Source: Elusimicrobiota bacterium (lineage in GTDB: Bacteria > Elusimicrobiota > Elusimicrobia > Elusimicrobiales > UBA9959). Taken from it: a stretch of 39,070 nucleotides of DNA. The position numbers and the translations under genes are program-made. This document shows positions 1 to 39,070 of the stretch, in pieces (position 1 is the first letter of the stretch; every line of letters begins with the position of its first letter). The stretch is taken from assembly GCA_016234365.1 (NCBI GenBank), contig JACRER010000010.1, positions 1-39,070 on the forward strand. The letters run 5' to 3'. The notes below the pieces were generated by a model. That model saw nothing but the letters and a program-made list of their open reading frames with translations, was not told the DNA's origin and searched no databases.

Positions 1-95
1 GGTCAAAAAAATCCGCCCGAGCCCGCAACTCCCGCAGTTTCTCCGACGGAAAATTAAATTTTAATTTTATTTTCTGCCCGCCTAAGAGGAAGTTC
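1..95 (-). repeat. Left arm of 95-bp inverted repeat (copy of recombinase 3' coding sequence)
   Basis: These bases are the reverse complement of 1653-1747 with one mismatch (position 86). Read on the minus strand they encode the same C-terminal segment as the recombinase at 289-1800, and the single difference is synonymous (CTC for CTT, Leu). The repeat starts at the window edge, so its true length to the left cannot be seen. It may be the end of a second, oppositely oriented recombinase copy, the arm of an invertible segment, or an assembly fold-back at a contig end. Confidence 0.9.
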
Positions 96-109
96 AGCGC
101 TGACGCGCT

Positions 110-270
110 GGTAAACCGAGGAACGGTTTACCGAACCGATTTTAATTCCTTATGGCCGCCGGTGCGGCCGGCCCAGCGCTGCTGCGCCTGGCCGGCCTTA
201 CCAGCGGCAGGGAGTTGAAGAATTCGCACTTAAGTCCGGTTCAGCCCTGCTGGGCAAAACCGGACTTAAG
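110..270. promoter_or_regulatory. Three consecutive hairpins upstream of the recombinase
   Basis: Three inverted repeats lie in the 193-bp gap between the left repeat arm and the recombinase start. The first has a 9-bp stem at 110-118/124-132 with a 5-nt loop. The second has an 8-bp GC-only stem at 166-173/190-197, with a further four pairs inside it. The third has a perfect 13-bp stem at 229-241/258-270, whose loop contains a small internal stem. None is followed by a long T run, so they do not look like ordinary terminators. They could be recombinase binding sites, a structured 5' leader or remnants of an attachment region. The pairing is read directly; the role is unknown. Confidence 0.6.
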
Positions 271-288
271 AGCGGGGGAGGATAAGGT

Positions 289-1800
289 ATGGAGCAACTT
301 AATATGCGGTACTTTCTTTACGCGCGCAAATCCACTGATGAGGCGGACAAGCAGGTGCTGTCCATAGAGGCGCAGTTGGTGGAACTGCGCGAGTACGCCA
401 ACAAGGAGGGGCTGCCCATTGCCCGCGAATTCGTGGAAAGCAAGACCGCCAAAGAGCCGGGCCGCGAGGTCTTTAACGAGATGATGGCTAAGCTTGAGCA
501 GGGCGCGGCCGACGGCATAGTGGCCTGGCACCCCGACCGGCTGGCCCGCAATTCCGTGGACGGCGGGCGCATCATCTACCTGGTGGATACCGGCAGGATC
601 ACGAAGCTCAAGTTCCCGACCTTCTGGTTCGACCCCACGCCGCAGGGAAAGTTCATGCTCTCCATCGCTTTTGGGCAGAGTAAGTATTACGTGGACAATC
701 TCTCGGAGAACGTAAAGCGAGGGTTGCGCCAAAAACTCCGCAACGGTATCTGGCCTTCCTGGGCGCCAATGGGCTACCTTAACAATCAGGAAAATCACAC
801 TATCTACATAGACAAGGAGCGCGCGCCGCTTATCAAGAAAGCCTTTGAAATGTACGCCACCGGCAATTACTCGATACGAGAGCTCCGGCAGTTCCTGAAC
901 TCGTCCGGGCTTGTCGGGCGCAATCAAAAGAAGGCGCTGTCTATTGGCAACTGCCATTACTTTCTCCGCAATCCTATCTATTACGGCGTTATGCGCTACT
1001 ACGGCGAGGTTTACGAGGCCAAGCACGAGCCCATAATCTCCAAGGACGTATTTGAAAAATGCCAGGTGCTTCTTAAAAACAAGAGCAAGCCTAAGCAGAG
1101 GGGGTTCAAACCTTACGTTTACCGGGGCATTTTTCACTGCGAGCATTGCGGTTGCTTCATCACCACCGAGACGCAAAAGGGCCATAACTATTTGCGCTGC
1201 ACCAAACGGAAGAGCCCTTGTCCCGCGCGCTATACCCGCGAGGAGGAGGCCGACCGCCAGGTACGGGAAATCTTGAAAGGAGTTTCCTTACCCCCGGCCC
1301 TGGCCGCCGATGCTCTTGATAACATAAAAAAGGATAAAACTAAGGCGGCCCAGGCCGGGGAAGAAGCCGCCCAAAATCTGCGAGATAAGTTGGTTATCCT
1401 TAACGACCAATTGGGCAGGTTGCTGGATATGGTACTGCAAGGCTCCCTGACGCGGCCCGAGTACGCCCACAAGAAGGCCCAATTGGTCGATGAAAAAAAG
1501 GAAATCGAAAACAAACTCGCAGCTTTTGCGCGGGAGGAGAGTACGCGGAACGAACCGTTGAAAAGGTTCTATGAGCTCTGTGTTGTCGTCGGAGAGTCGG
1601 CGGTTACTGGAAGTTCGTCCGATAATCTGCAAATAATGAGAAAAATCGGTTCGAACTTCCTTTTAGGCGGGCAGAAAATAAAATTAAAATTTAATTTTCC
1701 GTCGGAGAAACTGCGGGAGTTGCGGGCTCGGGCGGATTTTTTTGACCCAGACTTTCACAACTCCATAAATTGGCGCCCTCTACGGGATTCGAACCCGTGA
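289..1800 (+). CDS. Large serine recombinase
   Basis: This 503-residue site-specific recombinase of the large serine family would cut and rejoin DNA through a 5'-phosphoserine. The N-terminal resolvase domain (about 7-150) has the YARKS motif with the probable nucleophile Ser15, and the arginine-containing DRLAR motif. The recombinase domain (about 160-270) follows. A zinc-ribbon-like segment (CEHC near 286, with two later cysteines) and a coiled-coil-rich C-terminus complete the usual order. Two starts are possible: 289, with a GGGGGAGG element at 273-280, and 304, with GGAG at 291-294, which begins MRYFLYARKS and fits the family better. The last 30 nt overlap the 3' end of tRNA-Glu on the other strand, so the final residues (WRPLRDSNP) are tRNA sequence read as protein. 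The gene is flanked by inverted repeats. Confidence 0.92.
   Translation: MEQLNMRYFLYARKSTDEADKQVLSIEAQLVELREYANKEGLPIAREFVESKTAKEPGREVFNEMMAKLEQGAADGIVAWHPDRLARNSVDGGRIIYLVDTGRITKLKFPTFWFDPTPQGKFMLSIAFGQSKYYVDNLSENVKRGLRQKLRNGIWPSWAPMGYLNNQENHTIYIDKERAPLIKKAFEMYATGNYSIRELRQFLNSSGLVGRNQKKALSIGNCHYFLRNPIYYGVMRYYGEVYEAKHEPIISKDVFEKCQVLLKNKSKPKQRGFKPYVYRGIFHCEHCGCFITTETQKGHNYLRCTKRKSPCPARYTREEEADRQVREILKGVSLPPALAADALDNIKKDKTKAAQAGEEAAQNLRDKLVILNDQLGRLLDMVLQGSLTRPEYAHKKAQLVDEKKEIENKLAAFAREESTRNEPLKRFYELCVVVGESAVTGSSSDNLQIMRKIGSNFLLGGQKIKLKFNFPSEKLRELRARADFFDPDFHNSINWRPLRDSNP
1653..1747 (+). repeat. Right arm of 95-bp inverted repeat
   Basis: This segment is inside the recombinase coding region near its 3' end and matches the reverse complement of 1-95 at 94 of 95 positions. 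With the left arm it brackets a 1557-bp segment (96-1652) holding the hairpins and most of the recombinase gene. Inversion between the arms would rebuild an intact recombinase reading frame on the opposite strand, because the arm carries the C-terminal codons. Confidence 0.9.
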
Positions 1801-1846
1801 TCTCTGCCTTGAAAGGGCAGCGTCCTAACCGCTAGACGAAGAGGGC
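1771..1846 (-). tRNA. tRNA-Glu (anticodon TTC)
   Basis: A full cloverleaf can be drawn on the minus strand. The acceptor stem pairs GCCCTCT with AGAGGGC. The D arm contains GTCTAGCGGTTAGGAC. The anticodon stem is CTGCC/GGCAG with loop CTTTCAA, giving anticodon TTC, and the T arm contains GGTTCGAATCC. The discriminator base is G and the 3' CCA is encoded, unlike tRNA-Leu in this window. The 3' half overlaps the end of the recombinase reading frame, as expected if a mobile element sits against the tRNA 3' end. Confidence 0.95.
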
Positions 1847-1876
1847 ACAAGAACTTCCTACTGCATAAAACCCGGC

Positions 1877-1904
1877 TTGCAAACCGGATTTTATTTTGTA
1901 GAAT
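1877..1904 (+). promoter_or_regulatory. Probable sigma70-type promoter for the envelope operon
   Basis: TTGCAA (1877-1882) and TAGAAT (1899-1904) are separated by 16 nt and lie about 50 nt before the ATG at 1957. The same ATTTTGTAGAAT string core occurs before tRNA-Leu at 8111. The box match is read from sequence; promoter activity is inferred. Confidence 0.5.
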
Positions 1905-1956
1905 CATAGTCTAGCAATTGACGTCGTCGGTGTCAAATTGGCCCGACGGGGGGAAA

Positions 1957-2832
1957 ATGACCGAAGAAAACCTGCAACAGCCAACGCCGCCGCCACCGCC
2001 TCCTCCTCCGCCCCAGCAGCCGGACGTTAACTCCGAACTGCAGCGCGCGCGCTCCGGCAACAAACTCCTTAAGATAGTGGCAGGCGTGCTGGCCGCCCTG
2101 TTCCTGCTGATGGCGGGCTCGGCTTTCTATATTTATCGCAAGGTAACGCAGACCAAGGCCGCCTTGGAAGAGGCTTTTGCCTCCGCGCCCAACCCCTTTC
2201 CTCAGGCGCTCCAGCCTGGCGGCGCCGCCGCGCCCGGGCAGGGCTTTGCCATGTTCCAGCAGAACGCCCCTCAGTCTTCGCTCGGGCTGGTGGGTTCAGT
2301 GCCGGGCGCGCAGCCCGGGATCGTTATGACGCCGGAGCAGAGCGACCGCGTTTACAAGGCCATGATGAAGTACGCGGACCGGCCCATCGTCAAGGATTTC
2401 ATGGCCGACCTCCGCAAGAACCCGGATATGGTCAAGGCTTTCGACAGCGCCAAGGGCGGCGGCAACCCCATGGCCGTGGTGGCGGCCATCCGTAACGCCA
2501 AGGGGATGGATGCCATAGTGGCCAAGTACGCCTACCGCCCGGAATTCCTTTCGCTGCTGATGGAAGTGATGAAGGACCCCGAGATAAAGCCGCTTATGGG
2601 CGCCATGCCCGGTATGCCCGGCGGGGCCCCGGCCATGCCAGGCGCCGGCCAGCCGGCAGTGCCCCAGGCGCCGGAACCCATGGAGGGCACCGTTTCCCCT
2701 GACGCCGCCGGTTCCGGCGGGGCGGGGGACTCCCCCATGACGCTGGATACGTCCGTGATAAGCGGCACCGCTTCGGAGCCGGCCGCTAAACCGGTGCGCC
2801 GCGGCGTCCCGCCACCGGTTGACACCCAATAA
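1957..2832 (+). CDS. Proline-rich single-pass membrane protein, function unknown
   Basis: I do not recognise a family for this 291-residue protein. The N-terminus carries a run of nine prolines (residues 11-19), then one hydrophobic segment (LLKIVAGVLAALFLLMAG, about 38-55). The large C-terminal part is probably extracytoplasmic: a helical region of about 100 residues, then a low-complexity Pro/Gly/Ala/Met tail. The ATG at 1957 is preferred over the in-frame TTG at 1918 because a G-rich SD-like stretch (1948-1953) precedes it and the protein then begins MTEEN. It is first in a same-strand run with the M23 peptidase and bactofilin, suggesting an envelope role. The polyproline stretch would be expected to need EF-P for translation. 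Confidence 0.75.
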   Translation: MTEENLQQPTPPPPPPPPPQQPDVNSELQRARSGNKLLKIVAGVLAALFLLMAGSAFYIYRKVTQTKAALEEAFASAPNPFPQALQPGGAAAPGQGFAMFQQNAPQSSLGLVGSVPGAQPGIVMTPEQSDRVYKAMMKYADRPIVKDFMADLRKNPDMVKAFDSAKGGGNPMAVVAAIRNAKGMDAIVAKYAYRPEFLSLLMEVMKDPEIKPLMGAMPGMPGGAPAMPGAGQPAVPQAPEPMEGTVSPDAAGSGGAGDSPMTLDTSVISGTASEPAAKPVRRGVPPPVDTQ

Positions 2833-2838
2833 TATAAT
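2833..2838 (+). promoter_or_regulatory. TATAAT box before the M23 peptidase gene
   Basis: A perfect TATAAT begins one base after the stop codon of the upstream gene and ends 18 nt before the ATG at 2857. If it is used, the mRNA leader would be only about a dozen nucleotides. No convincing -35 box is visible in the coding sequence upstream. Confidence 0.4.
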
Positions 2839-2856
2839 TAAGTTTAATAAACGGAT

Positions 2857-3837
2857 ATGTGGCTGAGAGCTTTGGCGCGCTTTTTCAAGAACGCGGCTAG
2901 GCCGGTGAGTATTTTTATAATACCTCACAACGGCATGCCGTCGTTGCGTTTTAACCTGCCGGTGCTGTTCCTGATGGTCTTCGGGGCGGTTTGGACCGCC
3001 ACCACCATCTGGGCCGGCTACATAGCGGGCCGCCACTTCGATTACTACGTTACCAAGGCCGACAACAAGATCCTGCGCACCAAGATGGCTTACGTCTCCG
3101 AGCAGGTGGAGAAGGGCCTGGCCTACCTTGAAATGACCAAGCGCACCGATTCCCAGCTGCGCAAGGTGCTGGGGATGGACCCGTCCATGCTGGGCAAACA
3201 GGAAGCGCTGGGCGGGCCGCAGGATTCCGACCTGGCCGACTTCCGGCGCCTGCTGGACGCCAAGGCCGCCGAGATAAAAGAGACCACGCTCAACAATTCC
3301 ATCCAGAAGATGCAGGACGAGTCGCGCAAGCGCCTGTCCAGCTACACCGAGATCACCCTTTACCTTACCGACCGGCATAACTCCGCGCGCGCCACGCCGT
3401 CCATCTGGCCCGCCGAGGGGCGCGTTACGTCGCAGTTCGGCTACCGCTTCCACCCGCTGCGCCTGTCCAACGAGTTCCATACCGGCATAGACATAGCCAA
3501 CGAGGCCGGCACGCCGGTCTACGCGGCCGCCGACGGCGTAGTGCGCCACTCCGGCTGGGCGCAGGGCTACGGCATGTGCGCCGTGGTGGACCACGGCTTC
3601 GGTTATTCCACGCTTTACGGGCATATGAGCGAGATAGTGGCCAAAGAAGGCACCGCCATCCGGCGCGGCCAGCTGGTGGGCCGCATGGGCTCTACGGGCA
3701 CTTCTACCGGCAACCACCTGCACTACGAGGTGTGGACCGGCGGCCTGCCGCGCGACCCCATGAAGTTCCTGCAGGCGGGCGCCAAGCGCGCCGGCAACTT
3801 CGCGGGGCTGTTCGACGGCATTTTCGGAGGACTGTAA
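2857..3837 (+). CDS. M23-family peptidoglycan endopeptidase, membrane anchored
   Basis: This 326-residue protein has an N-terminal transmembrane anchor (about 30-52), a coiled-coil-like stalk (about 65-165) and a C-terminal LytM/M23 domain (about 180-305). The zinc ligands are visible as the H-x3-D motif HTGID (His208, Asp212) and the HLH motif (His287 and His289). These enzymes cleave peptide cross-links in peptidoglycan, in the periplasm of Gram-negative bacteria. A bactofilin gene follows after 4 nt. M23 peptidase plus bactofilin is a known pairing in cell-shape control (as with Csd1 and CcmA of Helicobacter). A role in local wall remodelling guided by the bactofilin scaffold is therefore likely, by analogy. 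Confidence 0.93.
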   Translation: MWLRALARFFKNAARPVSIFIIPHNGMPSLRFNLPVLFLMVFGAVWTATTIWAGYIAGRHFDYYVTKADNKILRTKMAYVSEQVEKGLAYLEMTKRTDSQLRKVLGMDPSMLGKQEALGGPQDSDLADFRRLLDAKAAEIKETTLNNSIQKMQDESRKRLSSYTEITLYLTDRHNSARATPSIWPAEGRVTSQFGYRFHPLRLSNEFHTGIDIANEAGTPVYAAADGVVRHSGWAQGYGMCAVVDHGFGYSTLYGHMSEIVAKEGTAIRRGQLVGRMGSTGTSTGNHLHYEVWTGGLPRDPMKFLQAGAKRAGNFAGLFDGIFGGL

Positions 3838-3841
3838 ACCT

Positions 3842-4261
3842 ATGGCAATGTTCAAGAACTCCAATATCAGTTTCGAATCCAAGAACGGCGACACCGTGAT
3901 AGGCACCGAGGCTTATTTCCAGGGCACGCTGACGGCCAAGGGGTCGCTGCGCATAGACGGCCGCGTGGACGGTTCCATTGTGGACGCCAAGATAGTTACC
4001 GTGGGCAAGTCTGGTAAGATCAAAGGGGATATCTCCTGCGAAGTCTGCTACGTCTGCGGCGAGGTGAAGGGCAACGTCACCGCGCTGGACCACGTAGAGG
4101 CGCTGGCCGGTTCCCGCGTGGACGGGGACCTGCGCGCGCCCCGCATAATGCTGGAGGAAGGCGCCGTGTTCAACGGCAACTGCTCCATGGAAACGCCCAA
4201 GAAGGGCGCCCGCGCGGAGGACCGCGCCGAGAAGTCCTATAAGACGGAGGCTGACCTGTAA
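3842..4261 (+). CDS. Bactofilin
   Basis: This 139-residue protein contains the bactofilin (DUF583) beta-helix, roughly residues 15-120, with repeated G-x-(I/V)-x-G turns such as GSLRIDGRVDGSI, GKSGKIKGDI and GEVKGNV. Bactofilins polymerise without nucleotides into cytoplasmic or membrane-associated filaments that position wall enzymes. The gene lies 4 nt after the M23 peptidase and its stop overlaps the next start (TAATG), so the three genes are probably translationally coupled. Unusually, the middle of the helix carries three close cysteines (CEVCYVC, about residues 66-72). Whether they bind metal or form disulfides is unknown. The charged C-terminal tail is typical of the family. Confidence 0.92.
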   Translation: MAMFKNSNISFESKNGDTVIGTEAYFQGTLTAKGSLRIDGRVDGSIVDAKIVTVGKSGKIKGDISCEVCYVCGEVKGNVTALDHVEALAGSRVDGDLRAPRIMLEEGAVFNGNCSMETPKKGARAEDRAEKSYKTEADL

Positions 4262-4959
4262 TGATCTCTTTTTTCTCCAAGTACCGCCGCATAGTTTTCA
4301 TAGTCACGGTAGCCATCTTCCTCGTCGGAGTGTTCGTGGGCCTGGGCGCCTACGTGTTTACGGGCGACTCCATGGGCGCCGTAGCCGACGTGGGCGGCTC
4401 CAAGATCCCGTACCAGCGTTTTGTAACGCAGGTCAACCGGGCCATGGCCACCTTCAAGGATTCCAATACCGAAGTTAACGAGGCGCTGTCGCGCACGGTG
4501 AAGCAGGAGATCTTCCGCGAGATGATAGTGGAGGAGCTGCTCAGCCAGCAGGGCGATAAGCTGGGGCTGCAGGTGCCCGACTTCGAGGTGGCCGTGGAAG
4601 TTCAGAATACGCCGGCGTTCCGCGAGAACGGGCAGTTCAGCCCGCGCGCCTATTACCAGGCCGTCTATAACGAATTCCAGATGTCCCCGTCGGAATACGA
4701 GGCGTGGCGCAAGAAGGCCCGCCTGGCCAGCAAGTTCAAGCAGTTCGTGTATACCAGCGTTAAAGTAACGCCGGAAGAGGCCGCCTCGGCCTATATTGCC
4801 AAGAACAAGAGCCTGAAGAATTTCGACAAGGAACGCGCCAAGTTCACCGACCAGCTGGCGCAGGAAAAATTCGGCAATATCGCTAACTACCTGCTGCGCC
4901 AGCTCACCGTGCGCCAGGAGATAAAGAGCTACCTGGAGCAGCGCGAACAGGGACGCTAG
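4261..4959 (+). CDS. SurA/PpiD N-terminal-like membrane protein lacking a PPIase domain
   Basis: This 232-residue protein has an N-terminal transmembrane helix (about 10-33). A region resembling the SurA_N/PpiD chaperone domain follows (about 42-190): a short beta segment (ADVGGSKIPYQRF), helices with the typical 'EEL...Q..KLGL.V' pattern, then 'F...G.FS...Y'. The parvulin peptidyl-prolyl isomerase domain that normally comes next is absent; the protein ends in a charged helical tail. It could be a periplasmic chaperone for envelope or outer-membrane proteins without isomerase activity. The start overlaps the bactofilin stop by one base. The stop is followed at once by the REP-like palindrome. 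Confidence 0.75.
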   Translation: MISFFSKYRRIVFIVTVAIFLVGVFVGLGAYVFTGDSMGAVADVGGSKIPYQRFVTQVNRAMATFKDSNTEVNEALSRTVKQEIFREMIVEELLSQQGDKLGLQVPDFEVAVEVQNTPAFRENGQFSPRAYYQAVYNEFQMSPSEYEAWRKKARLASKFKQFVYTSVKVTPEEAASAYIAKNKSLKNFDKERAKFTDQLAQEKFGNIANYLLRQLTVRQEIKSYLEQREQGR

Positions 4960-4969
4960 GCCGGACGGG

Positions 4970-5022
4970 AAAAGGGGACAGGCTGCTTTTTTTCCGGAAA
5001 AAGTAGCCTGTCCCCTTTTTTT
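4970..5022. repeat. REP-like palindrome that may also terminate transcription
   Basis: An almost perfect inverted repeat pairs 4970-4984 with 5005-5019 (15 bp), and the stem continues inward through a G-T pair, a C-G pair and five A-T pairs to a short loop around CCGG. The arms carry GGGGACAGGCT and AGCCTGTCCCC, bordered by A and T runs. The T run extends to 5022, so on the plus strand it also has the shape of an intrinsic terminator. The arm sequence resembles REP-type extragenic palindromes associated with REP/IS200-like (RAYT) transposases; no such transposase is in this window. It touches the next start codon at 5023. Confidence 0.8.
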
Positions 5023-5748
5023 ATGATCGAGATACACAACCTTACCAAAAGCTTCGGCACGTTCAAGGCCGTGGACGGCCTTAACCTGCGCGTGGCGCCC
5101 GGCGAGATCTTCGGTTTCCTGGGGCCCAACGGCGCCGGCAAGACCACCACGGTAAAGATCCTCTCCGGCATCATGCGCCCCACCTCCGGGCGCGTGAGCG
5201 TGGCCGGGTTCGACCTGGCCCGCGACCCTCTGGCGGCCAAGCGCGCGCTGGCCTACATCCCCGACGAGCCTTTTGTGTATCCCAAGCTGACCGGCTGGGA
5301 ATTTTTGCGCTTTATAGGCGACCTTTACGCCGTGCCCCCGGCCGAGCAGAAAAAGCGCATCCCGGAGCTGCTGGAGACCTTCGAACTTACGGATTCGGCC
5401 GGCGAACTGCTGGAGGGGTACTCCCACGGCATGAAGCAGAAACTTCTTATCGCCAGCGTCCTGCTGCGCCGCCCCAGGGCGGTGCTGTTCGACGAGCCTA
5501 CCGTGGGCCTGGACCCCAAGAGCATCCGCCGCTTCAAGACGCTGCTTGCCGACATCGCCCGCGAGGGGGCGGCGGTGTTCATGTGTACCCATATCCTTGA
5601 TATGGCCGAAAAGCTCTGCCACACGGTAGGCATTATCTACCGCGGGCGCCTGGTGGCGCGCGGCACGGTGGCCGAGGTCAAGAAAATGGCGTCGGGCTCG
5701 GCGGGCGAGCGCTCGCTCGAGGACGTCTTCCTGGAGCTGACCGCCTGA
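5023..5748 (+). CDS. ABC transporter ATP-binding protein
   Basis: This 241-residue ATPase of the ABC-2 type contains Walker A (GPNGAGKTT, residues 34-42), a variant signature YSHGM (133-137) in place of LSGGQ, Walker B (VLFDEP, 154-159) and the switch histidine His190. It begins MIEIHNLTKSFG as such subunits normally do, so the start at 5023 is firm. No Shine-Dalgarno sequence is possible, because the REP-like palindrome ends immediately before the ATG. The membrane subunit follows after 2 nt. Together they should form an exporter for a lipid, glycan or peptide; the substrate cannot be told from sequence. Confidence 0.93.
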   Translation: MIEIHNLTKSFGTFKAVDGLNLRVAPGEIFGFLGPNGAGKTTTVKILSGIMRPTSGRVSVAGFDLARDPLAAKRALAYIPDEPFVYPKLTGWEFLRFIGDLYAVPPAEQKKRIPELLETFELTDSAGELLEGYSHGMKQKLLIASVLLRRPRAVLFDEPTVGLDPKSIRRFKTLLADIAREGAAVFMCTHILDMAEKLCHTVGIIYRGRLVARGTVAEVKKMASGSAGERSLEDVFLELTA

Positions 5749-5750
5749 CC

Positions 5751-7418
5751 ATGCTGGGCCTCCTGCTGGCCCGCAAGGGCCGTACCTTCATTAACACGCT
5801 GCTCGCGCTGCGCGGGTGGCGCCTGGCCAAGAACGCCATGTTCGGCGGGGTGGGCGCCCTTATGCTTTCCGCCCTTTACGCCGGGTTCTGGCGCCTGCTC
5901 AACTACCTGGAAGGCGTGCAGCTGATAGGCCCCATGCTTTCCTGGAAGCTCACCTCCATGGTGCTCCTGATGACGTTCACCATGGTCATAGTCTCGTCCA
6001 TAATCATCTCCATGTCCACGCTGTACTATTCCTTCGACCTTAAATTCCTGTTCTCGTGCCCGCTTAACCTGCGCTCCATCTTCATGGATAAGGCGCTGGA
6101 AACGGTGTTCTACTCGTCGTGGACGCTGGTGCTGGCCATCCTGCCCTACATCCTGGCCCTTGGGCGCATAAAGGCGCTGGGCGCTGGCTTTTACCTGGCT
6201 TACTGCGGCCTCATGGTGCCGTTCGTAATGCTGGCGGGTGCCGCCGGTATTATTTTCAGCATGACGGTGATGTACCTGTTCCCGTCGTCGCGCACCCGCG
6301 ACATCACCTGGCTGCTGGGCAGCCTGTCGGTGGCGTTCGTGTACGTGATGTTCCGGTTCTCCAAACCCGAGAAACTGCTCCGGCCCGATTCGCTGGAGGT
6401 GGTGGCGCAGTACATCCAGTACCTGCAGTCCCCTACGGCGCCGTACCTGCCGTCCTGGTGGGTTACCAAGGCCATGACGGCCTACTCCGCCGGGCATTGG
6501 CCGGCTTTTTGGCTGAGCGCGCTGGTGCTGTGCGGCGCGGCCGCCGCGGTCTACGGGTTCATCTATTTCCTCTCCGGGCGGCTCTATATGCGCGGCTTCA
6601 GCGGCGCGCAGGGCTCGCCGCGTTTCCGCGGCGGGAGGGCTACGCTGCCGGAGCAAAAACTGGCGCAGCGCTTCCCGGCCCTGCGGATACCACTCACGCT
6701 TTACTGGAAAGACCGCCTGGCGCTGGGGCGCGACGCGCGCTACTGGTCCCAGATCATCCTTATCGCCGCGCTTATAGCGGTGTACCTCTTCAGTATCCGG
6801 CAGCTGCCGCTGGATACGCCGGATATCAGGAGCCTGGTGTCGTTCCTCAACGTCGGGGTGGCCGGTTTCGTGGTGGCCGCCATAGGCCTGCGGTTCACTT
6901 TCCCGGCCATCAGCCTGGAGGGCAACAGTTTCTGGCTCCTTAAGTCCGCGCCGGCCGGCACGGCCGAGATAATGCGCGAAAAGCTTATGGTTTCCATGGT
7001 GCCGTCCGCGCTGATAGGCCTTATCCTCATCACTATCTCCAACCACCTGCTCAACGCCGACCTCTTTGTGTCGCTGCTGTCCGCTTTCACCATCCTGACT
7101 GCGTCTTTGGTGATCTCGGTCATGGGTATAGGCCTGGGCGCGGTCTTCCCGGATTTTAAAGTGGAGAATATCCACCAGCTGGAGTCGTCTTACGGCGGTT
7201 TTTTGTACATGGCCTGCGCTATGGGCTACCTCTCGCTCGTCGTGGCGGTGGAGGCGTGGCCGGTGCAGATGCATTTTGCGCAGCGCTTTGGCCGGGCGCA
7301 CGCGTGGGACCCGGCCGGCGTGGCGCTGTGCGCCGGAGTGTTCTTGCTTTTGAATTTTACCGCGGTCTACGTGCCGTGGAAAATAGGCCTGCGCAACCTG
7401 GAGCGCTACGAGGTCTGA
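5751..7418 (+). CDS. ABC exporter membrane subunit (PF16962-like)
   Basis: This 555-residue polytopic protein has about a dozen hydrophobic segments spread over its length, for example near 30-50, 65-95, 120-150, 155-180 and 330-350, with more in the final third. The size and the position directly after an ABC-2 type ATPase fit the 'putative ABC exporter' family of large permeases. It starts 2 nt after the ATPase stop, so the two are co-translated. A cytoplasmic loop rich in Arg and Gly lies near 280-300. The substrate is unknown. The following gene is a periplasmic polysaccharide deacetylase, so an envelope-polymer substrate is possible but not shown. Confidence 0.8.
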   Translation: MLGLLLARKGRTFINTLLALRGWRLAKNAMFGGVGALMLSALYAGFWRLLNYLEGVQLIGPMLSWKLTSMVLLMTFTMVIVSSIIISMSTLYYSFDLKFLFSCPLNLRSIFMDKALETVFYSSWTLVLAILPYILALGRIKALGAGFYLAYCGLMVPFVMLAGAAGIIFSMTVMYLFPSSRTRDITWLLGSLSVAFVYVMFRFSKPEKLLRPDSLEVVAQYIQYLQSPTAPYLPSWWVTKAMTAYSAGHWPAFWLSALVLCGAAAAVYGFIYFLSGRLYMRGFSGAQGSPRFRGGRATLPEQKLAQRFPALRIPLTLYWKDRLALGRDARYWSQIILIAALIAVYLFSIRQLPLDTPDIRSLVSFLNVGVAGFVVAAIGLRFTFPAISLEGNSFWLLKSAPAGTAEIMREKLMVSMVPSALIGLILITISNHLLNADLFVSLLSAFTILTASLVISVMGIGLGAVFPDFKVENIHQLESSYGGFLYMACAMGYLSLVVAVEAWPVQMHFAQRFGRAHAWDPAGVALCAGVFLLLNFTAVYVPWKIGLRNLERYEV

Positions 7419-7432
7419 CGCGGAGGAACTAC

Positions 7433-8104
7433 ATGCTTAAAAGAACGGTGTTATTTACCCTGGCGGTCATGCTGGCGGCAGGCTATTGCCGGGCAGGCGA
7501 CGCGGCGTCCGCCGCCAAACCGCGCGGCCAGTTCGCGCTCACTTATGACGACGGGCCGGGGTTCATTACCGGCGACCTGCTGGCGCTGCTGGAGCGCCGC
7601 AAGGCCAAGGCCACTTTCTTCATGCTGGGGGAGGCTGTGCGCGCCAACCCGGCCATGGCAAAAAAAGTGCGGGAAGCCGGCCACCTGGTGGCCAACCATA
7701 CCGATACGCACAAGAACTGGTTCAAAATAGGCAAGGCCGCGGACCGCGAAAAAGTGTTCGCCGCCGAGGTAGGCAGGGCGGAAGAGGCCATTGTAAAAGC
7801 CACCGGCGAGAAGCCGGCCATCCTGCGCATGCCCAACGGCTACACCGCGCCCTGGGTGCGCGAGGCCGCTAAAAGAATGGGCTACCGCACGGCCAACTGG
7901 GACTACGGCAGCGACTGGACCAAACTGCCCGAAGAGAAAATGATAGCCGAATACCTCAAGGCCGTGCGCGCCGGCAACGTACTGCTCATGCACGACGGCG
8001 GGGGGAAGAGCCGGCAGAAGACACTGCGCATAACCGCGGCCGTGCTCGACGAGGCGCAGCGCCTGGGGCTGGAACCGGTGCGGCTGGACGTGCTGCTTAA
8101 ATAA
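7433..8104 (+). CDS. Secreted polysaccharide deacetylase (NodB homology domain)
   Basis: This 223-residue carbohydrate esterase family 4 protein removes N- or O-acetyl groups from polysaccharides such as peptidoglycan or chitin-like polymers. The catalytic and metal-binding motifs are visible: TYDDGP (37-42, catalytic base and metal Asp) and HTDTH (His89 and His93). Later come RMPNGY, where RxPxG-type residues are expected, and a C-terminal LLMHDGG. The N-terminus is a signal peptide, probably cut after CRA near residue 21. The ATG at 7433 has a strong SD (GGAGGA at 7422-7427), so the longer in-frame extension is not used. The gene is about 15 nt after the exporter and probably in its operon. 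Confidence 0.92.
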   Translation: MLKRTVLFTLAVMLAAGYCRAGDAASAAKPRGQFALTYDDGPGFITGDLLALLERRKAKATFFMLGEAVRANPAMAKKVREAGHLVANHTDTHKNWFKIGKAADREKVFAAEVGRAEEAIVKATGEKPAILRMPNGYTAPWVREAAKRMGYRTANWDYGSDWTKLPEEKMIAEYLKAVRAGNVLLMHDGGGKSRQKTLRITAAVLDEAQRLGLEPVRLDVLLK

Positions 8105-8110
8105 ATTTTG

Positions 8111-8116
8111 TAGAAT
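8111..8116 (+). promoter_or_regulatory. -10 box (TAGAAT) of the tRNA-Leu / receiver transcript
   Basis: TAGAAT lies 8 nt before the tRNA-Leu 5' end, in a TTTTGTAGAAT context shared with the promoter at 1899-1904. I see no clear -35 element. There is no room for another promoter between the tRNA and the receiver gene. Confidence 0.5.
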
Positions 8117-8124
8117 AGCCGGGC

Positions 8125-8208
8125 GGGCGAGTGGCGGAATTGGTAGACGCACAGGTCTCAAAAACCTGCGATCTCACGATCATGAGGGTTCGATTCCCTC
8201 CTCGCCCA
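8125..8208 (+). tRNA. tRNA-Leu (anticodon CAA)
   Basis: The cloverleaf pairs GGGCGAG with CTCGCCC in the acceptor stem. The anticodon loop CTCAAAA gives anticodon CAA, reading the TTG codon. A long variable arm (around GATCTCACGATCATGA) is typical of leucine tRNAs, and the T arm carries GGTTCGATTCC. The discriminator is A and no CCA is encoded, in contrast with tRNA-Glu in the same window. The receiver gene starts 17 nt downstream. Confidence 0.95.
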
Positions 8209-8225
8209 GGGATTTAAAGGTGCTT

Positions 8226-8603
8226 ATGGCCAAGATCAAAGTACTGGTGGTGGACGACAATATCAACTTCCTGCAGCTGGCCCAGCTGGCGCTGGGCGCG
8301 GACGAATACGAGGTGCACACCGCCACCGACGGGCAGGATGGGTTCGAGCAGGCCAGGAAAGTGCGCCCGGACATTATCCTGATGGACGTAATGATGCCGC
8401 GCGTGTCCGGCCTGGAGCTGATGCGCATGCTGTTGGCGGAGGGCGACCTGAAAGAGATCCCGATCCTGGTGATGACCGCCAGCCACTTCGACCCGTCCAC
8501 CGAGCAGGTGTTCAAGCAGGAATCCAACGTGAAGGGCTTCCTGCAGAAGCCGTGCCCGGTGGATATCCTCAAGGCCTCCATAGCCAAAGCCCTTACGAAG
8601 TGA
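8226..8603 (+). CDS. CheY-like single-domain response regulator
   Basis: This 125-residue receiver domain has no output domain. The acidic pair is Asp10/Asp11, the phosphoacceptor is Asp54 in LMDVMMP, the conserved Thr is in VMTAS near residue 83, and the Lys is in LQKP near residue 107, so phosphorylation should be intact. The ATG at 8226 is preceded by AAAGG with good spacing. The gene begins 17 nt after tRNA-Leu and probably shares its transcript. It converges on the AI-2E-family gene, and a bidirectional terminator lies between them. No partner kinase is present in the window. Confidence 0.9.
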   Translation: MAKIKVLVVDDNINFLQLAQLALGADEYEVHTATDGQDGFEQARKVRPDIILMDVMMPRVSGLELMRMLLAEGDLKEIPILVMTASHFDPSTEQVFKQESNVKGFLQKPCPVDILKASIAKALTK

Positions 8604-8632
8604 TACCGGGGAGGCCGGGCCTCCACGCCAAA

Positions 8633-8660
8633 AAAAGAGGCGCCGCTTGGCGCCTCTTTT
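8633..8660. terminator. Bidirectional intrinsic terminator
   Basis: A 12-bp perfect stem (8633-8644 with 8649-8660) and a 4-nt loop GCTT form a GC-rich hairpin flanked by A runs on one side and T runs on the other. It works in either direction and sits between convergent genes ending at 8603 (plus) and 8677 (minus). Confidence 0.9.
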
Positions 8661-8676
8661 AATTTGCCGGGAAAGT

Positions 8677-9753
8677 TCAGGTGTAGGGGATGCTGATACG
8701 GGTGGGTTCCGGCTTGGGCTTCCAGCGGAACTCGGTTTCCTGCAGTTCCACGGCGATGTCCAGGATCTCCTTGATGATGCAGGTGACCGGGATGGAGAAC
8801 AGCACGCCCCAGAAACCCCCTATCTCCAGGCCGGCCATCAGCGCCAGCAGGATCACGGCCGGGTTGAGCGCCACGGCCTTTTTCATGATGTAGGGCTGCA
8901 GGAACCAGTCGTCGAGGAACCGCAGGCCGGCGAAGAAGGCCAGGATCTTGAGGATGGGCACTATGCTGCCGAACTGCAGGTAAGCCACTATGGAGGAGGC
9001 TATGGCCCCGACGATGGCGCCCAGGTAGGGCACGAGGCTGGAGATGCCTATGAGGATGGCTATCACCGACGCGTAGTTGAGGTCGAACAGGAGCAGGCCG
9101 GTGAAGGCGATGAGGAAGATTATGAACGCCTCGGTAAGGATGCCGCGCAGGTAGTTGCCCAGCGACGCGTCGATGCGCGAGGCGATGTGCAGCATCAGTT
9201 CGGCGTGGCGCGCCGTCAGGTGGTCCAGCAGGTAGTCGAAGATGCCGGCCCCGCCGAGCAGCATGAAGAACGTGATGAAGGGTATGATGAACAGGTAAGA
9301 CAGCGCCGGGATAACGCCCAGCAGGAACTGCGGGGCCGCCTCCAGCAGGTGGTCCAGCTTGGTTTCAAGCCGCAGCGAAGCCAGGAACGGGTAGTTGCGC
9401 ACTATCTTGGCGTTGAAGTTGAGCACGAACTGCTGCAGCCGGCTGGCGTACTGGGGCCAGGACTGCTGCAGCGATTCCAGGTCGAACGACAGGAAGTGGA
9501 ACAGCAGGTAGCACACCGTGAAGACCAGGGCGCCGGCGCCGAGGTAGAGGCCCGCCACCGCGTAGGTGCGCTTTATGCCGCGCACTTCGAAGTACTTTAT
9601 GACCGGGCTGATAACGTAGGCCAGGGCGGCGCTGAGGATGAAGGGGAACAGCGCGTTCTTTGCCAGCACTATGAAGTAGACCAGCGCCAGGCCTATGGCG
9701 ACCGGCAGCAGGAACTGCGCGTAGTTTTTCTTTGGCTGGGTTTCGGCTGGCAT
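8677..9753 (-). CDS. AI-2E family membrane protein
   Basis: This 358-residue polytopic protein has the typical layout of the AI-2E (PF01594) family: two or three hydrophobic helices at the N-terminus (about 12-80), an amphipathic central region (about 95-150) and a cluster of helices from 150 to the end. The sequence includes the family-typical segment around YLGAIVGAI and a DDWFLQPYIM-like block. Family members include transporters and antiporters, so no substrate is assigned. It is the last gene of the minus-strand regulatory operon, 11 nt after the cyclic-nucleotide-binding gene, with GGGAG before its ATG. Transcription should stop at 8633-8660. Confidence 0.9.
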   Translation of the reverse strand: MPAETQPKKNYAQFLLPVAIGLALVYFIVLAKNALFPFILSAALAYVISPVIKYFEVRGIKRTYAVAGLYLGAGALVFTVCYLLFHFLSFDLESLQQSWPQYASRLQQFVLNFNAKIVRNYPFLASLRLETKLDHLLEAAPQFLLGVIPALSYLFIIPFITFFMLLGGAGIFDYLLDHLTARHAELMLHIASRIDASLGNYLRGILTEAFIIFLIAFTGLLLFDLNYASVIAILIGISSLVPYLGAIVGAIASSIVAYLQFGSIVPILKILAFFAGLRFLDDWFLQPYIMKKAVALNPAVILLALMAGLEIGGFWGVLFSIPVTCIIKEILDIAVELQETEFRWKPKPEPTRISIPYT

Positions 9754-9764
9754 CGCGGCTCCCG

Positions 9765-10259
9765 TTACCTGGTTTCGCCCGGTTTCTCTATCATGGCGCG
9801 CAGGCGCGCCGACATTATCTTGGCCAGCTGCGCCGCTATGATCACGCCTATCGTGGGGCGGGCATAGAGCAGCGATTCCAGCTTTATCTTGAAGAGCATG
9901 AAGACCTTGGTGTCCTCCAGCGCGTAGGCGGTGGCGGTGCGGGGCATTTCCTCCAGCAGGGCCATCTCGCCAAAGAACTCGCCCGGGTTCACCTCGGCGA
10001 TAACTTCGCTCTTCTGCGTGGCCTTGTCCAGGCGCGCCAGGGCTATCTTACCGTCGAAGACTATGAACAGCGCCCGGCCTATGTCGCCCTGCGTGAAGAT
10101 GGTTTCGCCCTTGAGGTAGGTGCGCTCCTGCAGGCACTCGAGCACGTGGATCAGGTGCCGTTTCTTAATGCCCTCGAACAGGCTGATGCCCTTGAGGAAG
10201 CCCAGCTTGCCCAGTATCTCCTCGTCGTAGAGGCGGCTGAAGAGGCGGAAGGCTTTCAT
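9765..10259 (-). CDS. Cyclic nucleotide-binding domain protein
   Basis: In this 164-residue protein, a short N-terminal helical part precedes a CNB (cap family) domain at about 25-145. The phosphate-binding cassette is clear: PGEFFGEMALLEEMPRTATA, with the Glu and Arg that normally hold the cyclic nucleotide. There is no DNA-binding helix-turn-helix, so it is not a CRP-type activator. It may act by protein contact in a signalling complex with the neighbouring receivers. The start overlaps the stop of the DUF948-like gene by 4 nt (ATGA), which implies coupled translation. The ligand (cAMP, cGMP or other) cannot be assigned. Confidence 0.9.
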   Translation of the reverse strand: MKAFRLFSRLYDEEILGKLGFLKGISLFEGIKKRHLIHVLECLQERTYLKGETIFTQGDIGRALFIVFDGKIALARLDKATQKSEVIAEVNPGEFFGEMALLEEMPRTATAYALEDTKVFMLFKIKLESLLYARPTIGVIIAAQLAKIMSARLRAMIEKPGETR

Positions 10260-10510
10260 TTGTTGCCCGTGAAGAAGCCGTACACCATCTGCGCCGCCCG
10301 GAACCAGCCGGAGCTGACCGCGCCGGAGACGGATTTTACGGCGCCGATCACGGGGTCCAGGGCCGTCAGTTTACCGTCGGCGTTGAGCGCCAGGTATTCC
10401 ACGGCCTTGGCCGTGTGGCAGACCTGCTTGAGCGTTACTATGAACTGTGCCGCCAGGGCCACGAAGGCCAGCGTTACTATGACCGCGCAAACAACAAGTA
10501 TCGTGTTCAT
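10256..10510 (-). CDS. Small DUF948-like membrane protein
   Basis: This 84-residue protein starts with one transmembrane segment (about 3-27). It continues with a segment resembling DUF948/YtxG-like proteins and ends in a small hydrophobic and aromatic tail (SSGWFRAAQMVYGFFTGNK). The SD is good (GGAGG, 5 nt before the ATG). It overlaps the CNB gene by 4 nt and follows the receiver gene by about 30 nt. The function is unknown. As the only small membrane anchor in the operon it may tether the signalling proteins, which is inference. Confidence 0.7.
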   Translation of the reverse strand: MNTILVVCAVIVTLAFVALAAQFIVTLKQVCHTAKAVEYLALNADGKLTALDPVIGAVKSVSGAVSSGWFRAAQMVYGFFTGNK

Positions 10511-10541
10511 TTGTTCCTCCCGACCGAATATCCGTTTTGGG

Positions 10542-10916
10542 TCACTTCCCCAGGATGCGCCGCTCTAAAACCTTTACCCGCGCCACCAGCACGTCGTTGT
10601 CGAACGGCTTGGTAAGGTAATCGTCCGCCCCGCGCTCGTAGCCCTGCACCTGGTCTTCGGTGAAGGCTTTTATGGTGAGCAGCAGTACCGGCATGTTCTT
10701 GAACCTTTCGTCGGAGCGGATGCGCCCCAGCAGCTCTATGCCGTCCATCTCCGGCATGTTGATGTCCAGCACGGCCAGGTCCGCGCCCTCGGCTTGCAGG
10801 GCGTTCCAGGCCAGCAGCCCGTTCTCGTGAGCGGAGAGTTCGTAGCCGGCTTCGGAAAGCAGTTCCGTCACCAGCATCCTGAACGTATTGTCGTCGTCAG
10901 CCACCAGAACTTTCAT
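10542..10916 (-). CDS. CheY-like single-domain response regulator
   Basis: This 124-residue receiver domain has all key residues: acidic residues Asp7-Asp9, phosphoacceptor Asp51 in VLDINMPEMDG, Thr81 and Lys103 in LTKPFD. It has no output domain. A GGAGG sequence lies just before the ATG. It is downstream of the winged-helix protein with the degenerate receiver by 12 nt. The two may form a divided pair in which this one carries the phosphorylation and the other the DNA binding; that is a hypothesis from gene order only. Confidence 0.9.
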   Translation of the reverse strand: MKVLVADDDNTFRMLVTELLSEAGYELSAHENGLLAWNALQAEGADLAVLDINMPEMDGIELLGRIRSDERFKNMPVLLLTIKAFTEDQVQGYERGADDYLTKPFDNDVLVARVKVLERRILGK

Positions 10917-10928
10917 GCGTCCTCCGCC

Positions 10929-11651
10929 CTATCTGGCCGGCTCGGCTTTGTACATATAGCCGGCCCCGTACACGGTCTTGACGTTCTTGCCGTACTGGCC
11001 CAGTTTGTGCCTGAGCGTTTCCACGTGCTTGTCGATGGTTTCGCAGTTCACCTGGCCGGATTTCTCCTTCCAGATCTCGCTCATCAGAAAATCGCGCGTA
11101 ACTACCTGCTCCTCGTTGCAGACCAGCGTGGAGAGGATGTCGAACTCTTTGGGGGTGATGTTCTCCAGTTCGGCGGGTTTCTTCTTTTTAAGGCCCGCCA
11201 GGATGGTGCGCTTCACGCGGTCTATCTGCAGGTCGCCGTTCTTGGAGACCACCAGCGTGCGCAGGCAGACCAGGTTTGGGAGTATTCGGCGCAGATGAGC
11301 CTTTATCTTTGAAAGCAGTATGCGCTCGTCTATGTCCGCCATTACGAAGTCGTCGGCGCCGGCCTCCAGCAGTTCAGCTATTACGGCGTTGGCGGCCTTG
11401 TCCTTGTGGGCCACTGCGATGGCCGAGAGGTTGGCCCGGCCGGCTATAAAAGACTTGAAATCGGAGGGGGAGTGCAGGTCTTCCAGGCCCATGGCCACCA
11501 GGGCCAGGCCCTTGCGGCCTTCGCTGGCCCGCCCCAGGGCGGCCAGGGTCTCCACGCGCTCCACGCGCAGGCATTCCCTGGAAAAAAGCCGGTACCAGCT
11601 TTCTGAAAGCTTAAGGTCGCTGGTCACTATCCAAAGCGTAAAATCGGTCAT
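10929..11651 (-). CDS. OmpR/PhoB-type winged-helix regulator with a degenerate receiver
   Basis: This 240-residue protein has a receiver-like fold (about 4-122) joined to a C-terminal OmpR/PhoB winged-helix DNA-binding domain (about 135-236; ITPKEFDILSTL, then ETIDKHVETLRHKL and VYGAGYMY). The receiver lacks the phosphorylation machinery. The acidic pair is reduced to TSD at 10-12, the phosphoacceptor position falls in LVAMGLE (51-57) with no Asp, and the conserved Lys is replaced by Ala105 in FVMADID. It should therefore act without phosphorylation, or sense another input. It is first in the minus-strand operon and is preceded by a TATAAT box but no clear SD. Confidence 0.9.
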   Translation of the reverse strand: MTDFTLWIVTSDLKLSESWYRLFSRECLRVERVETLAALGRASEGRKGLALVAMGLEDLHSPSDFKSFIAGRANLSAIAVAHKDKAANAVIAELLEAGADDFVMADIDERILLSKIKAHLRRILPNLVCLRTLVVSKNGDLQIDRVKRTILAGLKKKKPAELENITPKEFDILSTLVCNEEQVVTRDFLMSEIWKEKSGQVNCETIDKHVETLRHKLGQYGKNVKTVYGAGYMYKAEPAR

Positions 11652-11680
11652 AAAACCGGACGGGACTCCGGCAAAAGGCT

Positions 11681-11686
11681 ATTATA
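11681..11686 (-). promoter_or_regulatory. -10 box (TATAAT) of the minus-strand regulatory operon
   Basis: A perfect TATAAT on the minus strand ends 29 nt before the ATG at 11651. The predicted transcript start would be near 11674. A -35 box is not obvious. Confidence 0.5.
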
Positions 11687-11809
11687 ACTAAAAATGCGGG
11701 TTCAGGTCCTGACTTTCGGTCTTCCCCGCGGGCCGGCGCCGCCGCGGACCCGCCACATTATCGTAACAATAGTTCGGGATTTCTTCGGGATTTGGCGGGC
11801 GTCGGCCGC

Positions 11810-11815
11810 TATAAT
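11810..11815 (+). promoter_or_regulatory. -10 box (TATAAT) at the head of the fibre locus
   Basis: A perfect TATAAT ends 12 nt before the ATG at 11828. Transcription would begin only about 6 nt before that ATG, and another ATG at 11816 directly abuts the box. No SD sequence is present. The arrangement matches the one before the 2275-residue gene at 15952. Confidence 0.55.
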
Positions 11816-11827
11816 ATGATTACGACT

Positions 11828-12916
11828 ATGACGCGCCCCGAGAAACAGTTCGCCAGCCTCCTGCCCGCCGCCTTAATGGCGGCTTTCTCGCTTTTTTCCG
11901 CCCGCCCCGTAGCGGCCGACGTTTCTTCCGGCGGCGAGTTCGCTATTGAGGCCTCGGTGCTGGATAACGGCGGCGGTGAGAGGCTTTCAGGGGGGGAATA
12001 CGCTTCCAGGGGGTCCCTGTCCCAGATCTCCCTGCCCGCCAACCAGGGGCTGGCCACCGGCGGCGAGTACGTTAACCGCGAGGGTTTTTATAACCCGCCA
12101 CACCTGACCTTCCAGAAAGGCCTGGCCGCGGTGATGAACATGCCCGGCGGCGAGATAAGCGTGACGCTGCCTCCCGCCTCCGTGGACAAGGACCGTTTCG
12201 ACATAACCATGAACCGCGACCCGCTGGCCTCCCCCATGGCCGTGGACCCCGGCAAAATAGGCGAGGCCAACAACAAGATAGTCCATAACGACGGCGAGTG
12301 GTCCCAGCTCTACCCCGGCGCGCTGGCCGAAATGAGCATCTTCGACGAGCAAAGCCTTTTCCTCAAGCCGCTGGCCAAGCCCGGCGTGCTCACCATGCGC
12401 TACTCCGACGCCAATAACGACGGCATCCTGGACGGCTCCACCCCGCCGGTGCGCATAGACACCCTTAACGCCTGGACGCTGGACCAGAACCGCAATATGT
12501 GGGTGCGCCTGCCAGACGCCGGCGCCAACCCCGGGGCCAAGACGGTGAGCGTGTTCTTCGGCGCGCCCGGCGTTTACGCCGTGATAGGCGCGCTGGACGA
12601 TTCCGTGCGCGACGTTTACGCCTTCCCCGTGCCCTTCCGCCCCAACGGGCCCCAGGCCGGCACCAACCAGGGCCAGACCGGCACCGAGGCCGACGGCATA
12701 ACCTTTACCAGCGTGCCGCAGTCCGGCAAGATAGAGATCTACACTCTGGACGGCCGCCTGGTGCGCAAGATAGCCATCCCAGACACCCTTATCATCCCCG
12801 ACGTGCGCTGGGACGTGCGGACCGCCGGCGGCGAGCGCGTGGACAGCGGCGTGTATATCTGGCGCGTGTACTCCGGGCATAACGTGAAGACCGGAAAGTT
12901 GATGGTAATCTGGTAG
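11828..12916 (+). CDS. Exported protein with FlgD-like C-terminal domain
   Basis: This protein has about 362 residues. A signal peptide (hydrophobic stretch LLPAALMAAFSLF, probable cut after PVAA) is followed by short SGGE(F/Y) repeats and a beta-rich middle. The C-terminal domain, about the last 95 residues, resembles FlgD Ig-like or T9SS-type C-terminal domains: YAFPVPFRPN, then IEIYTLDGRLVRKI, then VDSGVYIWRVYSG and a final KTGKLMVIW. Such domains often direct or anchor proteins at the cell surface in lineages related to Bacteroidetes, but no secretion machinery is visible here. I chose ATG 11828 over 11816 because a TATAAT ends at 11815. It is the first gene of the fibre locus. Confidence 0.8.
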   Translation: MTRPEKQFASLLPAALMAAFSLFSARPVAADVSSGGEFAIEASVLDNGGGERLSGGEYASRGSLSQISLPANQGLATGGEYVNREGFYNPPHLTFQKGLAAVMNMPGGEISVTLPPASVDKDRFDITMNRDPLASPMAVDPGKIGEANNKIVHNDGEWSQLYPGALAEMSIFDEQSLFLKPLAKPGVLTMRYSDANNDGILDGSTPPVRIDTLNAWTLDQNRNMWVRLPDAGANPGAKTVSVFFGAPGVYAVIGALDDSVRDVYAFPVPFRPNGPQAGTNQGQTGTEADGITFTSVPQSGKIEIYTLDGRLVRKIAIPDTLIIPDVRWDVRTAGGERVDSGVYIWRVYSGHNVKTGKLMVIW

Positions 12917-12938
12917 GGAACGGGTAGTTAACTATTTT

Positions 12939-14711
12939 ATGAACGCCGTGACCAACAAACTTAAAGGAGCGACCGCCAGCCGCGTGCTGCGCGGCCTCGC
13001 CCTTTTAGGCCTGTTGGAGTTCGGTGCTGGCACGGCCGCGGCCGAGGTGCCGGTCAAGTTCACCTATCAGGGCAACCTGCGTCAGAACGGCTTCCTGGTG
13101 AACGGGAGCCGCTCCATGGTGTTCCGCATATACGATTCTTCCACTTCAACCACCGCTCTCTGGACTAGTGGCGTCTATAACGTACAGTTGTCCACGGGCG
13201 TGTTCCGGGTGACGCTGGAACCGGCGCTCTCCGACTGGCAGGCCGGCAATCTCTGGCTGGAACTGGAAGTGGCCGGAGTGCGCATGTCACCCAGGGAGGA
13301 AGTCACTTCGTCTCCGTATTCGGTGAACAGCCTGATGGTGTCCGGTAAGCGCTACACTACAGCATCCTCGGCGCCGTCCTCGCCCACCCCGGTTTCCGGT
13401 GACCTCTGGATGGATACCGTTACCAATACCCTGAAGTTCTGGAATGGATCGGTATGGATGCTCACTTCCGGTTCCGGAGTCCCCGGAGTGCATGCCCATA
13501 CTCACGCTGCCGGAGGTTCGGACCCGATAGTCGACCTTGGTACCCATACCGTGCATGGCTACATAACCGTTTCTTCCGCGGTCAACGCCGGCTGGTTCTC
13601 AGGTGACGGTGCCAACCTCGGCAACCTCAATGCCTCGCAGTTGCTGTCCGGCACCGTTTCCGACGCGCGCCTTTCCGCCAATGTGGATCTGCTTGATGCC
13701 AACCAGACGGTGGTTGGGGCCAAGACCTTCATAAGCAGCGTCACCGTGGTTTCGCCGTTGGGCGTGATATCCGAGCGGGTTAAGTTCAACGATGATAATA
13801 TAACCGCCCAGCGCGCCACCGCGGCGCAGTACGGCGGCGTGGCTGTTTCAACGCATATTTATACCCCCGGGAACGTGTATGCGGCCCGCATCATAGGCGA
13901 CATTTCAGGGGCGTGGGGTCTCACCGGAGCCGATGACCTCGGCAATCACATCGCTACGATGACCTTGGATATGTCCGGTTTCGGCATCACCGCCGCCAAA
14001 TACGTCGTGGCATCCTCCTTCACGGCCACCGGGCCCGGCGGCTTTTACGGTCTGGGCTCCTCCATCACCGGCCTGGACGCTTCCGCCGTAACCCTCGGGA
14101 CGCTGTCGGGGAACAGGATAGGCAATGTTATAGTTTCCACCCACATAGTGGACGGGGCCATACAGAACCAGGATCTGGCCGACGCTTCCATTACCCGTAG
14201 CAAGCTCAACCAGTCCGGCTGTTCCGCAGGCCAGTTCCTGCAGTGGGACGGAGCGCAGTGGTCCTGCGTTACAGGTGGTTCGCTGGGTGTGGAGTCAGAT
14301 CCGCTGGCGATACATAACAGTGAACTGCCGGAGGGCACCACCTTCTACGTCTCCTCCGGTACCGCTAACAATCTCAATGTGAATTACTCCCTTACGGTGC
14401 AGGGCACGTCCCACCTTAAGGGCGCGCCCGGGCAGGAAGGCCTGCGCGTGGAGTCCACCGGCAACGTGGGGATAGGCCTCAGCGGCGCTGCGGCGCGGCT
14501 GCAGGTTAAGGGCTCCGATACCCAGAATTACAGCTTGGCGGTAGGTACCGGCACGGTCAACCAGGTGGTAGTCAGCACTTCAGGGGCGGTGGGCATCGGC
14601 ACGCAGGCTCCCAGGGCCCGGCTGGACGTGAGCGGGGAAGACCTCCCCGGCGGGTATATAGCGATCTTCAACTCGGGCCCCAAAGTGGCGGCCTGGCTGC
14701 GTAATAAATAG
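12939..14711 (+). CDS. Exported tail-fibre-like repeat protein
   Basis: In this 590-residue protein, a signal peptide (LRGLALLGLLEFGAGTAAA) precedes a beta domain (about 38-135: FTYQGNLRQNG ... SMVFRIYDSS ... ALW ... GVFRVTL ... SPYSVNS) that is common at the front of bacterial tail-fibre-like surface proteins. The middle holds stretches of the type SGDGANLGNLNASQL. A GCSAGQFLQWDGAQWSC module follows, then C-terminal 'GNVGIG....ARL.V' repeats. It ends VAAWLRNK, like the next gene's AAWIKKK. It starts 22 nt after the FlgD-domain gene with only a weak SD. The likely role is a surface fibre or adhesin; the ligand is unknown. Confidence 0.75.
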   Translation: MNAVTNKLKGATASRVLRGLALLGLLEFGAGTAAAEVPVKFTYQGNLRQNGFLVNGSRSMVFRIYDSSTSTTALWTSGVYNVQLSTGVFRVTLEPALSDWQAGNLWLELEVAGVRMSPREEVTSSPYSVNSLMVSGKRYTTASSAPSSPTPVSGDLWMDTVTNTLKFWNGSVWMLTSGSGVPGVHAHTHAAGGSDPIVDLGTHTVHGYITVSSAVNAGWFSGDGANLGNLNASQLLSGTVSDARLSANVDLLDANQTVVGAKTFISSVTVVSPLGVISERVKFNDDNITAQRATAAQYGGVAVSTHIYTPGNVYAARIIGDISGAWGLTGADDLGNHIATMTLDMSGFGITAAKYVVASSFTATGPGGFYGLGSSITGLDASAVTLGTLSGNRIGNVIVSTHIVDGAIQNQDLADASITRSKLNQSGCSAGQFLQWDGAQWSCVTGGSLGVESDPLAIHNSELPEGTTFYVSSGTANNLNVNYSLTVQGTSHLKGAPGQEGLRVESTGNVGIGLSGAAARLQVKGSDTQNYSLAVGTGTVNQVVVSTSGAVGIGTQAPRARLDVSGEDLPGGYIAIFNSGPKVAAWLRNK

Positions 14712-14765
14712 CGCGGAGCAAGTTACTCGACAGGGAGCGCAAAACGGAGCTTAATGGAGGAAGTT

Positions 14766-15839
14766 ATGAGAGGAGTATATAAAATAGCGGCGGCTTTACT
14801 GATCGCCGCAAGTTCGGCCGGGTTGGCCTATGCGGATAATGACACCGAGTTCGGTGTAGAGGACGACCTCACGGTGTTGGGAACTGGCGGCAGCGCCGCG
14901 GACCCTGACCTGGAGGTTAAGGGCTTCACGGTGTTCGGGGCTACGCAAGCGGCGCCCCTGCTGCAGATCCCCGTGGCTCCCGGCAACATATTCGCCAACG
15001 GATATGTGCAGGTGTCCAGCGGCATGTACGTGGCGGGCAACTCCACGTTCACCGCCTATGGCATCTTCCAGAGCACGGTGACCATGATCGAGGGCAACCT
15101 CAAGTACGGCACCGCCGTCTCCGGTAAGGTGCTTAAGAGCGGCGGCAACGGGTACGTCTACTGGGGCGACGACACCACCGGCATTACTTCCCTTAACGGC
15201 ACGCCGTACAACATACGGATGGAAGACGCCGCGGGCACAGGCCTGGCGGACTCCCTATTGATCCAGAACCCTGCTTCCACCAACATAACCCTGATAAACG
15301 GCTCTTCCATGACCGTGACTGGGGAGTTCGGGGTGGGTGGACTCACCAGGTTCAACGGGAACATGACCGCTGCGGCCTACGGTATCTTCCAGAGTACCGT
15401 GCAGTTCACCGGGAACACCGGGGCCCTCACCAACCTCTACTTCGACAATGCCGCGGCCAATGTCGGCAGGGTGCTTAAAGCGTCCGCTAACGGGTTCCTC
15501 TACTGGGGTTCCGACGCTACCGGCCTGTCCACTCTCGGTTCGCCGTATAGGCTGCAGATGGTGAACTCCGCGGGGGACGGCCTGGTAGACTCCATGTTCA
15601 TCCAGAATGCCGGGGCCACCAATATCACCATGATCGCGGGAAGTTCGATGACCTTTAACGGAGCCATGAACACTACCGCCAATGTGCAGTTGGGCGATTC
15701 TACCGGGGATAATCACGGTGTGAACAGGGCCCCGGAGGCCGGTGTGGCCATGGCCGTGGACGGCAGCGGGACCAGCGGGACTTACGCTGCCAAGTTCTAC
15801 TCCAACGGTTCCCTTGCCGCCTGGATCAAGAAGAAGTGA
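14766..15839 (+). CDS. Exported fibre-like protein with an internal duplication
   Basis: This 357-residue protein starts at ATG 14766 behind a good SD (GGAGG, 14756-14760). The signal peptide ends near GLAYA (about residue 23). The mature N-terminus (TEFGVEDDLTVLG ... DPDLEVKGFTVFG) is clearly related to that of the 2275-residue protein. Two copies of a block of about 90-96 residues follow, each beginning AYGIFQSTV, passing through G(K/R)VLK, YWG and IQN, and ending GSSMT. The C-terminus SNGSLAAWIKKK resembles that of the preceding protein. It may be a compact relative or partner of the giant fibre. No catalytic motif is seen. Confidence 0.75.
   Translation: MRGVYKIAAALLIAASSAGLAYADNDTEFGVEDDLTVLGTGGSAADPDLEVKGFTVFGATQAAPLLQIPVAPGNIFANGYVQVSSGMYVAGNSTFTAYGIFQSTVTMIEGNLKYGTAVSGKVLKSGGNGYVYWGDDTTGITSLNGTPYNIRMEDAAGTGLADSLLIQNPASTNITLINGSSMTVTGEFGVGGLTRFNGNMTAAAYGIFQSTVQFTGNTGALTNLYFDNAAANVGRVLKASANGFLYWGSDATGLSTLGSPYRLQMVNSAGDGLVDSMFIQNAGATNITMIAGSSMTFNGAMNTTANVQLGDSTGDNHGVNRAPEAGVAMAVDGSGTSGTYAAKFYSNGSLAAWIKKK
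15054..15323 (+). repeat. Internal duplication, copy A
   Basis: The first copy encodes 90 residues from AYGIFQSTV to GSSMTVTG. It aligns with 15375-15662 at the ends and around the YWG and IQN motifs, while the early middle part has diverged in sequence and length. Confidence 0.8.
15375..15662 (+). repeat. Internal duplication, copy B
   Basis: The second copy encodes 96 residues from AYGIFQSTV to GSSMTFNG. It carries an inserted NTGALTNLYFDN-like stretch relative to copy A. Confidence 0.8.
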
Positions 15840-15951
15840 TCGGTGGAAGTTCCTCCTTTATAAGCCCCGCCGCGCTCCCGGCGGGCAGGACAGATGGACG
15901 GAAAAAGACGGGGTCGCGCTACACCTGGCGACGTTAAGGTGACAAATTAGA

Positions 15952-15957
15952 TATAAT
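15952..15957 (+). promoter_or_regulatory. -10 box (TATAAT) of the giant fibre gene
   Basis: A perfect TATAAT ends 11 nt before the ATG at 15969. There is no SD sequence and almost no room for a leader. The gap upstream (15840-15951) also holds a 7-bp GC hairpin (15866-15872/15879-15885) without a T run. Confidence 0.55.
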
Positions 15958-15968
15958 CGGAAACGGGT

Positions 15969-18900
15969 ATGCGAAGCGGCGGTATAACTCTTGCCGAGAG
16001 GCTTTTTTTAGCTCTGCGCGGGGCCATTGTGGTCTCCGCGGCGCTGTTCTGTTTCTTTGGCGCCGCCAACGCCCAGGACCAGACCGAACTTGGGTCCGAA
16101 GACGACATCTCCGTGCTTGGCATCGACGGCACCGTCCCAGACCCGGATGTGGAAATTAAAGGTTTCTCCGTATTCGGTTCCACCAATGTTCTAACTCATA
16201 TCTCCACCGCCCCCGGCAATGTTCTTATCAATGGCGCCCTGGAAGTCTCCAGCGACGTTTACGTGGTGGGCCGGTCCACTTTTTCCGGAAACGTGCATTC
16301 CCTCGGTTCCATTTCCGCGGTCAAATTCTACGGTGACGGTTCAAGTCTGACCGGCCTGGGTGGCACGCTGAGCGGCGGCCAGGCGCCGCGGCTGGCCTAC
16401 TGGACGGCGGCCACCTCTTTAGGCAATTCCAATCTTTCCCAGGATGCCGCTGGTATGACCGTGATGGGATCCAGCTTTACCGTGCAGGGCGGCGGCTACT
16501 TTAACGGCCATGTCAACATCGCCGCGGGGTATAACCTTACCCATCAGAACACGGCCGTGCTGCGCCTGAGCGACAACAGCAATATCGTGGTGAATCCTCC
16601 GGCGGCTTCCGGCAAGGTGTTCCTTAATTGGGATACCGGTGCCGGGACCATTTTCGGGAACGGCACCGGCGCAGGAGGGGAGATCGCCCGCTTCCTGGCC
16701 AACGGCAAGTTCGGGATCGGCACCAACGTGCCGGCCGCGCGCCTGCACGTCAGCAGCGCCAACGCGCTCGCTTCGGACACCGTGCTGCTGATCTCCAGCG
16801 GTACCGGCACGGCACAAGAACTGGTGACGGTAAAAGGCGACGGGAGCGTGGGGATAGGCACGGCGTCACCAGCCGCCAAACTGGAAGTCTATAATCCATC
16901 AGGCGGAGGAGATTATACGCTGGCGAATTTCTCCGGCGCCGGGAACCCTCTCATCGCTCTCGGTAATTCGCGCTGGCTCTGGGACGCCTCGAATAGTTAT
17001 CTTTCTTTCGGCATCACCGGTTACGGCCACCAGCAGTTTGTCATGAAGGCCGACCGGACCGGTATAGGCACCGATACCCCGGCGTACAAGCTCCAGGTTT
17101 CTTCAGGAGCCGGAGAGGCAGGCACCGTTATGGCCGTCTCCACCGGCAGCACCAACCTGTTCTGGGTGGCCGGCGACGGCGCGCACGCCATAAAATTCTT
17201 CGGCGACGGTTCCGGCCTGACCGGGCTGAATACCGCCGGCGACAGTCTGGGCACGCATATAGCCACCAAGACCCTGGATATGGCCGGCTACGACATCGTT
17301 GACGCCTCTTCCATAACGGTGGCCGCGGATAAGCCGGGTCTGACGGTAAGCACCAATCTTTACGTGATGAACGGGAACGTCGGCATAGGAACGTCCACGC
17401 CGACCTATAAACTGCAGGTGCTCGGCAAGTTCGGAGTGTTCCAGACCGGCGACGACGACCAGAGCGGGATAGTTTCCACCAGCCAGAACGGGACCAGCCG
17501 GGCCGTGCGCCTCTGGGCCGGCAACGACGGCACTTCCCGCCTGGAATCCGGCCTTGGCGGCCTCGGCATACTGGTCCTTAATACCGGCACCGGACCGGTC
17601 GGCATAGGCAACACGCTGCCTCTGGCGAGGCTGGACGTGGTGTCCACCGGTACAGCCAATAATATTTACGCGCAGGTATGGCGCAACGGCGGCGGAGTGG
17701 TGGTTGCCAGCATAACCAGCCAGGGCGTGCTGTACGCTACCATGCCGCCCGGCACCGGCGACAACCTGGGCAACCATACCGCCACCCAGAACCTGAACCT
17801 GGCCCAATTCGGCATCGTCAATGTTTCCACAATCAGCGCCACAGGTCTCTACATAAGCAGCTACGGTGTGATACAGACCACCGGTACCGGCCTGGGCGGC
17901 GTAGCCGTAAATCCCCGTGGCCCGGGCGCCGTGGACTTGCAGACCTACCGAACCGCGACTTCCCAGGTGGCTTCCGGCGACTACTCTTTCATAGGCAGCG
18001 GCCGGGAGAACACTGCCGACGCCGATTACGCCTTTATAGGCGCCGGCTACAATAACACGGTTTGGGCTTTCGGCGGCGTTATAGGCGGCGGCCGGAACAA
18101 CTCCTCGGTGGGCATGTATTCCGCCGTAGGCGGCGGTTACGGCAATACCGCCGGACAGGGCGCCTGGGGCGATACCGTCGGCGGCGGCGAATCCAATACC
18201 GCCATGGGCGGCGCCAGCACCATCGGCGGCGGTTACCTGAACATCATCAATAACTATGGCGAGAGCGTCATAGCCGGCGGTTCTTATAACGGCATTTCCG
18301 CCGGCTATGCCGCTATAGGCGGCGGTACCGGCAACAGCGTAACGGGTGATTATGGCGTCGTTCCCGGCGGTTCCTATAATACCGCCAAGGGCGCCTACAG
18401 CTTTGCCGCCGGGCGGGGTTCTTCCTCCACGGCCAGCGGCGCGTTCACCTGGTCTGACTCCAATGTTTGGGTGGAGACCGTGAACAATGTCCCTAACCGC
18501 ACCTGGTTCAAGAATATAGGCGGGTTCCTGGTGACCGGGTCTACTAGCACCAATATGACCGGTGGGCTGAACCGTGGCATGCTGGTGACCGGCTCCGGCC
18601 TTGTGGGTATTTCAACCGGCGTCCCCTACGCCGCGCTGGACGTGGTCTCCTCTGGTACGGCCCAAACGCAGTTCGCGCAGATCTGGCGCGATGCCAGCGG
18701 GGTCATAGTGGGTTCCATGAGCGCAACCGGCGTAATGATGGCCGCCCGCTTTGTAGGAGACGGTTCCGGCCTCATCAACCTCCCCGCAGGGGCCGGCGGC
18801 GACAGCCTGGGCACGCATGTAGCCACGCAGACCCTGAACATGGCCGCGTTCCCGCTCATTAACGTTTCTTCCCTCTCCATGCTGGGCGACGGCCTGCGCA

Positions 18901-21900
18901 TAAGCACTAGTGTTTACGCCGGGGCGAGTGGGCTGTTTATTTCCACTTCCGGGGCGATCTTCACTACTGGGTTCGGTAACGGGACGGCCCTGCCCAATGC
19001 GCGCGGTATAGGCGCGGTGGACCTCCAAACGAAGCGTAACAATTCCCTCCAGGTCTCCAGCGGCCCTTACGCGGCCATCGGTGGCGGTTTCAATAATACC
19101 GCCAGCGGCGACGGCGCCTCCGTTCCCGGCGGTTGGAGCAACAAAGCCCAGGGCTTAAGATCCTTCGCGGTGGGCAACGGCAACACGGCTTCCGGCGCAT
19201 ATTCTTCTGTGGCCGGCGGTTCCGACAACACCGCTTCCGGAGATCATGCCGTAGTGGCCGGGGGTAATACCAACGAAGCGGCCGGCGGACATGCCGCCGT
19301 GCTGGGCGGCCTTTATGGTGCCGCTTCGGGGAACTATAGCGTGGCGGCCGCAGGCTATGAAAACGTAGCCGGCGGGGATTACAGCTCCGTGCTGGGAGGC
19401 AAGACCAATACTGCGGCCGGCGGCTCTTCCACGGTGCTCGGCGGCGAGGGGAACGTGGCGCAGGGCTTCGGTTCTCTGGCTGGCGGCTACGGCTATAACT
19501 ACGCCGGCGGCGATAATTCCATAGTCTTGGCGTATCTGAGCACCGCTACGGCTTACGACTCCACCGTGATCGGTGGAGAGGAACATATCGCGGGGAACTC
19601 CTACGCTACCATTGTCGGCGGTTTTATGCATCGCGCCACAGGGGCCAGCTCGTTTATAGGCGGCGGCGACACGAGCGTCGCCTCCGGGGCGTATTCCTCC
19701 GTGCTGGGCGGCCGTGAGAATACCGCGAAGGGAAATTATTCCTTTGCAGCGGGATATAAATCTTCCTCCACCGCAACAGGCGCCTTCACCTGGGCGGATT
19801 CCCAGGGCTTGGCCGCAGAGAACTCCGTAACGGACAGGACGTTATTTAAGAACCGCGGGGGGTTCCTGATAACCGGGTCCACCAATACCAACATGACCGG
19901 CGCGTTTAACCGCGGCGTGCTGATAACCGGCGACGGACTGGTGGGCATTTCCACCGGCAACCCGCAGGCGGCTTTGGATATAGTCTCCACCGGCACGGCG
20001 GCCGACGTTTACGCCCAGCTCTGGCGCAACGGCTCAGGCGTGGTAGTGGCCAGCATGACCAGCCAAGGCGTGCTGTACGCCACCATGCCACCCGGTACCG
20101 GCGACAACCTGGGCAACCACACTGCCACCACACAACTTGAAATGGGCGGCTACGCCATACACTCTTCCAGCGCCATGACCGCCGCATACTATCAGATAAA
20201 CGGCGCCACCATCGCGGCAATACTGCCGGGCACCGATAATATAGCGTATGGCGTAAGCGCCGGTACCTCCAGCGACGCGGGGGGTACCTATAATGTCTTT
20301 ATCGGCAACTATGCCGGCACTTCCAATACCAGCGGCAGCGATGAAACTTTGGTCGGCTATAAGGCCGGATTCTCCAATAAGGACAGTTTCGGCAGCGTCT
20401 TTGTGGGCAGTAAGGCCGGCTATTCCCAATCCAGCTACGCCGAGTACAATACCTACGTGGGATACAACGCCGGGTATAAGGGCACCGGCTCCCAGAACAC
20501 GCTGATAGGCGGCGAGGCAGGTTATAATACCGTCAGAGGCGATCAGAACACCTTTGTGGGCTACGACGCCGGTTATTCCAACGCTACCGGGCAGGACAAT
20601 ACTTATGTGGGGCAGGAAGCCGGGTATTACAACAAGGGTTCCGCCAACGTCGCCCTTGGCAGCCTGGCCGGGGACGGCTCCGCCGCAGCTAATTACTCAA
20701 GCAGCACGCTGATGGGCTATAATGCCGGCGATAAGTTGACCACCGGCAGCGACAATATTCTCGTTGGTTTCCAGGCCGGTTATAACATCACCACCGGTAC
20801 GGGCAACATAGTCATAGGCTACAACAAGGACACCTCCGGCGCTGCTTCCTCTAACGAACTCAACATCGGCGGGGTGCTGTACGGGAAGTTGGATGCCAAA
20901 ACCATCGGTATTTCCCGAACTTCCCCTATGGCGGCGCTGGATATCGTTTCAACCGGCACGGCCCAGACGCAGTTCGCGCAGATCTGGCGCGACAGTAACG
21001 GTGTGATTGTGGGCTCCATGAGCGCCACGGGCGTGCTGATGGCCACCCGGGTGATAGGCGCCACGGGGGGCGGCGGCGACAACTTGGGCGACCATACCGC
21101 TACGAACAGACTTGAAATGTCCAATAAGGCCATAGACGACGTCTCCAGCATGACGGTGACCGGCTCGGGAGTGACCGGCGCCAACGCGCTCTTCAAGGTT
21201 GCCGGGTCAACTTTTGCCGTCCTGAATAACGGCAACGTGGGGATAGGGACGGCGAATCCAGGCGCGCCGTTGGATATTCGCAGCTCCAATGATTCCGTCA
21301 GTGCCGCTCAGATCTATAACGACAACGGCAATATCACGTATAACCTCTCGCAACAGGCGGATGGCGACGCGTATATGCAGTTGATCAAAGAAGGAGCGGG
21401 GCATATTGTCGCCATTCAACTCAACACGGATGGAGACTCTTGGCTGAGCGGTGGCAATGTCGGGATCTCTACCAACGCGCCGCAGGCGCGCCTGGATGTG
21501 AGAGCTTCCGCGGCGACCCCCGACGTCATGGCGCAGATCTGGCGCGACGGCAACGGCGTTATTGTGGGCTCCATGAGCGCCACGGGCGTGCTGATGGCCA
21601 CCCGGGTGATAGGCGGTGCCTCCGGCGGCGCCGACGACCTTGGCAACCATGTGGCTGTCAGCACGCTGAATATGTCCGGCCTCGGGATATTCAACGTTTC
21701 CACTATTAGCGCCAGCGGCATCTACATCAGCAGCTACGGTGTGATACAGAGCACCGGCATAGGCCTTGGCACGGTGGCCGGCAATTCCCGCGGTACGGGC
21801 GCGGTAGACCTGCAGGTGAACCGCGGCGTAGCCGCCCGGGTGGCCAGTGGCGGTTACTCCGTGATAGCTGGAGGCCAGGACAATACCGCTTCCGGACAGA

Positions 21901-22796
21901 ATTCCGCGGTGGCCGGCGGTTCCCAGAATACGGCCGGCAACCAGTATTCCGCCGTAGGCGGCGGCGTCGGGAATAACGCCGGCGGGGACAGCGCCACAGT
22001 GCCGGGCGGCGCCTCCAACGTGGCCAGCGGTTCCTATTCTTTCGCCGCGGGGCGTACCGCCACCGCGAGCGGAAACGGCGCTTTCCTGTGGGCCGATTCA
22101 GCGGGTGTGGCCGTGACCAATAACGTTGTCGACCTGGTCCGTTTTAAGGCCACAGGCGGTTTCCTGGTCTCCGGCTCTACCAGTTCTTACATGAACGGGC
22201 TGATTAACCGGGGGCTCATGGTCACCGGCGACGGCGCGGTGGGCATAGCTACCGGCACTCCCAAAGCGGCGCTGGACATAGTCTCCACCGGTACGGTGGC
22301 GGCTGTGTCGGCGCAAATCTGGCGCAACAGCGGCGGCACCATAGTCTCTTCCATGTCCTCCAACGGTATGTTCACCGCGGCCGGGGTGGCTTCCAACGGA
22401 CTGCTCTCTCTTCTGGAGGGCGGGGGCAGCCCTGTGTATAAGACCATTTTTCAGGGCGGGGACCAGGCCGCTGACATTACCTATACCTGGCCCTCCTCCC
22501 AGGCCACCGGCACACAGGTCTTGACCAATAACGGTTCCGGGGCGCTCTCCTGGACCACCGCCTCGCTGCCGTCCGGTTCCGACGGTGACACTTTGCGCTA
22601 TCAATCGGGGGCCTGGGTCTCCAACAATGTGATTTACAATAACGGGACCAATGTCGGCATAGGTACTTCCAGCCCTGGCGCCTATAAACTGGCAGTTTCC
22701 GATTCCGGCGGCAGCACCATGCAGATAGATACTTCCAACCCGGCCTACGTGAGCCTGCGTTCCAACGGCGTGGAAGTGGTCAGGTTGAAACCTTAG
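15969..22796 (+). CDS. Giant exported repeat fibre with YadA-head-like blocks (2275 aa)
   Basis: The signal peptide ends after ANA (residue 35). An N-terminal module of about 70 residues is shared with the gene at 14766. Blocks of short YadA-head-like repeats follow, of the type (A/S)xxGGGxxNxAxGxxS, at about 667-825, 1033-1274 and 1961-2039; a related GYxAGxxxxxG block lies at about 1428-1628. Three times a head block is followed by SFAAGR...GAF.WADS, then GGFL(V/I)TGST, then a module ALDIVSTGT...(I/L)WR...GV(I/V)V.SM. This last module occurs six times in all. Occasional 'GNVGIGT..P' repeats lie between. There is no C-terminal YadA-type beta-barrel anchor. A long beta-solenoid surface fibre or adhesin is likely. 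How it crosses or attaches to the outer membrane is not visible. Confidence 0.85.
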   Translation: MRSGGITLAERLFLALRGAIVVSAALFCFFGAANAQDQTELGSEDDISVLGIDGTVPDPDVEIKGFSVFGSTNVLTHISTAPGNVLINGALEVSSDVYVVGRSTFSGNVHSLGSISAVKFYGDGSSLTGLGGTLSGGQAPRLAYWTAATSLGNSNLSQDAAGMTVMGSSFTVQGGGYFNGHVNIAAGYNLTHQNTAVLRLSDNSNIVVNPPAASGKVFLNWDTGAGTIFGNGTGAGGEIARFLANGKFGIGTNVPAARLHVSSANALASDTVLLISSGTGTAQELVTVKGDGSVGIGTASPAAKLEVYNPSGGGDYTLANFSGAGNPLIALGNSRWLWDASNSYLSFGITGYGHQQFVMKADRTGIGTDTPAYKLQVSSGAGEAGTVMAVSTGSTNLFWVAGDGAHAIKFFGDGSGLTGLNTAGDSLGTHIATKTLDMAGYDIVDASSITVAADKPGLTVSTNLYVMNGNVGIGTSTPTYKLQVLGKFGVFQTGDDDQSGIVSTSQNGTSRAVRLWAGNDGTSRLESGLGGLGILVLNTGTGPVGIGNTLPLARLDVVSTGTANNIYAQVWRNGGGVVVASITSQGVLYATMPPGTGDNLGNHTATQNLNLAQFGIVNVSTISATGLYISSYGVIQTTGTGLGGVAVNPRGPGAVDLQTYRTATSQVASGDYSFIGSGRENTADADYAFIGAGYNNTVWAFGGVIGGGRNNSSVGMYSAVGGGYGNTAGQGAWGDTVGGGESNTAMGGASTIGGGYLNIINNYGESVIAGGSYNGISAGYAAIGGGTGNSVTGDYGVVPGGSYNTAKGAYSFAAGRGSSSTASGAFTWSDSNVWVETVNNVPNRTWFKNIGGFLVTGSTSTNMTGGLNRGMLVTGSGLVGISTGVPYAALDVVSSGTAQTQFAQIWRDASGVIVGSMSATGVMMAARFVGDGSGLINLPAGAGGDSLGTHVATQTLNMAAFPLINVSSLSMLGDGLRISTSVYAGASGLFISTSGAIFTTGFGNGTALPNARGIGAVDLQTKRNNSLQVSSGPYAAIGGGFNNTASGDGASVPGGWSNKAQGLRSFAVGNGNTASGAYSSVAGGSDNTASGDHAVVAGGNTNEAAGGHAAVLGGLYGAASGNYSVAAAGYENVAGGDYSSVLGGKTNTAAGGSSTVLGGEGNVAQGFGSLAGGYGYNYAGGDNSIVLAYLSTATAYDSTVIGGEEHIAGNSYATIVGGFMHRATGASSFIGGGDTSVASGAYSSVLGGRENTAKGNYSFAAGYKSSSTATGAFTWADSQGLAAENSVTDRTLFKNRGGFLITGSTNTNMTGAFNRGVLITGDGLVGISTGNPQAALDIVSTGTAADVYAQLWRNGSGVVVASMTSQGVLYATMPPGTGDNLGNHTATTQLEMGGYAIHSSSAMTAAYYQINGATIAAILPGTDNIAYGVSAGTSSDAGGTYNVFIGNYAGTSNTSGSDETLVGYKAGFSNKDSFGSVFVGSKAGYSQSSYAEYNTYVGYNAGYKGTGSQNTLIGGEAGYNTVRGDQNTFVGYDAGYSNATGQDNTYVGQEAGYYNKGSANVALGSLAGDGSAAANYSSSTLMGYNAGDKLTTGSDNILVGFQAGYNITTGTGNIVIGYNKDTSGAASSNELNIGGVLYGKLDAKTIGISRTSPMAALDIVSTGTAQTQFAQIWRDSNGVIVGSMSATGVLMATRVIGATGGGGDNLGDHTATNRLEMSNKAIDDVSSMTVTGSGVTGANALFKVAGSTFAVLNNGNVGIGTANPGAPLDIRSSNDSVSAAQIYNDNGNITYNLSQQADGDAYMQLIKEGAGHIVAIQLNTDGDSWLSGGNVGISTNAPQARLDVRASAATPDVMAQIWRDGNGVIVGSMSATGVLMATRVIGGASGGADDLGNHVAVSTLNMSGLGIFNVSTISASGIYISSYGVIQSTGIGLGTVAGNSRGTGAVDLQVNRGVAARVASGGYSVIAGGQDNTASGQNSAVAGGSQNTAGNQYSAVGGGVGNNAGGDSATVPGGASNVASGSYSFAAGRTATASGNGAFLWADSAGVAVTNNVVDLVRFKATGGFLVSGSTSSYMNGLINRGLMVTGDGAVGIATGTPKAALDIVSTGTVAAVSAQIWRNSGGTIVSSMSSNGMFTAAGVASNGLLSLLEGGGSPVYKTIFQGGDQAADITYTWPSSQATGTQVLTNNGSGALSWTTASLPSGSDGDTLRYQSGAWVSNNVIYNNGTNVGIGTSSPGAYKLAVSDSGGSTMQIDTSNPAYVSLRSNGVEVVRLKP
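21006..21060 (+). repeat. 55-nt perfect internal repeat, copy 1
   Basis: These 55 nt are identical to 21561-21615 and encode IVGSMSATGVLMATRVIG. The related segment near 18702-18745 is diverged, so this pair is recent or has been homogenised. Confidence 0.9.
21561..21615 (+). repeat. 55-nt perfect internal repeat, copy 2
   Basis: This is identical to 21006-21060, 555 nt upstream. Because 555 is divisible by three, recombination between the two copies would delete or duplicate 185 codons in frame. Confidence 0.9.
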
Positions 22797-22801
22797 GACG
22801 T

Positions 22802-25120
22802 ATGAACAATGGTACGGACCCACGTGGAGTAAAACTGCCGCCCTTGGCTGCGGCTTTTCTGCTGCTGGGCCAGCAGCTTCTGCCGCTGGTCCTCCCGTTC
22901 CTGCTGGGCCTGTTCCAGCCTTATACGCTCTTTGCCGCGGAAACCGAGGTAATGGACCGCCTGGTGGTCAACGGCACCGGCATCTTCAAAAGCACCTCCA
23001 CTTTTGAAAAGCAACTGGCCGTGGGGACCACGGTAATAACCTCTACTTTGACGGTACGCGGCGGAGTCTCGGTCAGTACCAGCGCCACCGCGAACGTGCT
23101 TTTTTTCGTTCACGCATCCAGCGGCGCGGTAGGCATAGCCACAATAGATCCCACCGAGCGGCTGGAGGTGAACGGCAACGTCAAAGCTTTGCGATTTTTT
23201 GGTGACGGTTCGGCGCTGACCAACACTCCCGGCGTGCCTATAGGCGCCATAGCGCTTTTTGACGGCGCCTGCCCCACCGACTGGACGGAACTGGCTGCCG
23301 CGCAGGGGCGCTACCTGGTAGGCAACCCTTCCGGCGGCGCCCTTTCCGGCACGCTCGGCACCGCCATGACCAACCTGGCCGACGCCTCATATACCCCGGC
23401 GGGCGCGGTGGCCGCGCCGGTCTTTACCGGCACGGGCGGCACCACCGGCAGTGAGTCCGCTCATACCCATGGCATGCAGTCACATACCCATACTACCGAC
23501 ATAGCGTCTTTTTCCAGCGGGGCCGAAGCCTCTCACACGCATGCGGTAGGCACGGGCCCCAGCGCCACCTGGTGTACCTCGCGGACCGCCGCGGCCTGCT
23601 CCGGGCAGGCCGATTATGGAAATGCCGGGAATACCTTCCAGGCTTCCGGCACCAGCGCGCATACCCACGGGAACACGTCCGCCGGCAGTTCGCATTCCCA
23701 CACCGTTGATCCGCCTGCCACGGCCAGCGGCGGTCCCAGCACCGCGAACACCGCTGCTGGTTCCGCGCATAGCCATTCCTTTACGCCTGCCGGGACCAAC
23801 ACTGCCCCGGCGTTCACGGGTACGGCGAATAACGCCATGCGCAGCAGCATCGCTCCCTACATTCAACTGAGACTTTGCAAAAAGACCTCCGGGCAGAGCG
23901 GCGTGCCCGGCAACGGCTGGGAGGACACCGGGCCTTACGTGGTGGCCAACGATATCTCGGATAATGTCGGCATTGGAACTGTAAGCCCGTTGAGCAAACT
24001 TACCATCGGCGGCGGCGCGCTGCAGATGAACGCCACCACCAGCCCCGGGAATTCGCCGGCCGCCACCGGCCGTATTTATTTCGACAGCGCGACCAATAAA
24101 TTCAAGGTGTCGGAGAACGGCATTAACTACGTGGACCTGGTGCAGGCCGGCATGATAACCGGCAGCGGTACTCCGGGCACCATCCCGAAGTTCGCCACCT
24201 CCAGTTCCCTGTCCGATTCCGTCCTTCTCGAGGCCTCCTCCGACATAGGCATAGGCAGGGCCCCTGGTTCCGTTGGCGCGGCCAAACTGGAACTTTACGG
24301 CACGGATTCGAACCTGGCTGGCCCCCACTTCCAAGCGGTTACCAGTCTGGATAATTATCCGGTGTTCCAGCAGCTCAACTGGACGCACGATAACATAGGG
24401 ATGTACTTCGACTCCTACTACGACGGCAGCCAGCGCAGTTCCGACGCCGGTTCCAATTTTCAGATATATAAGAACGGGGACTACTTCGGGATACGGTATG
24501 CCTCCGGCTATGCCCAGGGTTCGGCTATTATCTGGAGCAGCGGTCTGGCCATGGATTCTTCCGGTCGTGTAGGCATAGGGACAACCCCTGATACAACGGT
24601 GAAACTCCACGTGGCCGGCAAACTGCGCGTGGACCAGAGCACTGTTTCGGTCAACGGGACGGATATGTTCTTCATCCCGTCAGGGATCATAATGCTTTTC
24701 GACGGTTCCGCCTGCCCCTCCGGATGGACCGAGATAACCTCTGTGCGCAACCGCATCGCGCGCGGCTGGGACGGGGCCACTCCCGCCGGGGACGCCAATA
24801 TCGGCGGCTCCGACACGCATTCCCATACTACCGATGTGGCCTCGTTCACTACGGGCAGCGAGGCGGCGCACACTCACGCGGTCGGCACGGGCCCCAGCGC
24901 CACCTGGTGTACCTCGCGGACCGCCGCGGCCTGCTCCGGGCAGGCCGATTATGGAAATGCCGGAAATACCTTCCAGGCTTCCGGCACCAGCGCCCATACC
25001 CACGGCAACACGTCCGCCGGCAGTTCGCATTCCCATAGCGCGGACCCGCCAATTGCCACGAGTTCCACGAACAGCAACCTGCCCGCTTACAGGGCATTCC
25101 TCTTCTGCAAGAAGAACTGA
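22802..25120 (+). CDS. Exported collar-domain fibre protein, copy 1
   Basis: In this 772-residue protein, a long hydrophobic N-terminus probably acts as a signal peptide ending near LFAA (about 45). A 'FEKQLAVG ... SLTVRGGV'-type region and an ERLEVNGNVKA stretch follow. Two phage-collar-like modules start near residues 144 (PIGAIALFDGACPTDW) and 627 (IIMLFDGSACPSGW). Each is followed by a His-rich HTH/HSH region with a conserved WCTSRTAAACSG core. HxH motifs bind metal inside trimeric phage tail fibres such as T4 gp12; the same is plausible here. It starts 5 nt after the giant fibre gene and is paralogous over its whole length to the next gene. Confidence 0.82.
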   Translation: MNNGTDPRGVKLPPLAAAFLLLGQQLLPLVLPFLLGLFQPYTLFAAETEVMDRLVVNGTGIFKSTSTFEKQLAVGTTVITSTLTVRGGVSVSTSATANVLFFVHASSGAVGIATIDPTERLEVNGNVKALRFFGDGSALTNTPGVPIGAIALFDGACPTDWTELAAAQGRYLVGNPSGGALSGTLGTAMTNLADASYTPAGAVAAPVFTGTGGTTGSESAHTHGMQSHTHTTDIASFSSGAEASHTHAVGTGPSATWCTSRTAAACSGQADYGNAGNTFQASGTSAHTHGNTSAGSSHSHTVDPPATASGGPSTANTAAGSAHSHSFTPAGTNTAPAFTGTANNAMRSSIAPYIQLRLCKKTSGQSGVPGNGWEDTGPYVVANDISDNVGIGTVSPLSKLTIGGGALQMNATTSPGNSPAATGRIYFDSATNKFKVSENGINYVDLVQAGMITGSGTPGTIPKFATSSSLSDSVLLEASSDIGIGRAPGSVGAAKLELYGTDSNLAGPHFQAVTSLDNYPVFQQLNWTHDNIGMYFDSYYDGSQRSSDAGSNFQIYKNGDYFGIRYASGYAQGSAIIWSSGLAMDSSGRVGIGTTPDTTVKLHVAGKLRVDQSTVSVNGTDMFFIPSGIIMLFDGSACPSGWTEITSVRNRIARGWDGATPAGDANIGGSDTHSHTTDVASFTTGSEAAHTHAVGTGPSATWCTSRTAAACSGQADYGNAGNTFQASGTSAHTHGNTSAGSSHSHSADPPIATSSTNSNLPAYRAFLFCKKN
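23582..23670 (+). repeat. 89-bp repeat, copy 1 of 4
   Basis: This encodes the RTAAACSGQADYGNAGNTF core and the following residues up to HTHG. It differs from copies 2-4 at two synonymous positions. Within this gene the similarity to copy 2 extends over about 150 bp. Confidence 0.95.
24917..25005 (+). repeat. 89-bp repeat, copy 2 of 4
   Basis: This is identical over all 89 bp to copies 3 and 4, although the flanking sequence follows copy 1. Confidence 0.95.
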
Positions 25121-25121
25121 T

Positions 25122-27398
25122 ATGCGGCTTACCGGGTTCTCAAAATTACTGAGGTTGGCTGCGGCCCAGCTTTTGCTGTGGCCGTACGCTGCCGCCGTTC
25201 TCCCTGAGGCCCTGGGCGCCGCCGAATTCGAGGCGCCCGACAGGCTTTGGGTCGACGGGAGCGCCGTTTTCAGGAGTTCGTCCACGTTCGAAAAGCAACT
25301 GGCGGTCGGTGATGCCGTTGTAACCTCGTCCCTGACCGTGAGAGGGGGGGTGTACGTAAGCACCTCCGCTTCGGCCGGGGCTTTGTTCTACGTCCATGAC
25401 TCCACGGCCCTGGTGGGGGTCGGAACGTCGGTTCCTTCGGAGACACTGGACGTCAACGGCAACCTGAAGGCGGTAAGGTTTATCGGGGAGGGTAAATATA
25501 TCACAGGCGTAGAAGGCGTGCCGATAGGGGCCATCGCCTTTTTTGATGGAGCCTGCCCCGCCAACTGGAGTGAGTACACCCCGGGCCAGGGGCGGTTCCT
25601 GGTCGCAAACCCGTCGGGAGGAACCATTGCCGGCACCTTGGGGACAGCGTTTGCCAACCTGACGGATGCCTCCTTCACGCCCGCCGGGTCGGTTGGTTCC
25701 CCTGTTTTTACGGGGTCCGGAGGCACCAGCGGCAGCGAGGCGGCACATACGCATAACATGGCGCATACCCACGATACCGATATCGCGTCCTTCACCAGCG
25801 GCAGCGAGGCCTCCCACACCCATTCCGTTTCCGGGACCCCGAGTGCCACGTGGTGCACTTCCCGGACCGCCGCGGCCTGCTCCGGGCAGGCCGATTATGG
25901 AAATGCCGGAAATACCTTCCAGGCTTCCGGCACCAGCGCCCATACCCACGGCACCAGCGGGACTGGCTCGTCCCATTCCCACTCGGTGGATCCGTCCAGC
26001 ACGGCCAGCGGTAATCCCGACGTTTCGGATACCGGCGCGGGCTCTTCGCATAGCCATTCTTTTACCCCGGCCGGGACCAATAGCTCGCCCGCCTTTGCCG
26101 GTACGGCAGAGAGCGCCATCCGCTCGCTCACCGCGCCATACATCCAGTTCCGCCTTTGTCAGAAGACGGTGGGGATGGGCACCGCCGGGGCCGGATGGGA
26201 TGATTCAGGGACTTATGTTTTCCTGTTTAGCCAGGGGGATCTTGTCGGAATAGGGACCAAGAGTCCGGAGGCCATGCTTACCATAGCGGGTGGGGCCCTG
26301 CAGATGAACGGGACCGCCTCCCCCGGGGGGTCCGCGGCCGCCACCGGGCGCATCTATTTCGACAGTTCTGTGAATAAATTCTATGTTTCCGAAAACGGCG
26401 GGGCGTATGCCTATCTGGTGGGCGCCAGCGGCCTGCAAGGCAGCGGCACATCAGGCCGCATCCCCAAGTTCAATACCTCCACATCCCTTACGGATTCGGC
26501 CCTTTACGAGACCTCGTCCAAGATAGGGGTGGGGCGCTCTCCTGGCGCGGTGGGCGCCGCCACGCTTGAACTCTACGGCGCTGACGCCAGCGTGGCCGGC
26601 CCCCACCTGCAGACGGCGACCTCGTTGGACAATTACCCTGTCTCCCAGTATCTGAACTGGGGGCACGACAACATCAGCCTGACCATGGACGGATATTTCG
26701 ACGGCAATTGGCGCAGCTCCGACGCGGGCAGCAACTATCAGTTGCGCAAGATCTCGGATGCGTTCTCTTTTTATTACGCCGCCGGAGTGGGGCAGGGTTC
26801 GGTCATAACCTGGAATACGGGGGTTAAGCTGGATCCTTCCGGGAGGGTCGCTTTCGGCTCCTCCCTGGATACCACGGTGAAGACGCATGTGAACGGGAAA
26901 CTGCGCGTGGACCAGAGCGCTATTTCCGTGAACGGTGCCGACATGTATCTCATTCCTTCCGGCGCCATGGCCTTTTTTGACGGCTCCGCGTGCCCTGAAG
27001 GCTGGAGTGAAACCACCTCGGTGCGCACGCGGGCGGCTCGCGGCTGGGATGGGTCCACAGCGGCGGGGGACGCCAATACCGGGGGGGCGGACACTCATTC
27101 CCACACCACTGATATCGCCTCTTTTACCAGCGGCAGCGAGGCCTCCCACACTCATTCCGTTTCCGGGACCCCGAGCGCCACGTGGTGCACCTCGCGGACC
27201 GCCGCGGCCTGCTCCGGGCAGGCCGATTATGGAAATGCCGGAAATACCTTCCAGGCTTCCGGCACCAGCGCCCATACCCACGGCACCAGCGGGACTGGCT
27301 CGTCCCATTCCCACTCGGTGGACCCGCCCAGCACGGCAAGTTCCACGGACGGCAACCTGCCGGCCTACAGGTCATTCCTTACCTGTAAGAAAAACTGA
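25122..27398 (+). CDS. Exported collar-domain fibre protein, copy 2
   Basis: This 758-residue paralogue of the preceding gene has the same order of parts: hydrophobic N-terminus, FEKQLAVG region, first collar module near residue 132 (PIGAIAFFDGACPANW), His-rich region, a long linker with NYP and SSDAGSN motifs, and a second collar module near 613 followed by a second His-rich region. It ends LTCKKN, as the first copy ends LFCKKN. I chose ATG 25122 because it comes one base after the upstream stop and begins a hydrophobic signal-like segment; the longer open frame overlaps the previous gene. Tandem duplication of the whole gene, followed by local homogenisation, explains the pattern. Confidence 0.82.
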   Translation: MRLTGFSKLLRLAAAQLLLWPYAAAVLPEALGAAEFEAPDRLWVDGSAVFRSSSTFEKQLAVGDAVVTSSLTVRGGVYVSTSASAGALFYVHDSTALVGVGTSVPSETLDVNGNLKAVRFIGEGKYITGVEGVPIGAIAFFDGACPANWSEYTPGQGRFLVANPSGGTIAGTLGTAFANLTDASFTPAGSVGSPVFTGSGGTSGSEAAHTHNMAHTHDTDIASFTSGSEASHTHSVSGTPSATWCTSRTAAACSGQADYGNAGNTFQASGTSAHTHGTSGTGSSHSHSVDPSSTASGNPDVSDTGAGSSHSHSFTPAGTNSSPAFAGTAESAIRSLTAPYIQFRLCQKTVGMGTAGAGWDDSGTYVFLFSQGDLVGIGTKSPEAMLTIAGGALQMNGTASPGGSAAATGRIYFDSSVNKFYVSENGGAYAYLVGASGLQGSGTSGRIPKFNTSTSLTDSALYETSSKIGVGRSPGAVGAATLELYGADASVAGPHLQTATSLDNYPVSQYLNWGHDNISLTMDGYFDGNWRSSDAGSNYQLRKISDAFSFYYAAGVGQGSVITWNTGVKLDPSGRVAFGSSLDTTVKTHVNGKLRVDQSAISVNGADMYLIPSGAMAFFDGSACPEGWSETTSVRTRAARGWDGSTAAGDANTGGADTHSHTTDIASFTSGSEASHTHSVSGTPSATWCTSRTAAACSGQADYGNAGNTFQASGTSAHTHGTSGTGSSHSHSVDPPSTASSTDGNLPAYRSFLTCKKN
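25863..25951 (+). repeat. 89-bp repeat, copy 3 of 4
   Basis: This lies in the first collar region of the second gene and is identical to copies 2 and 4. Immediately upstream it differs from copy 4 at a few third-codon positions. Confidence 0.95.
27195..27283 (+). repeat. 89-bp repeat, copy 4 of 4
   Basis: This lies in the second collar region of the second gene and is identical to copies 2 and 3. The following sequence (GTSGTGSSHSHS) matches copy 3, not copies 1 and 2. Confidence 0.95.
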
Positions 27399-27422
27399 CT
27401 GCGCATGTTTTTTTATCTTTGA

Positions 27423-29711
27423 TCAGGGCAGCGCGAGCCCGCTGCCGTGTTCCAGGTTTTTCCTTACGAACGCTATGGCGTTTTTGGCGGGGGCATAGGT
27501 CGGATGGTTTTCCAGAAGATTGTAGAGGGTATTGTAGGCTTTTATGTCCTGTCCGTTTTCCCACAAGGTCCCGGCCAGGTGGAAATTTAATTCCGGGTCC
27601 CCAGGGTATATGCCAAGGGCTTTTTCAAAAGTCCCGAAAGAAGCTCCCCAATCATGCAGTCCGCGCTGCACCAGCGCCAGTTCCAGCAGCGTTTCATGGT
27701 TCGCGCTTATGGCAACGGCCCTGAGGGCGTACGGCAGGGCCCGCCTGTGACGGCCCGCCGTCCGCAGCGCCCCGCTCTGCGCCAGCCAGGCCTTGTACGA
27801 CCACGGCGAGCTTTCTCTGGCCATTTCCGCGTAGCGGAGGGCCTTCCTGTGCTCTCTAAGTTCCGTCCACGCCAGGGCCAGGTTTATCTGCGCCTCCGGA
27901 TCCGCCGCTGCCTTCTCCAGAAAAGTAACGGCCTCCGCCGGCCGGCCGTTCGCCAGGTGGACGTAGCCCAGGGCTTTGTTGGCAGGCAGGTAGGCGGGCT
28001 CCCTGGCAAGTACTTTCGATAATTCCGCCGCCGCAAGTTCCGGGAGGCCCGCCTCCTGGGCGGCCCTGGCGTAGGAGGTCGCGGCATCAAGGTCCATCAC
28101 CCCGGCCCTGGGGAGCCATGCGGCGAACTTGAAGTTCTTCATCGCTTCGCCGTACCTGCCCTGCATGAAATTGGCCGTTCCCAAACTCTTAGTAATGCCG
28201 CGCAAGTTATGCGCGGCTACCGGAGAGCGGAAAGCGGTAAAGAGCCGCCGCTTCGCCGTTGCGGGATCTCCCTCCGCCAGGTCCAGCGCCGCCATGTTTA
28301 TAAGAGCCGGCAGGTTGCGCGCGTCCACCTGGAGCGCCCGTTCCAGCAGCGTCCTTGCCTCCGCGCGCCTGCCCTTCCCCATTTCTATCACCGCGGAATT
28401 GGCCAGCGCCCGGAGGCAGCGCGGCTGCTGGCGCAGGGTCTTTGCCCATAAAGTTTCGGCGTCCTTCCAATCCGGTATGCGCGCGGCCGAGCGGGCGGCA
28501 AAGAGTGCCACCAAGACCGCGGATCCGGTCTTCACCGCGCGGCCTTGGCCGCCCTGAAACTCGCGGGCAAGTGAGGCCAGCAGCATGGCGAACCCGAAAA
28601 CAGGCAGATACAGCCAGTGTTCCGCGAAGACTTCGGAGTTGTGCAGGGAGGGGAACAAAGGCATGACGGGCAGGTAGGTGAGAACTATCCATGCCGCCGC
28701 GAACCCTGCCAGCGGAACCCGCCGCGCAGAGAACGCCGCGAGCGCCGCAAAGGCAAGCAGCCCGGCCGCGGGCAGCAGAAACGGCGCCGAGGCTGCGTTC
28801 CTGACAGGTTCTATGGCCAGATAAGAATAATCGGCGCAGAGGCTGATCGGCGCGGCCATAAGCGAAAGCGCTTTCCAGAAGATGGCCGGCAGCGTGAGAA
28901 GTTGAGTTACGGCGCTGCCGGAGTACCAGTAGGCTTCCGGCGGCGCATTCACCCTGGCGATGGTGGACTTAAAAAGCACCATTATTACAGATCCGGAGTA
29001 GGCGGCGGCGAAAAGCGTGGAGATCAGGAGAAAGACGGCGCCGCGCCCTTTCCAGGGCGCCCCGGGACGCTTGAACGTGGCGTAAGCGAGCAGGACCAGG
29101 GGCAGCGTTACCGCCGACTGCTTCGCCAGCAGGGAGAGCCCCCAGGCCGGCAGGCAGAGCAACAGGCTGCGGCGGTCGCCATTATCCAGGTACTTCATGC
29201 CGGACAGGAAAGAAAGCAGGAAAAAAAGCCCATAGAGCAGGTCGCGGCGGCCCGCCAGGTAAACCACGGATTCTGTCTGCGCCGGGTGAAGCGCAAAGAC
29301 CAGCGCCCCGCCAAAAGCCCAGCCCACCGTTCCAAGGAGCCGGTGTAGGACCAAAAAGGCCGCCAACACAACCAGGAAGTGCAGGCAGAGGTTGATGAGG
29401 TGCCCGCCCCAGGGGTCATTGCCGAATAAGAGACGGTCCGCCTGTGTCGAAAGATCACGCAGGTGTCTGGCGGTAAGCAATATTTCCGCGCCTGCCAGGA
29501 GATTATAGGAGAATCTTTCCTTGATTAATTGCACCGGGTTTTCGGCCGCCAGTGGCCGGGCAATGGGGTTGGCATCCTCGTCGTCGAACATGACTCGCCC
29601 GTTGGAAAGGGAACCATAGTACACCGAGAAGACCGCTATGAAAAGAGCCGCCGCGCAATGCCAGAACCTGAGTTTCGGAAAGAATGGCGTCGAGGTGATT
29701 GTTTTCGGCAT
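27423..29711 (-). CDS. TMTC-like GT-C glycosyltransferase with C-terminal TPRs
   Basis: In this 762-residue membrane protein, the N-terminal half has about ten transmembrane helices. An acidic FDDED motif (Asp42, Asp43) lies in the first extracytoplasmic loop and an HPAQTESVVYLAGRRDLL block near 140-158. Both are typical of TMTC-type protein O-mannosyltransferases and related GT-C enzymes, which use lipid-linked sugars. The C-terminal half (about 400-760) is a series of TPR-like helical repeats. It could glycosylate exported proteins or build a surface glycan. It is convergent with the fibre locus (24-nt gap) and lies downstream of the flippase and GT4 genes, with a TATAAT box 14 nt before its ATG. 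Confidence 0.72.
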   Translation of the reverse strand: MPKTITSTPFFPKLRFWHCAAALFIAVFSVYYGSLSNGRVMFDDEDANPIARPLAAENPVQLIKERFSYNLLAGAEILLTARHLRDLSTQADRLLFGNDPWGGHLINLCLHFLVVLAAFLVLHRLLGTVGWAFGGALVFALHPAQTESVVYLAGRRDLLYGLFFLLSFLSGMKYLDNGDRRSLLLCLPAWGLSLLAKQSAVTLPLVLLAYATFKRPGAPWKGRGAVFLLISTLFAAAYSGSVIMVLFKSTIARVNAPPEAYWYSGSAVTQLLTLPAIFWKALSLMAAPISLCADYSYLAIEPVRNAASAPFLLPAAGLLAFAALAAFSARRVPLAGFAAAWIVLTYLPVMPLFPSLHNSEVFAEHWLYLPVFGFAMLLASLAREFQGGQGRAVKTGSAVLVALFAARSAARIPDWKDAETLWAKTLRQQPRCLRALANSAVIEMGKGRRAEARTLLERALQVDARNLPALINMAALDLAEGDPATAKRRLFTAFRSPVAAHNLRGITKSLGTANFMQGRYGEAMKNFKFAAWLPRAGVMDLDAATSYARAAQEAGLPELAAAELSKVLAREPAYLPANKALGYVHLANGRPAEAVTFLEKAAADPEAQINLALAWTELREHRKALRYAEMARESSPWSYKAWLAQSGALRTAGRHRRALPYALRAVAISANHETLLELALVQRGLHDWGASFGTFEKALGIYPGDPELNFHLAGTLWENGQDIKAYNTLYNLLENHPTYAPAKNAIAFVRKNLEHGSGLALP

Positions 29712-29725
29712 GGTGCGGTGCCTGT

Positions 29726-29731
29726 ATTATA
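29726..29731 (-). promoter_or_regulatory. -10 box (TATAAT) of the TMTC-like gene
   Basis: A perfect TATAAT on the minus strand ends 14 nt before the ATG at 29711, just after the flippase stop. It gives another very short predicted leader. Confidence 0.45.
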
Positions 29732-29742
29732 TAACTTTGCCG

Positions 29743-31089
29743 TCAGCGGATCGGCAGCGGGGGGGTAATATCCGGTACGTCTTGCGGTGAGAATACCGAT
29801 CCGCCCGCCGGGCGGTGGCGGTATAGCGTCAGCGTCATGAGGCAGAACGCGGCGAAGGACTTGAGCGTCCACGCCAGCGCTGCTCCTGTGGTCCCATAAA
29901 GCGAAACCAGGGGAAAGCAGGCGGCCGCGAAGGCGCCTGTAAGCAGTCCTTGCAGCAGGGCTACGCGCTTGTGCCGGTCCAGGCTCTGAAGAGCGGCAAC
30001 CGGTACAAAAGCCAGGCTCTGGAAGACGCCGCCGAGAGCCAGGATGCGCAGCAGGGGGGCCGTGGCGGAAAGACTTTCCCCGGCCCAGGCTGATATGAGC
30101 TGCGGCGCAAAGACGCCGGCAGTTCCGTAAAGAGTCCCGGAGACGAAGAAGGTGTATGCGAACACCCGCCGTATCTGCGCGCGGAGGATATTTTTATCGG
30201 TAGAAACAGCCGCTTGGGCGAAGAGGGGGAACGCGGCAAGAGTCACCCCCGACGGTACCGCGGAAACGGCTTTTACTATCTTCTTAGGCAAAGAATAGGC
30301 CCCTACGGCGGCCAGCGGGGTCAGCGCCGCCAGCACAACGGTTTCAAGTTCGTCCCCGAGTATGAGGAAGAATCTGTATGTCACGGAAGCCGCGCCGAAC
30401 CCGGTCATTTCCCGGATCAGGGGAATAACCGGGCGCTGAAATGATAACAGCCCGGGCGCGGCCTTAAAAGCCGCGGCCAGGGCCGCTGAGAACACGGCCG
30501 CTTCGCAAAGCGAGAGGAGTAGCAGGACTTCAGCCAGGCCCTGGCCCGTCTTGGCGCAGGCAAGCGCCGACAAAAGGAAAGCGGATTCCGAAGAGCCCCT
30601 GATCAGCGCCGAGGCCGCGAAGTCATGACGTGCCTCGAAAAAAGCCCCCACGGCATTGGCCAGCATGTACAGCAGGATAAAGAACGGGAAGAATTTTATG
30701 GCCGCGGCGAATTCCGCCGCCAGGGAGGCTGGCACCACAGGCGCCGCAAGCGTCGGCAGCAGTGCCGCGCTGAGAATGGCCGCCGCCGCGGCTGCCGCGC
30801 CCTGCAGCAGCAGACCGGCCCTGGCGAAGTCGAGGGTTTTGTGCGGCGGACCCTCCATGGTCCCTGCCGCAGTGTTCTTTACAAGAGATCTTGTGAAGCC
30901 AAGCAGCGGCACGGCAAGCCAGCGTACCGCTACCCAGAAAAGCGAAAGGGCGCCGAAACGCTCTAAACCCAGTCCGGAGATGGTGGCCGGTACGGTGAAT
31001 ACCGCCAGGCAGAGCGGCAGCCCGATGCCCAGGGCCGCGTAAACTGAATTCCTGCCGAGCCGCTGCTGCGCCGCGGCTATGGCGGGCAT
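29743..31089 (-). CDS. Wzx/MATE-like oligosaccharide flippase
   Basis: This protein has about 448 residues and 12-14 hydrophobic segments along its length, with the alternating helix pattern of the polysaccharide flippase (MVF/MOP) superfamily. It would move lipid-linked oligosaccharides across the inner membrane. I chose the start at 31089 (MPAIAAAQQRLG) over the upstream in-frame ATG at 31164 because it overlaps the stop of the GT4 gene by one base (TGATG), giving translational coupling. Its position between GT4 and the TMTC-like transferase supports a glycan-export role. Confidence 0.85.
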   Translation of the reverse strand: MPAIAAAQQRLGRNSVYAALGIGLPLCLAVFTVPATISGLGLERFGALSLFWVAVRWLAVPLLGFTRSLVKNTAAGTMEGPPHKTLDFARAGLLLQGAAAAAAAILSAALLPTLAAPVVPASLAAEFAAAIKFFPFFILLYMLANAVGAFFEARHDFAASALIRGSSESAFLLSALACAKTGQGLAEVLLLLSLCEAAVFSAALAAAFKAAPGLLSFQRPVIPLIREMTGFGAASVTYRFFLILGDELETVVLAALTPLAAVGAYSLPKKIVKAVSAVPSGVTLAAFPLFAQAAVSTDKNILRAQIRRVFAYTFFVSGTLYGTAGVFAPQLISAWAGESLSATAPLLRILALGGVFQSLAFVPVAALQSLDRHKRVALLQGLLTGAFAAACFPLVSLYGTTGAALAWTLKSFAAFCLMTLTLYRHRPAGGSVFSPQDVPDITPPLPIR

Positions 31090-32183
31090 CAGGCCTGCCT
31101 CCCCGCCAGGAGTTCGCCGTAAAGAGCGCTGTAGGCCGCGGCAGTGGCATCGGGCGAAGGCCATCGGGCCGCCACGCTCAGCGCAGTTTCAGCCCTGGCT
31201 GCGGCGCCTTCCCTGTCGGTTACGGCCGCTTTCAGCGCCCGGGCTATTGAGGAGGGGGACGCTCCGTCGCAGAGCAAAGCGGTGGTCTCGTCGAGTATCT
31301 CGCGGTGTTCGGCCATATCCGAGACCACCAGCGGGCAGCCTGCCGCCATGGCTTCAAGCACCGAATTAGGACAACCTTCGAAGTTGCTGACGGAAACAAA
31401 AGCGTCTGCGCCGGCGGACAGGAGCCAGGGCTTCCTGATTTCGGGCAGCAGCTTTACTTTCCCGGCCAGGCGCTTCGCATCTACAAGGTCCTTCACCATG
31501 GCCCTTTCCGGCCCGTCGCCGCACATCACCAGGGTGTGCCTCCAGTCAGGGTCCGCGCAGAGCAGTTGCGCGGCGGCCATCAGGTTGTTGATGTTCTTTT
31601 GCGGCTGATTGAAGCGCCCGGCGTAAAGCACGTACGGGCCCGGCACCGGGCGTTCCCCCGCCAGCCGGCAGTCCTGCCGGATCTGGGCGAAAGGCAGGGC
31701 GTTGCGGATCATCTCGCGCCGCACCCGCGGGGCGTGGCGGGCCCAGTAGGCGGCGCCGGAGGCTGAATTGGAGACTATGGCCGAAGCTTTTCCCGCGGCC
31801 GAGGTCCTGAGCCAGGTATTCGGGGCCCTGGGGTTCCAGCGCGCGGCGCTGTTAGGTTCCCGGAGTATCCAGGGGACTCCGGCGGCGGCCGCGGCGGGCC
31901 CCGCTAGAAAGTCCATCTTCCTGAACCAGGTCTGCGCCACGTCGGGCTTGACCCGGGCCAGAAGGCGCAGGATCTGCAGCACTATCCGCGGGTCGAACCC
32001 GTTCAGGCTCTTTATGTGGTGGAGAGTGACGCCCTGTGCGGACATCCCGTCCTCAAAGAAACCTCCCCGGATGTACGCGACATGAACCTCGTGGCCGCGC
32101 CGCGCGAGGGCGCAAGCCAGATAGGAGAGCTGCCGTTCCATTCCGCCGCACGACAAGGTGGTAGTAAAGTGCAGTATGCGCAT
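31089..32183 (-). CDS. Glycosyltransferase family 4
   Basis: This 364-residue cytoplasmic GT-B fold enzyme retains its stereochemistry and would transfer a nucleotide-activated sugar. The N-terminus has the GT4 start (MRILHFTTTLSCGGMERQL, with the GG loop). The C-terminal donor-binding domain has LYAGRF, MCGDGPER and the EX7E motif in FEGCPNSVLEAMAAGCP, then LVVSDMAEHREIL. It is coupled to the flippase by a one-base overlap and divergent from the radical SAM array, sharing a 108-bp intergenic region with it. The sugar and acceptor are unknown. Confidence 0.92.
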   Translation of the reverse strand: MRILHFTTTLSCGGMERQLSYLACALARRGHEVHVAYIRGGFFEDGMSAQGVTLHHIKSLNGFDPRIVLQILRLLARVKPDVAQTWFRKMDFLAGPAAAAAGVPWILREPNSAARWNPRAPNTWLRTSAAGKASAIVSNSASGAAYWARHAPRVRREMIRNALPFAQIRQDCRLAGERPVPGPYVLYAGRFNQPQKNINNLMAAAQLLCADPDWRHTLVMCGDGPERAMVKDLVDAKRLAGKVKLLPEIRKPWLLSAGADAFVSVSNFEGCPNSVLEAMAAGCPLVVSDMAEHREILDETTALLCDGASPSSIARALKAAVTDREGAAARAETALSVAARWPSPDATAAAYSALYGELLAGRQA

Positions 32184-32202
32184 TATGGGGAGTCCGCGAA
32201 TA

Positions 32203-32219
32203 TTCTATAATTCTATAAT
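32203..32219. promoter_or_regulatory. Divergent promoter with overlapping -10 boxes on both strands
   Basis: A tandem 8-bp repeat (TTCTATAA twice) creates two TATAAT boxes on the plus strand (32206-32211 and 32214-32219) and two TAGAAT boxes on the minus strand (32203-32208 and 32210-32215). The minus boxes are 20-27 nt before the GT4 ATG. The plus boxes are about 75 nt before the first radical SAM gene, whose leader can fold through CGCTTC (32235-32240) and GAAGCG (32271-32276). Opposing polymerases would compete here. Confidence 0.55.
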
Positions 32220-32291
32220 AATATGGCCAGGAGACGCTTCAGCCCCGGTCCTGGGCCCCGGACGGCCAGCGAAGCGCGGGGCCACGCTTAA

Positions 32292-33332
32292 ATGATAAGA
32301 ATCCCCACCACCCATTTAAGGATCGATTCCTGTTCCCGGTGCCAGCTGGAATGCGGATCCTGCCCGCGTAACGGCCCCGACGGGGTTTATGCCCCCGGTG
32401 AGGGCTTGCTTTCAGTCGCCGCTTTCGAAAAATTCTTGAGTTCCGCTGGCGGCACCCTGCGTTCCGTCGAGATAGCGAGCCAGGGGGAGATCTTCCTCAA
32501 TCCGGAACTGCCGGGCCTGCTCTCCGCAGCCGCGGCCGCCGGGGTGGCGGTGTCGGCCGACACTGGGGTAAATTTGAACAACGCCTCTCCGGAGGCGCTC
32601 GAGGCCCTGGTCAGGTTCGGCGTGCGCCGGCTGCGCGTCTCCGTAGACGGCGCCACTCAGGAAGTCTATGCCGCTTACCGCGCGGGAGGGGACCTGGCCG
32701 TGGTACTGGAGAATGTCCGCAGGATAAATTCCCTGAAGCGGCGTTACCGGAGCCGGTACCCCAAACTCAAGTGGCAGTTCCTGGCTTTCGGCCATAACGA
32801 ACATGAACTCGGGGCAGCCCGGCAGCTAGCCCTCGGTCTTGGGATGAGCTTTGAGGTTAAGTTGCCGCGCGAACCTTCCTGCTCTCCGGTACGCGATGCC
32901 GCGAAGTTCAGCAAGGACAGCGGTTTGCCCTACTCCTCCAGGAAGGAATTCCTCCTGAAATATGGTTTTGATTACGCCAGGGCGACCTGTTACCAGCTAT
33001 GGCTGGCCCCCCAACTCAACTGGGACGGGAGGATACTGGGCTGCTCCTGGAATCATTGGGGGGAGTTCGGCGGAAACGCGCTCTCTGACGGACTTGGCGC
33101 CCTGGCTGCCTCTGAAACCCTGGCCTATGCCCGTAAGATGCTGATGGGTGGCGTACCGCCCAGGCCCGATATCCCCTGCTCCTCCTGCGCGCTTTACCGG
33201 ACGCTGCGGGAAACCGGGCGGTGGATAACCGGCTGGGAACTTCATCCGGCCCGACTGGCCCTTTCCAGGCTGGCTGGCAACCTTCTGTTGGGGAGCGGCC
33301 TGGTTTCTCAATGGGACAGGCGGTTCTACTGA
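32292..33332 (+). CDS. Radical SAM protein with SPASM-like C-terminus (array member 1)
   Basis: This 346-residue protein has the radical SAM CxxxCxxC motif at Cys17, Cys21 and Cys24, which binds a 4Fe-4S cluster and S-adenosylmethionine. An ASQGEIFLNPEL segment stands where GGEP is expected, and a VSVDG strand follows. The C-terminus has C233-x12-G-x4-C251 and a CxxC pair (296, 299), a SPASM-like set for an auxiliary cluster. It lacks the N-terminal extension and the LWPG segment of the next five proteins, so it is a different subfamily. No SD precedes the ATG. Its stop overlaps the next start by one base (TGATG). The substrate is unknown. Confidence 0.88.
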   Translation: MIRIPTTHLRIDSCSRCQLECGSCPRNGPDGVYAPGEGLLSVAAFEKFLSSAGGTLRSVEIASQGEIFLNPELPGLLSAAAAAGVAVSADTGVNLNNASPEALEALVRFGVRRLRVSVDGATQEVYAAYRAGGDLAVVLENVRRINSLKRRYRSRYPKLKWQFLAFGHNEHELGAARQLALGLGMSFEVKLPREPSCSPVRDAAKFSKDSGLPYSSRKEFLLKYGFDYARATCYQLWLAPQLNWDGRILGCSWNHWGEFGGNALSDGLGALAASETLAYARKMLMGGVPPRPDIPCSSCALYRTLRETGRWITGWELHPARLALSRLAGNLLLGSGLVSQWDRRFY

Positions 33333-34393
33333 TGGGGCTCTCCTCTAAGATCGCGTTGGCTTCCCGGCTGGCGGCTTACAACGTCTGTTCCGCGGCTACG
33401 CGATTCTCGGGCAGCGTGTGGCATAAACCCAAGCGGATTTTTTTTGAGACTTCGCGCACCTGCGGCCTTCGGTGTTCCCAGTGCGACAGGTGGGGAGCGC
33501 AGCCGCGCCCAGCGGTATCCGGCCTCGCCGGCGATGACTGGCTTCGCCTGCTGAGCGATACCCGCGCCTGGCTGGGACAGTTCTTCCTGTATTTTCACTC
33601 CGCGGAACCATTCGCCGACGAGGATTCGCTGCGGGTGGTGGAGGAGGCCGGACGGCTGGGGGTTTACACCGCCTGCACCACCAACGGGACGATGCTTGAC
33701 CGGGAAAAAATAGCGAGGCTGTGCGCCGCCGGCCTCCGTCGCCTGAGTTTCTCCTTTGACAGCATGCAGGCGGCCGTTCATGACCGCAACAGGGGAGTTC
33801 CCGGGACCTATGAGAAGGCCCTTTCCTCCCTGCGCACGGCGGCGGCCATGCCTTCCCGGCCGCTTCTCCAGGTCGCGACGATAGTGACGGAACTTAACTG
33901 GCGTGAACTCCTCCGGATGCCTGCCTGGGCGCTTTCCAACGGCGCGGACGAAGTGAATTTTCAACCGCTCCAGCCCAGGAGCGAGGCCTGCTCCGGGCTT
34001 TGGCCTGCGGACCAGGCCGGTGTGCTGCGGCAGTTGGACGCGCTCCTGGAATTGCGCCTGCGCGGCCGCGGGGTGGCGAATAGCCCGGAATACCTGGGGG
34101 CGGTCCGAAATTATTACGCCGGAGACAGGCGCCCTCCGGGTGGGACCTGCGCCAGGTCGCACTCCCTTATAGTGGAGAAGAACGGGGACGTCCTGCTGTG
34201 CCCGTACATGCCCCCGGTGGGCAACGTCAGGCAAGCCGGACTCGCCGAGATCTGGAGTTCCCCGCAGGCGGCGGAGGCTATGCGGCGTATTCATGCCTGC
34301 AGGGACATATGCCGGGTCTACGCCTGCCATTTCACCCCCGGTTTCACGGAGAGGTTGCGGTCCTTTTTGCCTCTTGTCGGGAGGAAGGAGTGA
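33332..34393 (+). CDS. Radical SAM paralogue A (array member 2)
   Basis: This 353-residue protein has an amphipathic or hydrophobic N-terminal extension of about 30 residues ending HKPKRIFFE. The CxxxCxxC motif is at 44, 48 and 51, SAEP replaces GGEP, and TTNGT and FSFDS strands follow. A shared mid-C-terminal segment reads FQPLQ...LWPAD...NS...L....YY. The C-terminal ligand set is C273-x11-G-x4-C290 and C323-x3-C327-x4-C332, resembling a twitch or shortened SPASM auxiliary-cluster site. The start is set by TGATG overlap with the previous stop. The next gene overlaps by 4 nt. Confidence 0.88.
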   Translation: MGLSSKIALASRLAAYNVCSAATRFSGSVWHKPKRIFFETSRTCGLRCSQCDRWGAQPRPAVSGLAGDDWLRLLSDTRAWLGQFFLYFHSAEPFADEDSLRVVEEAGRLGVYTACTTNGTMLDREKIARLCAAGLRRLSFSFDSMQAAVHDRNRGVPGTYEKALSSLRTAAAMPSRPLLQVATIVTELNWRELLRMPAWALSNGADEVNFQPLQPRSEACSGLWPADQAGVLRQLDALLELRLRGRGVANSPEYLGAVRNYYAGDRRPPGGTCARSHSLIVEKNGDVLLCPYMPPVGNVRQAGLAEIWSSPQAAEAMRRIHACRDICRVYACHFTPGFTERLRSFLPLVGRKE

Positions 34394-35448
34394 ACCGCTC
34401 CGCCATGCTGAAATGGGCTTTTCGCCTGGCCAGGCGCAGGGCCGGCGCTTTCACTGGGCTTTCCGGCCGTTTCCCGCCCCCGAAAAGGGTGGTGTTCGAG
34501 ATCAGCGACCGCTGCAACCTGCGCTGCTCGCACTGCGGTTTCTGGCGGCTGCCTCCTGAACCTTCCTCACCTTCTACGTCCGACTGGGTTTCCCTGCTTC
34601 GTCCGCTGAATGCCTGGCTGGGGCCGTTCTCCCTGAGTTTTAAGAGGGGGGAGCCTTTGCTTGAACCGTCCCTTGACCCGATCATAAGGGAAGCCTCAAG
34701 CCTGGGGATAGCTACTTCCGTTACCACTAACGCGATGCTGCTGGACGCCGAGCGGGCCGGCCGCCTGGCCGCGGCCGGGCTTTCCACGATACGGCTTTCC
34801 CTCGACAGCCTCTCCCGCGATGTGCACGATTCCGGGCGCGGGAGGCGCGGCTGTTACGACAAGGTCATGCGCGCGCTGGAACTTTTGGCGGGGTTACCGA
34901 TGTCCGTGAGCATTATATCCGTGATCACGAGCCGCAATTTGCGGGAGCTTGCGGCTTTGACCGGTTTCGTCTCGTCCCGGAAATTGGCATCGGTGGTATT
35001 TAACCCGCTGCAGCGGGCTCAGGGAGCGGACCTGGAAGGGCTTTGGCCGGGCAGTGAGGCCGGGGCTGCGCTGGATGAGCTTATCGCCATGAAAAAAGCG
35101 GGTGCTCCCGTGGAAAATAGCGTTTCCCACCTGGAATTGATGAAGGACTATTTCAGCGGCCGCCTGGCTTCCCGCCAGTTCCCCGCCTGCGCCGCGGGCC
35201 GCCAGTTCACTGTGCTCAAGAACGGGGATATACAACTCTGTCCGCATATGCAGGCTATCGGGAATATAAAAAGGATTTCTGCTCGTTCGGCCTGGGGTTC
35301 TCCCGCCGGATCTGCTGTGCTGGGGGCCATAGCGGGCTGCCGGAAGGACTGCAGGGCCTACTCCTGTAATTTCGACGCAGGGGCGTACGAGGGGTTGCGG
35401 CTGTTCGCAAAAAAGTTCCTGGCCCCGGCTGTGTGGGGTCGGCAATGA
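34390..35448 (+). CDS. Radical SAM paralogue B (array member 3)
   Basis: This 352-residue protein begins at GTG 34390 in a GTGA overlap with the previous stop; an ATG five codons on is an alternative. The N-terminal extension ends PPKRVVFE. The CxxxCxxC motif is at 42, 46 and 49, and the GGEP position reads RGEP. LSLDS follows, then a LWPGSEAG...ENS...YF segment. The C-terminal set is complete: C267-x11-G-x4-C284 and C317-x3-C321-x4-C326. It overlaps the next gene by ATGA. Its close similarity to the neighbours indicates tandem duplication followed by divergence. Confidence 0.88.
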   Translation: MNRSAMLKWAFRLARRRAGAFTGLSGRFPPPKRVVFEISDRCNLRCSHCGFWRLPPEPSSPSTSDWVSLLRPLNAWLGPFSLSFKRGEPLLEPSLDPIIREASSLGIATSVTTNAMLLDAERAGRLAAAGLSTIRLSLDSLSRDVHDSGRGRRGCYDKVMRALELLAGLPMSVSIISVITSRNLRELAALTGFVSSRKLASVVFNPLQRAQGADLEGLWPGSEAGAALDELIAMKKAGAPVENSVSHLELMKDYFSGRLASRQFPACAAGRQFTVLKNGDIQLCPHMQAIGNIKRISARSAWGSPAGSAVLGAIAGCRKDCRAYSCNFDAGAYEGLRLFAKKFLAPAVWGRQ

Positions 35449-36497
35449 AACCTTCCCGTCTGGCGTTCTCTTTTTCCTATTCGCTGCAGCAGGCGTTTTC
35501 AGGGCTTTCCGAACTGACAGGGCTTACCCTCCATAAGCCCTCCCGGGTGATCTTCGAGAACAGTTCCGTCTGCAACCTCAGGTGCGGTTACTGCGATTTC
35601 TGGCGTGACCAGGTCCCCGGCGGGGCCTTGTCCACGGGGGAGTGGATCTCCCTGCTGGAACGGATAAGGGCCTGGGCTCCGGGTTTTGTGCTGGGGCTCG
35701 GTTACGCCGAGCCTTTCGCGGAGGCCTCCACCCTGCCTATACTCAGGGCCGCCAAACGGCTCGGCGTACCGGCGGTCTGTTCGACCAACGGCACGCTCGT
35801 GGATCACGCTAAAGCCGTTGAGATCTGCGCCGCCGGACTGAATAATATTTATGTTTCACTGGATTCCCTGCGCCCCGAAGTCCACGACGGGCTGCGCGGG
35901 GTGCCTGGGACACAGGCCAAGGCGCTGCTGGCAATTCGCCACCTGCTGTCAAATCGTTCCCGCCCCGCGGTGTATGCCACGGCCGTAATAACGGCCGCTA
36001 ACCTGGAGGAACTGCCCGCCCTCGCCGCCTGGGCGGCCGACGCCGGGCTGGACGGGATTTCCTTTCAGGCCATGATGCGCAGGGGTAGCGCGAAAGACGC
36101 CTTGTGGCCGGGAGCGAAGGCCTGCGCGGCTATCGACCGGCTGATGGCCGCCAAACGGGCGGGGGCGCCGGTCCGCAACAGTATGGCGCAGCTGAAAAAT
36201 TTTAAGTGTTACTATTCCGGCCTTCCTCCGGCCGGCGCCGGCGCGGCTTGCGCGGCCTTCCGGATGCTGAAAATAAAAAGGAACGGTGAGGTCCGTTTTT
36301 GCGTCCCAATGGGCGGGATAGGCAACGCGATGCGAGCTGACCTGCCCCGGCTGTGGCGTTCAGAAGCCGCGGACGCTGTCAGGCGGGGCATCAGAAGGTG
36401 CTCGAATTCAGGCTGCAGGCTCCTGAATTGTCACGCGACGTCCTCCCTGGGGACCCGGGCGAAGGACGCCGTAAATTTCTTAAGGGGCCGCCGGTGA
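35445..36497 (+). CDS. Radical SAM paralogue C (array member 4)
   Basis: This 350-residue protein has an N-terminal extension rich in Phe, Ser and Leu ending LHKPSRVIFE. The CxxxCxxC motif is at 43, 47 and 50, and YAEP stands at the GGEP position. STNGT and VSLDS follow, and then LWPGAKA...RNS...YY. The C-terminal ligands are C269-x11-G-x4-C286 and C319-x4-C324-x4-C329, one residue wider between the first two of the last three cysteines than in paralogues A and B. Start ATG 35445 overlaps the previous stop by 4 nt, and the stop overlaps the next GTG by 4 nt. Confidence 0.88.
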   Translation: MKPSRLAFSFSYSLQQAFSGLSELTGLTLHKPSRVIFENSSVCNLRCGYCDFWRDQVPGGALSTGEWISLLERIRAWAPGFVLGLGYAEPFAEASTLPILRAAKRLGVPAVCSTNGTLVDHAKAVEICAAGLNNIYVSLDSLRPEVHDGLRGVPGTQAKALLAIRHLLSNRSRPAVYATAVITAANLEELPALAAWAADAGLDGISFQAMMRRGSAKDALWPGAKACAAIDRLMAAKRAGAPVRNSMAQLKNFKCYYSGLPPAGAGAACAAFRMLKIKRNGEVRFCVPMGGIGNAMRADLPRLWRSEAADAVRRGIRRCSNSGCRLLNCHATSSLGTRAKDAVNFLRGRR

Positions 36498-37501
36498 ACA
36501 TGCTGAAGTGGCCGGTCCTGGCCGGGAACAGGCTGCGCGCGGCCTTGCCATTCCTGCCGTTGCGCAAGCGCTACCGGCCGAAGATCCTCGACCTTGAGAT
36601 CTCCAGCCGCTGCAACTTTTCCTGCCTCCACTGCCGGCGGGGCGGGTCTCGACCGCGGCGGCCTTCCGCCCCGCTGGCCTCTTCTCAATGGGAGGCCGTC
36701 CTGGAAGATGCCGCGCGCTGGCTGGGTTATTTTTCGGTTAACCTTCATTCCGGAGAGCCTCTGCTGGAAAGGGAGCGCATGCTGGCCGTGCTCTCCAAAT
36801 GTGCCGGGTCCGATATCCCGGTGTCTTTTACCACCAACGGCTGGCTGCTGGATAGCAAAGCCGCCGCTTCCTTTGCCGGCTACGGGAACCTGACCGTACG
36901 CTTTTCTGTGGACAGCCTGGTCCCGGCGACCCACGATCGCCTTCGCGGCACCCACGGGGCTTTCGGGCGGGTGATGGAGGCCATTACCGTGATGAGGCGC
37001 CTGGCGCCCTTGGTGAAAATTTCTATTTCCAGCGTCGTAACGGCCCTCAATTGCGCGGAACTTCCGGCTATTGCCCGGCGGGCGGTTTCCGAAGGCATGG
37101 CGGGTGTTATCTTTCAGCCGCTGCAATTCAAGAACGCCGCCTGCCGCTCGGAACTTTGGCCGGGCAGGCTGCCGGCGCTGTTCGCCTCGTTAACGGAGCT
37201 CAAGGCCATGAGGCGCGCTTACGGCGGAGTTTTGAATTCTCCCGCCCAACTCGACGCCATGGCGGCTTATTACACGGACCCAGGCACACAGCAGCCCGCG
37301 GGCGCCTGCCTGTACTCGCGCACGCTTAGAATTTCCGAGGGAGGGGAGGTGCGCCTTTGTCAGTACATGGCTCCCTGCGGCAATGTGAAGGCCACCTGCC
37401 TCAGGGAAATATGGAACTCGGCTGAGGCCGGGAGCCGCTTGGAAGCGATTTTGGCATGCAAGAAGGCGTGTAAAGTCTATTCCGGGAGGTTCCCGGCATG
37501 A
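36494..37501 (+). CDS. Radical SAM paralogue D, missing the last C-terminal cysteine (array member 5)
   Basis: This 335-residue protein is the shortest of the array. The start is GTG 36494 in a GTGA overlap, with ATG 36500 as an alternative. The N-terminal extension ends RYRPKILDLE, the CxxxCxxC motif is at 40, 44 and 47, SGEP is near the GGEP position, and TTNGW and FSVDS strands follow. The LWPG...NS...YY segment is kept. The C-terminus has C272-x11-G-x4-C289 and C322-x3-C326, but the final Cys of paralogues A-C is replaced (VYSG), and the protein ends about nine residues later. It may hold a different auxiliary cluster or none. Confidence 0.87.
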   Translation: MNMLKWPVLAGNRLRAALPFLPLRKRYRPKILDLEISSRCNFSCLHCRRGGSRPRRPSAPLASSQWEAVLEDAARWLGYFSVNLHSGEPLLERERMLAVLSKCAGSDIPVSFTTNGWLLDSKAAASFAGYGNLTVRFSVDSLVPATHDRLRGTHGAFGRVMEAITVMRRLAPLVKISISSVVTALNCAELPAIARRAVSEGMAGVIFQPLQFKNAACRSELWPGRLPALFASLTELKAMRRAYGGVLNSPAQLDAMAAYYTDPGTQQPAGACLYSRTLRISEGGEVRLCQYMAPCGNVKATCLREIWNSAEAGSRLEAILACKKACKVYSGRFPA

Positions 37502-38580
37502 ACAGGCGCTGGCGCGGAATGCGCCTGGCGGCGAATTTTTCGCTGCAGGCGGGATTAAGGAGACTCTCCGCGGTTTCCGGGGCTTTGCTGCATAAACCTA
37601 CCAGGCTCCGTCTGGAAATAACCAGGGACTGCAACCTGAAATGCGGATATTGCGACGTGTGGCGGGGCGCGGGCGCAGGCGCCCTGCCCCTTGGGACATG
37701 GCTCGCCTTGCTCCGCGAAGCGGCCGGCTGGCTGGGACCGGTAGGACTGTCCTTCGGTTCCGGTGAGCCGCTTACCGCGCCGGACCTGCTTTTCCCGCTG
37801 ATCGCGGAAGGCTCGCGCCTCGGCTTCCTCACGACTTGCGTCTCCAACGGAACCCTGATAGATGAGAAAACCGCCGACGGACTTTGCGCCTCCGGATTAG
37901 GGAGGCTCCTGATCTCCCTGGACGCTCCGGACGCCGCCACTCACGACGCCATCCGCGGGCGGGCCGGAACTTTCGCGCTGGCGTTGGCCGGGCTGCGCCG
38001 TGTGATGAGCCGCGGCGTCCGCCCTGACGTCGGGCTGCTGACCGTGGTTACCGCGGCCAACGCGGGAAAGCTCCCGGCGATGCTGGAACTGGCCGCCGCC
38101 GAAGGCGTGGGGGGGGTTACGCTGCAGCCTCTCAGTTCCCACAAGCCGTGTACCCCGGGTCTCAGGGCGGTCGCGCAAAAAGATCTCCGCCGTTCATTCG
38201 ATAAACTGCGTGAAATGAAGGCCGCAGGTTATCCTCTTACCAACAGCCTGGGATCCCTGCGGCTCATCTCTGATTTCTACCTGGGGATGCCTTATAAGGC
38301 CCCGGCCCTGTCCCTGTGCGGGAGTTTTTCCACGCTCCGTGTCGCATGCGACGGCGAGGTGCGGGCCTGCGCACACAAGCCGCCGTTGGGACGTGTCTCT
38401 GACGCCCCGCTGCGCGCCATCTGGGCGGCCGGATGGGGCTCCGGGATCCTCCGGCGTGTTTCCGGCTGCCGGGCTTACTGCATGCTCAACAATACCGACC
38501 TCTCCCGGCCCGCCGGGGAGAGGCTGCGGGAGTTCCTGCGTCATTTCCGCGCGGCAGCCGGCGGGGGTGACGCGCAATGA
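37498..38580 (+). CDS. Radical SAM paralogue E, missing the last C-terminal cysteine (array member 6)
   Basis: This 360-residue protein starts at ATG 37498 in an ATGA overlap. The N-terminal extension ends LHKPTRLRLE, the CxxxCxxC motif is at 45, 49 and 52, SGEP is at the GGEP position, and SNGT and ISLDA follow. The LWPG motif is lost (GLRAV), but the NS...L....YL part remains. The C-terminal set is C274-x11-G-x4-C291 and C324-x3-C328; the third cysteine is absent (YCMLNN). An extra Cys284 lies inside the x11 spacer. It is the most divergent of the five paralogues. It overlaps the GT2 gene by 4 nt. Confidence 0.87.
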   Translation: MNRRWRGMRLAANFSLQAGLRRLSAVSGALLHKPTRLRLEITRDCNLKCGYCDVWRGAGAGALPLGTWLALLREAAGWLGPVGLSFGSGEPLTAPDLLFPLIAEGSRLGFLTTCVSNGTLIDEKTADGLCASGLGRLLISLDAPDAATHDAIRGRAGTFALALAGLRRVMSRGVRPDVGLLTVVTAANAGKLPAMLELAAAEGVGGVTLQPLSSHKPCTPGLRAVAQKDLRRSFDKLREMKAAGYPLTNSLGSLRLISDFYLGMPYKAPALSLCGSFSTLRVACDGEVRACAHKPPLGRVSDAPLRAIWAAGWGSGILRRVSGCRAYCMLNNTDLSRPAGERLREFLRHFRAAAGGGDAQ

Positions 38581-39070
38581 CGCTGGCCGCTGCGGTGATA
38601 AACCGTGACGGGCTTCGTTATCTGCCCGGCTGCCTCGCCGCGCTCGCGGCCACTCCCGTTCCTTTCGGCCGGCTGATATTTGTGGACGACGCTTCCTGCG
38701 ACGGCAGCGCAGACTGGGTGGAACGCAACTATCCTGATGTCCGTGTGATACGGCTGCCGCGCCGGGAGGGCGCCGCGGCGGCGCGTAACGCCGCCATAGC
38801 GGCCGCCGGCGGCGGTCTGTTGCTGCTGCTGGATTGCGACGCCTCGATCTCAGGAGGCTGCGTGCAGGAACTGCGCAAAGAACTGACGGCGCACGGGGCG
38901 GTCCTCGCTTTGCCGCGAGTCCTGCTGCCGTCCGGGGTTTCCCAGCACGGCGGGGGACGCATGCATTTTCTGGGCTTTACGATCTTCGACGAGGCATGGG
39001 GCGCCGCCCCCGCCGCCGGCGGCGGGCCTCGTTGTGCCTGCGGCGCCACGGCGCTCCTGCTCGACCTGGA
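38577..39070 (+). CDS. Glycosyltransferase family 2, cut by the window end
   Basis: The frame is open from ATG 38577 (ATGA overlap with the previous stop) to the end of the window, giving at least 164 residues. The GT-A fold signs are clear: AAVINRDGLRYLPGCLAAL at the start, VDDASCDGSADWV (nucleotide-sugar-binding Asp pair) and LLDCDAS (the DxD motif that holds the metal and sugar nucleotide). It then runs through a CGATALLLDL stretch, as in rhamnosyl-type GT2 enzymes. It shows that the radical SAM array belongs to a glycan-building operon that continues to the right. The sugar is not predictable. Confidence 0.9.
   Translation, partial: MTLAAAVINRDGLRYLPGCLAALAATPVPFGRLIFVDDASCDGSADWVERNYPDVRVIRLPRREGAAAARNAAIAAAGGGLLLLLDCDASISGGCVQELRKELTAHGAVLALPRVLLPSGVSQHGGGRMHFLGFTIFDEAWGAAPAAGGGPRCACGATALLLDL

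Follow-up and report, generated by a model that had tools for sequence, protein, structure and literature searches.

The locus described here raises the question of what a run of six radical SAM genes, five of them paralogous, does in an operon with a glycosyltransferase gene. The window analysed is the entire contig JACRER010000010.1 (39,070 bp) of an Elusimicrobiota bacterium (assembly GCA_016234365.1) and, since the window is the whole contig, the operon and its GT2 gene are cut off at the right. The features that matter here are the following.

27423..29711, minus strand: TMTC-like protein in which a GT-C/PMT_2 membrane part is joined to TPR repeats (PF13231, 1.1e-5; TPR families)
29743..31089, minus strand: Wzx-like polysaccharide flippase, probably starting with the ATG at 31089 (PF13440, 2.1e-6)
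31089..32183, minus strand: GT4 glycosyltransferase of the divergent operon (PF00534, 2.2e-24)
32184..32291: divergent promoter region of 108 bp between the two operons, from sequence
32292..33332, plus strand: R0, a sixth radical SAM gene that differs from the other five, 346 aa; motif CSRCQLECGSC, with Cx17C and CxxC at the C-terminus (PF04055, E 1.6e-6)
33332..34393, plus strand: R1, radical SAM/SPASM-like paralogue, 353 aa (PF04055, 9.9e-15; PF13186, 2.2e-8)
34390..35448, plus strand: R2, paralogue, 352 aa, GTG start preceded by GGAGG (PF04055, 8.9e-20)
35445..36497, plus strand: R3, paralogue, 350 aa (PF04055, 8.2e-17)
36494..37501, plus strand: R4, paralogue, 335 aa, short C-terminus with the last C-terminal Cys changed to Gly (PF04055, 9.3e-15)
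37498..38580, plus strand: R5, paralogue, 360 aa, with another residue in place of the last C-terminal Cys (PF04055, 4e-20)
38577..39070, plus strand: GT2 glycosyltransferase, 5' part only, at the contig end (PF00535, 1.4e-19)

Gene structure and homology of the radical SAM array

An earlier note had claimed six radical SAM genes at 32292-39070, five of them paralogous, and this was confirmed by six intact ORFs at 32292-38580, by their PF04055 matches and by 29-39% identity among R1-R5 (BLASTP over about 300-350 aa, E 1e-33 to 1e-68). R0 matches R1-R5 in the radical SAM core only (about 25%, E 1e-7 to >1), and blastn found no DNA similarity among the six genes. By these comparisons the pairwise homology is overwhelming and the array lies beyond chance; R1-R5 are old, intact copies of one enzyme family, with R0 as a distant sixth relative. 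Given 29-39% protein identity and the lack of DNA similarity, R1-R5 are neither a recent nor an assembly duplication. The 4-nt overlaps said to join the genes are found at the R1/R2 (GTGA, 34390), R2/R3 (ATGA, 35445), R3/R4 (GTGA, 36494) and R4/R5 (ATGA, 37498) junctions and again between R5 and the GT2 gene (ATGA, 38577), whilst R0 and R1 overlap by 1 nt (TGATG, 33332).

Alignment of R1-R5 showed CxxxCxxC, Cx11Gx4C, a Cx3-4C pair, NS and W308 to be invariant; the LWPG segment, also listed as a shared motif, is not universal (LWPA in R1, LRAV in R5). The SAM-cluster and auxiliary-cluster cysteines are kept in all five, each paralogue retaining 35-39 of the 45 family-conserved columns, cluster cysteines included. 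Radical SAM membership is indicated by PF04055 scores of 55-73 bits for R1-R5 together with CxxxCxxC, whilst R0 scored 28.8 bits in the protein scan, just below the 29.5 cut-off, and 30.6 bits, above it, in the genome scan. The AlphaFold2 model of R1 (pLDDT 85) has the partial TIM barrel and matches BlsE, SuiB and SkfB; that of R0 was only moderate (pLDDT 70). The seven-cysteine SPASM pattern (Cx9-15Gx4C + Cx2Cx5Cx3C + C) is present in its first half only, the second being reduced to Cx3-4Cx4C in R1-R3 and Cx3C in R4 and R5, which both lack the last C-terminal cysteine, and PF13186 exceeds its cut-off in R1 only. A twitch-like domain with one auxiliary cluster is the better label for R1-R5. 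The N-terminal extension is modelled in R1 as one helix (residues 3-26) and is cationic in all five proteins; a membrane-binding amphipathic N-terminus was rejected, the hydrophobic moment of R1-R5 not exceeding that of shuffles.

The nearest solved protein is BlsE (profile E 6e-25; fold E 3e-16, TM 0.67/0.72), a cytosylglucuronate decarboxylase (7vob, TIGR04466) that decarboxylates a sugar (PMC3715490) by radical SAM chemistry, probably with two clusters. Identity is about 20%, and the second-cluster motif proposed for BlsE is CxCxxC, against Cx11Gx4C plus Cx3-4C in the R family, which reaches at most about 50 bits with TIGR04466 (cut-off 400). PqqE and mycofactocin MftC-type SPASM enzymes are similar in length and domain order, with PqqE alignments covering most of the protein, but R1-R5 score at most 68 bits with TIGR02109 (PqqE, cut-off 381; R1 67) and TIGR03962 (MftC, cut-off 265). 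The family search proposed in the earlier note was run, and among the families reached by family and profile searches none that has been described and assigned a substrate matches R1-R5.

The accessory island and its relatives

The 27.4-39 kb locus is an accessory, horizontally variable glycan-biosynthesis island. Conserved core genes lie to its left, with syntenic orthologues 77-86% identical in most congeners, whereas GC3 of the island is atypical and below that of the core and a flippase homologue was found in 0 of 31 congeners. Its composition is as the earlier note had described, Pfam matching the GT2 gene that follows the array and each member of the divergent GT4/flippase/TMTC-like operon that precedes it. 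The visible part of the window, where the operon ends at the contig edge, has no nucleotide-sugar gene. Clusters rich in radical SAM genes are, however, common in the lineage; contig C68 of the same genome holds 26 PF04055 matches in 57 kb.

Among 340 other genomes of the phylum, only 5 hold strong relatives of R1-R5 (>200 bits); each has one or two copies, unlinked and never arranged in tandem. Single unlinked copies in related genomes, combined with a local assembly duplication here, would have spoken against the earlier note's reading; the relatives are indeed unlinked and few per genome, but such a duplication is ruled out by the divergence given above. In the tree, R1-R5 and proteins from genomes G186, G228, G230 and G231 form a single 11-row clade (support 100/99), within which the other six group at 95/93 and R1-R5 at 83/52. 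Most strong relatives lie across a supported branch from R1-R5, so that no orthologues of the five array positions were found in other genomes, a point that the earlier note had wished to see examined by a tree.

The gene neighbourhoods of these relatives are varied. A single 642-aa ORF of G228 joins a GT2 domain (PF00535 at 29-142) to an R homologue (PF04055 at 343-499); a GT2-PF00884 ORF precedes it, and a PMT_2 gene lies near the second R copy. GT2 genes flank the homologue of G163 on both sides, a GT4 gene (by inspection) stands directly before that of Omnitrophota L056, and a TMTC-like protein similar to that of the window is encoded near the homologue of G231. The relatives in G230, G231 and L056 are accompanied by U32-type and/or GDExCERRLP proteins, those of G230 and G231 having class III aminotransferase and sulfatase-like genes alongside instead of a glycosyltransferase. 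R0 has orthologues in G189 (46%), G186 (43%), G169 (40%) and G305 (36%). That of G186 adjoins an R homologue in convergent orientation. The locus around that of G189 contains genes for an asparagine synthase, a sulfotransferase, a methyltransferase and a DegT/DnrJ aminotransferase, as assigned by Pfam; inspection adds a flippase-like and a GDP-mannose dehydratase-like gene. In viral contigs only two relatives, both distant, turned up, and R0 had no matches in phages.

A nitrogenase-paralogue radical SAM locus has reportedly been published for groundwater Elusimicrobia; it is not relevant here, PF00148 having no matches in the genome. The closest precedent is a 36-kb plasmid of Brachyspira hyodysenteriae that carries five consecutive radical SAM genes and a sixth (BHWA1_02674-02678 and 02682) with glycosyltransferase and dTDP-rhamnose genes around them, their presence varying between strains (PMC4267127). 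Likened by gene content, both loci have a run of five and a sixth radical SAM gene among glycosyltransferases, and the present array is a variant of this known kind of arrangement, although the Brachyspira locus, unlike the visible Elusimicrobiota window, sits on a low-GC spirochaete plasmid with nucleotide-sugar genes. The genus was not among the leading genera listed in a plasmid search with R1, whose listed matches did not go beyond proteins like TIGR04053/PqqE and further distant members of the radical SAM superfamily. The run had been called unusual, which has to be qualified by the Brachyspira record, the only one that our literature searches found for radical SAM genes in tandem within a polysaccharide locus.

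Proposed sugar tailoring and its alternatives

The paralogue array, its translational coupling, the glycan locus and the lack of a precursor peptide gene in the visible operon bear out the earlier note and make glycan or glycolipid tailoring the likeliest reading; serial action on one substrate, as put forward there, would be one form of it. We give an even chance to the R enzymes tailoring sugars of a surface glycan. R0 and R1-R5 would each hold one SAM-binding [4Fe-4S] cluster, and R1-R5 would house an auxiliary cluster in a twitch/SPASM-like domain. Their substrates would most likely be sugars (nucleotide- or lipid-linked) or the growing glycan, on which they may act jointly with the GT2 transferase by, for example, radical epimerisation, deoxygenation or decarboxylation; export of the glycan would then fall to the Wzx-like flippase, and its attachment to a surface acceptor to the TMTC-like protein or to others. 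R1-R5 diverged long ago, probably inside one lineage, and with so old a divergence they probably serve different sites or sugar substrates. Sugar tailoring is favoured by an operon that includes a GT2 gene and has GT4, flippase and GT-C-like genes in a divergent operon next to it; the GT2 fusion in G228, the glycosyltransferases beside homologues in G163 and L056 and the R0 orthologues beside an R homologue (G186) or in a glycan locus (G189) point the same way, as do the intact cofactor columns and the sugar-acting BlsE as nearest protein by both profile and fold. Against it stand the distance from BlsE (20% identity), with SuiB, SkfB and anSME close behind it among the fold matches, the U32/GDExCERRLP settings in G230, G231 and L056, the lack of a nucleotide-sugar gene in the visible part of the window and the truncation of the operon at the contig end.

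SPASM-type enzymes act mostly on peptides, and it is conceivable, though rather unlikely, that the R enzymes work like SPASM maturases, either on a RiPP precursor or on the large secreted surface proteins whose genes lie upstream (12.9-25 kb). The NCBIfam neighbours of R1-R5 (GeoRSP, PqqE and sactipeptide maturases among them) and the peptide-modifying SuiB and SkfB next in the fold list suit such a role. However, the overlapping genes leave no space for a precursor ORF, as had been noted; the visible operon, left of the contig end, contains neither a precursor peptide nor an RRE gene; no peptide substrate or PqqD/RRE partner was seen for the R family; the N-terminal helix is not an RRE-type domain; congeners without R genes nevertheless conserve the genes for the surface proteins; and relatives are linked or fused to glycosyltransferases. 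Tailoring of some small molecule, be it a lipid, a quinone-like compound or another, with U32-type (UbiU/UbiV-like) enzymes is more doubtful still. It draws on the U32 and GDExCERRLP genes that neighbour genes of the R family or similar to it in L056 and G230, and in G231 as the partner only, and on the methyltransferase, ATP-grasp and two B12-type radical SAM genes of the L056 cluster (by inspection), but the window has no U32 gene and the linkage is missing in G228 and G186, whose relatives belong to the same well-supported clade.

Maturation (formylglycine) of the PF00884 proteins encoded near relatives in G228, G230 and G231 was rejected as very improbable. Anaerobic sulfatase-maturing enzymes are similar in fold, anSME being among the matches; those PF00884 proteins, however, have W-T-x-P at the nucleophile site instead of C/S-x-P-x-R, R1-R5 lack the seven-cysteine SPASM domain, and PF00884 genes are absent from the window and number only two in the genome, both on other contigs. 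We give hardly any credence to a misassembly or binning artefact: the array lies on a single draft MAG contig, with island GC3 below the core and the island end coinciding with the contig end, but the copies share no DNA similarity, frames and motifs are intact and the same contig carries the core genes with their syntenic orthologues.

Possible radical glycan editing in anaerobes

Radical SAM enzymes are frequent in the surface-glycan loci of uncultured anaerobes, and few have an assigned substrate. The coupled five-paralogue set beside a glycosyltransferase gene, together with the natural GT2-radical SAM fusion, offers a compact system for asking directly whether glycans are edited by radical chemistry, and the Brachyspira locus poses the same question. 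A more specific form of sugar tailoring, which we consider possible though rather unlikely, is that R0-R5 form a dedicated radical-chemistry line that hands over to GT2, with every paralogue responsible for its own position or residue on a single lipid-linked glycan. If so, the anaerobe would set sugar stereochemistry or deoxy patterns after assembly and not at the nucleotide-sugar stage.

Gene array and its junctions

The window spans a whole contig from a draft genome of 2.72 Mb and carries the following chain:

32292-38580, forward strand: six radical SAM ORFs, the first (R0) of a different kind and the other five (R1-R5) paralogous
directly after R5, cut by the contig end at 39070, forward strand: GT2 glycosyltransferase gene

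The chain of six radical SAM genes with five tandem paralogues, described in an earlier note, is therefore real, R1-R5 being 29-39% identical to one another across most of the protein length whilst the similarity of R0 to them is confined to the radical SAM core. The short overlaps reported between the genes were also found, with TGATG at the R0/R1 junction followed by GTGA, ATGA, GTGA, ATGA and ATGA through to GT2. These junctions make translational coupling across R0-R5 and GT2 likely and leave no space for a further gene between array members, as had been argued for a precursor peptide. Duplication during assembly was ruled out, since blastn returned no DNA match between any two of R0-R5 and the proteins are so divergent. 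Judged by sequence, R1-R5 are an old expansion of one family, neither a recent nor an artificial duplication.

Protein anatomy, distribution and phylogeny

Each of R1-R5 opens with an N-terminal helix (residues 3-26 in R1), followed by the CxxxCxxC core and by a C-terminal domain that bears Cx11Gx4C and then Cx3-4C; the extra cysteine found a few residues further on in most relatives is present in R1-R3 and lost in R4 and R5. This pattern suggests a domain of twitch-like or reduced SPASM type, whose predicted ligands would serve one auxiliary cluster. In a comparison with eight relatives, each of R1-R5 retains 35-39 of the 45 family-conserved columns, cluster cysteines included, and hence all five look active. 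One site reads SxDG in most relatives, SxDS in R1-R4 and SxDA in R5, consistent with diversification within one lineage. R0 comes from a different radical SAM family and has a separate set of C-terminal cysteines. None of R0-R5 could be placed in an NCBIfam family (best scores <100 bits against cut-offs of 170-650).

The search with the R1-R5 profile covered 59 genomes at family level and 341 at phylum level. Outside the window's genome, matches of >200 bits came only from five genomes in other families of the same class (G163, one; G186, two; G228, two; G230, one; G231, one), and a further such relative lies on an Omnitrophota contig (L056). Among 31 congeners the best relative did not exceed about 135 bits. 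In the genomes searched, strong relatives were never arranged as a tandem array. In a tree of 29 proteins, R1-R5 and the G186, G228, G230 and G231 proteins formed one clade (100/99), within which the six non-window proteins grouped apart (95/93) and R1-R5 grouped together with weak support (83/52). The array positions thus have no one-to-one counterparts in other genomes, which answers in the negative the question of their orthology raised earlier. Strong relatives of R0 were limited to G189, G186, G169 and G305; in G186 one lies ~100 bp from an R homologue in convergent orientation, an independent link between the two families.

Another contig of the same genome holds a larger and stranger cluster (L010-L013; C68:6061-63473), where pairs of U32-like and LGSEFCENKLP-type proteins are interspersed among 26 radical SAM matches within about 57 kb. 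Pfam found no nitrogenase-like PF00148 protein in this genome.

Linkage to glycan genes and proposed substrate

In the window, GT2 lies downstream of the array and genes for a GT4, a Wzx-like flippase and a TMTC-like GT-C/TPR protein lie upstream. G228 encodes a natural fusion of GT2 and R-family radical SAM domains (L093:6635-8560; a single 642-aa ORF, GT2 in front) adjoining a GT2-PF00884 ORF, and its second R homologue is flanked by a PMT_2 gene. GT2 genes stand either side of the G163 homologue within a few kb, and a GT4-like gene directly precedes that of L056. At the R0-relative locus of G189, Pfam identified asparagine synthase, sulfotransferase, methyltransferase and DegT/DnrJ aminotransferase genes, and inspection added flippase-like and GDP-mannose dehydratase-like genes. 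Among solved enzymes, BlsE (PMC3715490), a decarboxylase acting on a sugar, ranked nearest in profile as well as fold comparison. Together, the glycosyltransferase and flippase linkage, the GT2 fusion, the G189 locus and the likeness to BlsE lead us to favour a sugar or glycan substrate, although relatives in G230, G231 and L056 have U32/GDExCERRLP and aminotransferase neighbours, and peptide-modifying SPASM enzymes come a close second in the fold list.

The U32 protein and a 230-270 aa GDExCERRLP protein form a conserved pair near radical SAM genes:

L056:6791-8666, pair
L097:3505-5186, pair
L099:4435-6275, pair
L096:8180-8872, GDExCERRLP protein, the sole member seen, at a contig end

In G228, L093:3675-6701 (a fusion of GT2 with a sulfatase-like PF00884 domain) and L093:9271-12024 (a double PF00884 protein) have Thr where the formylglycine residue is usual.

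Genomic setting and proposed role

The contig is conserved left of about 25 kb: of 31 congeners, 23 carry a relative of the ABC permease at 5751-7415, in most cases with 77-86% identity, and G013 and G014 retain the gene order from ~4-20 kb as far as large surface-protein genes. None of the 31 congeners holds a homologue of the flippase at 29743. The GC3 of genes from 27.4 kb onward is 0.72-0.79, whereas 121 ORFs from other parts of the genome average 0.82 (Mann-Whitney P 2e-6); the adjoining surface genes are just as low. These features mark an accessory island, and the array probably either arrived with a variable surface locus or evolved inside one. Large secreted proteins of up to 2275 aa without a Pfam match (12939-25117) are syntenic in congeners and variable in length, with a 5586-aa ORF following at their place in G013. 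The left end of the contig carries a serine recombinase gene (289-1797; GC3 0.69).

Among published arrangements the nearest is that of the Brachyspira hyodysenteriae plasmid, on which a run of five radical SAM genes, with a sixth besides, lies amid glycosyltransferase and rhamnose genes and is strain-variable (PMC4267127; PMC2650404). The likeness extends to the gene number and the glycosyltransferase setting; however, the window's five genes are shown to be of single-family origin and overlap, and a relative in G228 is fused to GT2.

The analysis establishes gene structure, homology and linkage; by the chemistry and step order that we infer, each R protein would cleave SAM reductively at its CxxxCxxC cluster and abstract hydrogen from a sugar carbon, the auxiliary cluster serving electron or substrate handling. 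The products would be epimerised, deoxygenated, oxidised or decarboxylated sugars, added or extended by GT2; the flippase would export the glycan, which the GT-C-like protein may then attach.
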